From positions 1-38,709 of the IMG/VR virus record IMGVR_UViG_3300025122_000056: a stretch of DNA of 38,709 nucleotides; one strand, given 5' to 3'. Every line of letters starts with the position of its first letter. The stretch's first letter is position 1. Position numbers and translations under genes: made by a program. Below the pieces are notes generated by a model, which saw only the letters and a program-made list of their open reading frames with translations, was not told the origin of the DNA and did not search any database. This document shows positions 1-38,709 of the stretch, one piece after another. This DNA comes from a virus.

Positions 1-40
1 TGCGCTTTTGAAAAAGCGTGTTTTGTCTATTGTCACTTAA

Positions 41-68
41 AATATAGGTACGCAAGTGACACGGTAAA
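41..68 (-). promoter_or_regulatory. Promoter reading out of the window
   Basis: On the minus strand: -35 TTTACC, 16-nt spacer, GTACC, -10 TATATT. It fits the promoter set seen across the window. Its gene lies left of position 1. Confidence 0.7.
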
Positions 69-224
69 GAGTTTATGTTTGCCTTCGGGTGCCTATACTA
101 AGTCGTAACAATCCCGCAGGCTTACAAAGTTTCTATCTGTTATAGGGTTTGTGGTACTGTCAAACTACCTATTTGGCAGGGCCGGCTTTCCCAAAGGGTT
201 GCGGGTAGTTACAAAACATACCCA

Positions 225-368
225 TCAGTCTGATTCATCCTCGGTAATCCAGCAGCAATATCCCATTGCCAGTAAATCCTTTAGCATTTCAAGGGCATTC
301 TCTTTGAACACGCATTTGAAAAAAGCTATTTCATCCCTGTGGATTACATAATGCACAATCCATTTCAC
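225..368 (-). CDS. Small hypothetical protein, 47 aa
   Basis: This open frame would start with GTG and encode 47 residues, with a hydrophobic and aromatic first half (KWIVHYVIH) and an acidic end (WITEDESD). I see no clear Shine-Dalgarno sequence before the GTG. The frame lies 24 bases after the stop of the preceding small membrane gene, in the same direction. Codon content looks protein-like, but no family is recognised. The weak start is the main doubt. Confidence 0.35.
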   Translation of the reverse strand: MKWIVHYVIHRDEIAFFKCVFKENALEMLKDLLAMGYCCWITEDESD

Positions 369-392
369 ATAGTAAATAGAAAGTGTCAGGAG

Positions 393-527
393 TTAAATGA
401 CAGTCAGGCCCCAGAGAGCGACAAACATGCTGGCACATAGGATTATGAGAAGTGCCACGGTGTGTTTAACTCTTTTCTGAGATGATACCTCGAACGAATC
501 CGGCAAAATCTCTATTGGTTTCGTCAT
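393..527 (-). CDS. Small single-pass membrane protein, 44 aa
   Basis: The gene starts with ATG one base after the sigma-factor stop codon, so it is probably translated by coupling. The first 20 residues are polar and charged. A hydrophobic stretch follows (VALLIILCASMFVALWGLTV, roughly residues 24-43) and runs to the C-terminus, which suggests one membrane helix with the N-terminus in the cytoplasm. No family is recognised. It shares the sigma-factor promoter. Confidence 0.6.
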   Translation of the reverse strand: MTKPIEILPDSFEVSSQKRVKHTVALLIILCASMFVALWGLTVI

Positions 528-528
528 G

Positions 529-1332
529 TTAGCACCCAAGACCGCATGCGGTGAAGTGCCGCTGCAATTTGACGGTCAAATCCTTCTCAATCTGCCCGAC
601 ACGCTGCTTTGTGACACCGAAATCGGTGGCCGGCACTTTGTCATTGCCGAGGTAATCCGCAAGGATTCGGCCAATGAAAATAGCACGTTGCCGCTCTTTG
701 AGAGCGTCGGCAAACTCGGAAACTGCCATGAGAATGGCTTGACTTGTGTGTGTGCGCTCCATCGCTTCGTGCTGCGAGATGGAACGGCTCATGAGAGTGT
801 CACCGAAAGTGCCACCGTCCTCGCCAATCGGCGCGGTCAGGCTCGTGGCGCGGGAGCTAATAAGCGGAACGATATCAGCAACATCCGTTTCATCGATTCC
901 CAACTCGCGAGCGATTGTGGCATTATCAACGTCACTTCCAAACTCTCGACGCACGCGGGCGAGTCCTGCGTGCAGCTTCTTTGCGGAGCGAGTGCCAACT
1001 CGGAGAGTGCCACAGTTTGCCTGGACAAACTCCTGAACCTTCGCACGCATCCATTGCGCGGCGTAAGTTGTGAAACTTGCTCCCTTTTCTGCGTCGAACG
1101 TCTCGGTCGCACGGATGATACCCGTGATTGCCTCGGCTGTTAAGTCCTCGATATCAATGCCCTTTCGGACGTGCTTCTTGGCAATCTTAACTGCCATCGG
1201 CAGATTGGACTTGATGAGCGCGTCCAAAGCGCTGTTATCGTTGGAGTTTTGAGCCTCACGCACGAGGTCAATCTGTGCGGAGCGGCTGAGAATGTGAGTC
1301 GTGGCGAGCAAGTTGAAAAGGGCGCTGGTCAT
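529..1332 (-). CDS. RNA polymerase sigma factor, sigma-70 family
   Basis: This 267-residue protein should direct host RNA polymerase to phage promoters. Region 2 is clear at about residues 40-110: NLPMAVKIAKKHVRKGIDIEDL, followed by FDAEKGASFTTYAAQWMRAKVQEF, the -10 recognition and melting helices. A region-3-like helical stretch (ARELGIDETDV) follows, and region 4 lies near the C-terminus (ATDFGVTKQRVGQIEKDL), a helix-turn-helix for the -35. The size and layout resemble RpoH-like or phage group 2/3 factors. The frame is open further upstream, but ATG at 1332 is preferred because GAGGAGAATC precedes it and the longer version would run into the promoter at 1371-1398. It is the obvious candidate to read the recurrent promoter set, though that is inference. 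Confidence 0.93.
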   Translation of the reverse strand: MTSALFNLLATTHILSRSAQIDLVREAQNSNDNSALDALIKSNLPMAVKIAKKHVRKGIDIEDLTAEAITGIIRATETFDAEKGASFTTYAAQWMRAKVQEFVQANCGTLRVGTRSAKKLHAGLARVRREFGSDVDNATIARELGIDETDVADIVPLISSRATSLTAPIGEDGGTFGDTLMSRSISQHEAMERTHTSQAILMAVSEFADALKERQRAIFIGRILADYLGNDKVPATDFGVTKQRVGQIEKDLTVKLQRHFTACGLGC

Positions 1333-1370
1333 GTTTTGATTCTCCTCGAATCGGTTTGTCCTACACCTAA

Positions 1371-1398
1371 ATAATAAGAACCGTTTAGGGCTGGACAA
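1371..1398 (-). promoter_or_regulatory. Promoter of the sigma-factor gene
   Basis: -35 TTGTCC, 16-nt spacer ending in GTTCT, -10 TATTAT. It has the same architecture as the other promoters, so the sigma factor could be autoregulated if it reads this class. Confidence 0.7.
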
Positions 1399-1471
1399 GG
1401 GGTCGGCTGAAAATAATTTCTAAGGTCTCGGAATCAAAGAGGATGTTTTTTCACCCTCCCCCTTGTTTCTT

Positions 1472-1490
1472 CTAAGGCCTCGGAATGATT
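1472..1490 (-). repeat. Gene-border repeat A, copy 1
   Basis: The minus strand reads AATCATTCCGAGGCCTTAG just after the stop codon of the 42-aa gene. Related copies lie at 2364-2382, 2546-2564 and 3635-3653. A shorter version (TGATTCCGAGACCTTA) lies at 1421-1436. Confidence 0.6.
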
Positions 1491-1492
1491 AG

Positions 1493-1621
1493 CTAAATGA
1501 GGTCCATGCTGTCAAGGCGCCAACCGTTAGCAGCAAGATGTTTAATGATTCCAATGAGATAGCCCAGCGAAACGCCGAAAGTTAGTGAAAAGATTGCGAT
1601 TTCTGTGATTTCTGCTGCCAT
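1493..1621 (-). CDS. Small membrane protein, 42 aa
   Basis: It starts at the ATG at 1621 (MAAEITEIAIF), preceded by GGGGAGACGACCC. An earlier in-frame start exists but lacks a ribosome site. A hydrophobic helix spans about residues 8-27 (AIFSLTFGVSLGYLIGIIKH), followed by a polar tail. It is one of several very short membrane proteins in this half of the window. No family is recognised. An AT-rich TATATATA lies about 40 bases upstream, but no convincing -35 of the common class. Confidence 0.6.
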   Translation of the reverse strand: MAAEITEIAIFSLTFGVSLGYLIGIIKHLAANGWRLDSMDLI

Positions 1622-1975
1622 GGGTCGTCTCCCCTCGAAACGCGAAAAGTGTACCCTATATATATGCAAGTCCTGTGCCAACTTCGTGTGCTCAATCATT
1701 TCAAGGGGTTAGCGTCGCCAGCGCGCATTATGCTTCCCAACTTGGCGCGTAGAACCATTCGCACCTGGGCTAACCCCTTGAAATGATTGGGCCAGGTGCG
1801 TATTATGGTTCGCACTGGCCTAACCGGTTGAAGTTGTTATGTAAATCAGAACGGGGGGTGAATCCGCTTCGATATCGCAGGGTTACGATACGCCCACAAG
1901 CCGCGCCTGTGGAACACCCTAAATACAAAGCACTTTTTGTGTTCTCCCTTGTAAGTGGTTGATATGTTTGCGTCG
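1622..1975. other. Gene-free stretch with repeats
   Basis: I see no convincing gene here. It contains a perfect 21-bp inverted repeat (1693-1789) and an imperfect direct repeat around GGTTCGCAC-TGG-CTAACC (about 1756-1784 and 1807-1832). ATTATGCTTC/ATTATGGTTC boxes occur in and beside the loop, and a possible -10 (TATATA) lies near 1657. About 120 bases to its left in the reading direction it feeds the 42-aa membrane gene. Confidence 0.6.
1693..1789. repeat. Perfect 21-bp inverted repeat, 55-bp loop
   Basis: CAATCATTTCAAGGGGTTAGC at 1693-1713 is exactly reverse-complementary to 1769-1789. The loop is GC-rich. The arms resemble border repeat A (AATCATT..AGGG.TTA), so the structure may have formed from two opposed border repeats. 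Confidence 0.9.
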
Positions 1976-2275
1976 TTAGAAGCTGACCTTGCGACCGGTC
2001 AACTGGCTGGCGAGTCTAGCCGCCTGACTGCGAGCCTGTGAGCCATGAAAGCAAACAGGCGGGGCGAGAGCGTTTTCACGCTGGTCGAACAATCCGACCA
2101 TGAACTCATCGTTGCGTTGTGCGACACCAACCATTTCGCCTTCCGGCGTCCAGGCGCGAAGGTGGATTTGAACGGGCATCGGGCGCGAGTGAAAACGCTG
2201 GCCGAAGTTGCGTCGGGTGCGCTCTACGCGCTGAGAGTTGGACTTGCCGAGGGTCATGCGGTTGCCGAAAGCCAT
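1976..2275 (-). CDS. Hypothetical protein, 99 aa
   Basis: A basic N-terminus with several arginines (RVERTRRNFGQRFHSR) is followed by a beta-like segment (PVQIHLRAWTPEGEMVGVAQ) and an alanine-rich helical C-terminus. No family is recognised. The ATG is preceded by CGGAGAAACCAA, a good ribosome site, and the gene has its own promoter at 2318-2345. The pattern LRAWTPEGEMVGVA suggests a small nucleic-acid-binding or regulatory protein, but nothing firmer can be said. Confidence 0.65.
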   Translation of the reverse strand: MAFGNRMTLGKSNSQRVERTRRNFGQRFHSRPMPVQIHLRAWTPEGEMVGVAQRNDEFMVGLFDQRENALAPPVCFHGSQARSQAARLASQLTGRKVSF

Positions 2276-2317
2276 TTGGTTTCTCCGTTGTGGGGTTTGC
2301 TACCCGGTTACATTCAA

Positions 2318-2345
2318 ACAATAAGAACGGTTCGAGTCGAGTAAA
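2318..2345 (-). promoter_or_regulatory. Promoter of the 99-aa gene
   Basis: -35 TTTACT, 16-nt spacer ending in GTTCT, -10 TATTGT. The -10 and leader lie in a 28-bp segment (2305-2332) that recurs exactly at 4525-4552. Confidence 0.8.
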
Positions 2346-2363
2346 GGTCTTGAAGTATTTTTT

Positions 2364-2382
2364 TTACAAGCCCTCGGAACTA
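2364..2382 (-). repeat. Gene-border repeat A, copy 2
   Basis: The minus strand reads TTAGTTCCGAGGGCTTGTA, overlapping the stop codon of the 31-aa gene and followed by an A-run. The element carries GAGGG, a potential ribosome site, but no gene follows here. Confidence 0.55.
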
Positions 2383-2475
2383 ATCGGTTTTTTTGTCGCC
2401 AATGTAAACCACGGCGAAACCAATCGCGAAACCGGTGAGCATCCAAATACCGGCAGCAATAAAAAAATCAATCAT
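2380..2475 (-). CDS. Small membrane protein, 31 aa
   Basis: ATG at 2475 is preceded by GTAAGGAACCGAA. Almost the whole protein is hydrophobic (FFIAAGIWMLTGFAIGFAVV), with a short charged C-terminus (GDKKTD). It is a single membrane helix with the tail probably in the cytoplasm. Its ribosome site lies inside border repeat B, and a hairpin-plus-T-run precedes it, so expression may depend on read-through. Confidence 0.6.
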   Translation of the reverse strand: MIDFFIAAGIWMLTGFAIGFAVVYIGDKKTD

Positions 2476-2483
2476 TTCGGTTC

Positions 2484-2508
2484 CTTACGTGTGTGCGAGC
2501 AAAAAATT
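2484..2508 (-). repeat. Gene-border repeat B, copy 1
   Basis: The minus strand reads AATTTTTTGCTCGCACACAC then GTAAG, supplying the AAGG ribosome site of the 31-aa gene. Other copies lie at 2530-2546, 2926-2950, 3525-3548 and 5862-5884. Confidence 0.65.
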
Positions 2509-2533
2509 ATGCGCCCCTCATACACGGGGGCGC
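2500..2533 (-). terminator. Rho-independent terminator
   Basis: The minus strand has a perfect 7-bp stem, GCGCCCC and GGGGCGC, around a 9-base loop, followed by ATAATTTTTT. It lies after the 96-aa gene (2569-2859). A second truncated repeat-B copy (2530-2546) abuts the stem. Confidence 0.65.
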
Positions 2534-2545
2534 GAGCAAAAAATT

Positions 2546-2564
2546 ATAAGCCCTCGGAATGATT
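2546..2564 (-). repeat. Gene-border repeat A, copy 3
   Basis: The minus strand reads AATCATTCCGAGGGCTTAT, six bases after the stop codon of the 96-aa gene. Confidence 0.6.
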
Positions 2565-2568
2565 CGCC

Positions 2569-2859
2569 TTATGACAGGCGAAGGTATCCGCGCTGTCCGC
2601 CGCCAGCCTTCGGGTAATAGCGATAGACCATGACCCATTCCTGGCAGACCTCAAGACCATCGGCGCGATAATCGTGGGTCGGGTGGTCGAAGTTAGGTCG
2701 TGCGTACATTCGCACTAGGCTCTCGTCGACGTCTTTAGCGTCGACATATTGTGAAAACATCGAAGAACGGTCGAAGAAGCAAATGGCTTGCTCCTCGGTG
2801 ATTGCGCCATGGCGCGTTGGCACTGTGTGTGTCTCTCGAATAAGGTCGCCGTATTTCAC
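2569..2859 (-). CDS. Hypothetical protein, paralogue of the 123-aa gene
   Basis: The 96-residue protein starts at GTG (MKYGDLIRETHTV), with GGGAG 10 bases upstream. It is clearly homologous to the product of 3633-4004. Both share (K/R)xGxLxRETxTVP, YDRSS or FDRSS, (D/E)xDESL and the strongly conserved EVCxxWVMVYRYYP near the C-terminus. The first residues resemble the MKVGDLV family start, but the rest is a different fold. Function is unknown. The frame is open to 2943, but that longer start lies in the promoter leader. Confidence 0.75.
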   Translation of the reverse strand: MKYGDLIRETHTVPTRHGAITEEQAICFFDRSSMFSQYVDAKDVDESLVRMYARPNFDHPTHDYRADGLEVCQEWVMVYRYYPKAGGGQRGYLRLS

Positions 2860-2890
2860 GTTTTGAACTCCCGTTCCTTGGTACAACTGA

Positions 2891-2918
2891 AACATAGGAA
2901 CGGATATTGTGGAGTAAA
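2891..2918 (-). promoter_or_regulatory. Promoter of the 96-aa gene
   Basis: -35 TTTACT, 16-nt spacer ending in GTTCC, -10 TATGTT. A 27-bp piece from the -10 into the leader (2879-2905) is repeated exactly at 3396-3422 before another gene. Confidence 0.8.
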
Positions 2919-2925
2919 GAAGTTT

Positions 2926-2950
2926 CCTCACGTGTGCGAGCAAAAAATCC
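2926..2950 (-). repeat. Gene-border repeat B, copy 3
   Basis: The minus strand reads GGATTTTTTGCTCGCACACG then TGAGG, overlapping the stop codon of the 67-aa gene. No gene start uses it here; a promoter follows. Confidence 0.6.
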
Positions 2951-3153
2951 TAACCCCTTGATATCACTTCAATATATCGTGTCTGAAACTGGACCGGGTT
3001 GGCTAGGTTCGGGTCTAGGAAGACAACACAGTCAACCAAGTGGCGCAGTTCCTCGGGCCACCGGACCAGTCGAGTGACTAGGCCACCGTGCCGACCGACA
3101 GTGGGCCAGTGCTCCTCTTTTACCTGAACGATATCGCCCACTTGCGGATTCAT
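2950..3153 (-). CDS. MKVGDLV-family small protein, 67 aa
   Basis: The start MNPQVGDIVQVKEEHW, the central GGLVTRLVRW and the C-terminal YIEVIS match the pattern of the tandem arrays further right: a short beta-rich protein, probably an SH3-like barrel. It lacks the final ESR and is not followed by an overlapping family gene. Its ATG overlaps the upstream stop as TAATG, indicating coupled translation with 3153-3377. Confidence 0.75.
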   Translation of the reverse strand: MNPQVGDIVQVKEEHWPTVGRHGGLVTRLVRWPEELRHLVDCVVFLDPNLANPVQFQTRYIEVISRG

Positions 3154-3377
3154 TAGAGTACCTCAAGGCTGAGAGTAGAAACGGCGGTGGTCCTACTCGG
3201 AAAAGAGACAACGCAGCCCTGAACGATATCGTTGGCAATCACGATGCCAATCTCAAAGTTCCACGGCATATGCTTTCGCACATAGCGCTCTTGCGCGGCG
3301 ATTCCGTCCGCGCTAACGTGACCGGGCAAAGGACGTTGAAATCGAACGAGGTCGCCAACATTGAACTGCTTAACCAT
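3153..3377 (-). CDS. MKVGDLV-family small protein, 74 aa
   Basis: The start FNVGDLVRFQRPLPG is typical of the family, followed by a longer charged insert and FEIGIVIANDIVQGCVV. The C-terminus ends LSLEVL, where array members have LELVSESR. ATG at 3377 follows ACGGAGCCCAAA. It is the first gene of a two-gene unit under the promoter at 3408-3435. Confidence 0.75.
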   Translation of the reverse strand: MVKQFNVGDLVRFQRPLPGHVSADGIAAQERYVRKHMPWNFEIGIVIANDIVQGCVVSFPSRTTAVSTLSLEVL

Positions 3378-3407
3378 TTTGGGCTCCGTGCTCCCTGGTA
3401 CAACTGA

Positions 3408-3435
3408 AACATAGGAACGGATTTTGCTCGGTTAA
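3408..3435 (-). promoter_or_regulatory. Promoter of the 74-/67-aa pair
   Basis: -35 TTAACC, 16-nt spacer ending in GTTCC, -10 TATGTT. It shares an exact 27-bp segment with the promoter at 2891-2918. Confidence 0.75.
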
Positions 3436-3444
3436 GGTTTTTTC

Positions 3445-3516
3445 TTAATGAAGCACAATCGAACTGTAGAAAAGGGCGAAAACGGTCATCAAACTATATG
3501 CGAAATATAGAGTCAT
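3445..3516 (-). CDS. Very small membrane protein, 23 aa
   Basis: The 23-residue product (MTLYFAYSLMTVFALFYSSI plus three residues) is entirely hydrophobic, a single possible membrane helix. Its ATG is preceded by GTAAGGTATTGGA, where the AAGG comes from border repeat B that also encodes the C-terminus of the upstream 35-aa protein. The short length makes this tentative. Confidence 0.45.
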   Translation of the reverse strand: MTLYFAYSLMTVFALFYSSIVLH

Positions 3517-3524
3517 TCCAATAC

Positions 3525-3548
3525 CTTACGGGTGCGAGCAAAAAATAA
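3525..3548 (-). repeat. Gene-border repeat B, copy 4
   Basis: The minus strand reads CATTATTTTTTGCTCGCACC then CGTA. Here it is translated as the last residues (IIFCSHP) of the 35-aa protein and supplies the ribosome site of the next gene. Confidence 0.65.
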
Positions 3549-3633
3549 TGACGGCCATCGTACCGATGCCGCCCATGATTGTGAAAGCGAGGCCCCAACC
3601 AAACACGTAGTAAATAACGTCACCGATTTTCAT
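3526..3633 (-). CDS. Small membrane protein with MKIGD start, 35 aa
   Basis: The first codons (MKIGDVIYY) match the array-family start, but the rest is a membrane helix (VFGWGLAFTIMGGIGTMAVI) ending IIFCSHP, encoded by border repeat B. It may be a chimera of a family 5' end and another small gene. The ATG overlaps the previous stop as TAATG, and GAGGG from border repeat A acts as its ribosome site. Confidence 0.6.
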   Translation of the reverse strand: MKIGDVIYYVFGWGLAFTIMGGIGTMAVIIFCSHP

Positions 3634-4004
3634 TACAAGCCCTCGGAATCATTCGGCTTTCCCATCGTCTCGAATGTCGACGGGATGTTAGCGTGCCACT
3701 CGTTCAACTCGGCCATGGCCTCGCTGCGTTCGGGGTCGTTCTGCGGGTAGTAACGGTACACCATGACCCACTGACAACATACCTCGTCACCATATGCCTC
3801 GTGGTCTGGTGCCCACTGGGGCCGATAGGACTCGTGCTCTGTGACCGGGTAAGAGAAGAGGTGAATGAGGCTCTCGTCCATGTCCTCCGGGGGTACGACC
3901 GTGAAAGAGGTCGCTGACGAGCGGTCATATCGCACATCGATGCTCACCTCGGTGAGCGGCTTGGGGACTGTGATGGTCTCGCGAACGAGTTGGCCGAATC
4001 TCAT
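3633..4004 (-). CDS. Hypothetical protein, paralogue of the 96-aa gene
   Basis: The 123-residue protein starts at ATG 4004 (MRFGQLVRETITVP), preceded by AGGAGCCCAGACA. It is homologous along its first 95 residues to the product of 2569-2859 (RET.TVP, YDRSS, DMDESL, CQWVMVYRYYP). It carries an extra C-terminal segment of about 30 residues ending NDSEGL, of which SEGL is encoded by border repeat A. The pair appears to have arisen by duplication, promoter included. Function is unknown. Confidence 0.75.
   Translation of the reverse strand: MRFGQLVRETITVPKPLTEVSIDVRYDRSSATSFTVVPPEDMDESLIHLFSYPVTEHESYRPQWAPDHEAYGDEVCCQWVMVYRYYPQNDPERSEAMAELNEWHANIPSTFETMGKPNDSEGL
3635..3653 (-). repeat. Gene-border repeat A, copy 4
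   Basis: The minus strand reads AATGATTCCGAGGGCTTGT. It codes for the C-terminus of the 123-aa protein and supplies GAGGG and the stop/start junction for the 35-aa gene. Confidence 0.6.
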
Positions 4005-4035
4005 TGTCTGGGCTCCTGTTCCCTGGTACACGATA

Positions 4036-4063
4036 ACTATAGGAACGAAACAACGAAGGTTAA
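4036..4063 (-). promoter_or_regulatory. Promoter of the 123-aa gene
   Basis: -35 TTAACC, 16-nt spacer ending in GTTCC, -10 TATAGT. Confidence 0.75.
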
Positions 4064-4073
4064 GAGAAAAGTC

Positions 4074-4277
4074 CTAAGCCTCTGGATTGATTGGATTTTT
4101 GCCGAAAAGGTAAGCCAACTCGGCTTTAAGCAAAAGGCTGTGATATAGCTCAACCTCTTGATTTGTTGAGAGATATGGCTCAAGGTCGTCTTTTGTGGGA
4201 TTCAAACAGTATTGTGCGCGAGGTGAAATGGCCTCTGCGAGACGTATAAGGTCATAAAATGCTTGTGTTTTCTTCAT
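4074..4277 (-). CDS. Hypothetical protein, 67 aa
   Basis: It starts at ATG 4277 (MKKTQAFYDLIRLAEAI) after GGAGATTAGAGCAA. It is mostly helical in appearance, with two amphipathic stretches around LIRLAEAI and YHSLLLKAELAYLFG. The upstream gene stops a few bases before this start, so the two are probably cotranslated. No family is recognised. Confidence 0.65.
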   Translation of the reverse strand: MKKTQAFYDLIRLAEAISPRAQYCLNPTKDDLEPYLSTNQEVELYHSLLLKAELAYLFGKNPINPEA

Positions 4278-4282
4278 TTGCT

Positions 4283-4507
4283 CTAATCTCCGCAACTAAG
4301 CGGCTGCGACCAATTTTCATACTGCCAATCGCTGATTTCTCCATCCTTACAAAGAGCGTCGGTCCAATTATTCCACGCCTCGCGACGCATTGGCCAGTCG
4401 CGGCCATCGCCTCTCTCGGCCTCTGTCATGCGGATTTGAGGTAAAATCTCATTCTCGAAGTAAATAACAGCGTCGGCCCACAACATTGGATTCTGAATGT
4501 CTCGCAT
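4283..4507 (-). CDS. Hypothetical protein, 74 aa
   Basis: ATG at 4507 (MRDIQNPMLWADAVIYF) follows ACAAGGAGCGTTACA. The C-terminal half is rich in tryptophan and charge (RREAWNNWTDALCKDGEISD, then WQYENW), as in small proteins that bind a partner protein. No family can be named. A longer reading frame reaches into the promoter and is not used. Confidence 0.65.
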   Translation of the reverse strand: MRDIQNPMLWADAVIYFENEILPQIRMTEAERGDGRDWPMRREAWNNWTDALCKDGEISDWQYENWSQPLSCGD

Positions 4508-4537
4508 TGTAACGCTCCTTGTCTCGGTTACATTCAA

Positions 4538-4565
4538 ACAATAAGAACGGTTTTTAGGGAGTAAA
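4538..4565 (-). promoter_or_regulatory. Promoter of the 74-/67-aa pair (4.5 kb)
   Basis: -35 TTTACT, 16-nt spacer ending in GTTCT, -10 TATTGT. The segment 4525-4552 is identical to 2305-2332. The -35 overlaps the end of the upstream gene. Confidence 0.8.
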
Positions 4566-4718
4566 GGAAATACTCTGAGAATCAAGCTGAGTAATCAGCG
4601 CCGACAGCATTTGTGCTGCAACCTCAAGGGCTTGCGACTCGTCGTCGGTTACTCGCGCTCGGTTGTTAAGGTTATTGAGGTCATCACGATGTTCAATAAG
4701 TTCTTCAAGTGTCATCAT
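4554..4718 (-). CDS. Small helical protein, 54 aa
   Basis: The 54 residues begin MMTLEELIEHRDDLNNLNNR and continue as an acidic, leucine-rich helix (ALEVAAQMLSALITQLDSQ). A helical hairpin or coiled coil is likely. The ribosome site CGGAGACC lies in the end of the preceding gene. The last codons (SISFTP and stop) coincide with the -35 of the next promoter. Confidence 0.6.
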   Translation of the reverse strand: MMTLEELIEHRDDLNNLNNRARVTDDESQALEVAAQMLSALITQLDSQSISFTP

Positions 4719-4719
4719 T

Positions 4720-4896
4720 TTATCGGGTCTCCGTCGACTCTTTGATATATCGGTTTAGCCCACCGACAAAGGCATAGTTAAAATCGCTCCAGAACTCGCG
4801 GGCGAGTCGATTAGGAACATTATGATTGGTGCCGAAATACTTAACCCTGAAGGTATCAAAAGTATATCGCTTTGCGTATGGATTTCGTTCTCTCAT
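4720..4896 (-). CDS. Hypothetical protein, 58 aa
   Basis: ATG at 4896 (MRERNPYAKRYTFDTF) is preceded by GGAGGAAACG. The sequence is rich in aromatic and basic residues (YAKRY, FRVKYFG, FWSDFNYAFVGGLNRYI). No family is recognised. It is the first gene of a unit driven from 4916-4943. Confidence 0.65.
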   Translation of the reverse strand: MRERNPYAKRYTFDTFRVKYFGTNHNVPNRLAREFWSDFNYAFVGGLNRYIKESTETR

Positions 4897-4915
4897 CGTT
4901 TCCTCCGACACCTTA

Positions 4916-4943
4916 ATAGTAAGAACGGGGGGCGTAGAGTAAA
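4916..4943 (-). promoter_or_regulatory. Promoter of the 58-aa gene
   Basis: -35 TTTACT, 16-nt spacer ending in GTTCT, -10 TACTAT. Confidence 0.75.
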
Positions 4944-4950
4944 GAACTTT

Positions 4951-5097
4951 TTACGGCTTCGGGCCTAGGTATCCGATTTCCGTTTTATATCCGTGACGTT
5001 TGAGCCACATGGCATCTTCTTCAGCAGCCTCGAAGGTTGCGAAGGTGCCAGCGACTTCAGCGATGCCACGGACAACGATGTAAACGCGCCATTCCAT
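4951..5097 (-). CDS. Small hypothetical protein, 48 aa
   Basis: The product begins MEWRVYIVVRGIAEVAGTFA, a beta-like segment, followed by an alanine/glutamate helix (FEAAEEDAMWLKRHGY) and a second strand (KTEIGYLGPKP). This beta-alpha-beta layout resembles small phage accessory proteins that recognise a partner, but no family can be named. The ATG lies one base after the upstream stop. Confidence 0.6.
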   Translation of the reverse strand: MEWRVYIVVRGIAEVAGTFATFEAAEEDAMWLKRHGYKTEIGYLGPKP

Positions 5098-5098
5098 G

Positions 5099-5260
5099 TT
5101 AAACTCCGCAAGCCTTGAGAAACAAAGCAGTTTTGAAGTGTGCGTTTGTCTTCTGAAGTTCCTTCATGAAGTTAAGCGCAATGATTTCACGCTGATGTGC
5201 GTTCTCAACCTGCGAAACGACGTTGGCAATAAGTTGAAAATGTTGTCGAGTGAGCGTCAA
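5099..5260 (-). CDS. Small helical protein, 53 aa
   Basis: The best start is TTG at 5260, nine bases after GGAGAGGACA; a longer frame to 5284 has no ribosome site. The product (TLTRQHFQLIANVVSQVENA, then HQREIIALNFMKELQK) looks fully helical. It is coupled to the following 48-aa gene. No family is recognised. Confidence 0.55.
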   Translation of the reverse strand: MTLTRQHFQLIANVVSQVENAHQREIIALNFMKELQKTNAHFKTALFLKACGV

Positions 5261-5288
5261 TGTCCTCTCCTTTTCTGGGGACACCTTA

Positions 5289-5316
5289 ACAATAAGAACA
5301 AGCGTTGAAGAGTAAA
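5289..5316 (-). promoter_or_regulatory. Promoter of the 53-/48-aa pair
   Basis: -35 TTTACT, 16-nt spacer ending in GTTCT, -10 TATTGT, directly after the last gene of array 1. Confidence 0.8.
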
Positions 5317-5320
5317 GCCC

Positions 5321-5515
5321 TCAACTGATTTTTCTCAAGTCCTGGGTGAGATAGCGCCTCAGTGGTCCATTCAGAATCTGTACATGCCAGACCGGGAAGG
5401 GGCGCGGGTCAATATCGTCGACCTGGGTGTCTCTCACCTTCACGATTAGGCCGATTGAATCCTTTGGTATACCAATGGAAGCCCTCGTAATCCTTACCAA
5501 ATCACCCGGCTGCAC
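5321..5515 (-). CDS. Array 1 family protein, 64 aa (last of array)
   Basis: It starts at GTG with MQPGDLVRITRASIG, then SIGLIVKVRDTQVDD and VWHVQIL, the strand pattern of the family. Being last in the array, it ends RYLTQDLRKIS and lacks the ELVSESR tail, as expected if that tail only exists to overlap a following gene. Its GTG lies in the last codons of the 57-aa neighbour, sharing 14 bases. Confidence 0.8.
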   Translation of the reverse strand: MQPGDLVRITRASIGIPKDSIGLIVKVRDTQVDDIDPRPFPVWHVQILNGPLRRYLTQDLRKIS

Positions 5516-5675
5516 TGATGACCTCCAGATAATGCTGATTGACTCTTTCTAAGTCGTTCTCGTGAGAGGCCCAAACTACGTGTAATATCAAGTCGTTCTC
5601 CCTGGCAACCACAACGCCTAGGCGACCAGTGCGCCAGGGTTCGGGTGTTAGTCTAACAATATCACCGACTTTCAC
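5502..5675 (-). CDS. Array 1 family protein, 57 aa
   Basis: GTG start, MKVGDIVRLTPEPWRTGRLG, then VVVARENDLILHVVWASHEN and the tail YLEVISAAG. The end differs from ESR because the next gene starts MQPGD, not MKVGD: the overlap changes both proteins together. Well-formed GGAG-type ribosome sites lie at both junctions. Confidence 0.8.
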   Translation of the reverse strand: MKVGDIVRLTPEPWRTGRLGVVVARENDLILHVVWASHENDLERVNQHYLEVISAAG

Positions 5676-5856
5676 TGACAAGCTCCAAGGCGTATTGAGG
5701 GCAGGATTTCAGTTCGCGGTCTGGCATCGTCGGCCAGCGAACATAACACCGTTGCGCTCGGGTGTTCGGGGGCGAGACCTTTACGATAAGGCCAATGCCA
5801 TACAGGCGTGGAGGTTGGACTGAAGGCCTCATCCTTACCAAGTCACCGACGTTCAT
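5662..5856 (-). CDS. Array 1 family protein, 64 aa
   Basis: ATG at 5856 starts MNVGDLVRMRPSVQPPRLYG, then IGLIVKV, CYVRWPTMPDREL and YALELVSESR. It is a close duplicate of the product of 6626-6805 (VRWPTMPDRELK.C..YALEL shared), visible also at DNA level. It is preceded by a border repeat B that breaks the usual gene overlap. A longer frame starts inside that repeat and is not preferred. Confidence 0.8.
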   Translation of the reverse strand: MNVGDLVRMRPSVQPPRLYGIGLIVKVSPPNTRAQRCYVRWPTMPDRELKSCPQYALELVSESR

Positions 5857-5861
5857 TATAC

Positions 5862-5884
5862 GCCTCGCATGCGAGCAAAAAATC
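5862..5884 (-). repeat. Gene-border repeat B, copy 5
   Basis: The minus strand reads GATTTTTTGCTCGCATGCGA then GGC, in the 26-base gap between two array genes that would otherwise overlap. It gives the GAGG ribosome site of the 64-aa gene and contains the 12-bp palindrome CTCGCATGCGAG. Confidence 0.6.
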
Positions 5885-6107
5885 ACACCGGGTGAAAATC
5901 AAAATCGTTATCACCGGTAACTGAAATAATACGCCAGTGCTTTCCATTCAGTGTTTCAAGTTCGGCAATCTCCGTACCAGCAGGAAAGCGACCATGCGGC
6001 ATTGCGCCTTTGATGTTCTTAACCTTCCAAAGTTCGCCTTGTTCTCTAACACGATTCTTGCCATGGCGTGTCTTTCCAGAAAGAACTAAAATATCACCTA
6101 CTTTCAC
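5883..6107 (-). CDS. Divergent array 1 protein, 74 aa
   Basis: GTG start, MKVGDILVLSGKTRHGKNRV. The middle (GELWKVKNIKGAMPHGRF, then GTEIAELETLNGKHWRIISV) keeps a beta-rich pattern, but the tail is DNDFDFHPV, not an ESR type. It ends in border repeat B and is not overlapped by the following gene. It may be a family member that joined the array by recombination at the shared start. Confidence 0.7.
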   Translation of the reverse strand: MKVGDILVLSGKTRHGKNRVREQGELWKVKNIKGAMPHGRFPAGTEIAELETLNGKHWRIISVTGDNDFDFHPV

Positions 6108-6288
6108 TGATTACCTCGATAAACGCCTGGCTCATTGGGACGCCGCGATCAAAGTTTGGTCCTGCGACGGGAGCCAAGTCCCAATACTTTGAGTAGCCAT
6201 CCCAATCTGAACGCATTTTCGTTTTTCTGATAATAATATAGTAACCGATTCGCGCAGGTAAAACTTGAACTAGGTCTCCGACTTTCAT
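6094..6288 (-). CDS. Array 1 family protein, 64 aa
   Basis: ATG start, MKVGDLVQVLPARIGYYIII, then YWDLAPVAGPNFDRG and FIEVISESR. It is strikingly similar to the product of 17470-17658 in the other array (VGDLVQVLPA.IGYYII, LAPV...NF, FIEV.SES), so the two arrays exchanged or duplicated members. Confidence 0.82.
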   Translation of the reverse strand: MKVGDLVQVLPARIGYYIIIRKTKMRSDWDGYSKYWDLAPVAGPNFDRGVPMSQAFIEVISESR

Positions 6289-6473
6289 TCTATGACTTCG
6301 ACCCATCCCTTCGCCATAGGCTTGACCTTGCCACACCAGCGGCCTTCCATGAGAAACTGGACTTTGACCATGTTGTCGCTAACACTGACGATGATTCCAA
6401 TGCCGGGGTTTTCGCCACCTAACATTCGATCGATTTTGGGACTGATAACCCTAATCAAGTCACCGACCTTCAC
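6285..6473 (-). CDS. Array 1 family protein, 62 aa
   Basis: GTG at 6473 gives MKVGDLIRVISPKIDRMLGG, then GIGIIVSVSDNMVKVQFL and the tail KGWVEVIE. Here the junction with the next gene is the short ATGA type instead of the 14-base overlap, and the ESR tail is accordingly absent. Confidence 0.8.
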   Translation of the reverse strand: MKVGDLIRVISPKIDRMLGGENPGIGIIVSVSDNMVKVQFLMEGRWCGKVKPMAKGWVEVIE

Positions 6474-6639
6474 TGACAAGCTCCAAAGCACCTATACCAA
6501 ACCAGTCAATATCGCCATCAATGAAAAAAACTTGATAAGGAAACAATAAATCGATGGTACACGGTTGATGAAAGTTGACCTCCACAATGAAGCCCAGCGT
6601 ACCATCCATGCCATGACGAACAATGTCACCGACTTTCAC
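6460..6639 (-). CDS. Array 1 family protein, 59 aa
   Basis: GTG at 6639 gives MKVGDIVRHGMDGTLGFIVE, then IDLLFPYQVFFIDGDIDWFG and ALELVSEGR. The R of the tail comes from the CGG of the next gene's MKVGD start. Confidence 0.8.
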   Translation of the reverse strand: MKVGDIVRHGMDGTLGFIVEVNFHQPCTIDLLFPYQVFFIDGDIDWFGIGALELVSEGR

Positions 6640-6805
6640 TGACAAGCTCCAGGGCGTATCGGGCGCAGGGTTTCAGTTCACGGTCTGGCATTGTGGGCCA
6701 CCTGACGAAACACCGGGTGCCTTCGATCTCTATAACGAGGCCGATTCCATACAAGTGCGGAGGGGCAACCGCTGGTCGAATCTTAACCAAATCACCGACT
6801 TGCAT
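6626..6805 (-). CDS. Array 1 family protein, 59 aa
   Basis: ATG at 6805 gives MQVGDLVKIRPAVAPPHLYG, then IGLVIEIEGTRCFVRWPTMP and RYALELVSESR. It is a recent duplicate of the 5662-5856 product, separated from it by four other members, so the duplication was not simple neighbour-to-neighbour copying or was followed by rearrangement. Confidence 0.82.
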   Translation of the reverse strand: MQVGDLVKIRPAVAPPHLYGIGLVIEIEGTRCFVRWPTMPDRELKPCARYALELVSESR

Positions 6806-7007
6806 GGACAACCTCTAACACGTCTCTTTCTGGTAATGAAGTGTTATTACCATGGTAATCTGGTGCACCAGCCCAAAAGACCCTACATCGGATTCCGATA
6901 CACTCAATGATTACGCCGACGTCGCCAACAAAAGAACCATTATAAGCCGTTCTTTTTATTGCTTCATCGTCAAACCTAACCAAGTCACCAACCCTCGGCT
7001 TGACCAT
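6792..7007 (-). CDS. Array 1 family protein, 71 aa (first family member)
   Basis: ATG at 7007 (MVKPRVGDLVRFDDEAIKRT) overlaps the stop of the basic 48-aa gene as TAATG. The pattern continues VGDVGVIIECIGIRCRVFWA and ends VLEVVHASR, where HASR replaces SESR because the following gene starts MQVGD. Confidence 0.8.
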   Translation of the reverse strand: MVKPRVGDLVRFDDEAIKRTAYNGSFVGDVGVIIECIGIRCRVFWAGAPDYHGNNTSLPERDVLEVVHASR

Positions 7008-7153
7008 TAGCCGCGCCATCGAAGGTGCTTTGGCTTCTGGTGCTTAGGCTTGCGGCGACGACCCTTGCGAAAGTCATCGGCTCGCTTGTGATGGGCACCA
7101 GCCTTGCCAGCGTGCATCACTCGTGCGTCAATCGTTGTGCGTTTCACGTTCAT
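7007..7153 (-). CDS. Small very basic protein, 48 aa
   Basis: ATG follows GGAGGAAC. The protein starts MNVKRTTIDARVMHAGKAGA and ends in a run rich in R, K, H and P (DFRKGRRRKPKHQKPKHL). Such composition suggests nucleic-acid or ribosome binding, but no family is recognised. It opens the operon carrying array 1. Confidence 0.7.
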   Translation of the reverse strand: MNVKRTTIDARVMHAGKAGAHHKRADDFRKGRRRKPKHQKPKHLRWRG

Positions 7154-7171
7154 TGTTCCTCCGACACCCTA

Positions 7172-7199
7172 ACTATAGGCACAGGCTTAGCAAAGTAAA
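7172..7199 (-). promoter_or_regulatory. Promoter of the array 1 operon
   Basis: -35 TTTACT, 16-nt spacer ending in GTGCC, -10 TATAGT. It is the only promoter of this class before the nine-gene array, which therefore appears to be one transcript down to 5321. Confidence 0.8.
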
Positions 7200-7200
7200 G

Positions 7201-7602
7201 CTAAAAAGAGATTGAACGGTGAAGACGTATATCGGGAAAACCCCAGCCACAATCTTCCATATCGTCATTATTCTCTCCAATGCGGATAAACTTGAACCAT
7301 TCCTGCCAAGTACATTCGCGGCCCTCTCCGTCTTTTGGACATTCGGGTTCACCATAATCTGTCATATCGTCAGATTCAAGTGCCTCGACAAACCGCCGAA
7401 TAGGATCAACGTCTTCGTATCCGTCATACCATTTGATAGAAGACCAGTATACAAACCAATCACCTTCGCGTTCATAGCCAGACTGGAAAGTATCAGCATC
7501 ATTACACAATGCCATTGATTGAGGGTGTTTAGCCAACATGGCCATGAAAGCAGAAGCGGCTTCGGGTGTAATAGCTAGTACCACGTCAGAGCGATAACCC
7601 AT
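7201..7602 (-). CDS. Phage MGYRSDV-type hypothetical protein, 133 aa
   Basis: The start MGYRSDVVLAITPEAASAFM is that of a widespread phage/bacterial family of unknown function. The remainder is acidic with conserved-looking aromatic residues (WFVYWSSIKWYDGYEDVDPI, later GRECTWQEWFKFIRIG). The stop/start junction with the upstream gene is TAATG, and GGGAGGC lies upstream. Its end abuts the array 1 promoter. Confidence 0.75.
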   Translation of the reverse strand: MGYRSDVVLAITPEAASAFMAMLAKHPQSMALCNDADTFQSGYEREGDWFVYWSSIKWYDGYEDVDPIRRFVEALESDDMTDYGEPECPKDGEGRECTWQEWFKFIRIGENNDDMEDCGWGFPDIRLHRSISF

Positions 7603-7865
7603 TATCGACGAGCCTCCCAGCGAGCCCAACCAGCCGAACTGATTGAGGATTCTTGATTGCGTTGCTTCTTATGCGAAGCATATGCTTCGGTGCCGTCTGG
7701 CATACGAAGAAGATATTGCGAACCTCTAATGTGCTCAAGTACAAGTGCGCCCTCGAAACCTTCCTGAGTTAGGAGGGAACCGACAAGCGCTTGTCGTTCA
7801 CGCGCAAACTGCACTCGGTCATCGGCAGATAAACGCCTATTCTTTATTCTGTCTCTTCGCTTCAT
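7602..7865 (-). CDS. Hypothetical basic protein, 87 aa
   Basis: The ATG at 7865 (MKRRDRIKNRRLSADDRVQF) lies only six bases after the -10 box, so the message is probably leaderless. After the arginine-rich helix comes a small beta segment (GFEGALVLEHIRGSQYLLRM, then PDGTEAYASH). It could be a nucleic-acid-binding protein; no family is recognised. Confidence 0.65.
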   Translation of the reverse strand: MKRRDRIKNRRLSADDRVQFARERQALVGSLLTQEGFEGALVLEHIRGSQYLLRMPDGTEAYASHKKQRNQESSISSAGWARWEARR

Positions 7866-7871
7866 ATCCAA

Positions 7872-7899
7872 ACCATAAGAACTGAATCTGAGAAGTAAA
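7872..7899 (-). promoter_or_regulatory. Promoter giving a leaderless message
   Basis: -35 TTTACT, 16-nt spacer ending in GTTCT, -10 TATGGT, then six bases and the ATG of the 87-aa gene. Confidence 0.75.
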
Positions 7900-7901
7900 A
7901 C

Positions 7902-8219
7902 TTAAAAGGAACCGTTGTATTCCCAGCACCAATCGTAGTCCCATTGACACCACTCTTCGTACCATCCGTCGACATACCAGACACAACAAATCGACCCATC
8001 GTCATAGTAGTCGCACCAATCTGCGCCATGCCAATAGGGTTCTTCGCAATATCCATAGTAGTCATCGTAATAATATCCGTCACTTTCGTATGACGTTTCA
8101 TATTCCACGTAGTAGCCACTTGGCTCCAGTGTTGTGGGGCCAGGATCGATTTCAAGCGTACAACCTATTAGCGGGAGTGCGAAAAGCAAACACACAATGA
8201 GGTTTTTAATACTGTTCAT
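7902..8219 (-). CDS. Lipoprotein rich in Tyr, Asp, Trp and Cys
   Basis: The N-terminus (MNSIKNLIVCLLFALPLIGC) is a lipoprotein signal peptide with lipobox LIGC, so the mature protein should be anchored in the host cell envelope. The mature part is extreme in composition, with repeated YY, DYY, WC and EEW clusters (DGYYYDDYYGYCEEPYWHGA) and at least seven cysteines, suggesting disulfides outside the cytoplasm. Superinfection exclusion or receptor masking is a conceivable role, but that is inference. Confidence 0.72.
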   Translation of the reverse strand: MNSIKNLIVCLLFALPLIGCTLEIDPGPTTLEPSGYYVEYETSYESDGYYYDDYYGYCEEPYWHGADWCDYYDDGSICCVWYVDGWYEEWCQWDYDWCWEYNGSF

Positions 8220-8447
8220 TTATTCTCTTTCTCGACGGTATTTCGTCTTTCCTATTTGATGAAAGCAGTAGCCTTCATCGATTTTTTTATAGAGAAGATC
8301 TTTGCTAACGCCGAAGGGGCCACCCATGCCATTCTCTCCGAAAGCATAATACCAAATCTTCTTGGGTGTTTCTCTATAAACAATGCCAATGGTTTTGTTT
8401 TCGTCTACATGAAGCAAATCACCGGTCTTCACCTTAAACTTTTTCAT
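8220..8447 (-). CDS. Array-family-like protein, 75 aa
   Basis: ATG at 8447 (MKKFKVKTGDLLHVDENKTI) overlaps the upstream stop as ATGA. VKTGDLLHV and TIGIVYRETPKKIWYYAF match the family strand pattern, but the C-terminus is basic and extended (KTKYRRERE). It is a lone, more distant relative placed next to the lipoprotein gene. Confidence 0.68.
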   Translation of the reverse strand: MKKFKVKTGDLLHVDENKTIGIVYRETPKKIWYYAFGENGMGGPFGVSKDLLYKKIDEGYCFHQIGKTKYRRERE

Positions 8448-8674
8448 TCGCGATGGCACCAGTTTTCAGCGATTTCTTGCCAGTCTACCTCAGACAGCAA
8501 ACAGCCATCAGGGGTCTTATCTTTCCAGATATAGTGACAAAAGTTTTCAAACTGATCTGAATCCGTCATCTTGAGAGACGACATAAGCTCATGAGTGTAG
8601 TTATCGTTGGCAAACCAGATATTAACATTCCACGTAGCGCGATTTGCCCAACCATTGTAGTCATCATCGTTCAT
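8444..8674 (-). CDS. Phage protein with NGWANRATWNV motif, 76 aa
   Basis: The motif YNGWANRATWNVNIWFANDN near the N-terminus is that of a common phage family (NGWxNxxTWxVxLW, annotated DUF7249 or similar). The rest is acidic with W and C residues. Start ATG at 8674 lies nine bases after the -10 at 8684, so the leader is only a few bases long. The longer frame to 8827 crosses the promoter and is rejected. Function is unknown. Confidence 0.75.
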   Translation of the reverse strand: MNDDDYNGWANRATWNVNIWFANDNYTHELMSSLKMTDSDQFENFCHYIWKDKTPDGCLLSEVDWQEIAENWCHRE

Positions 8675-8683
8675 TACACCACA

Positions 8684-8711
8684 ACTATAGTTACGATACG
8701 TCGTCGGTAAA
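8684..8711 (-). promoter_or_regulatory. Promoter with very short leader
   Basis: -35 TTTACC, 16-nt spacer ending in GTAAC, -10 TATAGT. It overlaps the 3' end of the 66-aa gene. Confidence 0.7.
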
Positions 8712-8891
8712 GGTCTTTTCAGCACTCTTGCGCGCAGTTGCTGCAAATCCAATCGGCTGTTTGGCTGCCGGTGTATTGTGAACAGCCGCGACAACGGCAG
8801 CCTTGTGGGTTTGTCTAATCGTCTCAAACGTCAAGCACGCTTGTTCGAGTCCGGCGGCGCAAGAATATAGAATGTTGATTAGTCTTTTCAT
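8691..8891 (-). CDS. Hypothetical protein, 66 aa
   Basis: The ATG directly follows the stop of the VWA protein gene. The N-terminus (MKRLINILYSCAAGLEQACL) is amphipathic, followed by an alanine-rich helical part (TIRQTHKAAVVAAVHNTPAA). It may be a partner of the MoxR/VWA pair by position only. The 3' end contains the promoter of the next unit. Confidence 0.55.
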   Translation of the reverse strand: MKRLINILYSCAAGLEQACLTFETIRQTHKAAVVAAVHNTPAAKQPIGFAATARKSAEKTFTDDVS

Positions 8892-10124
8892 TTACTTATC
8901 CACGATAACGATTCGTTCGTTTGTTTGAAAGTAGGGGTTGCTTCCGTTTCGGCTATCAGTCATCCACATTCGCGAACACTTGCTCGGCTTAGGCTTTGGC
9001 GCGCACATATCGGTCAAACAAATATGACCATCGTACTTGCCCTTATTAACGAAATCAGTCGGTGGATTGAAATCAGTGCCGCCCCACATTACACGCTCTT
9101 TCTTGCGCTTCTCGCCTTTCTTCCAAACGTAAACCTTGTCCTCGGCAACCTTTGTGTCAAACGGAATCACAGTGAACGTGGCAATCTCAGATAGCTTGTT
9201 AAGCTCGGAGTAAAATGCTGCCAGCATCTCATCCGAGACGGAACCAGACTGGTCAATGCTGATTGCGATATTGGCAACACGCTCAACCTTGCGACCAGGA
9301 TGAACGTAGGCGTAACGCTTGTTCAAGCGTCGCGGAGTGCTGCGCTTATTGGACCGTTGAGAGCACTTGACGAACCATCGAAGTACCTTGCGCCAGTCGA
9401 CCTTAGTCGATAGCTTATCGATGATTTCCTTGCGGACAGACGAAGACATGGTGCCCCATGAGTTCGACTTCGATGCCTCGTTGACGGCATCCTTCATAGC
9501 CTCCTTCAAGCGTTCTTTCGCGATTTCTTTGGTAGCCTCGTCACAAGACTCGCCACCCCATTCGGCATGGCTGTCAAACTGACCGGCATTATCAGGGTCG
9601 AAACCTTCGCCCTTCTCACCGTCGTCACCTCCACCATTCTGGTCGTCATCAACCTTTTGCTTCAACTGCTCATAATACCATTCGCCAGTCCGATCGGAAG
9701 GCAAATCCTCAAAGGGTCCAGAGCCGGGAAAGCAGCACATTTCCGGCAACTTATCCTTACCAATCAAGCAGTTGATTGAAAGGTCCGTCGCGATATTCCA
9801 CAACTTGAAAAGCTGCATCTTGTCTTTTGGCACATTACCATTGTTGGTAAAAACACCAGCAAGCTCATCGGGCAGACGACCTGTGACATGCTCGAAAATC
9901 AGGTGATAAAACTCATGAATGAGAACACCGGACCTTTGAGCATCAGTTAGACCTTCAAAGAAGTCTGGATTGTACATCATCTCGAAATATCCGGTGTCGG
10001 GATTAACACGCACACCAGCAGTCGGGATGCCCTTGAACTCCTTTTTCTCGATACGACGAGAAAGCGCAGCAAAGAAAGGCTCACGCTGTAGGAGTCGAAA
10101 GATATGGTCGTTTAGAACAAACAT
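8892..10124 (-). CDS. VWA-domain protein with metallopeptidase-like N-terminus
   Basis: The N-terminal half carries a zinc-peptidase-like helix, LIHEFYHLIFEH (HExxH, about residues 89-100). An acidic linker (about 150-200, GGGDDGEKGEGFDPDN) follows. The C-terminal half is a von Willebrand A-like domain with a metal site: NIAISIDQSGSVS (DxSxS), then GGTDFNPP and LTDMC. This arrangement matches the bacterial and phage VWA/DUF2201 group that works with MoxR-type AAA ATPases, one of which is encoded just upstream. The pair probably remodels or activates a protein complex. Start ATG follows GGAGGTCTTC. Confidence 0.88.
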   Translation of the reverse strand: MFVLNDHIFRLLQREPFFAALSRRIEKKEFKGIPTAGVRVNPDTGYFEMMYNPDFFEGLTDAQRSGVLIHEFYHLIFEHVTGRLPDELAGVFTNNGNVPKDKMQLFKLWNIATDLSINCLIGKDKLPEMCCFPGSGPFEDLPSDRTGEWYYEQLKQKVDDDQNGGGDDGEKGEGFDPDNAGQFDSHAEWGGESCDEATKEIAKERLKEAMKDAVNEASKSNSWGTMSSSVRKEIIDKLSTKVDWRKVLRWFVKCSQRSNKRSTPRRLNKRYAYVHPGRKVERVANIAISIDQSGSVSDEMLAAFYSELNKLSEIATFTVIPFDTKVAEDKVYVWKKGEKRKKERVMWGGTDFNPPTDFVNKGKYDGHICLTDMCAPKPKPSKCSRMWMTDSRNGSNPYFQTNERIVIVDK

Positions 10125-10147
10125 GAAGACCTCCGTCTTACGCTATA

Positions 10148-10175
10148 ACTATAGGAACGATCGAATAACGGTAAA
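10148..10175 (-). promoter_or_regulatory. Promoter of the VWA gene
   Basis: -35 TTTACC, 16-nt spacer ending in GTTCC, -10 TATAGT. Confidence 0.8.
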
Positions 10176-10337
10176 GAAAAATGATGACAAGGGGGCTGTT
10201 TACTCGCATCGCAGCCTTGCTATCTAGTTTTTTGATTAGCGGCTATCGTATGCAGCCTCCGCCGAAACTAGCAAAGTGGCAGGTATAGTTAAAAACTCCC
10301 TTGTCACCAACTCTAAAACCTCACAAACACATAATGA
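10176..10337. other. Gap between MoxR gene and VWA promoter
   Basis: No convincing gene. GACAAGGGAG and CCCCCTTGTC on the minus strand are complementary with one mismatch and about 85 bases apart, enclosing a weak 23-codon GTG frame (MTREFLTIPATLLV...). It may be a structured leader or terminator region, but there is no T-run. Confidence 0.4.
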
Positions 10338-11405
10338 TTAAGAATCCTTGCCCGTAAGCATTTGAACCATGCGCGCCGAGACCTTCGTGCCATCAGCAGC
10401 AGTGGCCTTATGTAGGCCAATCACGTTGGTATTGCTTCCCTTTCCGAGCACAGTCCACAACTTCATGGCAGCCTCGGAGGGCAGAGTGACAAAGTAGTCA
10501 GCAAGATTCTGAATCTTGTCTTCGGCCAACTCCGTCTCAAATGTGTCACTCGCTTCCATCTTTTCAATCAAGGCACAGTGCTCATTGATTCCAAAATCAT
10601 CTGTCTTGGAGACCTGTCCATCATCCAAGATCATTTCGATAGTCACTTGACGCTCGTAGTTCTGAGCGAAATCGTTAAATGCGACGGCAGCCTCCATCCC
10701 AACGAAAGCAGCGGACAGGTGATAGACACTGGCATCTCCTTTGCGGTCCTCGGTAAGAAAGCCAGCAGCAACCAAGCAATCGCTCAGGCGCTTCCAAGAA
10801 CGACGAGACGGGTATACCTTGTTAGGCTCAAAGTCTTCGCCATGGTCGAGGTGCGAACGGTTCTGATTGATGAAGTCCCAAATGAGACCATCAACATTGT
10901 TCTTGCCCCAGTCAAGCCAATCCTCGACCGTGGGCTCAACGTCAAAGACGGTCCAGCGGTCAAGCTCGGCAGGGTCCATCTCGCCAACCTGATACTGCGA
11001 GCCATGCTCACCACCGTTGACGGCAGCAATGATGACGGTATCTGGGTGGATAGGCCGGCCAAACAACTTGCGGGAATCCGTAAGCTCGAAGAGACCCTGG
11101 CGGACCTCATTGACTGCCCGGTCGACCTCATCAAAGAAGAGGACAACAGGATTGTCACAAGCCTCCTGAAACCAATCAGGCGGGCAGAAAGAAGTGACGT
11201 CGCCGTCAGTCTTGGGAAGACCAATCAGGTCGCCCTCAGTCATCTGAGATGCTCGGCGCTCGACGACGGGCATATCAAGATCTGTTGCAATCTGATATAC
11301 GACCTCGGACTTGCCAACGCCATGGCGACCACGAAGCAGCACAGGCTTGCGAACCGCGATAACGTGCGGGGCAACATTTCGGAATGTCTTAAAATCAACA
11401 GCCAT
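10338..11405 (-). CDS. MoxR-family AAA+ ATPase
   Basis: This 355-residue AAA+ protein has Walker A GRHGVGKSEV (about residues 26-35), Walker B VVLFFDEVDRA (about 88-98) and a sensor-like IIAAVNGG (about 125-132). MoxR ATPases act as chaperones that load or activate VWA proteins, and the VWA partner follows at 8892-10124 under its own promoter. The C-terminal helical part (about 230-355) is less conserved. ATG follows TAGGAGAGTAAA. Homologous pairs are known in large phages, but their role in infection is not established to my knowledge. Confidence 0.9.
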   Translation of the reverse strand: MAVDFKTFRNVAPHVIAVRKPVLLRGRHGVGKSEVVYQIATDLDMPVVERRASQMTEGDLIGLPKTDGDVTSFCPPDWFQEACDNPVVLFFDEVDRAVNEVRQGLFELTDSRKLFGRPIHPDTVIIAAVNGGEHGSQYQVGEMDPAELDRWTVFDVEPTVEDWLDWGKNNVDGLIWDFINQNRSHLDHGEDFEPNKVYPSRRSWKRLSDCLVAAGFLTEDRKGDASVYHLSAAFVGMEAAVAFNDFAQNYERQVTIEMILDDGQVSKTDDFGINEHCALIEKMEASDTFETELAEDKIQNLADYFVTLPSEAAMKLWTVLGKGSNTNVIGLHKATAADGTKVSARMVQMLTGKDS

Positions 11406-11446
11406 TTTACTCTCCTATAATAAGTAGTGGCTCGTCTTACACTTCA

Positions 11447-11474
11447 AAGATAAGAACGGTTGAATCAGAGTAAA
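11447..11474 (-). promoter_or_regulatory. Promoter of the MoxR gene
   Basis: -35 TTTACT, 16-nt spacer ending in GTTCT, -10 TATCTT. Confidence 0.75.
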
Positions 11475-11482
11475 GGAACTTT

Positions 11483-11569
11483 TTAGACCGGGCGAGTCAA
11501 AATCGCGTGGCCTAGGCTAATGCCAGTAAAAACAGCGTAACAAACAGTCAAGGTAACAAAATCCATCAT
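11483..11569 (-). CDS. Small membrane protein, 28 aa
   Basis: ATG-ATG follows ATAGGAGTTT, an excellent ribosome site. The product (MMDFVTLTVCYAVFTGISLG and eight more residues) is a single hydrophobic helix with a short basic end. It lies directly after tRNA-Leu and shares its transcript. Similar tiny membrane proteins occur at 2380, 3445, 20956 and 24417. Confidence 0.6.
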   Translation of the reverse strand: MMDFVTLTVCYAVFTGISLGHAILTRPV

Positions 11570-11600
11570 AAACTCCTATAGTTTGTGGATTAAAAGTAAA

Positions 11601-11686
11601 TGGTAGCATCGGAGGGACTCGAACCCTCAATCCCAAAGGGCGACGGATTTTAAGTCCGTTGCGTATACCAGTTCCGCCACGATGCC
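11601..11686 (-). tRNA. tRNA-Leu (anticodon UAA), CCA encoded
   Basis: Class II cloverleaf with a long variable arm. The acceptor is GGCATCG/CGATGCT with an encoded ACCA end, the anticodon arm is ACGGA-CTTAAAA-TCCGT, and the T arm is GAGGG-TTCGAGT-CCCTC. It reads UUA. It is the first gene behind its own promoter. Confidence 0.95.
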
Positions 11687-11697
11687 TCAACACCCAA

Positions 11698-11725
11698 ACT
11701 ATAAGAACCAGTCTGGGCAAGTAAA
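11698..11725 (-). promoter_or_regulatory. Promoter of tRNA-Leu
   Basis: -35 TTTACT, 16-nt spacer ending in GTTCT, -10 TATAGT, ending about 12 bases before the mature tRNA 5' end. Confidence 0.85.
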
Positions 11726-11729
11726 GCTA

Positions 11730-11897
11730 CTAATCAGTGGCCCATTCGTATCGAATGATGCGACTGCTGCCACAAGCCACGCAGTTGGCGTCGCAAGCAG
11801 GACGGGAGGAGCGTGGCTTTCTGTAGTATTTACAGCCACATGAACCACAGTAGTAGTTGTGGGGCTTCTCTTTCTTCTTCGGGAGCGGGGGCCACAT
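11730..11897 (-). CDS. Zinc-ribbon protein, 55 aa
   Basis: ATG at 11897 (MWPPLPKKKEKPHNYYC) follows GGCGAGGATTTAGA. Two cysteine clusters, YYCGSCGCKYY and CDANCVACGSS, form a likely zinc ribbon, with basic residues in between. This suggests a small nucleic-acid or protein-binding module. The longer frame to 11969 overlaps the upstream gene and is not preferred; another frame across the same bases lacks the cysteine pattern. Confidence 0.75.
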   Translation of the reverse strand: MWPPLPKKKEKPHNYYCGSCGCKYYRKPRSSRPACDANCVACGSSRIIRYEWATD

Positions 11898-11898
11898 T

Positions 11899-12558
11899 CT
11901 AAATCCTCGCCTTCTTGAGCCATCGGACTTCTGTCTCAATGGTCTCGGCAGTTCCGACAGGAAGCACAATCACGGGAATAGCACCCTTTGCAGCGCCAGC
12001 AACCTTATCGGGATAATCAATAATCATGACCATCTTGTTCATAAAACACGCCTTTACCGGGCGCGCAGTCTGGCGAATCTTCGCCATTGTTCCTACAGGA
12101 AAAGTAGGAACCATATTCATGTTGTCAAGCACTTTTTGAACGTACTTGTTTTCAACCATTGCGCGATACTGCTTTTCAGTAGGAATATGACCATTGTCGT
12201 TCAAAACACGATGAGCAAGATCCGCGAAATACGGAGGATTATTCAAGTAATAGCGAGCAGCGACGCGCATCTTATCGCGCATTTCCTCGGTAAAGCTATC
12301 ACTCCAAAACTTTCTGGCCGCCTGTACGGCAGGGTCACGATTATTTTCAATACGCTGAATAATAGACTCTTGTTTGGCAGTCAAACTTCCGTAACGATTC
12401 ACACTGTCCTTGACGGAAGCGAGAAAACTCTTTTCCCAATCAGAAAGACCAGCGCCATTAACAAGAACTTTATCAATGCGCGCAATAAGTTCAGGATTCG
12501 CTTTTTCCCTGCGTTGTCGCATAACGGTCTCTCGTCGGCTGCCAGAATAGTATCCCAT
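11899..12558 (-). CDS. Hypothetical protein, 219 aa
   Basis: A helical N-terminal two thirds (NPELIARIDKVLVNG, SVNRYGSLTAKQESIIQRIE, FWSDSFTEEMRDKMRVAARY) is followed by a beta-rich C-terminus with NKMVMIIDYPDKVAGAAKGA and IPVIVLPVGTAETIETEVRW. The first part has the feel of a nucleic-acid-binding helical domain; the C-terminal strands recall the small beta-barrel families nearby. I do not recognise the family. ATG follows GAGGAAATCAAA. Confidence 0.75.
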   Translation of the reverse strand: MGYYSGSRRETVMRQRREKANPELIARIDKVLVNGAGLSDWEKSFLASVKDSVNRYGSLTAKQESIIQRIENNRDPAVQAARKFWSDSFTEEMRDKMRVAARYYLNNPPYFADLAHRVLNDNGHIPTEKQYRAMVENKYVQKVLDNMNMVPTFPVGTMAKIRQTARPVKACFMNKMVMIIDYPDKVAGAAKGAIPVIVLPVGTAETIETEVRWLKKARI

Positions 12559-12587
12559 TTTGATTTCCTCGTTTCGGGTACAGTTAA

Positions 12588-12615
12588 AGTATAGGAACGG
12601 TGTTGCTTAAATCAA
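12588..12615 (-). promoter_or_regulatory. Promoter of the 219-aa gene
   Basis: -35 TTGATT, 16-nt spacer ending in GTTCC, -10 TATACT. The -35 overlaps the last codons of the 94-aa gene. Confidence 0.75.
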
Positions 12616-12896
12616 GAATCTACATGAGAAATAATCATTAGTTCCCAATTTTCACGCTGTTGTACGCGATGAGGCTCATTATCTCCCCACTGCTTGCGAG
12701 GAATCGTTCGCGAAGGTCCGAGCCAATGCACAATGATGTCATAGCGTTCTTCTTTTCGACGACAAAGCATTTTAGCAAGATGTTTTTGCCTAATGTGACA
12801 TTTGGAAAGAACGATGCCCTGAACCTTGGAATCTGGATGCCACGCTTCTCTAACGATTGCGCCTGGTTCTAACTTCTTTGCTTCTTTGAGGTTCAC
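12612..12896 (-). CDS. Array-family-like protein, 94 aa
   Basis: GTG start overlapping the upstream stop as TAGTG. LEPGAIVREAWHPDSKVQGI, then YDIIVHWLGPSRTIPRKQWG and WELMIISHVDS parallel the array pattern (PGDLV..., GIV, VHWL, LE.IS), with a basic insert (KMLCRRKEERY). It is the longest relative and stands alone, outside the arrays. Confidence 0.65.
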   Translation of the reverse strand: MNLKEAKKLEPGAIVREAWHPDSKVQGIVLSKCHIRQKHLAKMLCRRKEERYDIIVHWLGPSRTIPRKQWGDNEPHRVQQRENWELMIISHVDS

Positions 12897-13195
12897 TAAC
12901 GGCGGCCCTCGATGAAGGAGGCCTTATCATCCGAGAAACCATCTTCGATGGACCTTCGCTTCTCAGCGTTGATGCTCATTTGCTCAACGGTTAGAGGTTT
13001 TGTGTCAACATCATAAATAGCTTTTTCAGCTTGATAGACTGCTTCTGCTAGTTGCTTACGTTTATTGTTTGTAAATACAACTTCTGCCCTTTCCAGGTTA
13101 TCTGGTGCCGTTGGCTCCGTCATTCCAAGGACATTGTTCGCAACAGAAAGAAAAGTCTCAAGTGATTCGCGAGGAATCGTGATTAAATCGTCCAT
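12896..13195 (-). CDS. Hypothetical protein, 99 aa
   Basis: ATG follows ACGGAGGTTTTA. The start MDDLITIPRESLETFLSVAN and the rest are helical and acidic (QLAEAVYQAEKAIYDVDTKP). It resembles short phage proteins with no assigned function. It is the first gene of a pair under the promoter at 13213-13240. Confidence 0.65.
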   Translation of the reverse strand: MDDLITIPRESLETFLSVANNVLGMTEPTAPDNLERAEVVFTNNKRKQLAEAVYQAEKAIYDVDTKPLTVEQMSINAEKRRSIEDGFSDDKASFIEGRR

Positions 13196-13212
13196 TAAAA
13201 CCTCCGTAAAAA

Positions 13213-13240
13213 ACTATAGGAACAAAATACTGAGAGTAAA
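13213..13240 (-). promoter_or_regulatory. Promoter of the 99-/94-aa pair
   Basis: -35 TTTACT, 16-nt spacer ending in GTTCC, -10 TATAGT. Confidence 0.82.
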
Positions 13241-13241
13241 A

Positions 13242-14006
13242 CTACTCATCATCATAATCAATGCCATGGTACGAATAGGGGCGCTCTTTCTCAAAAACAC
13301 CGTACACCTTCGCAGCATAAAGGCAGCCTTCCATAGTTAAAAGATCTTCGGGGTATGATACATCAACTGGACTAACAATCGTTATGCTAGACTCCCGGCG
13401 ACCATGGTTATCCTTGGAAATATCCCGAATATCAGCAATCGCACGAGGAAGCATGCTGCCACATCGACGACCAGCAAATGTTTCGGAAACGAGCAGATCT
13501 ATATATTCATTGTTTGCGCCGAGAGCAGTTTCGTGCGTAAGGTTGTTCCACCTGATCTCTTTAATCATGGCCAAAGATTCCTCATTCCAGTTCTTGGCCA
13601 TCACCAAAGTACCGACGCCGAGGCCATGCTCAACAAACTTATCAACAAACTTTTCGCGTGCTTCGAGAGTCTTTACAGCAAAGTCATTCATATCGCCCTT
13701 CTTGTACTTACAAGTTCGACGAGTATGGCCAACTTCAGAGCAGTAAGAACACTTACGATTCTTGCCACGATTGTTTATCTTTTTAAGTTGTTCTTTGTTA
13801 TTTTCCAGCCAGCGCTCAGTATGACGACGGTCCCAATCATCGTCGAAGTTGTTCTCTGCGACCTTGCGCTCATACTCTGCGATAGTGTTCGCCAGCTTTT
13901 CCTTGCGCATCTTGCAGCTACTCTGATTGTGGCCTTGTTCATAGCAATGTCCGCACGTTACGGTACGCACATAGTTACCGGTCTTCTCATCTACTCTATA
14001 CGACAT
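13242..14006 (-). CDS. Protein with two CCHC zinc knuckles, 254 aa
   Basis: Two zinc knuckles of the C-x2-C-x4-H-x4-C type are present: CGHCYEQGHNQSSC (about residues 19-32) and CSYCSEVGHTRRTC (about 86-99). A basic helical linker separates them (about 35-80). Zinc knuckles bind single-stranded nucleic acid. The C-terminal 150 residues (VEHGLGVGTLVMAKNWNEES, then LAMIKEIRWNNLTHETAL) again show the G.LV......M.KEIRW strand order of the small-barrel family. This suggests an RNA- or ssDNA-binding protein with an SH3-like tail. ATG follows CGGAGGGTTGAA. Confidence 0.82.
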   Translation of the reverse strand: MSYRVDEKTGNYVRTVTCGHCYEQGHNQSSCKMRKEKLANTIAEYERKVAENNFDDDWDRRHTERWLENNKEQLKKINNRGKNRKCSYCSEVGHTRRTCKYKKGDMNDFAVKTLEAREKFVDKFVEHGLGVGTLVMAKNWNEESLAMIKEIRWNNLTHETALGANNEYIDLLVSETFAGRRCGSMLPRAIADIRDISKDNHGRRESSITIVSPVDVSYPEDLLTMEGCLYAAKVYGVFEKERPYSYHGIDYDDE

Positions 14007-14038
14007 TTCAACCCTCCGTTGTTGTCGTTTACGCTATA

Positions 14039-14066
14039 AGTATAGTTACGCAGCTTGAAGAGTCAA
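14039..14066 (-). promoter_or_regulatory. Promoter of the zinc-knuckle gene
   Basis: -35 TTGACT, 16-nt spacer ending in GTAAC, -10 TATACT, overlapping the end of the 159-aa gene. Confidence 0.78.
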
Positions 14067-14525
14067 GAGCGCGTCCAACATATCTACAGTTTTTGGGAGT
14101 CCGCCGCCCACTGGATAAACCCAGCACTTTGAGCCCCATGGACTATAAATGTTTGTGCCTTCTTCGGAAAGAACTCCCAAAACCTGACAAACCTCAACGT
14201 CTTCCAAAATATATTCAGCTTCGAGTGCTGGCTCCTCTTCGTTGACGTTATGGGCAACTCCAGATTCAACCAACAAAATCATCATATGCTCAGTTAGTTC
14301 TTCACCATCGAGTGGAGTGTCAGAAAAACAGTTCTCCGTAAAATACTCATGGCATGATGGATCATCGATGACGGCCTGCATTTCAACGTAGCCGTTTTTA
14401 ATCTCGATGAGTTGTATATCAACTCCATTGTCATACCAGTTAAGATATCTGTGAGTAAAGCAGTTAATCACTTTCTCGTAAATATCCTTGCCATATCTGG
14501 GCTTGAAGATCCAAGATGCTTGCAA
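14046..14525 (-). CDS. Hypothetical acidic protein, 159 aa
   Basis: The only good start is TTG at 14525, after AGGTAGAAAAA. The N-terminal half looks like an alpha/beta fold (YEKVINCFTHRYLNWYDNGV, then VEMQAVIDDPSCHEYFTENC); the middle is strongly acidic (VNEEEPALEAEYILEDVEVC). No family is recognised. It follows the small lipoprotein gene with 12 bases between stop and start. Confidence 0.62.
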   Translation of the reverse strand: MQASWIFKPRYGKDIYEKVINCFTHRYLNWYDNGVDIQLIEIKNGYVEMQAVIDDPSCHEYFTENCFSDTPLDGEELTEHMMILLVESGVAHNVNEEEPALEAEYILEDVEVCQVLGVLSEEGTNIYSPWGSKCWVYPVGGGLPKTVDMLDALLTLQAA

Positions 14526-14537
14526 TTTTTCTACCTG

Positions 14538-14708
14538 CTATTTTAGGTAAGTACGAGTGTGAGTACATCGTACTTCGCCAGTTGAGCCAACGTGTCTACA
14601 CGTTTCCTTGTGAAGCACACGAGTTGGCGTTATACCAACTGAAGGCATTGGAACATAACAACTGCTAACGAAAATCGCCAACAATATCACTACAATACTT
14701 TTTATCAT
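14538..14708 (-). CDS. Small lipoprotein, 56 aa
   Basis: MIKSIVVILLAIFVSSCYVP is a lipoprotein signal with lipobox VSSC. The mature part is about 40 residues with two further cysteines and a basic end (CRHVGSTGEVRCTHTRTYLK). It should be secreted and lipid-anchored in the host envelope. There is no strong ribosome site. It follows tRNA-Ile on the same transcript. Confidence 0.6.
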   Translation of the reverse strand: MIKSIVVILLAIFVSSCYVPMPSVGITPTRVLHKETCRHVGSTGEVRCTHTRTYLK

Positions 14709-14718
14709 TAAAAACCTT

Positions 14719-14795
14719 TGGTTGACCCGGTGGGACTTGAACCCACGACTCCCACCTTATAAGGATGACGCTCTAACCTACTGAGCTACGGGTCA
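14719..14795 (-). tRNA. tRNA-Ile (anticodon UAU), CCA encoded
   Basis: Acceptor TGACCCG/CGGGTCA plus ACCA, D arm GCTC..GAGC, anticodon arm TCATC-CTTATAA-GGTGG, T arm GTGGG-TTCAAGT-CCCAC. The UAU anticodon reads AUA, usually a rare codon. It is transcribed from 14815-14842. Confidence 0.93.
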
Positions 14796-14814
14796 GTAAT
14801 CTATTTACGCTATA

Positions 14815-14842
14815 ACCATAGGAACCAAAAGATTCTAGTCAA
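14815..14842 (-). promoter_or_regulatory. Promoter of tRNA-Ile
   Basis: -35 TTGACT, 16-nt spacer ending in GTTCC, -10 TATGGT. Its -35 overlaps the stop codon of the last gene of array 2. Confidence 0.82.
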
Positions 14843-15021
14843 GACTCAGAAACAAGAAGTAATGTTTCTTCTCGTCGGCTGTGTTCCTCACCTTCAAGTA
14901 TATATAATCTAACGGATTTTCCATCTCGCTCACTTTCAATAACCTCAACAATCATCTTGGCTGGATAGATTTCTTTGTAGTTTGAGTAACTTGAAGGTAT
15001 TACTAAATCACCGACTTTCAT
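14839..15021 (-). CDS. Array 2 family protein, 60 aa (last of array)
   Basis: ATG, MKVGDLVIPSSYSNYKEIYP, then AKMIVEVIESERDGKSVRLY and the tail LLLVSES. Although last, it keeps a SES end; its stop codon is reused in the TTGACT -35 of the tRNA promoter. It may once have been followed by another member. Confidence 0.8.
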   Translation of the reverse strand: MKVGDLVIPSSYSNYKEIYPAKMIVEVIESERDGKSVRLYILEGEEHSRREETLLLVSES

Positions 15022-15214
15022 TGATAACCTCTATACTACTTCGGTACTCGGGCATTCCATATGACACCGCCCATCTTTCGTCTGTCCATTCTGGATCGTA
15101 CTTGTTCCATAATACAACAGGGTCATTATCTTCATCGTAGTCTACAACCACGCCCACATATCCATCATTTCTTCGCGGATTGTGGACTGGTATAACCAAG
15201 TCACCGACTTTCAC
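15008..15214 (-). CDS. Array 2 family protein, 68 aa
   Basis: GTG, MKVGDLVIPVHNPRRNDGYV, then GVVVDYDEDNDPVVLWNKYD and SIEVINESR. It shares the VGDLVIP start with the next protein. The NESR ending arises because the following gene starts with ATG (ATCAATG) instead of GTG. Confidence 0.82.
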   Translation of the reverse strand: MKVGDLVIPVHNPRRNDGYVGVVVDYDEDNDPVVLWNKYDPEWTDERWAVSYGMPEYRSSIEVINESR

Positions 15215-15392
15215 TGACGACCCCTAAGTCATTGATATTAAATGTGTATTCAGTATCGAAAACTGCCTTAACAAAGGTGAAGCCGGCCGCATCGGCTGGG
15301 TATACCTGTGTGACTATGCCTATCGTGTCTTCGTATGCTCGACCCTTGCGGGTCTTTCGCAAGGAAAGTTTAACCAAATCACCGACTTTCAC
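15201..15392 (-). CDS. Array 2 family protein, 63 aa
   Basis: GTG, MKVGDLVKLSLRKTRKGRAY, then DTIGIVTQVYPADAAGFTFV and NDLGVVSESR. The N-terminal strand is unusually basic. Confidence 0.82.
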   Translation of the reverse strand: MKVGDLVKLSLRKTRKGRAYEDTIGIVTQVYPADAAGFTFVKAVFDTEYTFNINDLGVVSESR

Positions 15393-15543
15393 TGATTACC
15401 TCACAGCCGCTTGTTACAAACCACCTAATCTCACTGCCACAAAGAACTCGCAGCGAGTTACCTTCCTCGTCAGCATACAATAATAGCCCCATCAAGTGTC
15501 CCCAGGTGGGGTGGTCGTATCTTACCAGATCACCTGCTTTCAC
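15379..15543 (-). CDS. Array 2 family protein, 54 aa
   Basis: GTG, MKAGDLVRYDHPTWGHLMGL, then LLYADEEGNSLRVLCGSEIR and CEVISESR. It is the shortest member, with a compact loop between the first strands. Overlaps of 14 bases occur at both ends. Confidence 0.78.
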   Translation of the reverse strand: MKAGDLVRYDHPTWGHLMGLLLYADEEGNSLRVLCGSEIRWFVTSGCEVISESR

Positions 15544-15709
15544 TGACTAACTCCATACGAGGCTCAACCGTCCACACGGGAACCTCTCTTTCAGAAGTCA
15601 GAGATTGAACTTTCCACCAGCGGTTGCCAAATCCATAAGTTTTGTCTCTCTCAATTAAAATGTAATAACCATCTTGTTCAAGTAAAGTAACTAAATCGCC
15701 GGCCTTCAT
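15530..15709 (-). CDS. Array 2 family protein, 59 aa
   Basis: ATG, MKAGDLVTLLEQDGYYILIE, then YGFGNRWWKVQSLTSEREVP and MELVSESR. The segment GYYILIE with a following (W)WKV resembles the GYYII group (6094 and 17470). Both this and the next gene start MKAGD, and the tail keeps ESR because the reading frame over AAAGCAGGTGA still encodes ESR. Confidence 0.78.
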   Translation of the reverse strand: MKAGDLVTLLEQDGYYILIERDKTYGFGNRWWKVQSLTSEREVPVWTVEPRMELVSESR

Positions 15710-15939
15710 ATTTTTCTACCAGCACCTACGATCGAGCGGTCGCTTTCTTCAATCACTTCGTTTGCCGGAATCCAATGAACTTTGTAATAAGGAAGATCGG
15801 CCAACCTCAAATCAATATCTATTACGATTCCTATTTCCCAATCGTTTCCCTGTTCAGGCGTCCAGCCCCCTTCATTGAGGAGGTTCTTTTCTTCGTTGGC
15901 AGAAAGCTTAACTAAATCACCAACTTCAAACTTCGTCAC
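15706..15939 (-). CDS. Array 2 family protein, 77 aa
   Basis: GTG at 15939 (MTKFEVGDLVKLSANEEKNL), then WEIGIVIDIDLRLADLPYYK, VHWIPANEVIEESDRSI and a basic end (GAGRKI). The junction downstream is ATGA, so the usual tail is missing. The longer frame to 15987 lies within the previous gene and is not needed. Confidence 0.78.
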   Translation of the reverse strand: MTKFEVGDLVKLSANEEKNLLNEGGWTPEQGNDWEIGIVIDIDLRLADLPYYKVHWIPANEVIEESDRSIVGAGRKI

Positions 15940-16120
15940 GAACAACCTCAATGCATTGTGATGGTGTCCAGGCTTTTTGTGGACCATATTCGCTAGCTAG
16001 CCAATGAACCCAGGCTCCAGGGTTTGAACTAACCGCCTCTAGTTTGAGGACTAGTCCAAGGTTATTCAATAAATAAGGGCGCTGAGAGTTAGTCCACCTT
16101 ACTAAATCACCGACTTTCAT
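15926..16120 (-). CDS. Array 2 family protein, 64 aa
   Basis: ATG, MKVGDLVRWTNSQRPYLLNN, then LGLVLKLEAVSSNPGAWVHW and CIEVVRDEV. The tail RDEV replaces SESR because the next gene begins MTKFEVGD: the shared bases GTGACGAAGTTTGA encode both. Confidence 0.8.
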   Translation of the reverse strand: MKVGDLVRWTNSQRPYLLNNLGLVLKLEAVSSNPGAWVHWLASEYGPQKAWTPSQCIEVVRDEV

Positions 16121-16344
16121 TCAAAAATCCACAGGTCTTTACAGTCAATCCAAACAGGACCATAGCCGAGAAAATAATCGGTAAACTGGATGCGAGCAAT
16201 AGGAATTCGAAAGCCGGCCTGACCTCGTTCGATAACAAGTCCGGTGTGATAAAAAATCTCACCACCGAAGGTCGGATCACGCTTATACTCCACTAAATCA
16301 CCCGGCTTGATTGTTCGACAATCTTTCGGCTTTACTGATTTCAT
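16117..16344 (-). CDS. Array 2 family protein, 75 aa
   Basis: ATG, MKSVKPKDCRTIKPGDLVEY: the family start is preceded by an extra ten residues. It continues FYHTGLVIERGQAGFRIPIA and ends DLWIFE. Both junctions are of the ATGA type, unlike most of the array. Confidence 0.78.
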   Translation of the reverse strand: MKSVKPKDCRTIKPGDLVEYKRDPTFGGEIFYHTGLVIERGQAGFRIPIARIQFTDYFLGYGPVWIDCKDLWIFE

Positions 16345-16505
16345 CTACAGCCTTCACATCTTTTTTGAAGCCACTCTTCGATTATGTCACCAATGACATC
16401 CATTACGGCCTCGAAGTCACCTTTATCATCTAGACAGCGCGCAGCGCATTTTTCAGCCATGGCCTCGCGTATAGAATCTTCAAGATTAGAATAATCACAC
16501 TTCAC
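16341..16505 (-). CDS. Unrelated helical protein inside array 2, 54 aa
   Basis: GTG start overlapping the previous gene's end by 11 bases. The product (MKCDYSNLEDSIREAMAEKC, AARCLDDKGDFEAVMDVIGD, IIEEWLQKRCEGCR) is acidic and helical with five cysteines, quite unlike the beta-rich family around it. The cysteines (C-AARC, RCEGC) might bind a metal. It appears to be an unrelated gene captured between two family members while keeping the overlapping junction style. Confidence 0.68.
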   Translation of the reverse strand: MKCDYSNLEDSIREAMAEKCAARCLDDKGDFEAVMDVIGDIIEEWLQKRCEGCR

Positions 16506-16692
16506 TTAAAACCTCAAAATTATGTTTATTTTCAATGCTTTTTCCCCTTGGAGGGCTAATCCAATGTACCAAAATCCAGTCAGGGCCATCTTCTGTTTCT
16601 AAAGTAGAAACCAAAGCAAAATGGTCAAGCCATATTTCATTAGAAGGTGCGACGGGTCGACCAGTCCAATGAACTAAATCACCCGGCTTCAT
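16495..16692 (-). CDS. Array 2 family protein, 65 aa
   Basis: ATG, MKPGDLVHWTGRPVAPSNEI, then HFALVSTLETEDGPDWILVH, WISPPRG and FEVLSEV. The end SEV instead of SESR follows from the next gene's GTGAAGTGTGA start. Confidence 0.8.
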   Translation of the reverse strand: MKPGDLVHWTGRPVAPSNEIWLDHFALVSTLETEDGPDWILVHWISPPRGKSIENKHNFEVLSEV

Positions 16693-16897
16693 TTAGAACC
16701 TCCAGCCAACCGGCGAGCATACAATCTCGGTCCTCACCTTCTTTTGCTAGGTGTGCCGGTGAAACCCAACGAACCCACCAGCGATGAACACGCTGCTTGT
16801 GTTGCCGATACACAATACCAATCGGGTAGTATTGTTCGCCTCCAATATCGTCTGGACCCCATGCGTCGATACTTCTTGCCAAGTTACCGATTTTCAT
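16679..16897 (-). CDS. Array 2 family protein, 72 aa
   Basis: ATG at 16897, MKIGNLARSIDAWGPDDIGG, then YYPIGIVYRQHKQRVHRWWV, RWVSPAHLA and WLEVLNEAG. The GD of the start is replaced by GN. The RWWVRWVSP segment resembles the RWLNPP of the next member. Confidence 0.78.
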   Translation of the reverse strand: MKIGNLARSIDAWGPDDIGGEQYYPIGIVYRQHKQRVHRWWVRWVSPAHLAKEGEDRDCMLAGWLEVLNEAG

Positions 16898-17079
16898 ACT
16901 TTCTCCAGCCAACTGGCGCTGTTCCAAGACACCTCTGCGATGCCCGCTGGAGGGTTTAGCCAGCGTATCAAATATCCTACTCGCCAGTCGTCAACTCGCG
17001 GCTGGTCGACCTCAAGTATAATCCCCAAATCGCAACGGACGTTGGCGTAGGTGTTTTTTACTAAATCACCGACTTTCAT
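16894..17079 (-). CDS. Array 2 family protein, 61 aa
   Basis: ATG, MKVGDLVKNTYANVRCDLGI, then ILEVDQPRVDDWRVGYLIRW, LNPPAG and ASWLEKV. The downstream junction is ATGA; the upstream one shares 14 bases. Confidence 0.8.
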   Translation of the reverse strand: MKVGDLVKNTYANVRCDLGIILEVDQPRVDDWRVGYLIRWLNPPAGIAEVSWNSASWLEKV

Positions 17080-17239
17080 CGGCTACCTCCAACATAGATG
17101 CTTGATAATAGCCGGTTGCTGTGTACTTACAACACCATACGATTTTGAAGGAACCTCCGACATGCGTGTGAATAGCTATACCGAGAGGGCCTGAATCAAT
17201 CGTATGACTCTTAAACTTTACCAAATCACCGACTTTCAT
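17066..17239 (-). CDS. Array 2 family protein, 57 aa (leaderless)
   Basis: ATG at 17239, MKVGDLVKFKSHTIDSGPLG, then IAIHTHVGGSFKIVWCCKYT and MLEVADESR. The ATG lies six bases after the -10 of 17246-17273, so it should be the first codon of a leaderless message. It is the first gene of the promoter-proximal sub-operon within the array. Confidence 0.78.
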   Translation of the reverse strand: MKVGDLVKFKSHTIDSGPLGIAIHTHVGGSFKIVWCCKYTATGYYQASMLEVADESR

Positions 17240-17245
17240 GCAACA

Positions 17246-17273
17246 ACCATAAGAACCAAAAAATTAAAGTCTA
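17246..17273 (-). promoter_or_regulatory. Internal promoter splitting array 2
   Basis: -35 TAGACT, 16-nt spacer ending in GTTCT, -10 TATGGT. It lies in the only real gap of the array. Confidence 0.72.
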
Positions 17274-17483
17274 GGCTTTTTGGATTATTGTTACTAAGCC
17301 TTCAGCCAAGGCATCTTCGCCAAGGTCACAGACGTAGGAAATACTCGGCCAGTCTATCTTCCACGAAGGCATAATGCCATCTGGGTAGTCCACGTAGTCC
17401 CCTACCTCGTAGCCAGGACCAACGGACACGACAAGACCTATCTCGCCGTCATGCGTATCTTGAACCAAATCACCAACTTTCAC
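17271..17483 (-). CDS. Array 2 family protein, 70 aa
   Basis: GTG, MKVGDLVQDTHDGEIGLVVS, then VGPGYEVGDYVDYPDGIMPS, WKIDWPSISYV and a final VTIIQKA. It has no ESR tail, consistent with its place before the internal promoter. It is the most acidic member. Confidence 0.78.
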   Translation of the reverse strand: MKVGDLVQDTHDGEIGLVVSVGPGYEVGDYVDYPDGIMPSWKIDWPSISYVCDLGEDALAEGLVTIIQKA

Positions 17484-17658
17484 TTACAACCTCGATAAAC
17501 TTCTCGGCCATCTTGCCGCCGGAATGAAAGTTCGCTTTGCATACGGGTGCCAGAATCCATGTTCGTGAATAACCCCAAGAACTGTCGTCTGCTCCTTCGA
17601 CTATAATATAGTAACCAATCTTCGCGGGTAAAACTTGTACGAGATCACCGACTTTCAC
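17470..17658 (-). CDS. Array 2 family protein, 62 aa
   Basis: GTG, MKVGDLVQVLPAKIGYYIIV, then WGYSRTWILAPVCKANFHSG and FIEVVSESW. It is a close paralogue of the 6094-6288 product in array 1. The final W replaces R because the next gene's VGD is encoded with TTGG instead of CGG. Confidence 0.82.
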   Translation of the reverse strand: MKVGDLVQVLPAKIGYYIIVEGADDSSWGYSRTWILAPVCKANFHSGGKMAEKFIEVVSESW

Positions 17659-17833
17659 TTACCATCTCCAGTTCGCATTCATGCCACCATCCAATCTCTT
17701 GTCTCCAGCAGACCTCGTAGTATAATATACCGTACTCATCTTCATGAGAGTCTAAAACAATACCGTATTTGAAATCAACGCCAAGCACATTGACCACGCC
17801 GGAACGTAATCGAACAACATCACCGGTCTTCAC
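17645..17833 (-). CDS. Array 2 family protein, 62 aa
   Basis: GTG, MKTGDVVRLRSGVVNVLGVD, then FKYGIVLDSHEDEYGILYYE, VCWRQEIGWWHECELEMVSE and SR. It has a cysteine and tryptophan-rich C-terminal half. Confidence 0.82.
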   Translation of the reverse strand: MKTGDVVRLRSGVVNVLGVDFKYGIVLDSHEDEYGILYYEVCWRQEIGWWHECELEMVSESR

Positions 17834-17993
17834 TAACTACCTTTAGATATTCAACGTCATAGTCGCTAGTGCGTCCAGTGTGCGGCCAACAAATAGAAAC
17901 ATAAGTACAGCCAGGAACCTTTGTCGGCTCTGATATCACAATCGCGATGGTGACGGGGTCGCCCCGATATAATACCAAATCACCAACTTTCAT
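17820..17993 (-). CDS. Array 2 family protein, 57 aa
   Basis: ATG, MKVGDLVLYRGDPVTIAIVI, then SEPTKVPGCTYVSICWPHTG and YLKVVSEDR. SEDR instead of SESR reflects the MKTGD start of the next gene. Confidence 0.8.
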   Translation of the reverse strand: MKVGDLVLYRGDPVTIAIVISEPTKVPGCTYVSICWPHTGRTSDYDVEYLKVVSEDR

Positions 17994-18202
17994 TATAACA
18001 CCACGATTGCGCCGTCGGCGACGTCTGCTAAACTAAACCAAGAGCCGCCAAGTTGTCCATCAATAATATCGCAGCCCCACACGACTCTCCATTGTGGTCC
18101 GGTGTTGTCGACAGACGGTCTGATTTCGAGTACGTGGCCGATGCCACTGTCGATAGGGTCGTTCTTGTGTGCAACATATTGTACCAAATCACCTACTTTC
18201 AC
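17993..18202 (-). CDS. Array 2 family protein, 69 aa
   Basis: GTG, MKVGDLVQYVAHKNDPIDSG, then IGHVLEIRPSVDNTGPQWRV, VWGCDIIDGQLGG and ADGAIVVL. It ends with a TAATG junction and has no ESR tail. Confidence 0.8.
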   Translation of the reverse strand: MKVGDLVQYVAHKNDPIDSGIGHVLEIRPSVDNTGPQWRVVWGCDIIDGQLGGSWFSLADVADGAIVVL

Positions 18203-18377
18203 TGATTAGCTCCAATTCTTCTGTTCCGTGGAAGGAAAAATCGTCGTTCCAATGTACTCTGTGAGAGACAAACCCCTCTTCGGGGTAGTCAGTTATAGAT
18301 GTAATGACGCCAGGACCATAGTAAACATATTTTATCTGGTACTCTTCTTTAAGCAGAACTATGTCACCGACTTTCAC
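18189..18377 (-). CDS. Array 2 family protein, 62 aa
   Basis: GTG at 18377, MKVGDIVLLKEEYQIKYVYY, then GPGVITSITDYPEEGFVSHR, VHWNDDFSFHGTE and LELISESR. The frame is open further upstream, but that region belongs to the neighbouring gene. Confidence 0.8.
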   Translation of the reverse strand: MKVGDIVLLKEEYQIKYVYYGPGVITSITDYPEEGFVSHRVHWNDDFSFHGTEELELISESR

Positions 18378-18609
18378 TGACAAGCTCCATTTCTGTGCCG
18401 TAAACTCTCCACTCGCCAGCATCAAACACGACAGACCAGTATCCCTTCTCGGATCCGATTCCAACTCCAGGGCTCAATCTTTTTATGATGATGCCTTGTC
18501 GGGTACTCTTGCTAGAGCAAAACCAACAGCCGCAATATCCGGTTCCCTCGCGATTGGGAGTGCATGTATTATCTAAATCCAATACACGAACTAAATCACC
18601 GACTTTCAT
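18364..18609 (-). CDS. Array 2 family protein with Cys cluster, 81 aa
   Basis: ATG, MKVGDLVRVLDLDNTCTPNR, then EGTGYCGCWFCSSKSTRQGI and WSVVFDAGEWRV, ending EMELVSESR. The first loop is enlarged by about 20 residues and holds four cysteines (C-x9-C-x-C-x2-C), possibly a metal site not seen in other members. It is the longest in the arrays. Confidence 0.82.
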   Translation of the reverse strand: MKVGDLVRVLDLDNTCTPNREGTGYCGCWFCSSKSTRQGIIIKRLSPGVGIGSEKGYWSVVFDAGEWRVYGTEMELVSESR

Positions 18610-18778
18610 TTACGACCTCCAAATGGTCTGGTCGACCAAACAACGATGTACCATCCTTCCACAAGATTAGCGCGCCTAGGCGAACAGTAGCACAACGTAT
18701 CACGATGCCTATTTGATCTTGACGTTCATACGTCGACCAAAATCCACCAGCAACCTTTACCAAATCACCGACTTTCAT
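18596..18778 (-). CDS. Array 2 family protein, 60 aa
   Basis: ATG, MKVGDLVKVAGGFWSTYERQ, then DQIGIVIRCATVRLGALILW, KDGTSLFGRP and LEVVNESR. The downstream overlap uses ATG (AATGAAAG). Confidence 0.82.
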   Translation of the reverse strand: MKVGDLVKVAGGFWSTYERQDQIGIVIRCATVRLGALILWKDGTSLFGRPDHLEVVNESR

Positions 18779-18984
18779 GCTCGGCTCATGACATGGAACA
18801 GAGTATCTTCAGTACAAAAATCTTCAGAAGTCCAGGGATCAGACAATATCTGGCCTGAACTCCAGGCAACCTCGATCATAAGATAACATTCATCATGGTA
18901 GCATTTTAACACAACGCCGACGGCGCCATCTCTGCAACCAATAATATCACCCGTCTTCGGGGTTTCGTAGTATAATGTATTCAT
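18775..18984 (-). CDS. Array 2 family protein, 69 aa (first of array)
   Basis: ATG, MNTLYYETPKTGDIIGCRDG, then AVGVVLKCYHDECYLMIEVA, WSSGQILSD and LFHVMSRA. The TGDII core is preceded by nine extra residues. The gene begins inside the 3' end of the GIY-YIG gene (overlap about 38 bases) and ends with ATGA. It links the array to the enzyme operon upstream. Confidence 0.75.
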   Translation of the reverse strand: MNTLYYETPKTGDIIGCRDGAVGVVLKCYHDECYLMIEVAWSSGQILSDPWTSEDFCTEDTLFHVMSRA

Positions 18985-19216
18985 CTTTCTGTTTTCGCGT
19001 CAGTTGCTTGAACCTATATTCGGCTTTTTGAGCAGAAGATCTATCTTTGAAGGTTGTCCAATAAACCACCTCAACAGGTCTCCTCGTCTTCGTATATTTT
19101 GCGCCCTTTGGCGAAGTATTGTGCTCATTAAGACGTCGCTTAACGTCGGTTGTCACACCAGTATAGTAAGAACCATCGGAGCAGAGTAAAACGTATAAAA
19201 ACCAGTGTTTAATCAA
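18947..19216 (-). CDS. GIY-YIG nuclease-like protein (UPF0213 type)
   Basis: The domain fills the protein: WFLYVLLCSDGSYYTGVTTD carries the Y..Y.G motif, RRLNEHN the conserved arginine, AKYTKTRRPVEVVYW the family signature, and QKAEYRFKQL the catalytic glutamate helix. UPF0213 proteins are single-domain GIY-YIG nucleases of uncertain substrate. The best start is a TTG at 19216 overlapping the upstream stop; the frame stays open to a GTG at 19312, giving 121 residues. Neither has a good ribosome site, so the N-terminus is uncertain. Confidence 0.78.
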   Translation of the reverse strand: MIKHWFLYVLLCSDGSYYTGVTTDVKRRLNEHNTSPKGAKYTKTRRPVEVVYWTTFKDRSSAQKAEYRFKQLTRKQKDEYIILRNPEDG

Positions 19217-19889
19217 GGGAAAAGATAAAATTTCGCAAAGATCTGCGAGAGGGCGAGATAACAATATGATGAAAGCTCTTGTTGATTCGCGAAACAAGAC
19301 CAATGATTTCACCAGCTATGTTAAGAATCGGGGCTCCAGATGAGCCGGGGTAAGCCGGAATGGTGAAAACAGACGTTAAACTATCGCCGCCAGCAAAATG
19401 TCCAGAAACAACCGGAATTAAACCTTTTCCGGCTACTCCATCGGGGGCCATCATACTCCACACCACTTTACCTCGCGAGGGGCTCGACGTCGCTATAGGT
19501 ATCGGATCGGCTAACAGGCTCCGGCCGGTCGTCATTAAACAAATGTCCCTTGAAGGATGAATATCCAATCCAATTGCGGCATATACATTATCTTTGTCAT
19601 CGTGAACAGTCACAAGAACTTTATCAAGAACTTCAGATTGTGCTGCGTTATCAAGCATTTTACGAACCCCAGCACAAATATGCCCAGCCGTCAAAATTTT
19701 GTTTGACCTTACAACAGTTCCAGAGCCAAAGCCGGCTTCCAGTACACAAGTAATACAATTTGCCTTATAGCGTTTCACCTTAATTTGTACAAAAGAATCG
19801 AATGGAATATTTGGCTTTGTGTCCACATACACGCGAGTGCAGGAGCAAAAAATTATTGAGCATAATACAATTAAAAACTTATTCTTCAT
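19209..19889 (-). CDS. Trypsin-like serine protease, putative lipoprotein
   Basis: This 226-residue protein starts at ATG 19889 with MKNKFLIVLCSIIFCSC, a signal peptide with a probable lipid-attachment cysteine. An S1 (trypsin/chymotrypsin-fold) protease domain follows. His is in ILTAGHIC (about residue 70), Asp in SRDICLM (about 116) and Ser in YPGSSGAPI (about 183), and all three catalytic residues are present. Such a protease would act in the periplasm or at the outer surface, an unusual product for a phage. It overlaps the MazG-like gene by 11 bases. A role in modifying host envelope proteins is inference. Confidence 0.87.
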   Translation of the reverse strand: MKNKFLIVLCSIIFCSCTRVYVDTKPNIPFDSFVQIKVKRYKANCITCVLEAGFGSGTVVRSNKILTAGHICAGVRKMLDNAAQSEVLDKVLVTVHDDKDNVYAAIGLDIHPSRDICLMTTGRSLLADPIPIATSSPSRGKVVWSMMAPDGVAGKGLIPVVSGHFAGGDSLTSVFTIPAYPGSSGAPILNIAGEIIGLVSRINKSFHHIVISPSRRSLRNFIFSLD

Positions 19890-20181
19890 CAACTTTCTCC
19901 AAAATAATTCTTCCAGAAAAGCCGCCGCGACACTCTCTTTTGTCCATGGCGGTGCTCTCCACACCATCAATATCTAACTCATGAAGTATACACAAAGACC
20001 TGAAAACTTCAAAAACATCAGCGGCTTCTTCGTAACACGGATTGTCTATGAACTCTTGCATCTCTTCTTTCATTTTAGCAAAAAGACGCATCTCATATTC
20101 ATCAGCGGTGGCCACATGATAATCACATTTTCTTCCACTTTCCTCAATGATACGAGGAATTAAATCTCTAACCAATTTCAC
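19879..20181 (-). CDS. MazG-like nucleotide pyrophosphohydrolase
   Basis: GTG at 20181 begins MKLVRDLIPRIIEESGRKCD, the signature of a small MazG-like/phosphoribosyl-ATP pyrophosphohydrolase family. Helical metal-binding residues follow (MKEEMQEFIDNPCYEEAADV, EExxD-type). The conserved end is GGFSGRIILEKV. The enzyme should hydrolyse (d)NTPs or related nucleotides to monophosphates. The junction with the upstream gene is GTGA. It lies beside a deaminase, fitting a nucleotide-metabolism block. Confidence 0.8.
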   Translation of the reverse strand: MKLVRDLIPRIIEESGRKCDYHVATADEYEMRLFAKMKEEMQEFIDNPCYEEAADVFEVFRSLCILHELDIDGVESTAMDKRECRGGFSGRIILEKVDEE

Positions 20182-20534
20182 CTGCCCTCTCCTTCTTTTT
20201 CTATGTGCCACTTATCGGACATACATTTGCGCCATCTAATTGTTCCATCTAGGTGTTTTACATAAAGATAATCTATTCCTAAGTGGCCATCATCGTCTGG
20301 GCTATATATGTAATCCGGTTGAGAGTCTTCCAAGAATTCAGATGCGCCAGTTTTTGGCGAAAAAAGACGATAGCCGCCTTTTGTTCCTGCGATAATGATA
20401 TTATCATGTAATTCTTTAGGAGAACAATGTCCTATTTGTTCTAGCATATGTTCGGGATATCCGTCATAGTAACAAAAGACTCCAATGTAGCTTCCGTCTT
20501 CCTTTTCAACATATAAATTACTTTGTGTGCCCAT
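20178..20534 (-). CDS. Phage MGTQSNLYVE-type hypothetical protein, 118 aa
   Basis: The start MGTQSNLYVEKEDGSYIGVF and the following CYYDGYPEHMLEQIG match a phage protein family whose members begin MGTRSxIxxxxxDG and contain YxHxDGYP-like motifs. The function is unknown. The C-terminal half is rich in aspartate and tyrosine. ATG follows GGTGGATA. Confidence 0.75.
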   Translation of the reverse strand: MGTQSNLYVEKEDGSYIGVFCYYDGYPEHMLEQIGHCSPKELHDNIIIAGTKGGYRLFSPKTGASEFLEDSQPDYIYSPDDDGHLGIDYLYVKHLDGTIRWRKCMSDKWHIEKEGEGR

Positions 20535-20543
20535 TATCCACCA

Positions 20544-20897
20544 TTAAAATTTAATTATTTCCCAATCACCATCACAGTTTGTATAGCGAACTTTTTTAAT
20601 ACCCGCTTCCTCAATATACTTAATACAATGTCGACATGGCTTGGCCATTGCCCAGCCACCAGACTTCTTAAAGCGAAGAACCTCCATTGTATCACCGGGT
20701 TTCGCAAAACGAAGCACATTCATTTCAGCATGCATACAGTGGCCCTGTTTTCCGTCAGGATAACGACGTCCAAAACGGGGATGTGTTTTGTGTGTATTGA
20801 CCCCAACACGAACGACACTCTTGCCTCGTCGTAAGATAGCGGCCAAATGATAATGTTGGCCGTTATTCATCGCTTTTTTTTCAGCTTTGTAGTACAC
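20544..20897 (-). CDS. Cytidine/deoxycytidylate deaminase-like enzyme
   Basis: A zinc deaminase core is visible: HAEMNVL (about residues 56-62; His ligand and catalytic Glu) and KPCRHCIKYIEEAGIKKVRY (PCxxC, the Cys ligands, about 87). It should deaminate dCMP or another cytosine nucleotide, feeding dUMP/dTMP synthesis. The start is ambiguous. GTG at 20897 gives the helix YYKAEKKA, but it is separated from AGGAGG by a 15-base hairpin. The ATG ideally spaced from AGGAGG opens only a 7-codon frame. Confidence 0.82.
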   Translation of the reverse strand: MYYKAEKKAMNNGQHYHLAAILRRGKSVVRVGVNTHKTHPRFGRRYPDGKQGHCMHAEMNVLRFAKPGDTMEVLRFKKSGGWAMAKPCRHCIKYIEEAGIKKVRYTNCDGDWEIIKF

Positions 20898-20918
20898 TGG
20901 ACATAGTGTCCACCTCCT
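20898..20918 (-). promoter_or_regulatory. Hairpin between SD and start of the deaminase gene
   Basis: The minus strand reads AGGAGG directly followed by TGGACA-CTA-TGTCCA, a perfect 6-bp stem with a triloop, then GTG. The loop and stem contain an ATG eight bases from AGGAGG that reads MSSVLQS and stops. Confidence 0.7.
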
Positions 20919-20931
20919 GGCTTACACACCT

Positions 20932-20959
20932 AGTATAATTACAGAAGAACACGAGTCAA
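20932..20959 (-). promoter_or_regulatory. Promoter of the deaminase-to-array operon
   Basis: -35 TTGACT, 16-nt spacer ending in GTAAT, -10 TATACT. It is the closest match to a sigma-70 consensus in the window. No terminator is visible until the internal promoter at 17.25 kb. Confidence 0.82.
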
Positions 20960-21060
20960 GAGTCTTTTTTATTTTTTTTGAAGACCTGGCGTATGGCAGC
21001 GAAAGACAGCAAATTAATTGCCAAACACCCAAGAAATAATAATATTGCGTACCACTCCAT
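20956..21060 (-). CDS. Small membrane protein, 34 aa
   Basis: MEWYAILLFLGCLAINLLSF is a membrane helix, followed by a basic tail (RQVFKKNKKDS) that should remain in the cytoplasm. The ATG overlaps the preceding stop as TAATG. The last codons overlap the -35 of the deaminase promoter. Confidence 0.62.
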   Translation of the reverse strand: MEWYAILLFLGCLAINLLSFAAIRQVFKKNKKDS

Positions 21061-21236
21061 TATTCTTCAGTTTCATATTCATCTAGCTCATCTAAAAGCC
21101 ACTGGAAGTCACTATCTTCTATCAGGCTTTCAAAATCACTGTCTTCCAAACATGAACTATAGTGACAACGTAATATCTTAACATTTGCCAGAATATTATT
21201 TACAAGATTTTCAGCAATTTCACATTCGTCATTCAT
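21060..21236 (-). CDS. Small acidic protein, 58 aa
   Basis: The product begins MNDECEIAENLVNNILANVK and ends in a strongly acidic helix (DSDFESLIEDSDFQWLLDEL). Small acidic phage proteins often mimic DNA or bind host regulators, but no family is recognised. The ATG overlaps the previous stop as ATGA, and GAGGCGGG lies upstream. Confidence 0.65.
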   Translation of the reverse strand: MNDECEIAENLVNNILANVKILRCHYSSCLEDSDFESLIEDSDFQWLLDELDEYETEE

Positions 21237-21394
21237 AAGTTTGTACCCGCCTCAACTAATAGTTTTCTAATATTATCTATGCGAATATTTAATTTTTGTT
21301 CATTTTCAGTTAAAATTGCAGTTTTTAAAAGATACAATTGTTTTTTCGCCTCTTCAAGCAACTCGCCGGCTTTTGAGGGCACATAAACTTTCAC
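21233..21394 (-). CDS. Small helical protein, 53 aa
   Basis: GTG start following AAAGGAGTAG. The sequence (MKVYVPSKAGELLEEAKKQL, YLLKTAILTENEQKLNIRID) is a leucine-rich helix, probably a coiled coil. It is third in a chain of overlapping genes behind purA. Confidence 0.62.
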   Translation of the reverse strand: MKVYVPSKAGELLEEAKKQLYLLKTAILTENEQKLNIRIDNIRKLLVEAGTNL

Positions 21395-21399
21395 TCGAA

Positions 21400-21615
21400 C
21401 TACTCCTTTTTTCGTTTGTTAAAAATTTTATTGGATTTAATTTCTTCTTTCAATTTTAAGTTTTCTGCTAGTATTTCTTGTAACACACCGGTCAGCTCAT
21501 CAATGAGACGCATCGCTGTAAAATCTGTTGCGAACACAGAGCCTTTTTGCATTTTTAGACTGTATTTGCGTGCTTTTTCTAACAGAAGAAGTTTTTTTTG
21601 AATAGCCATCTTCAT
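21400..21615 (-). CDS. Small coiled-coil protein, 71 aa
   Basis: The sequence (MKMAIQKKLLLLEKARKYSL, then DELTGVLQEILAENLKLKEE) has heptad-like leucines and a basic C-terminus. An alternative start is the ATG two codons later. There is no clear ribosome site. It follows purA by five bases. Confidence 0.6.
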   Translation of the reverse strand: MKMAIQKKLLLLEKARKYSLKMQKGSVFATDFTAMRLIDELTGVLQEILAENLKLKEEIKSNKIFNKRKKE

Positions 21616-21620
21616 GTGTA

Positions 21621-22607
21621 TTATATGCTATTTTTACAATCAGAAAAGAAAATTTCTATATTACTAGCTAGTTGCGAAGTTATATAACTACACATTTCTT
21701 TTTCGTTTTTTAAATCAATAAGCTGTGAATTGTGATATATTTTCCATTGTCCCAATTCTCGCAATACATCCATTTTGTTGATAACAAGTTTATTAACAGA
21801 ATTAAGGGCAATATTTTTTTGTAACTCGTCTAAGTTAAGCCAATTACATTGGCGCGGCCGGCCGGTGGTCGCACCGTATTCGTCGCCTAAATCACGCAGA
21901 GCTTGAAACACCGGATCGGATGGCTCGAAAGATTTGGCTCCAACATAGGTCTCATAAATCTTTGCGACACCCCATACATCACGAAGCCATCGTGGACTAA
22001 CGGCATTCAAAAATACGCCGCCTAAACCACAGTGACTAGAAGTGACATATGGATAGTCGCCCCAATCAATATCCAAACCGAATCCTTGTGCTCCTTCGCA
22101 TAATACTTTAATTGTTTTATCATTGTGAAATTCCTCGTATAAGTCTATGATATAAGATCGTAATGAAGCTACCTCGTCGGCCCGCATTCCTTTGCGGGCA
22201 TACTTATCGCGATAAGCTGGTCCGTTACCACGTCGCGTGGTACCAATCTTATTTTCTGCTGCTTCTTCAAGAAGATGCCCTTCGGTAATTACATGAGCAT
22301 TCTTCGCAATAAAAAGCGTACCATCTAATTTAATTCCAGCATCTTGTAGCTCTCTTACTTCTTCAAAAAAATGTTTAGGGCTGATTACACATCCAGGTCC
22401 AATAATTGATTTAACCCCATAAAATACGCCGGCAGGAATATGATGTGTTACAAATTTCCTACCTTCGTGATAAATTGTGTGACCAGCGTTACAGCCTCCA
22501 TTAAATCTCAAAACATGAGTATAATTTTTGTTCTTGGATAAGTAGTGTGTAACTTTTCCTTTGGCCTCGTCGCCATGTTGAATTCCTAATACTACGTCAG
22601 CTAACAT
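21621..22607 (-). CDS. purA: Adenylosuccinate synthetase
   Basis: PurA joins IMP and aspartate using GTP, the first step from IMP to AMP. The 328-residue protein has all core motifs: QHGDEAKGK (residues about 10-18), GGCNAGHTI, TTRRGNGPAYRDKYA, CEGAQGFGLDIDWGDYPYVT, TTGRPRQCNWLN and NKMDVL. It is about 100 residues shorter than bacterial PurA, like archaeal and phage forms. The aspartate of the GDE motif, replaced in the PurZ enzymes of phages with 2-aminoadenine DNA, is retained here. PurA activity is therefore favoured. ATG follows AAAGGAAAAAA. An IMP dehydrogenase-like gene at 36.8 kb serves the other IMP branch. Confidence 0.9.
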   Translation of the reverse strand: MLADVVLGIQHGDEAKGKVTHYLSKNKNYTHVLRFNGGCNAGHTIYHEGRKFVTHHIPAGVFYGVKSIIGPGCVISPKHFFEEVRELQDAGIKLDGTLFIAKNAHVITEGHLLEEAAENKIGTTRRGNGPAYRDKYARKGMRADEVASLRSYIIDLYEEFHNDKTIKVLCEGAQGFGLDIDWGDYPYVTSSHCGLGGVFLNAVSPRWLRDVWGVAKIYETYVGAKSFEPSDPVFQALRDLGDEYGATTGRPRQCNWLNLDELQKNIALNSVNKLVINKMDVLRELGQWKIYHNSQLIDLKNEKEMCSYITSQLASNIEIFFSDCKNSI

Positions 22608-22627
22608 TTTTTTCCTTTGTTATTTAG

Positions 22628-22700
22628 TACCCCCTGTAGGGATCGAACCTACGACCTGCGGATTAAGAGTCCGATGCTCTACCAACTGAGCTAAGAGGGC
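22628..22700 (-). tRNA. tRNA-Lys (anticodon CUU), CCA not encoded
   Basis: Acceptor GCCCTCT/AGGGGGT, D arm GCTC..GAGC, anticodon arm TCGGA-CTCTTAA-TCCGC (outermost pair T:C mismatched), T arm GTAGG-TTCGATC-CCTAC, discriminator A followed by CTA rather than CCA. It lies between two protein genes of one transcript. Confidence 0.88.
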
Positions 22701-22725
22701 TTATCTTGGTGGTTGCTTTTATCCG

Positions 22726-23391
22726 CTAATCAAGAATAGTTTTCGCTATATTTTTGACTGCCATCCTTTCGTTGCGAGACAAATCCCTGTAAGTCTCTAA
22801 ACCCTCAGTAAAAGTAAATGGCCGGCTATTAACTCTTGTCATAAACTCTGCTTCTTCGCCCGGCTTGATATTGCCAACCTGTACAGTTTGTCCTAAACCT
22901 GGAAATTCACTGTAATTTGTGCCATACAAGTGTGCGCCTTCACCACCAGCGGGGATAATTAAAACAGAATCTTGACAAAATTTCTTGCCGAGCATTATAA
23001 TATTATCAATAAAATCAGAAGCTTCTGGTAAATTAACAACTATATAACTTTCCTCTCCAACTTCCACGGCTTGTGGGGTATCAAAATCTTCAACGTAGTT
23101 GCCGCCAACTCTTGTAACTCCATAATTTAATGATAGAAGTGTGGCCTTAAGATCTCGATTTCTTTGCTTGTTGACGCGAAGTTGGACGCCTGTTCTGCCA
23201 CCTTTTCCCTTTACTTCGGGTGGTAAATCCTCTCCGCCTCTCAAGGCATCGTCTACGCATTTAGACATATCGTTGGGATCGTTACGAAAAGCTGTCAATA
23301 TTGCCGTCTCTGTCGAGTAAATAAACTTATGTACTCTTGAAAGCGAAGATTCATTGAGAAATGATTTCCATTTACCGAGCAAATCTTTCAT
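22726..23391 (-). CDS. Hypothetical protein with KWKSFLNE N-terminus, 221 aa
   Basis: The N-terminus MKDLLGKWKSFLNESS is an amphipathic helix ending in glutamate, similar to that of the 184-aa protein at 23653 (MKLLFKNWKKFLLQED). This recalls the T4 capsid targeting peptide (MKTYQEFIAE) removed by the prohead protease. The rest is alpha/beta (GVQLRVNKQRNRDLKATLLS, YIVVNLPEASDFIDNIIMLG, DSVLIIPAGGEGAHLYGTN) and compatible with an enzyme domain I cannot name. It is preceded by ATGA overlap and followed by tRNA-Lys. Confidence 0.75.
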   Translation of the reverse strand: MKDLLGKWKSFLNESSLSRVHKFIYSTETAILTAFRNDPNDMSKCVDDALRGGEDLPPEVKGKGGRTGVQLRVNKQRNRDLKATLLSLNYGVTRVGGNYVEDFDTPQAVEVGEESYIVVNLPEASDFIDNIIMLGKKFCQDSVLIIPAGGEGAHLYGTNYSEFPGLGQTVQVGNIKPGEEAEFMTRVNSRPFTFTEGLETYRDLSRNERMAVKNIAKTILD

Positions 23392-23663
23392 AGATTTCTC
23401 TCTGCATATTCAGTACACTTCTTTAGAGAATCAACTTCCCGACTTGGTTCAACAACCACCAGTTCATCAATTCGATATTCATGATAATAGTGATCGCCTC
23501 CGCGCATTTCGTTTATAAAATCCATCGCACTTTCATACTTCTCATCGTTAAACCATTTTACTTTTGCAAACGACCAATTGTTCTTTCTTGCTTCCAGATT
23601 TGTTACCACACCATAACGTCGTATGCCTTGATAATTCTGAAATACAATATCGCTAACTTTCAC
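23388..23663 (-). CDS. Array-family relative outside the arrays, 91 aa
   Basis: GTG start, MKVSDIVFQNYQGIRRYGVV, then NNWSFAKVKWFNDEKYESAM and IDELVVVEPSREVD. Pattern and size match the array proteins with a C-terminal extension. Its start overlaps the end of the 184-aa gene, which accordingly ends GGLSES, the same tail seen in the arrays. This shows the overlapping start cassette attached to an unrelated upstream gene. Confidence 0.72.
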   Translation of the reverse strand: MKVSDIVFQNYQGIRRYGVVTNLEARKNNWSFAKVKWFNDEKYESAMDFINEMRGGDHYYHEYRIDELVVVEPSREVDSLKKCTEYAERNL

Positions 23664-24207
23664 TTAAACCTCCTTCAAGTTTATGTTTTGTGACTTCAAT
23701 TGGCTCAAACCACACTACAATATCCATGCCCCCTGTCTTGTAACGCGCACCTTTATAGTTTGATTCTTCGGGACTCAACAAGCTTTCAGGCTCGGAACCA
23801 TATTTGGATTGTCGTGGTTTATTGGCCAAACTTCTCAATATTCTATCGTAATCCGGTGTCACTCGAAATTGCGACATTGATTTATTTTTCAGGTCCAGCG
23901 GATCCGTCGTTAAATCGTATATCTGTTCCGCAGGTACAGTTGCTGAGTACAAAGCAGAGTCTTGTTTGACCTGTTCTTCTGCTTGTTCTTTTTTCATATA
24001 GAAAAATACTCTTGGCATGTCTGATACTTTATAATCATTGCGGGAATAATGTTGTCTTTTTGTCAAAAAATATTGAGGATCCAGCATTAAGCTGTCTCCC
24101 TGTTCTTTTGAAAAGTGATATAGCTTGATATTTTCGTTAGAAAATACATAATCATTGATATCTTCCTGTAAAAGGAATTTTTTCCAATTTTTAAATAGGA
24201 GTTTCAC
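23653..24207 (-). CDS. Hypothetical protein, possible ADP-ribosyltransferase-like
   Basis: The 184 residues begin with the amphipathic helix MKLLFKNWKKFLLQED, then IKLYHFSKEQGDSLMLDPQY, YSRNDYKVSDMPRVFFYMKK and YSATVPAEQIYDLTTDPL. The LYHxS motif and the following order are reminiscent of ADP-ribosyltransferase-type folds found in phage and toxin proteins. This is a weak similarity by eye. If the N-terminus is a packaging signal, it could be an injected effector. GTG start without a clear ribosome site, following tRNA-Arg on the transcript. Confidence 0.62.
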   Translation of the reverse strand: MKLLFKNWKKFLLQEDINDYVFSNENIKLYHFSKEQGDSLMLDPQYFLTKRQHYSRNDYKVSDMPRVFFYMKKEQAEEQVKQDSALYSATVPAEQIYDLTTDPLDLKNKSMSQFRVTPDYDRILRSLANKPRQSKYGSEPESLLSPEESNYKGARYKTGGMDIVVWFEPIEVTKHKLEGGLSES

Positions 24208-24271
24208 AATTAATAATTAGTCTAATCCTTCTTGATGTTCTTAACCAATCGAGTTATAAACATATAATATA

Positions 24272-24300
24272 ATTATAATAACAAAATACTAATTTGTAAA
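24272..24300 (-). promoter_or_regulatory. Candidate promoter after tRNA-Arg
   Basis: -35 TTTACA, 17-nt spacer, -10 TATAAT, in an AT-rich gap before the 184-aa gene. It differs from the common class in spacer length and lacks GTTCY. Confidence 0.55.
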
Positions 24301-24315
24301 GAATTTAATTCCTTG

Positions 24316-24392
24316 TGGTACGTTCGACAGGATTCGAACCTGTGACCCTCGGCTTAGAAGGCCGATGCTCTATCCATCTGAGCTACGAACGC
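24316..24392 (-). tRNA. tRNA-Arg (anticodon UCU), CCA encoded
   Basis: Acceptor GCGTTCG/CGAACGT plus ACCA, D arm GCTC..GAGC, anticodon arm TCGGC-CTTCTAA-GCCGA, T arm ACAGG-TTCGAAT-CCTGT. It reads AGA. Confidence 0.95.
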
Positions 24393-24398
24393 ACAAAG

Positions 24399-24412
24399 CC
24401 CCTTGCGGGGCA
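24399..24412 (-). other. Hairpin before tRNA-Arg
   Basis: GCCCC-GCAA-GGGGC on the minus strand, six bases before the tRNA 5' end and followed only by TTTG. It may be a processing structure or a weak terminator for the 31-aa gene. Confidence 0.5.
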
Positions 24413-24416
24413 GCTC

Positions 24417-24512
24417 TCAAATAATAACAATAAGTGCGATATAAGTAATGGCGCTAGATATCATGAGATTCTTGAAAAGACCATCACCGCTATAGCGTGA
24501 AAAACTATTCAT
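24417..24512 (-). CDS. Small membrane protein, 31 aa
   Basis: ATG follows AAAGGAGGAAAATAAT, a near-perfect ribosome site that argues for real translation despite the length. The product has a polar first third (MNSFSRYSGDGLFKNL) and a C-terminal membrane helix (SAITYIALIVII). It is sandwiched between tRNA-Thr and tRNA-Arg. Confidence 0.65.
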   Translation of the reverse strand: MNSFSRYSGDGLFKNLMISSAITYIALIVII

Positions 24513-24578
24513 ATTATTTTCCTCCTTTTTGAACTGTATATATAGTAACTTCCTTGTGAAAGGAAAGTATTTTTTTGA

Positions 24579-24650
24579 AGCCTTCTCGCGGATTTGAACC
24601 GCGAACGTCCACTTTACAAGAGTGGTGCTCTACCGTTGAGCTAAGAAGGC
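24579..24650 (-). tRNA. tRNA-Thr (anticodon UGU), CCA not encoded
   Basis: Acceptor GCCTTCT/AGAAGGC, D arm GCTC..GAGC, anticodon arm CCACT-CTTGTAA-AGTGG, T arm CGCGG-TTCAAAT-CCGCG. The discriminator is T and no CCA follows. The first ten bases also encode the C-terminus and stop codon of the methyltransferase. Confidence 0.93.
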
Positions 24651-25495
24651 ATACAATAATCGCGTATCCTTCTTTCAGATATATCAATATATTTTGTTTC
24701 TAAATCAATTCCTATAAACTTTCTATTCTCCAAAAGAGATGCTATTCCGGTACTTCCCGATCCACAAAAAGGATCGATAACAGTACCTCCCTCGGGTACA
24801 AAAACCTTGACCAAGTAGGACATTAAAGAAATAGGCTTTGGAGTTGGGTGATCGTTGTATTCTCCCCTTTCTTTGCGTGTTACGCGAGGAGCATAAAAAT
24901 ACTTTTGATGAGCCGGATTATCAAAATATCCAATTATATTAGAAGGATAGCGTCCAGCTGGGTTGGCATCTTCTTTGCCAAATTCTTTTTGGGTTCCAGT
25001 TGTTTTCCCATCTTTTCCAAAGGTAAGCCTCTGTAAACCGCCCTTTACCCAGCCGGTTGGAGGTTTCCCATCCCATGGAATTCTAGTATTTTGTGTATCA
25101 ATTAGCCCCACATTCCATTCCTCATGATTCTTTTTCAAAGAACCTTTGAAAGGTTTTTGAGCCACAACTATAGGCTCGTGGGCCGGCTTAAGCTTATTTT
25201 TCTTGGGCATTTTAGTTGTCACCATCCATATAATTTGATCTTTTATCAAAAATCCACCGTCCTCGACGGCGCAGGCCATCCGATGATATAGTTGCGGACT
25301 ACAAAAACTAAGACAAAAGGCACCTGGCTTTAGAATTCTCTTAACTTCGACCCATATTTCAGACGTCGGTACCGAATGGTCCCACGCTTCCATTCCCATG
25401 CCATACGGAGGATCAGTAACGCAGCCATCAATACTATTATCGGGCAACTCTTTCATCGCCCCCAAGCAGTTTCCTACTATTAACCTATGAGACAT
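24641..25495 (-). CDS. DNA amino-methyltransferase (beta class)
   Basis: This 284-residue enzyme methylates adenine N6 or cytosine N4 in DNA. Catalytic motif DPPYGMGME lies early (about residues 30-38) and the AdoMet-binding motif VIDPFCGSGSTG late (about 245-256), the beta-class order. A target-recognition region lies between them, including KPAHEPIVVAQKPFKG. The start ATG 25495 (MSHRLIVGN) overlaps the endonuclease gene by 11 bases. The longer frame to 25621 is rejected. The stop codon TAG lies inside tRNA-Thr. Together with the upstream endonuclease it forms a probable type II restriction-modification system. Confidence 0.92.
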   Translation of the reverse strand: MSHRLIVGNCLGAMKELPDNSIDGCVTDPPYGMGMEAWDHSVPTSEIWVEVKRILKPGAFCLSFCSPQLYHRMACAVEDGGFLIKDQIIWMVTTKMPKKNKLKPAHEPIVVAQKPFKGSLKKNHEEWNVGLIDTQNTRIPWDGKPPTGWVKGGLQRLTFGKDGKTTGTQKEFGKEDANPAGRYPSNIIGYFDNPAHQKYFYAPRVTRKERGEYNDHPTPKPISLMSYLVKVFVPEGGTVIDPFCGSGSTGIASLLENRKFIGIDLETKYIDISERRIRDYCMPS

Positions 25496-26138
25496 AATCA
25501 AATACCTTTTGTTCGCATGCGGTGCGCATAGAATGTAAGAAATAGTCGACATAATCTTTGCCGCCCATTTGATTGTACATCGCCCGCGTATAAAATTGAA
25601 ATCCACGCTTAAACTCATCACTCTCTCTTAATTTTTGATTAAGTTCTTCGTCTGCTTTTCTTGCTTTTTCAAGATGTTCTCTTAACATCTTTCCTTGCTC
25701 ACAAGAAAGGATATCCTGCCCTCGATAGACAGTAGTTTCGTCGGTTTTGTCAGAGCAAAAAATATAAATATATTTCGGATTAGGGAGACCGCTATTATAA
25801 ATTGGGTAAACTCCTTGGGCGCTCTTACACTCTAGGTAATAAAGCTTGCCCTCAGACTTAACTATGAAGTCTGGACTTTTGTGAGTTCCGCATGGTTGCG
25901 GAATAAAAGAATTATCAGGTAGTTCCGAATGGTCCCCTCCATCTAACCACAAGTCTCTTAGACCAGTTTTGGGCGCATGTGTGGGCATCGATGTTTCGAC
26001 CAAATGATGTTTAACGAGCAGATCTTGAACAGCATCCTCGTGTTTAGCTTCATTGTGGACATTTCCACTTGACGCAGCATAATTTTGATAATAGGGCATT
26101 CGTTGAATATCCTTCATAATCGCGAGCATGTTGCTCAT
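25485..26138 (-). CDS. PD-(D/E)XK endonuclease, likely restriction enzyme
   Basis: The 217-residue protein contains the nuclease core THKSPDFIVKSEGKLYYLECK (PD...ExK, about residues 86-106), followed by a helical C-terminal half (LREHLEKARKADEELNQKLR). Type II restriction enzymes typically have this layout, and the gene overlaps a DNA methyltransferase gene on the same strand. I therefore read it as the restriction partner. A solitary nuclease that degrades host DNA, with the methyltransferase protecting phage DNA, is an equally reasonable use. ATG follows TAAGGAGACCAATT. Confidence 0.8.
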   Translation of the reverse strand: MSNMLAIMKDIQRMPYYQNYAASSGNVHNEAKHEDAVQDLLVKHHLVETSMPTHAPKTGLRDLWLDGGDHSELPDNSFIPQPCGTHKSPDFIVKSEGKLYYLECKSAQGVYPIYNSGLPNPKYIYIFCSDKTDETTVYRGQDILSCEQGKMLREHLEKARKADEELNQKLRESDEFKRGFQFYTRAMYNQMGGKDYVDYFLHSMRTACEQKVFDYVS

Positions 26139-26155
26139 AATTGGTCTCCTTAAGG

Positions 26156-26704
26156 CTACTTGTAGTTTTTTACAATCCAGTCGTACATCGCAATACCAGA
26201 ACTGGTACCAACATTTAAACTTCGTACAGAGCCGAACTGCGCTATGTTAACACAATAGTCACATTCTTTTAAGAGTAAAGGAGAAATTCCTTCTCCCTCC
26301 TCGCCGAAAATCATTAACGCGTTGGGCGGCCACTCAAATGTTTCCATCGGAACACAACAATCTAAGTTGTTATCAAGCGCAACAAAAACATACTTCTCTT
26401 TAAGTTTAAGTAACTCATCGAAATCATTAAGATAATTTAAATCAACATAGTGATGAGTACCAACAGCGCCTCGTCGATCCCAACGCTTGCGACCAATGTA
26501 AAACACCTGAGATGCGTTGAAAGCATTGGCGTTTCTAATCATTGTGCTGATATTAAAGTCACCTTTCCAATGTTCCATTAAGACTGCGAATGGATGAGCC
26601 TTTGAACATAAATCTTCTTTGATATCTTCGATGCTCCATGACTTATATTCATCAGTCACATTATATTTCCAAGCACTCAGTCGCTCTTTATCATTCATAT
26701 TCAT
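26156..26704 (-). CDS. SPOUT-class RNA 2'-O-methyltransferase (SpoU/TrmH)
   Basis: All three SpoU motifs are present: NISTMIRNANAFNASQVFYI (motif 1, about residues 51-70), ALMIFGEEGEGIS (motif 2, about 129) and IAQFGSVRSLNVGTSSGIAM (motif 3, about 153), forming the knotted AdoMet site. Members methylate ribose in tRNA or rRNA. No extra RNA-binding domain is visible, and 182 residues is typical of minimal forms. It may modify phage or host tRNA and lies near three tRNA genes. The start overlaps the preceding gene by a few bases; a second ATG two codons on is possible. Confidence 0.88.
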   Translation of the reverse strand: MNMNDKERLSAWKYNVTDEYKSWSIEDIKEDLCSKAHPFAVLMEHWKGDFNISTMIRNANAFNASQVFYIGRKRWDRRGAVGTHHYVDLNYLNDFDELLKLKEKYVFVALDNNLDCCVPMETFEWPPNALMIFGEEGEGISPLLLKECDYCVNIAQFGSVRSLNVGTSSGIAMYDWIVKNYK

Positions 26705-26990
26705 CTTGAAATGTATTCCTATGAAACTCTAACATAGTCTCAGCCGCGAGCAGCTTAGTTGCATGTCCATTCAAATTAGCTGAAGGATTGTTTCCAATTT
26801 TAACGATTGGAATATATGTAACAATATATCTTTCGCCCGGTGCCATTTTCAATGACTTATCTGCACGGTAGGGGCCCCAATCAATATTTCTGTTCTCTTT
26901 CAAAAGAGTAAAAATTTCTCCAATAAATATTCCATCATGCCAAACATTCAGGCGACCAGTGTGAGACTGCTTCTTAAAGACAAAATTCAT
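26691..26990 (-). CDS. Hypothetical protein, 99 aa
   Basis: ATG follows ATGAGGAAAA. The N-terminal half is beta-rich (MNFVFKKQSHTGRLNVWHDG, IFIGEIFTLLKE), and the C-terminal half is helical (ATKLLAAETMLEFHRNTFQD). Its end overlaps the methylase start. No family is recognised. Confidence 0.65.
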   Translation of the reverse strand: MNFVFKKQSHTGRLNVWHDGIFIGEIFTLLKENRNIDWGPYRADKSLKMAPGERYIVTYIPIVKIGNNPSANLNGHATKLLAAETMLEFHRNTFQDEYE

Positions 26991-27011
26991 TTTTCCTCAT
27001 TTAAAATGATC

Positions 27012-27033
27012 AAAAAAAAGCGCCCGAAGGCGC
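27012..27033 (-). terminator. Rho-independent terminator
   Basis: GCGCC-TTCG-GGCGC stem with a UUCG tetraloop, then TTTTTTTT on the minus strand, 20 bases after the acidic lipoprotein gene. Confidence 0.9.
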
Positions 27034-27052
27034 ACAAAACTTAAAAAAAGTT

Positions 27053-27283
27053 TTAGTTTTCTACGTCTTCTTCAACAGCAAGAACAACATCGGCGGTGTC
27101 AAGGGACACTTCTAGATCAGAATCAACATCGACACTTTCAAATGTGTCCTCAGTCACTTCTTCAACTAGAATATCGCCAACGACAACATCGTCGGTCACT
27201 TGTTCCAACACCGTTGAGTCATCCGTAGTACAGCCTTGGATAGCTGTAATCATTAACAAAATCATTGCAAATGTGATTTTCAT
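27053..27283 (-). CDS. Small acidic lipoprotein, 76 aa
   Basis: MKITFAMILLMITAIQGC is a lipoprotein signal with lipobox IQGC. The mature chain is made almost only of D, E, V, T and S (DILVEEVTEDTFESVDVDSD). ATG at 27283 follows AAAGGAGTATATT. It has its own promoter and a terminator, so it is a single-gene unit. An envelope-anchored acidic protein could alter the cell surface or exclude other phages; this is a guess. Confidence 0.75.
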   Translation of the reverse strand: MKITFAMILLMITAIQGCTTDDSTVLEQVTDDVVVGDILVEEVTEDTFESVDVDSDLEVSLDTADVVLAVEEDVEN

Positions 27284-27312
27284 AATATACTCCTTTGAAA
27301 TCATGAAGTATA

Positions 27313-27340
27313 AATATACGCACCGATAAAAAATAGTAAA
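27313..27340 (-). promoter_or_regulatory. Promoter of the acidic lipoprotein gene
   Basis: -35 TTTACT, 16-nt spacer, -10 TATATT. The spacer ends GTGCG instead of GTTCY. Confidence 0.75.
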
Positions 27341-27345
27341 TAATA

Positions 27346-27588
27346 TTACTTAAAATCTGGAGTTGGCACACAAGTTTCTGGATCGATTGTGACTTCGTTG
27401 TTTTTGTGAGCCTCGATAAATTCTTGAGCTGCTTTCTTATTCTTGAAATTTGTAAGATAAATTAGCTTCTCATCTTCTTTAAGAAGAACTTCATAGCACC
27501 CATGCCGTGCGTGATTAATATCATAAACGCTGGGCCTCTTGTTTTCTTTGAGTTTCTTGAAGTTTCTTGGTCTTTTGCGAAACTTCAT
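27346..27588 (-). CDS. Hypothetical basic protein, 80 aa
   Basis: ATG at 27588 (MKFRKRPRNFKKLKENKRPS) follows GAAAGGACACAAG. The lysine/arginine-rich start is followed by a beta-alpha unit (GCYEVLLKEDEKLIYLTNFK, NKKAAQEFIEAHKN). The pattern YLTNFKNKKAAQEFIEAH resembles small phage proteins of unknown function. Confidence 0.65.
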   Translation of the reverse strand: MKFRKRPRNFKKLKENKRPSVYDINHARHGCYEVLLKEDEKLIYLTNFKNKKAAQEFIEAHKNNEVTIDPETCVPTPDFK

Positions 27589-27599
27589 CTTGTGTCCTT

Positions 27600-27746
27600 T
27601 CATATATCAATTATAATAACACCACGCTCATCGTCAAGATCTTCTTCTTCCTGTTGCTGTACATTTTCTTTAAGCCATTGAACATATCTTTCCTGCTCTT
27701 CCTGTGGTGAAGGTACCCGAACGTACAATCTTTCATATTCGCTCAT
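27600..27746 (-). CDS. Small acidic protein, 48 aa
   Basis: MSEYERLYVRVPSPQEEQER, then YVQWLKENVQQQEEEDLDDE and GVIIIDI. ATG follows GAGGAGTTGAGTA. It overlaps the next downstream start by a few bases and the upstream coiled-coil gene by 14. No family. Confidence 0.6.
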   Translation of the reverse strand: MSEYERLYVRVPSPQEEQERYVQWLKENVQQQEEEDLDDERGVIIIDI

Positions 27747-27888
27747 TACTCAACTCCTCAATTATTCCTTTTAACTGTTGATTTTCGCTACCTAATTCAT
27801 GAATCAACTCATTCATTTCGTGAACAGCTTGAACTAAAAGATCGTATCTGTTTTTCAGATCTTTTAATTCCTGCTCATGTGTTTTCAC
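27733..27888 (-). CDS. Small coiled-coil protein, 51 aa
   Basis: GTG start overlapping the previous stop as GTGA. The sequence MKTHEQELKDLKNRYDLLVQ, AVHEMNELIHELGSENQQLK, GIIEEL has clear heptads of leucine, isoleucine and valine, predicting one long coiled coil. Confidence 0.65.
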   Translation of the reverse strand: MKTHEQELKDLKNRYDLLVQAVHEMNELIHELGSENQQLKGIIEELSNERI

Positions 27889-28070
27889 CTTCCCTGGCCT
27901 CGGTAGGGCTTTTTGCGACGTCGAGCGTTGCTCGGCGGGGTGCCGTCGCGATGGCCATTGTGAAATGTCTCACCTCCCGAATGAGGGGTTCTAGAATAAG
28001 TCCCATTTCCCTGTGAGGTTTTTTTCGGAATGCTACCGATGCTATACACAATTCCTCTAATCTTTGCCAT
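27885..28070 (-). CDS. Small basic, disordered protein, 61 aa
   Basis: ATG follows TAAGGAGAATAAA. A short hydrophobic start (MAKIRGIVYSIGSIPKK) is followed by a glycine-, serine- and arginine-rich segment (NGTYSRTPHSGGETFHNGHR, SNARRRKKPYRGQGR) that looks unstructured and may bind nucleic acid. It is the first gene of a four-gene chain. Confidence 0.62.
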   Translation of the reverse strand: MAKIRGIVYSIGSIPKKTSQGNGTYSRTPHSGGETFHNGHRDGTPPSNARRRKKPYRGQGR

Positions 28071-28082
28071 TTTATTCTCCTT

Positions 28083-28110
28083 ATAGTAATTAGGGCAAGA
28101 GACGTTTCAA
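28083..28110 (-). promoter_or_regulatory. Promoter after the Hsp20 terminator
   Basis: -35 TTGAAA, 16-nt spacer, -10 TACTAT. The -35 sits inside the perfect inverted repeat GACGTTTGAAACGTC (28101-28115), which could serve as an operator. Confidence 0.6.
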
Positions 28111-28120
28111 ACGTCTTTTT
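28101..28120 (+). other. Inverted repeat GACGTTT-C-AAACGTC with T-run
   Basis: Read on the plus strand this is a 7-bp stem followed by TTTTT, like a terminator for antisense transcription. On the minus strand it overlaps the -35 of the next promoter. Either role is possible. Confidence 0.5.
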
Positions 28121-28150
28121 AAAAAAAAAGGATACCCAACGGGTATCCTT
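28119..28150 (-). terminator. Terminator of the Hsp20 gene
   Basis: AAGGATACCC-GTT-GGGTATCCTT stem (10 bp) followed by a T-run on the minus strand, 24 bases after the Hsp20 stop codon. Confidence 0.92.
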
Positions 28151-28173
28151 TAGAAACTTAAGATCTTAAAAGA

Positions 28174-28608
28174 TTACTTAATATTAATACACAACGGCTT
28201 AACTTCAGGTCTCGTTGGTACAACGAGCTTAAGCAGGCCGTTCTCAAATTCTGCTGTTGTAGCATTAAGATCTAAATTGTTATCATAATTAACATACGTC
28301 TTAGAAAAGTTCCGGCGTGCTACGCGCCTGGAGCGTTCTCGTGCGTTGATATCCTCAGTGTTCGCACTAACTGTGATACTGTTCTTTTCTGGTTTGATTT
28401 CAATATTCAAATCTTCCTTTGAAAATCCAGCCAAAGCAAATTCCATTACAGTATCTCCATTGTCTTCCCGATAAATATCGGCTACAGGATATCCCTGTGT
28501 TGTTCTCTGCATCAACTGTGGAAAATCCAGCATTGAATCAAAGATGTCCTCAAAAACATTCCGACCCAGAAGGCTCGGACGATAAGTTGCAAGTGTTGTA
28601 CTAGTCAT
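28174..28608 (-). CDS. Small heat-shock protein, Hsp20/IbpA family
   Basis: This 144-residue protein holds unfolded proteins in a refoldable state. The alpha-crystallin domain covers about residues 42-135: PVADIYREDNGDTVMEFALA, GFSKEDLNIEIKP, NFSKTYVNYDNNLDLNATTA, then the signature FENGLLKLVVPTRPE. The C-terminal IxI-type anchor is CINIK. Start ATG 28608 follows AAAGGAGAAAATATT; the frame is open to 28680, but that part contains the promoter. It is a one-gene unit with its own promoter and terminator. Hsp20 is known from cyanophages and other large phages. Confidence 0.93.
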   Translation of the reverse strand: MTSTTLATYRPSLLGRNVFEDIFDSMLDFPQLMQRTTQGYPVADIYREDNGDTVMEFALAGFSKEDLNIEIKPEKNSITVSANTEDINARERSRRVARRNFSKTYVNYDNNLDLNATTAEFENGLLKLVVPTRPEVKPLCINIK

Positions 28609-28676
28609 AATATTTTCTCCTTTTAAAGCAAGTATTTGAGCGAGAATCCCTTGCAGGCGACACTCGCTATATCTAA

Positions 28677-28704
28677 ACAATAAGCACGCTCAAGAATCAG
28701 TCAA
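28677..28704 (-). promoter_or_regulatory. Promoter of the Hsp20 gene
   Basis: -35 TTGACT, 16-nt spacer ending in GTGCT, -10 TATTGT. It belongs to the common class, not an obvious heat-shock type. Confidence 0.78.
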
Positions 28705-28721
28705 GAAGAAAATATATTTTT

Positions 28722-29078
28722 TTAATGAAGGGACAAAGAACAATTTAATTTTAGAAGTTCTTTTTTTGTGAAGGCTCTTGCCAATATCGCCTGCTCTGTT
28801 AAAATAATATCTGTCTCATTTAATGCGATAACACTACCTTCGTTATCATCTTTCATAAGATTGGAGTTCAAGTTTGATTTTAAAACTCTCCATATATGAT
28901 AGTTTGATGAGAATGAATCACACAATAGTGTCATCAGCTTTAAATCTAGTGGGTCTTCCGCGGCTTTATCACTAATTAAATCCGCTAAAATATCAATTTG
29001 TTCATCGGCTATTTTTATCATCAAAATGACAATTGATTCATCTAGCGTATACAGATTTGGATTTTCTTTGTCAGGCAT
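28722..29078 (-). CDS. Hypothetical helical protein, 118 aa
   Basis: ATG follows AAGGAGTGAGAT. The product is helical and acidic (ESIVILMIKIADEQIDILAD, LMTLLCDSFSSNYHIWRVLK, EQAILARAFTKKELLKLN). No family. It is the last gene of the long operon that includes groEL. Confidence 0.65.
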   Translation of the reverse strand: MPDKENPNLYTLDESIVILMIKIADEQIDILADLISDKAAEDPLDLKLMTLLCDSFSSNYHIWRVLKSNLNSNLMKDDNEGSVIALNETDIILTEQAILARAFTKKELLKLNCSLSLH

Positions 29079-29081
29079 ATC

Positions 29082-29333
29082 TCACTCCTTCATATCCAGA
29101 CGCTCAATCAAATCGGTATAGCCTCCCAGGAGTTTATAGGTTTTTTCATCAGTCACTTCAAATACCATAGGTACAGTCTGCCATCCATAAATATCTTTTA
29201 GTTCTTCCCAAACCAGTGGGCGCCAATCCAGTAAAAATGTCTTGAAATCAATATTTTCATCTCGTAATTTTTTTACTGCTTTGGTACAAAAACAACATTC
29301 TTTCTTTATGTAAAGGATAAATTTTTTATTCAT
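29082..29333 (-). CDS. Glutaredoxin-like protein
   Basis: The 83 residues show the thioredoxin fold of glutaredoxins. The first strand KKFILYIKKECCFCTKAVKK carries the active site CCFC (C-x-x-C, about residues 13-16), QTVPMVFEV supplies the cis-proline (about 54), and GGYTDL matches the GG-x-D region. Phage glutaredoxins usually reduce ribonucleotide reductase; no reductase gene is in this window. ATG lies after the gene at 29335 with only a one-base gap. Confidence 0.88.
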   Translation of the reverse strand: MNKKFILYIKKECCFCTKAVKKLRDENIDFKTFLLDWRPLVWEELKDIYGWQTVPMVFEVTDEKTYKLLGGYTDLIERLDMKE

Positions 29334-29334
29334 T

Positions 29335-29625
29335 TTAATCTCGTAATTTTTCCAGTATTATCTCTAAGTTACCTATAATATTCATAGTATGTGAGCCATT
29401 GCCTACCCCCGACAAATGAATTTTTACAAATTCAGCTTTCTCGTTTAGGTTATCCGGCCACTTCTTAAGTTTTATAAGTTTTTGTTTTAAATCATGATTT
29501 GGCTTGATAGCCACAATAAAGTCGCGATTAATCAAAACTTCTTTTATAGAATAATTTCTATTTTCATTAGATAATCTTTGTCTATCTTCTTGTATTTCAA
29601 CCAACGATATTAATTTAAACACCAT
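29335..29625 (-). CDS. Hypothetical protein, 96 aa
   Basis: MVFKLISLVEIQEDRQRLSN, then NYSIKEVLINRDFIVAIKPN and KIHLSGVGNGSHTMNIIGNL. The alternation of strands and the phrase YSxKEVxINxxxIVxIxP resemble a small beta-barrel phage family seen in other large phages. Function is unknown. The start overlaps the preceding gene by 11 bases. Confidence 0.68.
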   Translation of the reverse strand: MVFKLISLVEIQEDRQRLSNENRNYSIKEVLINRDFIVAIKPNHDLKQKLIKLKKWPDNLNEKAEFVKIHLSGVGNGSHTMNIIGNLEIILEKLRD

Positions 29626-29815
29626 ACACCTTTCTTTTTTCTACGTACCATACATCGCCTTGAAAATAAACACCAAGGTCATTTTCCTGTTCTTCTTTCA
29701 CTAATAAATATTTTGGCTTCTCTAAGCATACAACTTTATTGGGACGTCCATCGGTGTATTTCATCAAATTTGTATCTGAAGGAATATACACTAGTTTTCC
29801 CACCGGGTTATTCAT
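29615..29815 (-). CDS. Small beta-rich protein, 66 aa
   Basis: MNNPVGKLVYIPSDTNLMKY, then NKVVCLEKPKYLLVKEEQEN and LGVYFQGDVWYVEKRKVYGV. The strand order (VGKLVYIPS..., VVCLEKPKYLLV, VWYVEK) is like the array proteins, but the start lacks MKVGDLV, so it is at most a distant relative. It overlaps the upstream stop. Confidence 0.65.
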   Translation of the reverse strand: MNNPVGKLVYIPSDTNLMKYTDGRPNKVVCLEKPKYLLVKEEQENDLGVYFQGDVWYVEKRKVYGV

Positions 29816-30308
29816 CCTTAAGGATTTCCTCTACTTTGTTACCGGCTGTAAGCGAACTCAAATCGATATTCGGAAACGTTGGCAGCGGCTCGTTTGTATC
29901 AAAATAGTTTTCCTCAAGTAATTTATTATATGTGTTCTTTAAAGATTCGAGAGTGGGTAGATTTTTTGTAACTTCACCAACATTTTGTTGTTTCGGGTCG
30001 GCCACAAAATCACTTGCACCAGCATGCTCATCAGGATTTTCATTCTTATTTTCTTCTGTTGTTGCTTGCTCTAGAGTCTTCTGATACGCATAAATCAGAG
30101 AAGCGCACTCCTCAAATCTTGCATCAACTTGAAACATTCTTTTTCTCAAAAAATCTAAATTTTTCAGAAAATCATCTATCTTTGTGACATCAAGCGCGCC
30201 TGCTGCGTGTGATAAAGCTTTAAGCTGCTCGATCGCCTGTAAGAGTATCCCATTCGTACGAAAGGGAACTTCTTCAAGCTCAACTACTTGTTGTATTGTT
30301 ACTTTCAT
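29808..30308 (-). CDS. Hypothetical protein next to groEL, 166 aa
   Basis: A short beta start (MKVTIQQVVELEEVPFRTNG) is followed by helices (LLQAIEQLKALSHAAGALDV, FLRKRMFQVDARFEECASLI), a disordered acidic linker (about 80-110) and a C-terminal helix. It directly follows groEL, where a co-chaperonin might be expected, but it has no GroES fold signature (no mobile loop GGI.L). ATG follows GAGGCATAA. Confidence 0.68.
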   Translation of the reverse strand: MKVTIQQVVELEEVPFRTNGILLQAIEQLKALSHAAGALDVTKIDDFLKNLDFLRKRMFQVDARFEECASLIYAYQKTLEQATTEENKNENPDEHAGASDFVADPKQQNVGEVTKNLPTLESLKNTYNKLLEENYFDTNEPLPTFPNIDLSSLTAGNKVEEILKDE

Positions 30309-31892
30309 TTATGCCTCCACTATTGCATAGTTTGTTATTATTAATATTGATGCGACCGAAACAGCATTTGTCAAAGCAATTCGAGCGACCTTTGTCGGGT
30401 CAACAATACCTGCCTCAATCATATCAACAATCTCACCATTTTTAAAGTTATAGCCACAATTGCCCACTTCAGATTCAATCATGCTGACGACAATATCGGC
30501 CGACTCGCCGGCATTTGTGGCCATCTGTCTGATCGGCTCATATGCGGCTTTCTTGAGAATTTCAACACCTAGATGCTGGTCCTCGTTGTCTACTTCGACT
30601 TCTAAATCTTCTATTGCTCGTACAAAAGCCACTCCGCCGCCGGGAAGAATTCCCTCTTCCTGTGCTGACTTGATTGCCTCAAGGGCATCTTCAATTCGAT
30701 GCTTCTTTTCAATCATTTCAACTTCTGTGGCAGCACCGATTCGAATTACAGCAACGCCGCTGGCAAGTCTAGTTATCCTTTCTTGCATCCTTTCGCAATC
30801 TTGTATGTTATCGTTTGTTTTAATTTGTTCCTTGAGGTCTTCGATAGTTTCCTCGACCTTTTCCCAATCTGCATTACCGCCGATAAAAGTAGTATTATAC
30901 TTCAGAATATCAGCTTTCTTACATTTACCAAAATCAACTAACTTAACCTCGGATAGTTTTTTACCAGATTCACGATTAACAAATGTACCGCCGACAGAGA
31001 GTGCCAAATCATTAAGAATTTTGCGACGTTCAGTACCATATCGCGGTGCTTTTACAGCAACGATCTTCATTGTGCCCCTCACTGTATTCATGATAAGGGC
31101 TGCTAGGGCCTGTCCTTCAATATCTTCAGCAACAATTACAAGAGGTTTGCTCTCTCTGGCTACCAATTCTAGTATTGGAAGGATGTCCTGTACCTTGTCA
31201 ATTTTGTGATCAGTCACCAAGATGTAGGGATCATCGTATTCAACTGATCCTCTCCTCTGGTTTGTAACAAAGGCATTCGCAAGAAAACCAGAATCAAAAT
31301 GAAAACCTTCGGTTACGTCTAGGGTCGTTTCAAATGATTTACCATCCTCTACGCTAATTGAACCATCATGGCCGGCCTGCTCAACAGCCATTGAAATAAG
31401 TTTACCAATCGACACATCGTTGTTCGCAGAAATGGCCGCTATGTGTTCTATGTCTTCTTGAGACTCAATGGGACGTGATATATCTTGTAGCTTAACTACA
31501 ATCGCTTCTAGCGCCTTATCCATACCTCGTTTAAGTTCCACAGGAGAGACACCAGTAGAAATATACTTCTGAGCTGTGTTAAGAATTGCTCGGGCTAATA
31601 TTGTCGAAGTGGTTGTCCCATCGCCAGCTAAATTTGCAGTCTGCGAAGCAGCTTGTTTGATTAGCTGTGCTCCAGCATTTTCAAACGGATCGTCAAAATC
31701 AACAAATTTGGCAACTGTTACGCCATCTTTTGTGACTATCGGATTTAATCCTTTTTTATGTAAGAGAACATTTCGTCCCTTTGGCCCAAGTGTTGAACCA
31801 ACAACATCTGCTAATTTATTTACCCCATCTAATATTTGGGTCTGTAATCTGTTCCCGTTCTGATATTGCTTTGACGTTATTTCTTGTGTCAT
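30309..31892 (-). CDS. groEL: Chaperonin GroEL
   Basis: A complete 527-residue chaperonin that refolds proteins in its ring cavity with ATP. Motifs: LADVVGSTLGPKGRNVLL (about 27-44), TKDGVTVAKFV, AGDGTTTSTILAR (ATP site, about 89-101), EDIEGQALAALI (apical domain) and LPGGGVAFVRA (about 413). The helix with IEDALEAIKSA carries the aspartate needed for hydrolysis. The C-terminus ends ITNYAIVEA without the GGM tail of bacterial GroEL, and no GroES gene is adjacent. Phage-encoded GroEL without GroES is known for phage EL. It probably folds phage structural proteins. Confidence 0.96.
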   Translation of the reverse strand: MTQEITSKQYQNGNRLQTQILDGVNKLADVVGSTLGPKGRNVLLHKKGLNPIVTKDGVTVAKFVDFDDPFENAGAQLIKQAASQTANLAGDGTTTSTILARAILNTAQKYISTGVSPVELKRGMDKALEAIVVKLQDISRPIESQEDIEHIAAISANNDVSIGKLISMAVEQAGHDGSISVEDGKSFETTLDVTEGFHFDSGFLANAFVTNQRRGSVEYDDPYILVTDHKIDKVQDILPILELVARESKPLVIVAEDIEGQALAALIMNTVRGTMKIVAVKAPRYGTERRKILNDLALSVGGTFVNRESGKKLSEVKLVDFGKCKKADILKYNTTFIGGNADWEKVEETIEDLKEQIKTNDNIQDCERMQERITRLASGVAVIRIGAATEVEMIEKKHRIEDALEAIKSAQEEGILPGGGVAFVRAIEDLEVEVDNEDQHLGVEILKKAAYEPIRQMATNAGESADIVVSMIESEVGNCGYNFKNGEIVDMIEAGIVDPTKVARIALTNAVSVASILIITNYAIVEA

Positions 31893-32073
31893 TCACACCT
31901 CGTTCTAATTCTGTGACTTTTGTTTGAAGCACTGCCGCTTCGAGCTTTAACTCATTATAAACAGCATCCATGTGGCGATGCATCTCGTTTATTTTACTTT
32001 GTAAATATATACCTATAATAGTCCCTAATAATATAAGACTAATCAATACAATTGTCAAGGATAAAGTTTGCAT
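31816..32073 (-). CDS. Membrane-anchored coiled-coil protein, 85 aa
   Basis: An N-terminal membrane helix (LTIVLISLILLGTIIGIYLQ) is followed by a coiled coil (MDAVYNELKLEAAVLQTKVT, ELERGVNDTRNNV). Its last 26 codons overlap the start of groEL in another frame (77 bases). The layout resembles inner-membrane spanin or holin-associated proteins, but with the endolysin three genes away this is only suggestive. There is a weak ribosome site. Confidence 0.6.
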   Translation of the reverse strand: MQTLSLTIVLISLILLGTIIGIYLQSKINEMHRHMDAVYNELKLEAAVLQTKVTELERGVNDTRNNVKAISEREQITDPNIRWGK

Positions 32074-32081
32074 TTTTTAAA

Positions 32082-33692
32082 TTATTCTTCGGCGGGACGT
32101 AGAGCATGCGGAAGAACTGTCGTATCCATCCGTGTTTCTCCTGTTCCTTTCATTTGCGCAACCGATTTTTCTACCGCACTTTTCAATATCATGGAATTCT
32201 GAATTGCGGCTTGGCCGTGCTTGTCTTGATTCTGCGCATCTCTTTTGCTGCACTTGTTTCCACCACAGTCGGTTAAGAAAAATCTACCAATATTATCAGT
32301 AAGTTCGGCCATAGCGTTGAACATTTCTGTCATCTGGGGGCCAACTTGATCAGCACCAAGTTGAAAAACGTCTTTAACCTTTTGATCTGTAATTTTCAAG
32401 AATCCAATTTTTTCTCCCTTGCCTTTGTAGTGAACAGGCGTAATATGGAATTGCTGATTTGTCTTGTATCCTGGTGCTTCGGTCGAAACTTTGGCCCAAA
32501 ACTCATTGCGCGGAAGATCCTGGGCCAGACCAAGCCAACGAGACCGCTCATCTGGGCTTCCCCAGATCTTGTCAGTAGATTTTCCACCGAGACCGGGCAC
32601 TTCTTCATAACCTTTTTGTAAGGTTGCTCCTCCAAAGCCGCCGGCAGTATACTGTGCCAAATCGACAGTATAACTTACACCAGGATCCAAAGTCCCCTCT
32701 CTCACCGGACCATCAGAACCTTGAAGGTTAACTAGCTCTGCTACCTCGGGATTTATAACGTAAATACCGCCTTTAGCTTTTTTGGCCAAGGCGTACCACT
32801 CTTTAGTAGCCGTGTGCTTGCCGGTGACCTTTGCGTGCTTGACCAGAAAGCGTTCGCCAGTATTTTTAAATGGGCCTTTTTTGCCTTTTTCTAGAAACAA
32901 TTTAAATTTTCTCGGCGCGCTTTTTTCAATTGTTTCGGTGTGTTTTAAATATCCAATCCAATCAAAGAAGGTATCATTGTTGATATCAAATTCATAAAAA
33001 GTAACAGCAGACACACCTTTGTTTTTACCACTCTGATCTTTAACAACAATTACATAGCGCATATTTTGGCCGCCTTTAGCGAAATGATTAACTAGATCTG
33101 TAAAACTTCCTTTGACGTCTCCGTCCTTATTAAGAATTTTGAGACTAATTGGCTCATCTTTACCCATCGGAGTATCAATACGAATATCAGCAATATCGTG
33201 TTCGCTGGTTGGAACTTGACGAGATTTGCCACCAAATAGAGAAGCCAAAAATGGTTCCCACAAGAAACCAGCAACAGACGCATTAAACTCTTTCAGCATC
33301 CAGGTAAAGTAATTTAAAAACATCAAATAAGATAAAACTTCTGGAATACTTGAGCCTTGAATTTGGGGTCCTGGATTTTCAAAATACTCGCTAATAATTG
33401 TTAGTTTATCATTAACGCTGGCTTCACCTCCAATATTCGTCATCCATTTTTCAAAGTCGGCGCGTTCGGCGCTAGAAGGCTTTTGTCCAACTGAAATTTC
33501 AGTCGCGGCCATACTTGGTAAACGAATAGCTCGCTGTCTTTCTTTGGCCCCCTCAAAGAGAAAATTACTTTCAGTAAATTCTCTCATTCTTGTTTCAAGC
33601 TCAAGCAACAGATTAAACGGTGTTGTCTTCTTGTTTTCTTTAATTGTTTTGAGTGCGTTATCGATGGACGCTTCAGTCATTTTAAATTCCAT
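32082..33692 (-). CDS. Large hypothetical phage protein, 536 aa
   Basis: A helical N-terminus (about 1-60) is followed by a region that could be a PD-(D/E)XK-type core: AGFLWEPFLASLFGGKSRQV, HDIADIRIDTP and PISLKILNKDGDVKGSFTDL (about 140-215; E, D, then SLK). The second half is beta-rich with lysine-rich segments (FLEKGKKGPFKNTGERFLVK). I do not recognise the family. It may be a virion or DNA-handling protein, since it lies between the endolysin and groEL. A start at the second ATG four codons on is possible. Confidence 0.72.
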   Translation of the reverse strand: MEFKMTEASIDNALKTIKENKKTTPFNLLLELETRMREFTESNFLFEGAKERQRAIRLPSMAATEISVGQKPSSAERADFEKWMTNIGGEASVNDKLTIISEYFENPGPQIQGSSIPEVLSYLMFLNYFTWMLKEFNASVAGFLWEPFLASLFGGKSRQVPTSEHDIADIRIDTPMGKDEPISLKILNKDGDVKGSFTDLVNHFAKGGQNMRYVIVVKDQSGKNKGVSAVTFYEFDINNDTFFDWIGYLKHTETIEKSAPRKFKLFLEKGKKGPFKNTGERFLVKHAKVTGKHTATKEWYALAKKAKGGIYVINPEVAELVNLQGSDGPVREGTLDPGVSYTVDLAQYTAGGFGGATLQKGYEEVPGLGGKSTDKIWGSPDERSRWLGLAQDLPRNEFWAKVSTEAPGYKTNQQFHITPVHYKGKGEKIGFLKITDQKVKDVFQLGADQVGPQMTEMFNAMAELTDNIGRFFLTDCGGNKCSKRDAQNQDKHGQAAIQNSMILKSAVEKSVAQMKGTGETRMDTTVLPHALRPAEE

Positions 33693-33700
33693 AACTATAA

Positions 33701-34570
33701 TTAGGCCTCCAGTTCCTTAATACTATCAACAATTTCGTCAAGTTTTAAACCAGCCGTATCAATTTTATTTTTAGTTAAGTTATAATGATTGACAATACCT
33801 TTGAATTTATTTTCAATAGCTGGTTTGTAAATTGTCGTACATAAAAATCCATTTTCATCTTTTGGATAATCAAGTGGAATATCATATGTACTACACAAAA
33901 AGCGTACCAAAGCAGTGTAAGCTTGAATTTGAACTGGATAATATCCCAAATGAGTTGGCAGCCTGCGATTGTGAACAACACTGTTTGACAACAACGGCCG
34001 GGGACCAAATCCTTTCTTGGTGTAAGTATTGAAATATTTTGTGTAATATGCTGACGATATATCAATTCCTATTCCAACGTTGTTCGCGCCCCGGGCATGC
34101 CACGCAACATCATTTGGATCAACTAACTGAACAATTGTTCCGTCATTATCAATCACGAAATGTGTAGAAATATTTCTCTTTTCTAAGACTCTTTTACAGG
34201 AATCAGCAGAAGTACAAACATCCCAGTGAGTCACAATAACGTGTGGCTTTCTTTCTTTTCTAGATGTCTTGTAACAACTGGATGGTAAAAAATCACGCTT
34301 TACTCTGTGCCAGCCAATCGACTTTAGTTCACCATTCACTAATATTTTATTCGGTGACTGATCCGTATTTTCTTGTAATTCATGCCATAATTTTAAACGC
34401 CGAAATGTGTTAGTGCCAACATAGCCATCGGGCTTTAAGCTATGACTTTCTTGAAATTGAATAATTTTTTCAATCAAATCACGATTGAAATCAGTAGCCT
34501 CCAACCATGAAGGAAACCATCCCAATTCTTTGGATGATTTTTTATTATATCTAATTTTTCTCCACATCAT
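33701..34570 (-). CDS. N-acetylmuramoyl-L-alanine amidase, endolysin
   Basis: This enzyme cuts the amide bond between muramic acid and the peptide of the cell wall. Residues about 10-65 look like a peptidoglycan-binding domain (IIQFQESHSLKPDGYVGTNT, FRRL). An amidase_2/PGRP domain follows (about 105-285): HVIVTHWDVC (zinc His), STHFVIDNDGTIVQLVDPND, VAWHARGANNVGIGIDI and VNHYNLTKNKIDTAG (zinc His and Asp nine residues later, as in AmpD). No signal peptide, so it needs a holin. ATG overlaps the ClpP-like stop as ATGA. Confidence 0.9.
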   Translation of the reverse strand: MMWRKIRYNKKSSKELGWFPSWLEATDFNRDLIEKIIQFQESHSLKPDGYVGTNTFRRLKLWHELQENTDQSPNKILVNGELKSIGWHRVKRDFLPSSCYKTSRKERKPHVIVTHWDVCTSADSCKRVLEKRNISTHFVIDNDGTIVQLVDPNDVAWHARGANNVGIGIDISSAYYTKYFNTYTKKGFGPRPLLSNSVVHNRRLPTHLGYYPVQIQAYTALVRFLCSTYDIPLDYPKDENGFLCTTIYKPAIENKFKGIVNHYNLTKNKIDTAGLKLDEIVDSIKELEA

Positions 34571-35256
34571 ATTATTGTATCTGCTATTCCCAAATCAACG
34601 GCTTCTTGAGCCGATAGATAAACATTGCTCTTTTTCTTAATTAGATTTCTTATGTATCTTTCGGTCATATTTGTTTCTTCGGCTAGCGCCTGTATATACA
34701 TCTTTTGTGTCATCTTGGCTTCATCAAATTCATTTTCAATATCAGCTAAGTGGCCATGTTGACCAGATACGACACCATGTATCATCACACGACAATATTT
34801 TCCAATTCGTCGCTCACCTTTAGTACCGCCGGCCAAAAGTAGCGCGCCCGCTGACATGACTTTTCCTATTCCAATTGTATGGATAGGCATTGTTTGTTTA
34901 ATCTGCCTCATCACATCATATATCGCAAACATATCTAGCGCGTTGCCGCCATATGTAGAAATATAAAATTCAAATGGTTCGTATACCTCTATTAATTCGG
35001 ATTCTGGATCATCAGGATCAGAGGGTTCCAATTGTTTTCCAGACTGCTCCAATAACAATATTGAATACAACACTTCAGAGCATCTTTCTTCGTTAATGTC
35101 ACCATATAATCCAGTTGTCCGTAGCTTTGGAGTATTTTCATTCATACTATCTCCCAAATTAACAAGAAAAGATAAATCTTCTGTGCCTGTTTCGGGCTCT
35201 TTTACATTGTCTTTTTCTTCTTTCTTCTCTTTTTTTTCTTTTTTTGTACCAAACAC
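34567..35256 (-). CDS. ClpP-like protease
   Basis: The 229-residue protein has a charged N-terminal extension (about 1-50, KKEKKEKKEEKDN) and then a ClpP domain: EFYISTYGGNALDMFAIYDV, GIGKVMSAGALLLAGGTKGE with the catalytic Ser, YCRVMIHGVV with the catalytic His. In the last motif, SNVYLSAQEAVDLGIAD, the usual RDRFLSA catalytic Asp aligns with Asn. This might reduce activity or use another residue. In phages such proteins often act as prohead maturation proteases; the acidic core-like protein two genes upstream fits that. GTG start after AGGAATTTAAA. Confidence 0.88.
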   Translation of the reverse strand: MFGTKKEKKEKKEEKDNVKEPETGTEDLSFLVNLGDSMNENTPKLRTTGLYGDINEERCSEVLYSILLLEQSGKQLEPSDPDDPESELIEVYEPFEFYISTYGGNALDMFAIYDVMRQIKQTMPIHTIGIGKVMSAGALLLAGGTKGERRIGKYCRVMIHGVVSGQHGHLADIENEFDEAKMTQKMYIQALAEETNMTERYIRNLIKKKSNVYLSAQEAVDLGIADTII

Positions 35257-35265
35257 TTTAAATTC

Positions 35266-35634
35266 CTATTTTTTTAATAATTGCATCGCAGTTCGCCAGT
35301 CTTTAAATTTTAAAATACCCCGAATATTTTTGGGACAACAAGAAATAATTGTACTTATAATCATTGTTCTCCAAAGTTCATGAGCTTGCAAATTTATGTT
35401 TCTAGCATTTCTCATCTGTTCTTCATCGATCCCCTCTTGACCTGAAAAATCTTGTTGTTTTTCGAGCACAAGAAGCATCTGTTCATCAGCTTTCTTAATC
35501 ATAATTAAGGAGCCCATCATAGTTTGAGCAAATAAATTAGCCGATATGCTTAAGCCAAAAAGGTGAGCCCCAAACTTATAGATCAAGGCACCTCCCAAAA
35601 ACCAAAGTAAATTTATCAACATTACATTCTCCAT
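35266..35634 (-). CDS. Membrane protein, 122 aa
   Basis: ATG at 35634 (MENVMLINLLWFLGGALIYK) follows GAGGTTATA. One hydrophobic segment at the N-terminus and a second weaker one (TMMGSLIMI) are followed by helices with glutamine and glutamate (QMLLVLEKQQDFSGQEGIDE), and a WRTMIISTIIS segment. It could be a virion-associated or lysis membrane protein. The earlier frame start falls in the terminator. Confidence 0.65.
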   Translation of the reverse strand: MENVMLINLLWFLGGALIYKFGAHLFGLSISANLFAQTMMGSLIMIKKADEQMLLVLEKQQDFSGQEGIDEEQMRNARNINLQAHELWRTMIISTIISCCPKNIRGILKFKDWRTAMQLLKK

Positions 35635-35646
35635 TATAACCTCATT

Positions 35647-35681
35647 CAAAAAAAAAGGCAAGGTTTAAAAACCTTGCCTTC
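35647..35681 (-). terminator. Rho-independent terminator
   Basis: AAGGCAAGGTTTTTAAACCTTGCCTT hairpin followed by nine T on the minus strand, 25 bases after the acidic core-like gene. Confidence 0.92.
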
Positions 35682-35705
35682 AAAACCTCAAGTTTTAAAT
35701 ATTAA

Positions 35706-36173
35706 TTATTTTTTACTTTCCTTCAAAAGGCGTGCGGCGACGCGTTGAGTAACTTTCTGTACGATGTTTTCAACGACCATTCCCCCTTCTTCTTCTTCTT
35801 CTTCGCCGGGAAGCATCTCGCCAGATTCAACATCCTCGTCGCCCTCTTCTTCGCCGCCAAACTCTTCTTCACCGCCAAACTCTTCTTCGCCAGCTTCGCC
35901 TTCAACCGAAATATCAACATTCGTGTGCTTTGAGATAATATCTACTAAATCACGAACCAAGTCTTCTACTTCTACTTCGGCCTCTTCCAGTACTTCTTCT
36001 GTGACGGGATCAGATTCAGTATACGACCCCGAGTCGGCCGGGTGATCCTCATCAATAGTTTCTTCTAGATTCTCTTCGCTTATACGATCGAGAAAATTTT
36101 CAGTAAGTGGGATTATATCCGCAAATTTCATAAATTTGCGAATTTCTGATTCAGTTAGAAGACTCTTTTTCAT
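35706..36173 (-). CDS. Acidic core/scaffold-like protein, 155 aa
   Basis: The start MKKSLLTESEIRKFMKFADI, an amphipathic helix ending PLTENFLDRI, is a recurrent N-terminus in capsid-core or scaffold-like proteins of large marine phages as far as I recall. The middle is extremely acidic with an EEEFGGEEEFGGEEE repeat (about 98-112), and the C-terminus is a basic helix (KVTQRVAARLLKESKK) that could bind the shell. A terminator follows, suggesting high independent expression. The role in head assembly is inference. Confidence 0.72.
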   Translation of the reverse strand: MKKSLLTESEIRKFMKFADIIPLTENFLDRISEENLEETIDEDHPADSGSYTESDPVTEEVLEEAEVEVEDLVRDLVDIISKHTNVDISVEGEAGEEEFGGEEEFGGEEEGDEDVESGEMLPGEEEEEEGGMVVENIVQKVTQRVAARLLKESKK

Positions 36174-36223
36174 TGTAAAACTCCTGGAAAAATAGATATC
36201 AAAAATAAATAGTTTAAAAAAAA

Positions 36224-36496
36224 CTAAAAGTCATCTTTTAAAAGATATTCAAGCAGCTGTGGGTTACCCAAATTTAACTTTTTTAACGCTTTATCCTCGA
36301 TTTGTTTTACCCTTACAAAGCTAATGCCAAGTCTTTTCGCAACTTCACGTAGAGTTAGTGGTCGATTACCACTGCTCTCAATAGTTTGTAGGGCACAATT
36401 CAGATCTTCCGGAAAGTCAATCCACTGGCGGCAATCTGCATCATCGCAGGGTTTTTTTTCCTGGCGCGCCTTCCTCAAACATTTAATACATTTCAT
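36224..36496 (-). CDS. Sigma-region-4-like transcription regulator, 90 aa
   Basis: The N-terminal half carries four cysteines in two pairs (CIKCLRKA and CDDADCRQW), a likely zinc site. The C-terminal half (PLTLREVAKRLGISFVRVKQ, IEDKALKKLN) is the helix-turn-helix of sigma-70 region 4.2, with the RVKQIEDKAL signature. It lacks region 2, so it is probably an accessory DNA-binding factor or competitor of a sigma factor, perhaps for late genes. It overlaps its upstream neighbour by four bases. Confidence 0.85.
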   Translation of the reverse strand: MKCIKCLRKARQEKKPCDDADCRQWIDFPEDLNCALQTIESSGNRPLTLREVAKRLGISFVRVKQIEDKALKKLNLGNPQLLEYLLKDDF

Positions 36497-36837
36497 AATT
36501 CTGGAAATTCCTCCGCAATAATATCGAATATATCTTCAATTTCATTTTCATTAAGAGCGAATTGTTTTTTGGTTTCGTTATATTTTTTGAGACCTTTTAC
36601 AATTTGTTTGCGTTTTTGAACTCCCTGCGTCACATGCTTCTCTTTATATTCATCTAAATATTTGGTTATGTGTTCGTCTTTCTCTAGGTAGCCAGTGATC
36701 ATTGCGCGAAAAAAATGAGACTGTGTAAATCCGTCTAATTGTAATCTTATTTTTAAATCAGCCTGTCGTTTTGGAGAATCCCAAAACATTAATTTTTTAC
36801 GATCATCGGGCCTAGGCTGCGCCGGATCTTTAGCCAT
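36493..36837 (-). CDS. Ribbon-helix-helix-like DNA-binding protein, 114 aa
   Basis: Residues about 27-55 (DLKIRLQLDGFTQSHFFRAM, ITGYLEKDEH) fit a ribbon-helix-helix: a strand, then two helices. A basic linker (EKHVTQGVQKRKQIVKGLKK) and an acidic C-terminal helix follow. Such proteins bind DNA as dimers. It lies between the IMP dehydrogenase-like gene and the zinc/region-4 regulator, both with overlapping ends. Confidence 0.65.
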   Translation of the reverse strand: MAKDPAQPRPDDRKKLMFWDSPKRQADLKIRLQLDGFTQSHFFRAMITGYLEKDEHITKYLDEYKEKHVTQGVQKRKQIVKGLKKYNETKKQFALNENEIEDIFDIIAEEFPEL

Positions 36838-37859
36838 TAACTCCTCCTCAAAATGTGGGTGGAACTTTCGGATTGACCAGAATATGTCTGTCGGATGAAA
36901 GTTGCTTTACATCGAAGCTCTTGCAAGCTTCGTACACCTGAGTAAGAGAGACCACCGCGTATACCCCCAGCAAGATCTTTAAGAATAGCATTAACACTGC
37001 CTTTATACGGAACGGTAGTCGAAATTCCTTCCGGTGCGGAAGATTTGCCCCGCCAATCATTTTGCGCTTCGGACGATGCCATGCCCCTGTAGACTTTGTA
37101 TTTTTTGCCTGAGTTTGCTGTGAATATTTCACCAGGAGATTCCTTGGTACCAGCGAGCAAAGAGCCAATCATAACAAAATCTGCGCCAGCTGCCAATGAT
37201 TTAATTATATCGCCGGAAGTTTTTATTCCCCCATCAGCAATAATTTTTGTATCATATTCACTTTTCGCGCAGTCCATAATGCTTTGTAATGTTGGTATGC
37301 CATGGCCAGAAACTAGGCGCGTAGAGCATATAGAGCCTCCTCCGATGCCAACACGAATTGAATCGGCACCCCAGGAGGCCAAAGCATCAAATCCTTCAAG
37401 AGTGGCAACATTCCCAGCCATAATATGAACTTCATCCCCAAAACGATCTTTGAGTGTTTTGAGGCAACGTTCCATCATAATATGATGTCCATGAGCAACG
37501 TCAACACACAATACTTGTACGCCAACCATCTTCAATGCCATGGCGCGTTCTTCAAAATCACCAGTCATTCCAATCGCCGCACCGACTTTTAATTTACCAT
37601 TCTCATAAAGTACCCGGGCAGCAATTCTCACTTGTTCGGGAATTTCATTATATCGATGAACAATTCCCATCCCACCGCACCTTGACATTGCAATTGCCAT
37701 TTTATCTTCTGTGATGGTATCCATCGGGCTTGATATAATTGGTAATTTAAAACTTAAACTTTCATCTAATTTGCTACCAATGTCAACCTGATTTCTACTT
37801 TCGATATTGCTGTATTTTGGCACCAACAATACATCATCATATGATAATACTTCTTTCAC
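36837..37859 (-). CDS. IMP dehydrogenase/GMP reductase family enzyme
   Basis: A 340-residue TIM-barrel enzyme without CBS domains. N-terminus LSYDDVLLVPKYSNI, IISSPMDTITEDKMA, then AHGHHIMMERCLKTL, phosphate-binding GIGGGSICSTR with the catalytic Cys (about residue 178), DGGIKTSGDIIKSLAAGAD, and YRGMASSEAQ plus APEGISTTVPYKGSV. IMP dehydrogenase makes XMP from IMP; GMP reductase does the reverse direction from GMP. Length suits GMP reductase or CBS-less IMPDH, and the YRGMAS and EGISTTVPYKG motifs suit either. With PurA in the window, control of purine supply is likely. Confidence 0.9.
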   Translation of the reverse strand: MKEVLSYDDVLLVPKYSNIESRNQVDIGSKLDESLSFKLPIISSPMDTITEDKMAIAMSRCGGMGIVHRYNEIPEQVRIAARVLYENGKLKVGAAIGMTGDFEERAMALKMVGVQVLCVDVAHGHHIMMERCLKTLKDRFGDEVHIMAGNVATLEGFDALASWGADSIRVGIGGGSICSTRLVSGHGIPTLQSIMDCAKSEYDTKIIADGGIKTSGDIIKSLAAGADFVMIGSLLAGTKESPGEIFTANSGKKYKVYRGMASSEAQNDWRGKSSAPEGISTTVPYKGSVNAILKDLAGGIRGGLSYSGVRSLQELRCKATFIRQTYSGQSESSTHILRRS

Positions 37860-37886
37860 TGACTCTCCTTTATTTTAAATGTCATA

Positions 37887-38129
37887 TCAATTATATCCCG
37901 GGATAGGCTTGTCCATGATAATTATGGATCCAATATTAGTATAATTTTCGTATTTCCAATATAGTTCATTCTTTTTTAACAGTTGAATCACCAGGGTATG
38001 TATGTGTTTTGATTTACCAGTTATAATTCTAAACGGTAGGTCAAGAGGAAGACGATGATTAACAAACTTTATTAACTTTTCTTCCACCTTGCTGTGCTTG
38101 GTGTTGTGTAGATCAAGAGTCTTCAACAA
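37887..38129 (-). CDS. Smr-domain-like protein, 80 aa
   Basis: TLDLHNTKHSKVEEKLIKFV matches the LDLHG-type start of Smr domains, and FRIITGKSKHIHTLVIQLLK matches the second signature (ItGkG). The chain ends in a strand (NIGSIIIMDKP). Smr domains are nucleases acting on DNA branches or RNA. The N instead of G after LDLH is a deviation. Overlaps the DUF3310 gene by 17 bases. Confidence 0.75.
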   Translation of the reverse strand: MLKTLDLHNTKHSKVEEKLIKFVNHRLPLDLPFRIITGKSKHIHTLVIQLLKKNELYWKYENYTNIGSIIIMDKPIPGYN

Positions 38130-38454
38130 GGGTCTCCAAGTACCTCTTCAGGTACCAAATTGCCTTCTCAATATCTTGTCTGGGGTTCTCCTTGTGATTG
38201 TGTCTAGAAATATATTTAACTGCGTTTCCGCAATGGAAATCTAAATTCCAATCTTCTATTACATCAATGGTCTCATACTTGCCACCATTATAGTGTTTTG
38301 GGTGGTTAACTTTGGGATCGTATATTTCATCTCCTAGTTGTACACCTGGTAGTGGATTAATTTGTTCGCGGGCTCGGGGGATCCCCCTTAAGTCTCTTTC
38401 ATGTAAATCTGCTAAGCCACTTATTCCGCGCCACTGTTCTTTGTTAATTTTCAT
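38113..38454 (-). CDS. DUF3310 (SaV-like) protein, 113 aa
   Basis: The C-terminal two thirds carry the DUF3310 signature: NHPKHYNGGKYETIDVIEDW (about residues 50-69), FHCGNAVKYISRHNHKENPR and DIEKAIWYLKRYLE. The family is widespread in phages and sometimes annotated as a nucleotide kinase, without strong proof that I know of. An N-terminal extension of about 45 residues is specific to this protein. The ATG overlaps the upstream stop as TAATG. Confidence 0.88.
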   Translation of the reverse strand: MKINKEQWRGISGLADLHERDLRGIPRAREQINPLPGVQLGDEIYDPKVNHPKHYNGGKYETIDVIEDWNLDFHCGNAVKYISRHNHKENPRQDIEKAIWYLKRYLETLVEDS

Positions 38455-38709
38455 TAGAAGCCGCCTACGGGTATATTATCCAAGGGATGTGTATGCTTTA
38501 TCGTGTCCGTACTCCCCAAAGCAGAAGTGCCGCGATTACTTATTGTAAGTCCTTGATTCTCATACAAGTTTGTAGTTGGGCTCTTGCGTGGACGAAAGTG
38601 AACTACCGGTACCAAAATTAATTGTGCGATCTTATCTTCGGGATAAATAAGCTGAGATTCATTTCCAATATTATGAAGATCGACGAACACCTCACCATCA
38701 TATCCCGAA
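38454..38709 (-). CDS. dut: dUTPase, C-terminal part (cut by window end)
   Basis: The visible 85 codons include GYDGEVFVDLHNIGNESQLI, then YPEDKIAQLILVPVVHF (motif 4 of dUTP diphosphatase) and the C-terminal RGTSALGSTDT (motif 5, normally RGTGGFGSTG). The enzyme hydrolyses dUTP to dUMP, preventing uracil incorporation and feeding dTMP. An insert of about 20 residues separates the two motifs. The N-terminal half lies beyond the window. It complements the deaminase at 20.5 kb. Confidence 0.87.
   Translation of the reverse strand, partial: SGYDGEVFVDLHNIGNESQLIYPEDKIAQLILVPVVHFRPRKSPTTNLYENQGLTISNRGTSALGSTDTIKHTHPLDNIPVGGF

Follow-up and report, generated by a model that had tools for sequence, protein, structure and literature searches.

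A recurrent C-terminal tail in tandem arrays of small viral genes mostly reflects the start of the next gene

Introduction

In coupled overlapping gene pairs, two co-directional genes share stop and start bases as ATGA or TGATG, and the second gene is translated by termination-reinitiation (PMC6728339, PMC10666635, PMC12548453). The commonest overlap length in prokaryotes is 4 nt, at about 45% (PMC3887535). An overlapping start can also shape the end of the upstream protein, as in the NNA-UGA bias of last codons, and bacterial C-termini in general disfavour Trp and other hydrophobic residues and favour Arg (PMC7246954). Rows of small genes that are gained and lost as units are known from integron gene cassette arrays. 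Our literature search for the arrangement described here returned only general papers on coupling, overlap length and C-terminal bias.

Here, we describe two arrays of short genes in a 38.7 kb virus record (IMG/VR IMGVR_UViG_3300025122_000056), which was analysed over its whole length of 38,709 nt and is referred to as the window. The junctions of these arrays were compared with those of related loci in viral contigs.

Materials and methods

Searching viral contigs by the full family alignment did not succeed for want of a sufficiently conserved stretch, and DNA patterns were used instead. Three scans yielded about 290 loci (2.6 Mb). A family gene was defined as MxxG(D/N), 40-140 aa in length, in a locus with four or more such genes; the survey set comprised 1,138 distinct family proteins. 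Offsets are given as negative numbers for overlaps, so that -14 denotes a 14 nt overlap with the successor, and the start region RTG-AAR-GTN-GGT-GAY is called the head. For the codon tests one seed per locus was dropped; seeds were kept in the counts of tails by junction class. As the array genes are related and short, p-values are approximate and none is exact. Gain and loss of genes was followed in a relative, L117, that is 95-99% identical to the window in the shared parts. The fold was predicted with AlphaFold2 and compared using Foldseek.

Results

The window and its arrays

The window encodes GroEL, a ClpP-like head protease, an adenylosuccinate-synthetase-like gene, a sigma factor and five tRNAs. 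Neither DNA nor protein searches recovered a cultured phage relative. All array genes lie on the minus strand, are short (mostly 54-81 aa) and share the N-terminus MKVGD(L/I)V, with bodies that have diverged to 20-35% identity. The main array (Table 1) has thirteen -14 junctions, four -4 junctions and one -1 junction, together with one 31 nt gap and one -11 overlap with a short non-family gene. The second array has six -14 junctions, one -4 junction and one 26 nt gap.

Several further features were seen. Two phage-borne purine genes are present, one adenylosuccinate-synthetase-like (21621-22607) and one IMP-dehydrogenase/GMP-reductase-like (36837-37859; recognised by eye only). A non-family short gene (CLDDxxDFxAVMxVI...RCxGCR) sits inside the array with the same joints, both in the window (16505-16341) and in L117 (about 1056-900). 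Across the window and loci the intergenic repeat TTTTTTGCTCGC occurs 17 times, where about 0.3 copies are expected (minus strand of the window at 5882, 3545, 2947, 2543 and 2506; also L008 and L071); it lies directly 3' of several gene stops and is a putative control element. The same junction pattern was found in bacterial MAGs (L298-L306; bins of Halobacteriovorax, Deltaproteobacteria and Flavobacteriales, and a WOR-3 chromosome); these matches are possibly host clues or wrongly binned viral contigs.

Table 1. Coordinates of arrays, genes, overlaps and a putative promoter in the window
Positions	Strand	Feature	Remarks
5321..7007	-	Second array	Nine MKVGD-type genes
5502..5515	-	14-nt overlap GTGCAGCCGGGTGA	SAAG-stop / MQPGD (first codon also written V: VQPGD)
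5502..5675	-	MKVGD family gene, 57 aa	GTG start, end SAAG
5662..5675	-	14-nt overlap GTGAAAGTCGGTGA	SESR-stop of 5856-5662 / start of 5675-5502
6285..6288	-	4-nt ATGA overlap	Head GGAGAC (at 6288); previous gene ends EVIE, no tail
14815..14842	-	Putative promoter	TTGACT (14842-14837), 16 nt, TATGGT (14820-14815)
14839..15021	-	Last main-array gene	End LLLVSES-stop (TCT GAG TCT TGA), no overlapping start
14839..18984	-	Main array	MKVGD-type genes
15706..15709	-	4-nt ATGA overlap	Head GGCGAT (at 15709); previous gene ends GRKI
15926..15939	-	14-nt overlap	RDEV-stop / MTKFEVGD
16495..16505	-	11-nt overlap	SEV-stop (TGA from Cys-Asp codons TGTGAT) / non-family gene MKCDYSNLED...
16679..16692	-	14-nt overlap	NEAG-stop / MKPGD
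16894..16897	-	4-nt ATGA overlap	Head GGTAAC (Gly-Asn, no TGA, at 16897); previous gene ends LEKV
17470..17483	-	14-nt overlap	SESW-stop (GTT codon) / MKVGD; left boundary of cassette 17483-17271 + 31 nt
17820/17833	-	14-nt overlap	SEDR / MKTGD
18364..18377	-	14-nt overlap	SESR-stop / MKVGD; right boundary of cassette 18609-18364
18596..18609	-	14-nt overlap	NESR-stop / MKVGD; left boundary of cassette missing from L117
23653..23663	-	11-nt overlap, stop TAG	184-aa protein 24207-23653 / MKVSD gene 23663-23388

Geometry of the joint

At 19 family junctions of the window the overlap is exactly 14 nt, and (A/G)TGAAAGTCGGTGA of the next gene is SESR-stop or NESR-stop in the frame of the previous one. 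The shared bases, (A/G)TG AAA GTC GG TGA, encode M-K-V-G-D from the first base; shifted by two bases, into the frame of the preceding gene, they encode (S/N)-E-S-R-stop. The preceding gene takes its stop TGA from within GGT-GAY, the codons for Gly-Asp in its successor. The initial annotation had proposed this double reading, as well as a change of tail wherever the next start differs; both proposals hold, and its examples SAAG, SEDR and RDEV are all present as described. The gene at 5502-5675, which it had given as an ESR-tailed one, in fact ends SAAG; the preceding gene, 5856-5662, ends SESR because gene 5675-5502 starts there. The same effect had been noted at 23653-23663 and was recovered: GTGAAAGTTAG, the start of the MKVSD gene, makes the unrelated 184-aa protein finish in LEGGLSES-stop. 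Five family junctions of the window (18775, 16894, 16117, 15706 and 6285) have a 4 nt ATGA overlap and no tail, and in three of the five the Gly-Asp (or Gly-Asn) codons of the next head offer no out-of-frame TGA.

The tail follows the next start

Among the 1,138 family proteins the successor lies at -14 in 517 cases, at -4 in 82 and at -1 in 14, with at most eight cases at any other offset; the loci were fetched partly via the junction pattern itself, and 517 cases at exactly -14 are not due to chance. In these three classes the start of the second gene is overlapped or abutted by the stop of the first, as in coupled pairs. Since 4 nt is the commonest overlap across prokaryotes, the arrays reverse the usual order.

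Tails were counted by junction class. An ESR-like end was found at 412 of the 517 -14 junctions, at none of the 82 -4 junctions and in six of the 214 genes without overlap, a class that depends on the 35-aa limit for a successor. Several of these six have a shortened or frameshifted head still at -14, and most apparent exceptions reflect a start missed by the strict caller or a broken head that was kept. The idea that every exception is a true solitary ESR tail was considered and rejected for most cases, which overlap MKVGE, MKVGS, MKVGDx or non-family starts. Truncated or frameshifted heads, likely relics of array decay, were also seen 3' of intact ESR-tailed genes in L043 (800-971), L053 (9820-10012), L085, L089 and L109.

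The tail is likewise found on unrelated proteins. All 21 non-family proteins of at least 100 aa whose ends reach 14 nt into a family head finish in (E/A)-x-(R/W/G), and the pattern is absent from 27 non-family proteins ending at the -4 position. The MKLVRDxIPxII family shows both states, with NETR at -14 and VGEK or VGKE at -4. In orthologue pairs (body identity at least 60%) with a different successor or junction the tails switch accordingly, and a terminal Arg is rare without overlap (12/214). The tail is thus for the most part the start of the next gene read in another frame. Given a 14 nt overlap it follows from the geometry; the class counts, unrelated proteins, orthologues and Lys codons (see below) add that it is largely lost without overlap and is not bound to the family.

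The proposal that gene overlap imposes the tail therefore stands insofar as the tail tracks the successor and not the family. That overlap alone does so is too strong, as LEV(V/I)(S/N) is kept without overlap, Ser/Asn-Glu recurs and influence runs both ways. Strict imposition is confined to the final two residues, to the stop codon and where it lies, and to codon choices.

Ribosome site and codon effects

Within the LEV strand, Glu is encoded by GAG in 96% of cases at -14, in 88-94% at other overlaps, in 51% without overlap and in 40-49% within gene bodies. A Shine-Dalgarno match of at least 4 nt precedes 91% of -14 starts versus 54% of unoverlapped starts, so that, as in coupled pairs, the site for the second gene lies inside the first. 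The bases that give ELVS or EVIS had been described as the ribosome site at the same time; the codon and match frequencies bear this out, but the residues themselves are kept without overlap. Heads without overlap, which differ from overlapped ones in history as well as in constraint, are relaxed, with GGT in 47%.

The choice of AAA or AAG for Lys at codon 2, which makes the tail residue Ser or Gly, is the same with or without overlap (stratified odds ratio 1.13, z 0.6); as the ratio is unaffected although AAG changes Ser to Gly, there is no sign of selection on that residue. T at the wobble position of codon 3, which would give a C-terminal Trp, is avoided in overlapped heads (9/452 vs 87/442; odds ratio 0.08, z -8.0, stratified by locus), and this avoidance fits the general bacterial C-terminal bias. 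GTG starts, which give a tail Ser instead of Asn, rise from about 15% to 57% in overlapped heads (odds ratio 6.8, z 10.6, stratified by locus). The Lys, wobble-T and GTG results were the same with one gene per similarity cluster. The end of the previous protein is thus associated with a skew in the start codon and wobble base of the next head and probably causes it; shared descent or start-strength effects are possible sources of the same skew.

It was also considered that RNA structure masks the overlapped starts until translation of the upstream gene exposes them. Opening energies did not support this: those of overlapped starts were below those of gene interiors and only slightly above those of unoverlapped starts, and start-region folding was not above that of gene interiors. 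As the start sites are not unusually folded, Shine-Dalgarno-guided restart is favoured over structure opening.

Predicted fold and the residues after the last strand

The family protein was predicted to be a small, five-stranded SH3-like barrel of about 60 aa (pLDDT 90.1, pTM 0.76). Its last predicted strand comprises residues 57-61 (L-E-L-V-S), with ESR beyond the strand and hanging free. Foldseek E-values were weak (best 0.04 in the PDB and 0.001 in viral models); the best structural matches were ribosomal/KOW, Tudor and PetP-type folds, with E-values of 0.04 or weaker. Searches of Pfam and PHROG with ten family members gave no significant match. LEV(V/I) is present in all junction classes, and LEV(V/I)(S/N), kept without overlap and forming the last predicted strand, is a real protein motif in which the ribosome site fixes the codon and not the residue.

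Ser or Asn follows the strand in 46 of 60 cases without overlap, often in codons unable to hold a start. In 13 of 31 such start-incompatible cases the next residue is Glu, versus 6% Glu in gene bodies (examples are AGC GAG, TCA GAG and TCT GAG); part of the tail may therefore be a protein preference, or else a relic that has drifted synonymously. Solitary members had been expected to lack the ESR tail: this Ser/Asn-Glu pair is retained, but the full ESR-like end is as rare as given above. The window contains one exception to that expectation, in which gene 15021-14839 ends LLLVSES-stop with no overlapping successor.

Ends without an overlapping successor

The end of gene 15021-14839 reads TCT-TGA-C, which places its stop TGA within the putative -35 box before tRNA-Ile (14795-14719). 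More widely, 62 of the 119 TGA stops of unoverlapped members lie within TTGAC, a count somewhat inflated by paralogues within one locus, where TTGAC/TGA density predicts about 8%; a TATAAT-like hexamer often follows 16-17 nt further on. None of 509 TGA stops at -14 lies within TTGAC. The last residues of unoverlapped genes tend to mirror whichever element comes next.

The last codons of two family genes (L094 and L120; ends SPGSSVG or SPGSSAG) seem by eye to enter the 5' part of a tRNA (AGCTCAG..GGATAG). At array ends in L005, L006, L042, L052, L084, L110 and others, TATATTATA-like -10 boxes are preceded by CTTGACA-type repeats in tandem at a spacing of about 11 nt; the repeats are possibly activator sites or stacked promoters.

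Gain and loss of single genes

L117 is without window gene 18609-18364 and without window 17483-17271 plus its 31 nt spacer. At both sites its junction joins the left part of one window joint to the right part of the following one, and the changeover falls within the shared head; one extra stretch in L117 is also bounded at heads. Over all loci, 17 distinct indels of at least 100 nt were seen, of which about 12 break on a head, where the homology is 12-38 nt. These breakpoints show whole genes gained and lost between joints, and we infer recombination as the pathway, most likely via the short homology. As repeats attract breakpoints in any homology-driven event, the data show where exchange occurs and not that the head evolved for exchange.

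Discussion

The joint very probably combines a stop, a ribosome site, a start and recombination homology, with the tail mostly a reading of the next start. In the mechanism that we propose, each array gene ends within the start of the next, the head supplying the incoming stop either as GG-TGA-Y (14 nt overlap) or as A-TGA-AR (4 nt overlap), and the 14 nt frame reads the head bases as (S/N)-E-S-R. The codons of the last strand (L-E-V-(V/I)) contain GGAG or GAGG at Shine-Dalgarno distance from the next start, so that a ribosome that has just terminated would be placed to start again. From this layout we infer translational coupling by termination-reinitiation, as in PMC6728339 and PMC12548453. 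The tail is not purely passive, as the previous protein appears to prefer Ser/Asn after the strand and to avoid a C-terminal Trp. Because every joint carries 12-38 nt of near-identical sequence, genes could be lost or gained between joints with stop, ribosome site and start unbroken. Where no gene follows directly, the gene end is often written over a putative promoter -35 box.

Three other explanations were weighed. Plain genome compaction, in which gene ends overprint any element and the 14 nt joint is one case beside promoters and tRNAs, accommodates the TTGAC stops and the two ends that enter tRNA 5' sequence, but leaves one dominant length and the ribosome-site codon unexplained, the overlap being fixed at -14 and not at the usual 4 nt (PMC3887535); we consider it rather unlikely as the whole account. 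Mere inheritance of the junction from recent tandem duplication, with no selection for overlap, agrees with near-identical repeat heads and with genes gained and lost at them. Yet GAG, GGT and the frame are kept between strongly diverged bodies, unoverlapped heads relax at both codons and non-family genes use the same joint, which makes inheritance alone an unlikely cause.

A functional role for the ESR tail as a C-terminal motif (in binding, stability or degradation), with overlap secondary, draws on Ser-Glu in other codons in unoverlapped members, on the avoidance of C-terminal Trp in overlapped genes and on the general findings in bacteria that C-terminal Arg/Lys is enriched and aromatic residues lower expression (PMC7246954). 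Against this, no -4 junction carries the tail, unrelated proteins do, the Ser-to-Gly change meets no counter-selection and a terminal Arg is rare without overlap. A primary role of this kind is thus highly improbable.

Beyond the combined joint, a wider reading is tentative and attracts slightly more doubt than trust from us: the MKVGD start may be an all-in-one joint that starts its own gene, stops the previous one in either other frame and provides homology for single-gene swaps, with the ribosome site behind it on the last beta-strand of the previous protein. If so, any gene ending in either frame could plug in before an MKVGD head, one frame adding a stereotyped tail, and these phages would be able to rework a broad set of small SH3-like proteins with the operon intact. 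The cassette behaviour suggests a route for gene turnover in phage operons that keeps every stop, ribosome site and start. There is also a warning here: conservation of a protein motif can come from a neighbour's start (or a promoter or tRNA) being read out of frame, and family models and annotators would read such a motif as functional. Hundreds of junctions in different frames, together with successor-swapped orthologues, offer natural experiments on the compromise in overlapping coding.

Compared with coupled pairs (PMC6728339, PMC10666635, PMC12548453), the arrays are likewise co-directional with overlapping stop and start, with a Shine-Dalgarno site inside the upstream gene and likely reinitiation. 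They are unlike such pairs in the dominance of 14 nt, the other frame, the hundreds of repeats and the recurrent peptide tail, and their coupling is predicted from the arrangement. In the NNA-UGA bias (PMC7246954) the next start shapes the last codon, as it does here; that bias is a one-base statistical effect across bacteria, whereas the arrays show a motif of three to four residues and a stop that comes from the Gly-Asp codons of the next protein. The predicted array protein resembles SH3-like small barrels of the KOW, Tudor, PetP and PsaE type in its five strands and length of about 60 aa; unlike these named barrels, the family is without a sequence-family match and its Foldseek E-values are weak. 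Like integron gene cassette arrays, the arrays described here line up small genes that come and go as units at a recurring boundary; here the boundary is coding sequence, made up of stop, Shine-Dalgarno site and start, and the breakpoints lie in the heads.

Follow-up and report, generated by a model that had tools for sequence, protein, structure and literature searches.

We identified a class of promoters, with the motif CTTTACT-N11-GTTCY-TATNNTT-N4-TGT, of which about twenty copies precede small genes in the window, that is, the whole stretch of DNA analysed, a virus record of 38.7 kb from a group of marine bacterial viruses. Judged from sequence, the sites of this array very probably make up the regulon of an RpoH-derived sigma factor that the phage itself encodes and whose synthesis would be started by sigma54, with a gp55-like sigma factor serving the structural genes. 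We assign this reading a probability of roughly 0.8.

A promoter array with a fixed spacer

A search of the whole window for TTTACT-N11-GTTCY-TATNNTT with at most 3 mismatches returned 31 matches, compared with a mean of 1.17 by chance (100 dinucleotide shuffles of the window, maximum 5 matches). This rules out that the sites are chance AT-rich matches and bears out the existence of the class, which an earlier note on this DNA had proposed. Nearly all matches (30/31) lie on the minus strand, which is the coding strand. A PWM built from the best sites gave 27 minus-strand sites of at least 16 bits, the training sites scoring high by construction, and no site of at least 16 bits on the plus strand of the window. 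The individual sites are as follows.

40-68, minus strand: array promoter, 2 mismatches, 31.3 bits
1370-1398, minus strand: array-type promoter before the sigma gene, TTGTCC-N11-GTTCT-TATTAT, 3 mismatches
2317-2345, minus strand: array promoter, 0 mismatches, 40.7 bits
2890-2918, minus strand: array promoter, 0 mismatches, 39.0 bits
3407-3435, minus strand: array promoter, 2 mismatches, 33.9 bits
4035-4063, minus strand: array promoter, 2 mismatches, 33.8 bits
4537-4565, minus strand: array promoter, 0 mismatches, 38.8 bits
4915-4943, minus strand: array promoter, 1 mismatch, 35.8 bits
5288-5316, minus strand: array promoter, 0 mismatches, 40.0 bits
7171-7199, minus strand: array promoter, the site under which the earlier note was filed, 1 mismatch, 39.4 bits
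7871-7899, minus strand: array promoter, 0 mismatches, 28.7 bits
8683-8711, minus strand: array promoter, 3 mismatches, 27.6 bits
10147-10175, minus strand: array promoter before the DUF2201/VWA gene (8892-10124), 1 mismatch, 39.1 bits
11446-11474, minus strand: array promoter before the MoxR-type AAA ATPase gene (10338-11405), 0 mismatches, 39.2 bits
11697-11725, minus strand: array promoter before tRNA-Leu(taa) (11601-11686), 0 mismatches, 37.7 bits
12587-12615, minus strand: array promoter, 2 mismatches, 28.7 bits
13212-13240, minus strand: array promoter, 0 mismatches, 22.2 bits
14038-14066, minus strand: array promoter, 3 mismatches, 26.4 bits
14814-14842, minus strand: array promoter before tRNA-Ile(tat) (14719-14795), 1 mismatch, 35.1 bits
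17245-17273, minus strand: array promoter, 2 mismatches, 27.2 bits
19162-19190, minus strand: array promoter, 2 mismatches, 31.2 bits; similar site in G002, 34.6 bits
20931-20959, minus strand: weak array promoter, 4 mismatches, 20.7 bits
27312-27340, minus strand: weak array promoter, 2 mismatches, 17.2 bits
28676-28704, minus strand: array promoter before an Hsp20-like gene, 2 mismatches, 29.5 bits

Of the 24 sites listed previously, 22 lie within 3 mismatches of the motif. The site at 20932, with 4 mismatches, is weak but real, while the one at 28083 was dropped from the class because it carries 8 mismatches and is absent from the PWM list. The site at 19162-19190 had been missing from that list and may overlap an ORF. 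Weak matches inside ORFs at 6234, 12100, 15658 and 17604 are probably due to chance or repeat similarity. Our recount of sites with GTTCC or GTTCT directly before the -10 element gave the same figure as before, 16 of 24.

The claimed constancy of the 16-nt spacer was examined by pairing -35-like half-sites with TATNNT half-sites on the minus strand at spacers of 10-24 nt, which yielded 27 pairs at 16 nt versus 2-9 at each other spacer; the same pairing on the plus strand gave no peak at 16. The spacer is thus not an artefact of selection. Positions that had not been selected for are also conserved, with a C before the -35 element in 17/21 sites, and T, G and T at 6-8 nt past the -10 hexamer in 17, 16 and 17 of the 21. 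The array sites mostly lack both TGn and a TATAAT core. Where start codons with a ribosome-binding site were found, these mostly lie 13-45 nt downstream of the array site, and two of the sites precede tRNA genes (tRNA-Leu and tRNA-Ile). Genes for adenylosuccinate synthetase, GroEL, ClpP and IMP dehydrogenase occupy the region 21621-37859 of the window, where some sigma70-like promoters occur (e.g. at 32058).

An RpoH-like sigma factor within the array

The candidate reader of this class is encoded at one end of the window.

529-1332, minus strand: sigma70-family factor of 267 aa, with RpoH as the nearest family (Pfam Sigma70_r2, 2.5e-15)

Region 2 of the protein matches Sigma70_r2 over the cut-off, and no separate Pfam match to region 4 was obtained at 0.001; all 11 orthologues nevertheless align with region 4.2 of E. 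coli RpoH across the helix-turn-helix. The NCBIfam model rpoH_proteo matches with an E-value of 1.1e-32 and 113.8 bits, and since this score lies below the equivalog cut-off of 323.1, we refer to the protein as RpoH-like rather than RpoH. An AlphaFold model of low confidence (mean pLDDT 69.9) resembles the PDB structures of RpoS and RpoH, and a fold search with this model matched sigma factors with a best E-value of 7.6e-10. Orthologues are present in ten other records (G001, G002, G011, G017, G018, G027, G028, G030, G031 and G032). Scanning bacterial genomes with the sigma alignment yielded no confirmed relative, and near and distant DNA searches of phage collections returned no relative.

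The earlier note had placed the sigma gene behind a site of its own class. The site is indeed there, at 1370-1398, with the ATG of the sigma gene 39 nt downstream. The further proposal that this sigma is the dedicated reader of the class gains indirect support from three sides: their co-occurrence, the joint variation of the -35 element and the recognition helix, and the sigma70 promoters of two relatives that lack the array.

The array occurs together with the sigma gene

Relatives were collected around the DUF2201 gene, which lies about 8 kb from the sigma gene in the window and served as an anchor, giving 60 loci (including the window) at least 38% identical to it. The tree was built without loci below 38% identity to the anchor; near-identical records were kept and counted apart (e.g. 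L207/L208 and L224/L226), and four duplicate loci were removed. The sigma gene could be scored in 44 of the 60 loci. The other 16, in which under 8.5 kb of sequence follows the anchor gene, were left out, and 5 of them hold at least 3 full sites.

All 11 scorable loci with the sigma gene carry the array, compared with 0 of the 33 without it, and there are no mixed cases; because the presence of sigma changes once on the tree of DUF2201 and MoxR (a single origin), this two-by-two table stands for one evolutionary event. Ten sigma loci (window excluded) contain 86 full coding-strand sites in a total of 196 kb, and the 33 loci without sigma contain 0 in 613 kb. We also searched 28 whole records. 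The 5 with sigma hold 12-17 matches each, and 21 of the 23 without it hold 0-3 stray matches. The remaining two, G029 and G042, have 10 and 4 matches and are fragments ending soon after the anchor gene. They belong to a set of seven array-bearing contigs without sigma (G003, G006, G008, G010, G016, G029 and G042), in each of which a contig end falls in the interval separating the anchor region from the position where the sigma gene would be expected.

The array is also confined in space. G008 (157.7 kb), a near-identical longer contig with 98.7% identity to the window over 20 kb, carries the class only in its first 16 kb, and its remaining 140 kb, which include replication, structural and sugar genes, contain no site of at least 14 bits. 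The same array occupies about 7-31 kb on the coding strand of G002 (122.7 kb), ending around the sigma gene. Several loci below the 38% limit, in distant DUF2201-bearing phages (L237, L241, L243-245, L247, L248, L250-254, L257 and L262), carry a different sigma, about 27-31% identical, without the array.

Two relatives without the array have predicted promoters of the ordinary textbook sigma70 kind where the sigma clade has the array. G012 (165.9 kb), which lacks both sigma and array and has DUF2201, MoxR and a gp55-like protein, shows CTTGACA-N14-TGC-TATA around the anchor (TTGACA-17-TATAAT with TGn), and G019 shows TTGACT-16-TATAAT in the corresponding region. Among the other loci without sigma, many hold TTGACA-16/17-TATAAT sites, up to 14, and some hold none or few. 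G019 may count against the link between sigma and array: it falls inside the sigma clade (medium support) and has no array, and its sigma gene could not be scored, as only 4.1 kb of contig follow the anchor gene.

These relatives bear on an alternative that we consider unlikely, namely that the array consists of ordinary early promoters read by host sigma70, as in T4, and that the phage sigma serves another class. TTTACT-16-TATNNT would be within reach of sigma70, and the T4 early promoters, in the part of the literature covering their consensus, have a GTTTAC -35 element, with relatives that vary between T and G at -33 much as the array does (PMC1524935). However, none of the 33 scorable relatives without the phage sigma has the array, and G012 and G019 use textbook sigma70 promoters in the corresponding region. 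The shortage of TGn and of a TATAAT core among the array sites also speaks against host sigma70, as does the way in which the -35 element tracks the helix of the phage sigma, described below.

The -35 element follows the region 4.2 helix

Sites were chosen in 15 early regions by the -10 block GT[T/G]C[C/T]TATNNT[A/T] alone, and the -35 element was read at a fixed offset. Clade A has TTTAC[T/C] in 44 of 71 distinct sites, with the helices TKQRVGQ, TKQRVCQ or SKQRVGQ, and clade D has the same -35 element in 19 of 28, with TKQR[VC]GQ. Clade B, with SKQRIAQ, has TTG[A/T]C in 28/32 distinct sites. Clade C, which comprises one sigma and 18 sites, has TTGAAA in 11 of those 18, and its helix, SAERVRQLE, known for one genome, is identical to that of E. 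coli RpoH. The -35 element of E. coli RpoH is given as CTTGAA in the promoter section of PMC10216364. While the -35 element varies, GT[T/G]CY-TAT remains constant across clades, and a spacer of 16 dominates in all of them (57/72, 20/32, 12/18 and 22/28). Within the sigma clade, the -35 element thus changes together with the predicted recognition helix.

At the level of residues, the fifth -35 base is C where a basic residue occupies the place of sigma70 R584 and A where alanine does, which would agree with the behaviour of R584 in sigma70. The code is incomplete, because clade B has G as the third -35 base though the aligned residue is Q as in clade A, and no single residue explains this position. 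Promoters of the full RpoH type (-35 CTTGAA, with CCCCAT) were not encountered: TTGAAA occurs in clade C only, and GTTCY-TAT takes the place of CCCCAT.

The same data weigh on the idea that the phages differ in their hosts, the array being read by the host's RpoH or by a sigma70 particular to a lineage, and the phage sigma being linked to it by descent only. The single origin on the tree would fit, the TTGAAA class resembles host RpoH promoters, and alphaproteobacterial sigma70 promoters likewise have a C before the -35 and -10 elements. This idea would nevertheless need host shifts that mimic the helix changes, and a host factor fails to explain why arrays end near the sigma gene; we regard it as very improbable. 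We retain the phage sigma as the probable reader of the array.

A sigma54-type promoter precedes the sigma gene

Upstream of the sigma gene, the window contains the following features.

1493-1621, minus strand: leader ORF of 42 aa (translation) between the sigma54-type promoter and sigma
1665-1680, minus strand: sigma54-type -24/-12 promoter TGGCACAGGACTTGCA, 0 mismatches
1745-1764, unstranded: enhancer-like palindrome of the GTGCG-N10-CGCAC type, 1 mismatch
1796-1815, unstranded: enhancer-like palindrome GTGCG-N10-CGCAC, exact

A sigma54-type promoter is found upstream of sigma in all 11 genomes, on the coding strand and 57-348 nt before the start codon. The motif TGGCACRN4YTGCW, with GG at -24 and GC at -12, is exact in 10 of the 11 and has one mismatch in the other, at a chance rate of 6 per Mb per strand. 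Promoters of this kind normally serve the host in its responses to stress or nutrients. In G002, G028 and G031, 57-65 nt separate it from the start codon and contain no array-type site, and in 7 genomes an array-type site is located between it and the sigma gene. We ruled out, for the seven genomes (of 11) with such a site, that the sigma gene's own array-type promoter is nearer to the sigma70 consensus than its siblings: 15/26, 13/22, 21/25, 15/15, 18/18, 11/13 and 16/18 of the sites are at least as host-like. The leader peptide at 1493-1621 is membrane-like, with a similar peptide in G032/L176 (L176 9743-10001).

Paired palindromes with at most 1 mismatch lie 56-177 nt further upstream in 7/11 genomes (G000, G001, G011, G017, G018, G030 and G031). 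The pair was not found in G002, G027 and G032, and the region is cut by the contig end in G028. Paired sites of such a kind are usual for sigma54 activators. As a DctD site the palindrome was rejected: its half-sites agree, but the gap is N10 rather than the N6 given for DctD in the relevant part of PMC11077940. Since no AAA+ activator gene scored over the cut-off in ten phage records, the activator would come from the host.

A relative without sigma has two overlapping sigma54-type sites, inverted relative to each other, at L188 9764 (G012 156094), some 4.2 kb past DUF2201. What we least expected was the sigma54-type start, and a limited literature search found no published phage sigma gene under sigma54 control.

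Structural genes carry a different element

Upstream sequences in the structural region carry a -10-only element, ACTATTTAT, on the coding strand, e.g. at 23470, 51821, 59423 and 63823 of G008, 26-53 nt before start codons. The 47 upstream regions examined in G008 contain 8 copies of TACTATTTAT with at most 1 mismatch versus 0.77 expected, and those of G003, G006, G002 and G010 contain 4, 2, 3 and 1 versus 0.39, 0.22, 0.57 and 0.17. The T4-type late promoter TATAAATA showed no coding-strand excess, and an expectation-maximisation run centred on the late element was set aside after drifting into AT-rich sequence.

A gp55-like protein of about 220 aa occurs in 12/12 long records, whether or not they carry the RpoH-like sigma (e.g. 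G008 121208-120540, minus strand, and L147:321-983); the gene lies outside the window. All three proteins tested match phrog_234, the late sigma family (1.7e-05, 7.1e-06 and 0.001), and the fold search was weak, with a best E-value of 0.11. We had first favoured the RpoH-like sigma as the late sigma reading ACTATTTAT. This is now judged unlikely, because the gp55-like protein occurs in all twelve long records and the ACTATTTAT signal is also found in G012, a relative without the RpoH-like sigma. The gp55-like sigma is probably the reader of ACTATTTAT.

Proposed course of infection

From the observed motif, its co-occurrence with sigma, the joint change of -35 element and helix, the sigma54-type promoter in 11/11 genomes and the late element, we infer the protein-DNA contacts, the order in time and the part played by the host as follows. 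Host sigma54, together with a host enhancer-binding protein at the paired palindromes, would make the first phage sigma from the promoter at 1665-1680. The phage sigma would then join the host core RNA polymerase, with region 4.2 binding CTTTACT and regions 2.4/3.0 binding GTTCY-TATNNT at the fixed 16-nt spacing, and transcripts of the small-gene region would begin shortly after the -10 element. The array-type site at 1370-1398 would boost the gene of sigma itself. Structural genes would use the -10-only ACTATTTAT, probably via the separate gp55-like sigma.

More broadly, we lean slightly towards a picture in which lytic phages leave the takeover through the small genes to their own RpoH-derived sigma and place this sigma under a host sigma54 promoter with enhancers, the gp55-like sigma then running the structural genes. 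If so, a nutrient- or stress-sensing activator of the host would gate infection, and it would be up to an enhancer-binding protein of the host whether infection goes ahead. The phages are candidates for a lytic programme that host sigma54 sets going. They also provide a natural set of pairs of sigma helix and -35 element for studying how sigma factors read DNA, in a family whose members have either host-type sigma70 promoters or a phage regulon in one and the same region.

Comparison with known systems

The middle sigma gp28 of SPO1 likewise belongs to a sigma-factor cascade. E. coli RpoH (sigma32) is the nearest profile, and clade C has the identical helix, paired with TTGAAA; the difference is that most clades here have changed helices and TTTACT or TTG[A/T]C. 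For the dnaK P1 promoter, as displayed in the promoter section of PMC10216364, we counted 16 nt between TTGAAG and CATTTA. The T4 early promoters, in the parts of PMC1524935 and PMC2988021 that describe them, resemble the array in their TTTAC-like -35 element, their extra conserved bases and their position before early and tRNA genes, but are read by host sigma70 and have TGn and a consensus -10 element. Group 2 jumbo phages likewise have two kinds of sigma, of which one is minimal and the other resembles cellular RpoD closely; the consulted portions of PMC7824862 describe no promoter class or sigma54 control for them.

Also among the closest systems are gp47 of phage 7-11 and gp36 of phiEco32, which, according to the portions of PMC8948821 dealing with these phages, are also phage sigmas that redirect the host core polymerase to phage promoters, and whose promoters have been mapped. 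The promoter of phage 7-11 is likewise bipartite, its two parts 16 nt apart, and the sigma gene is proposed to come under positive feedback (PMC8948821, same portions). Their promoters differ from the array in sequence (GTAAtg-16-aCTA and tAATGTAtA), and their sigmas run middle or late genes, with early genes on sigma70 (PMC8948821, same portions). In the phages described here, unlike in 7-11 and phiEco32, the array covers the small-gene region beside the sigma gene, and the structural genes carry another element.
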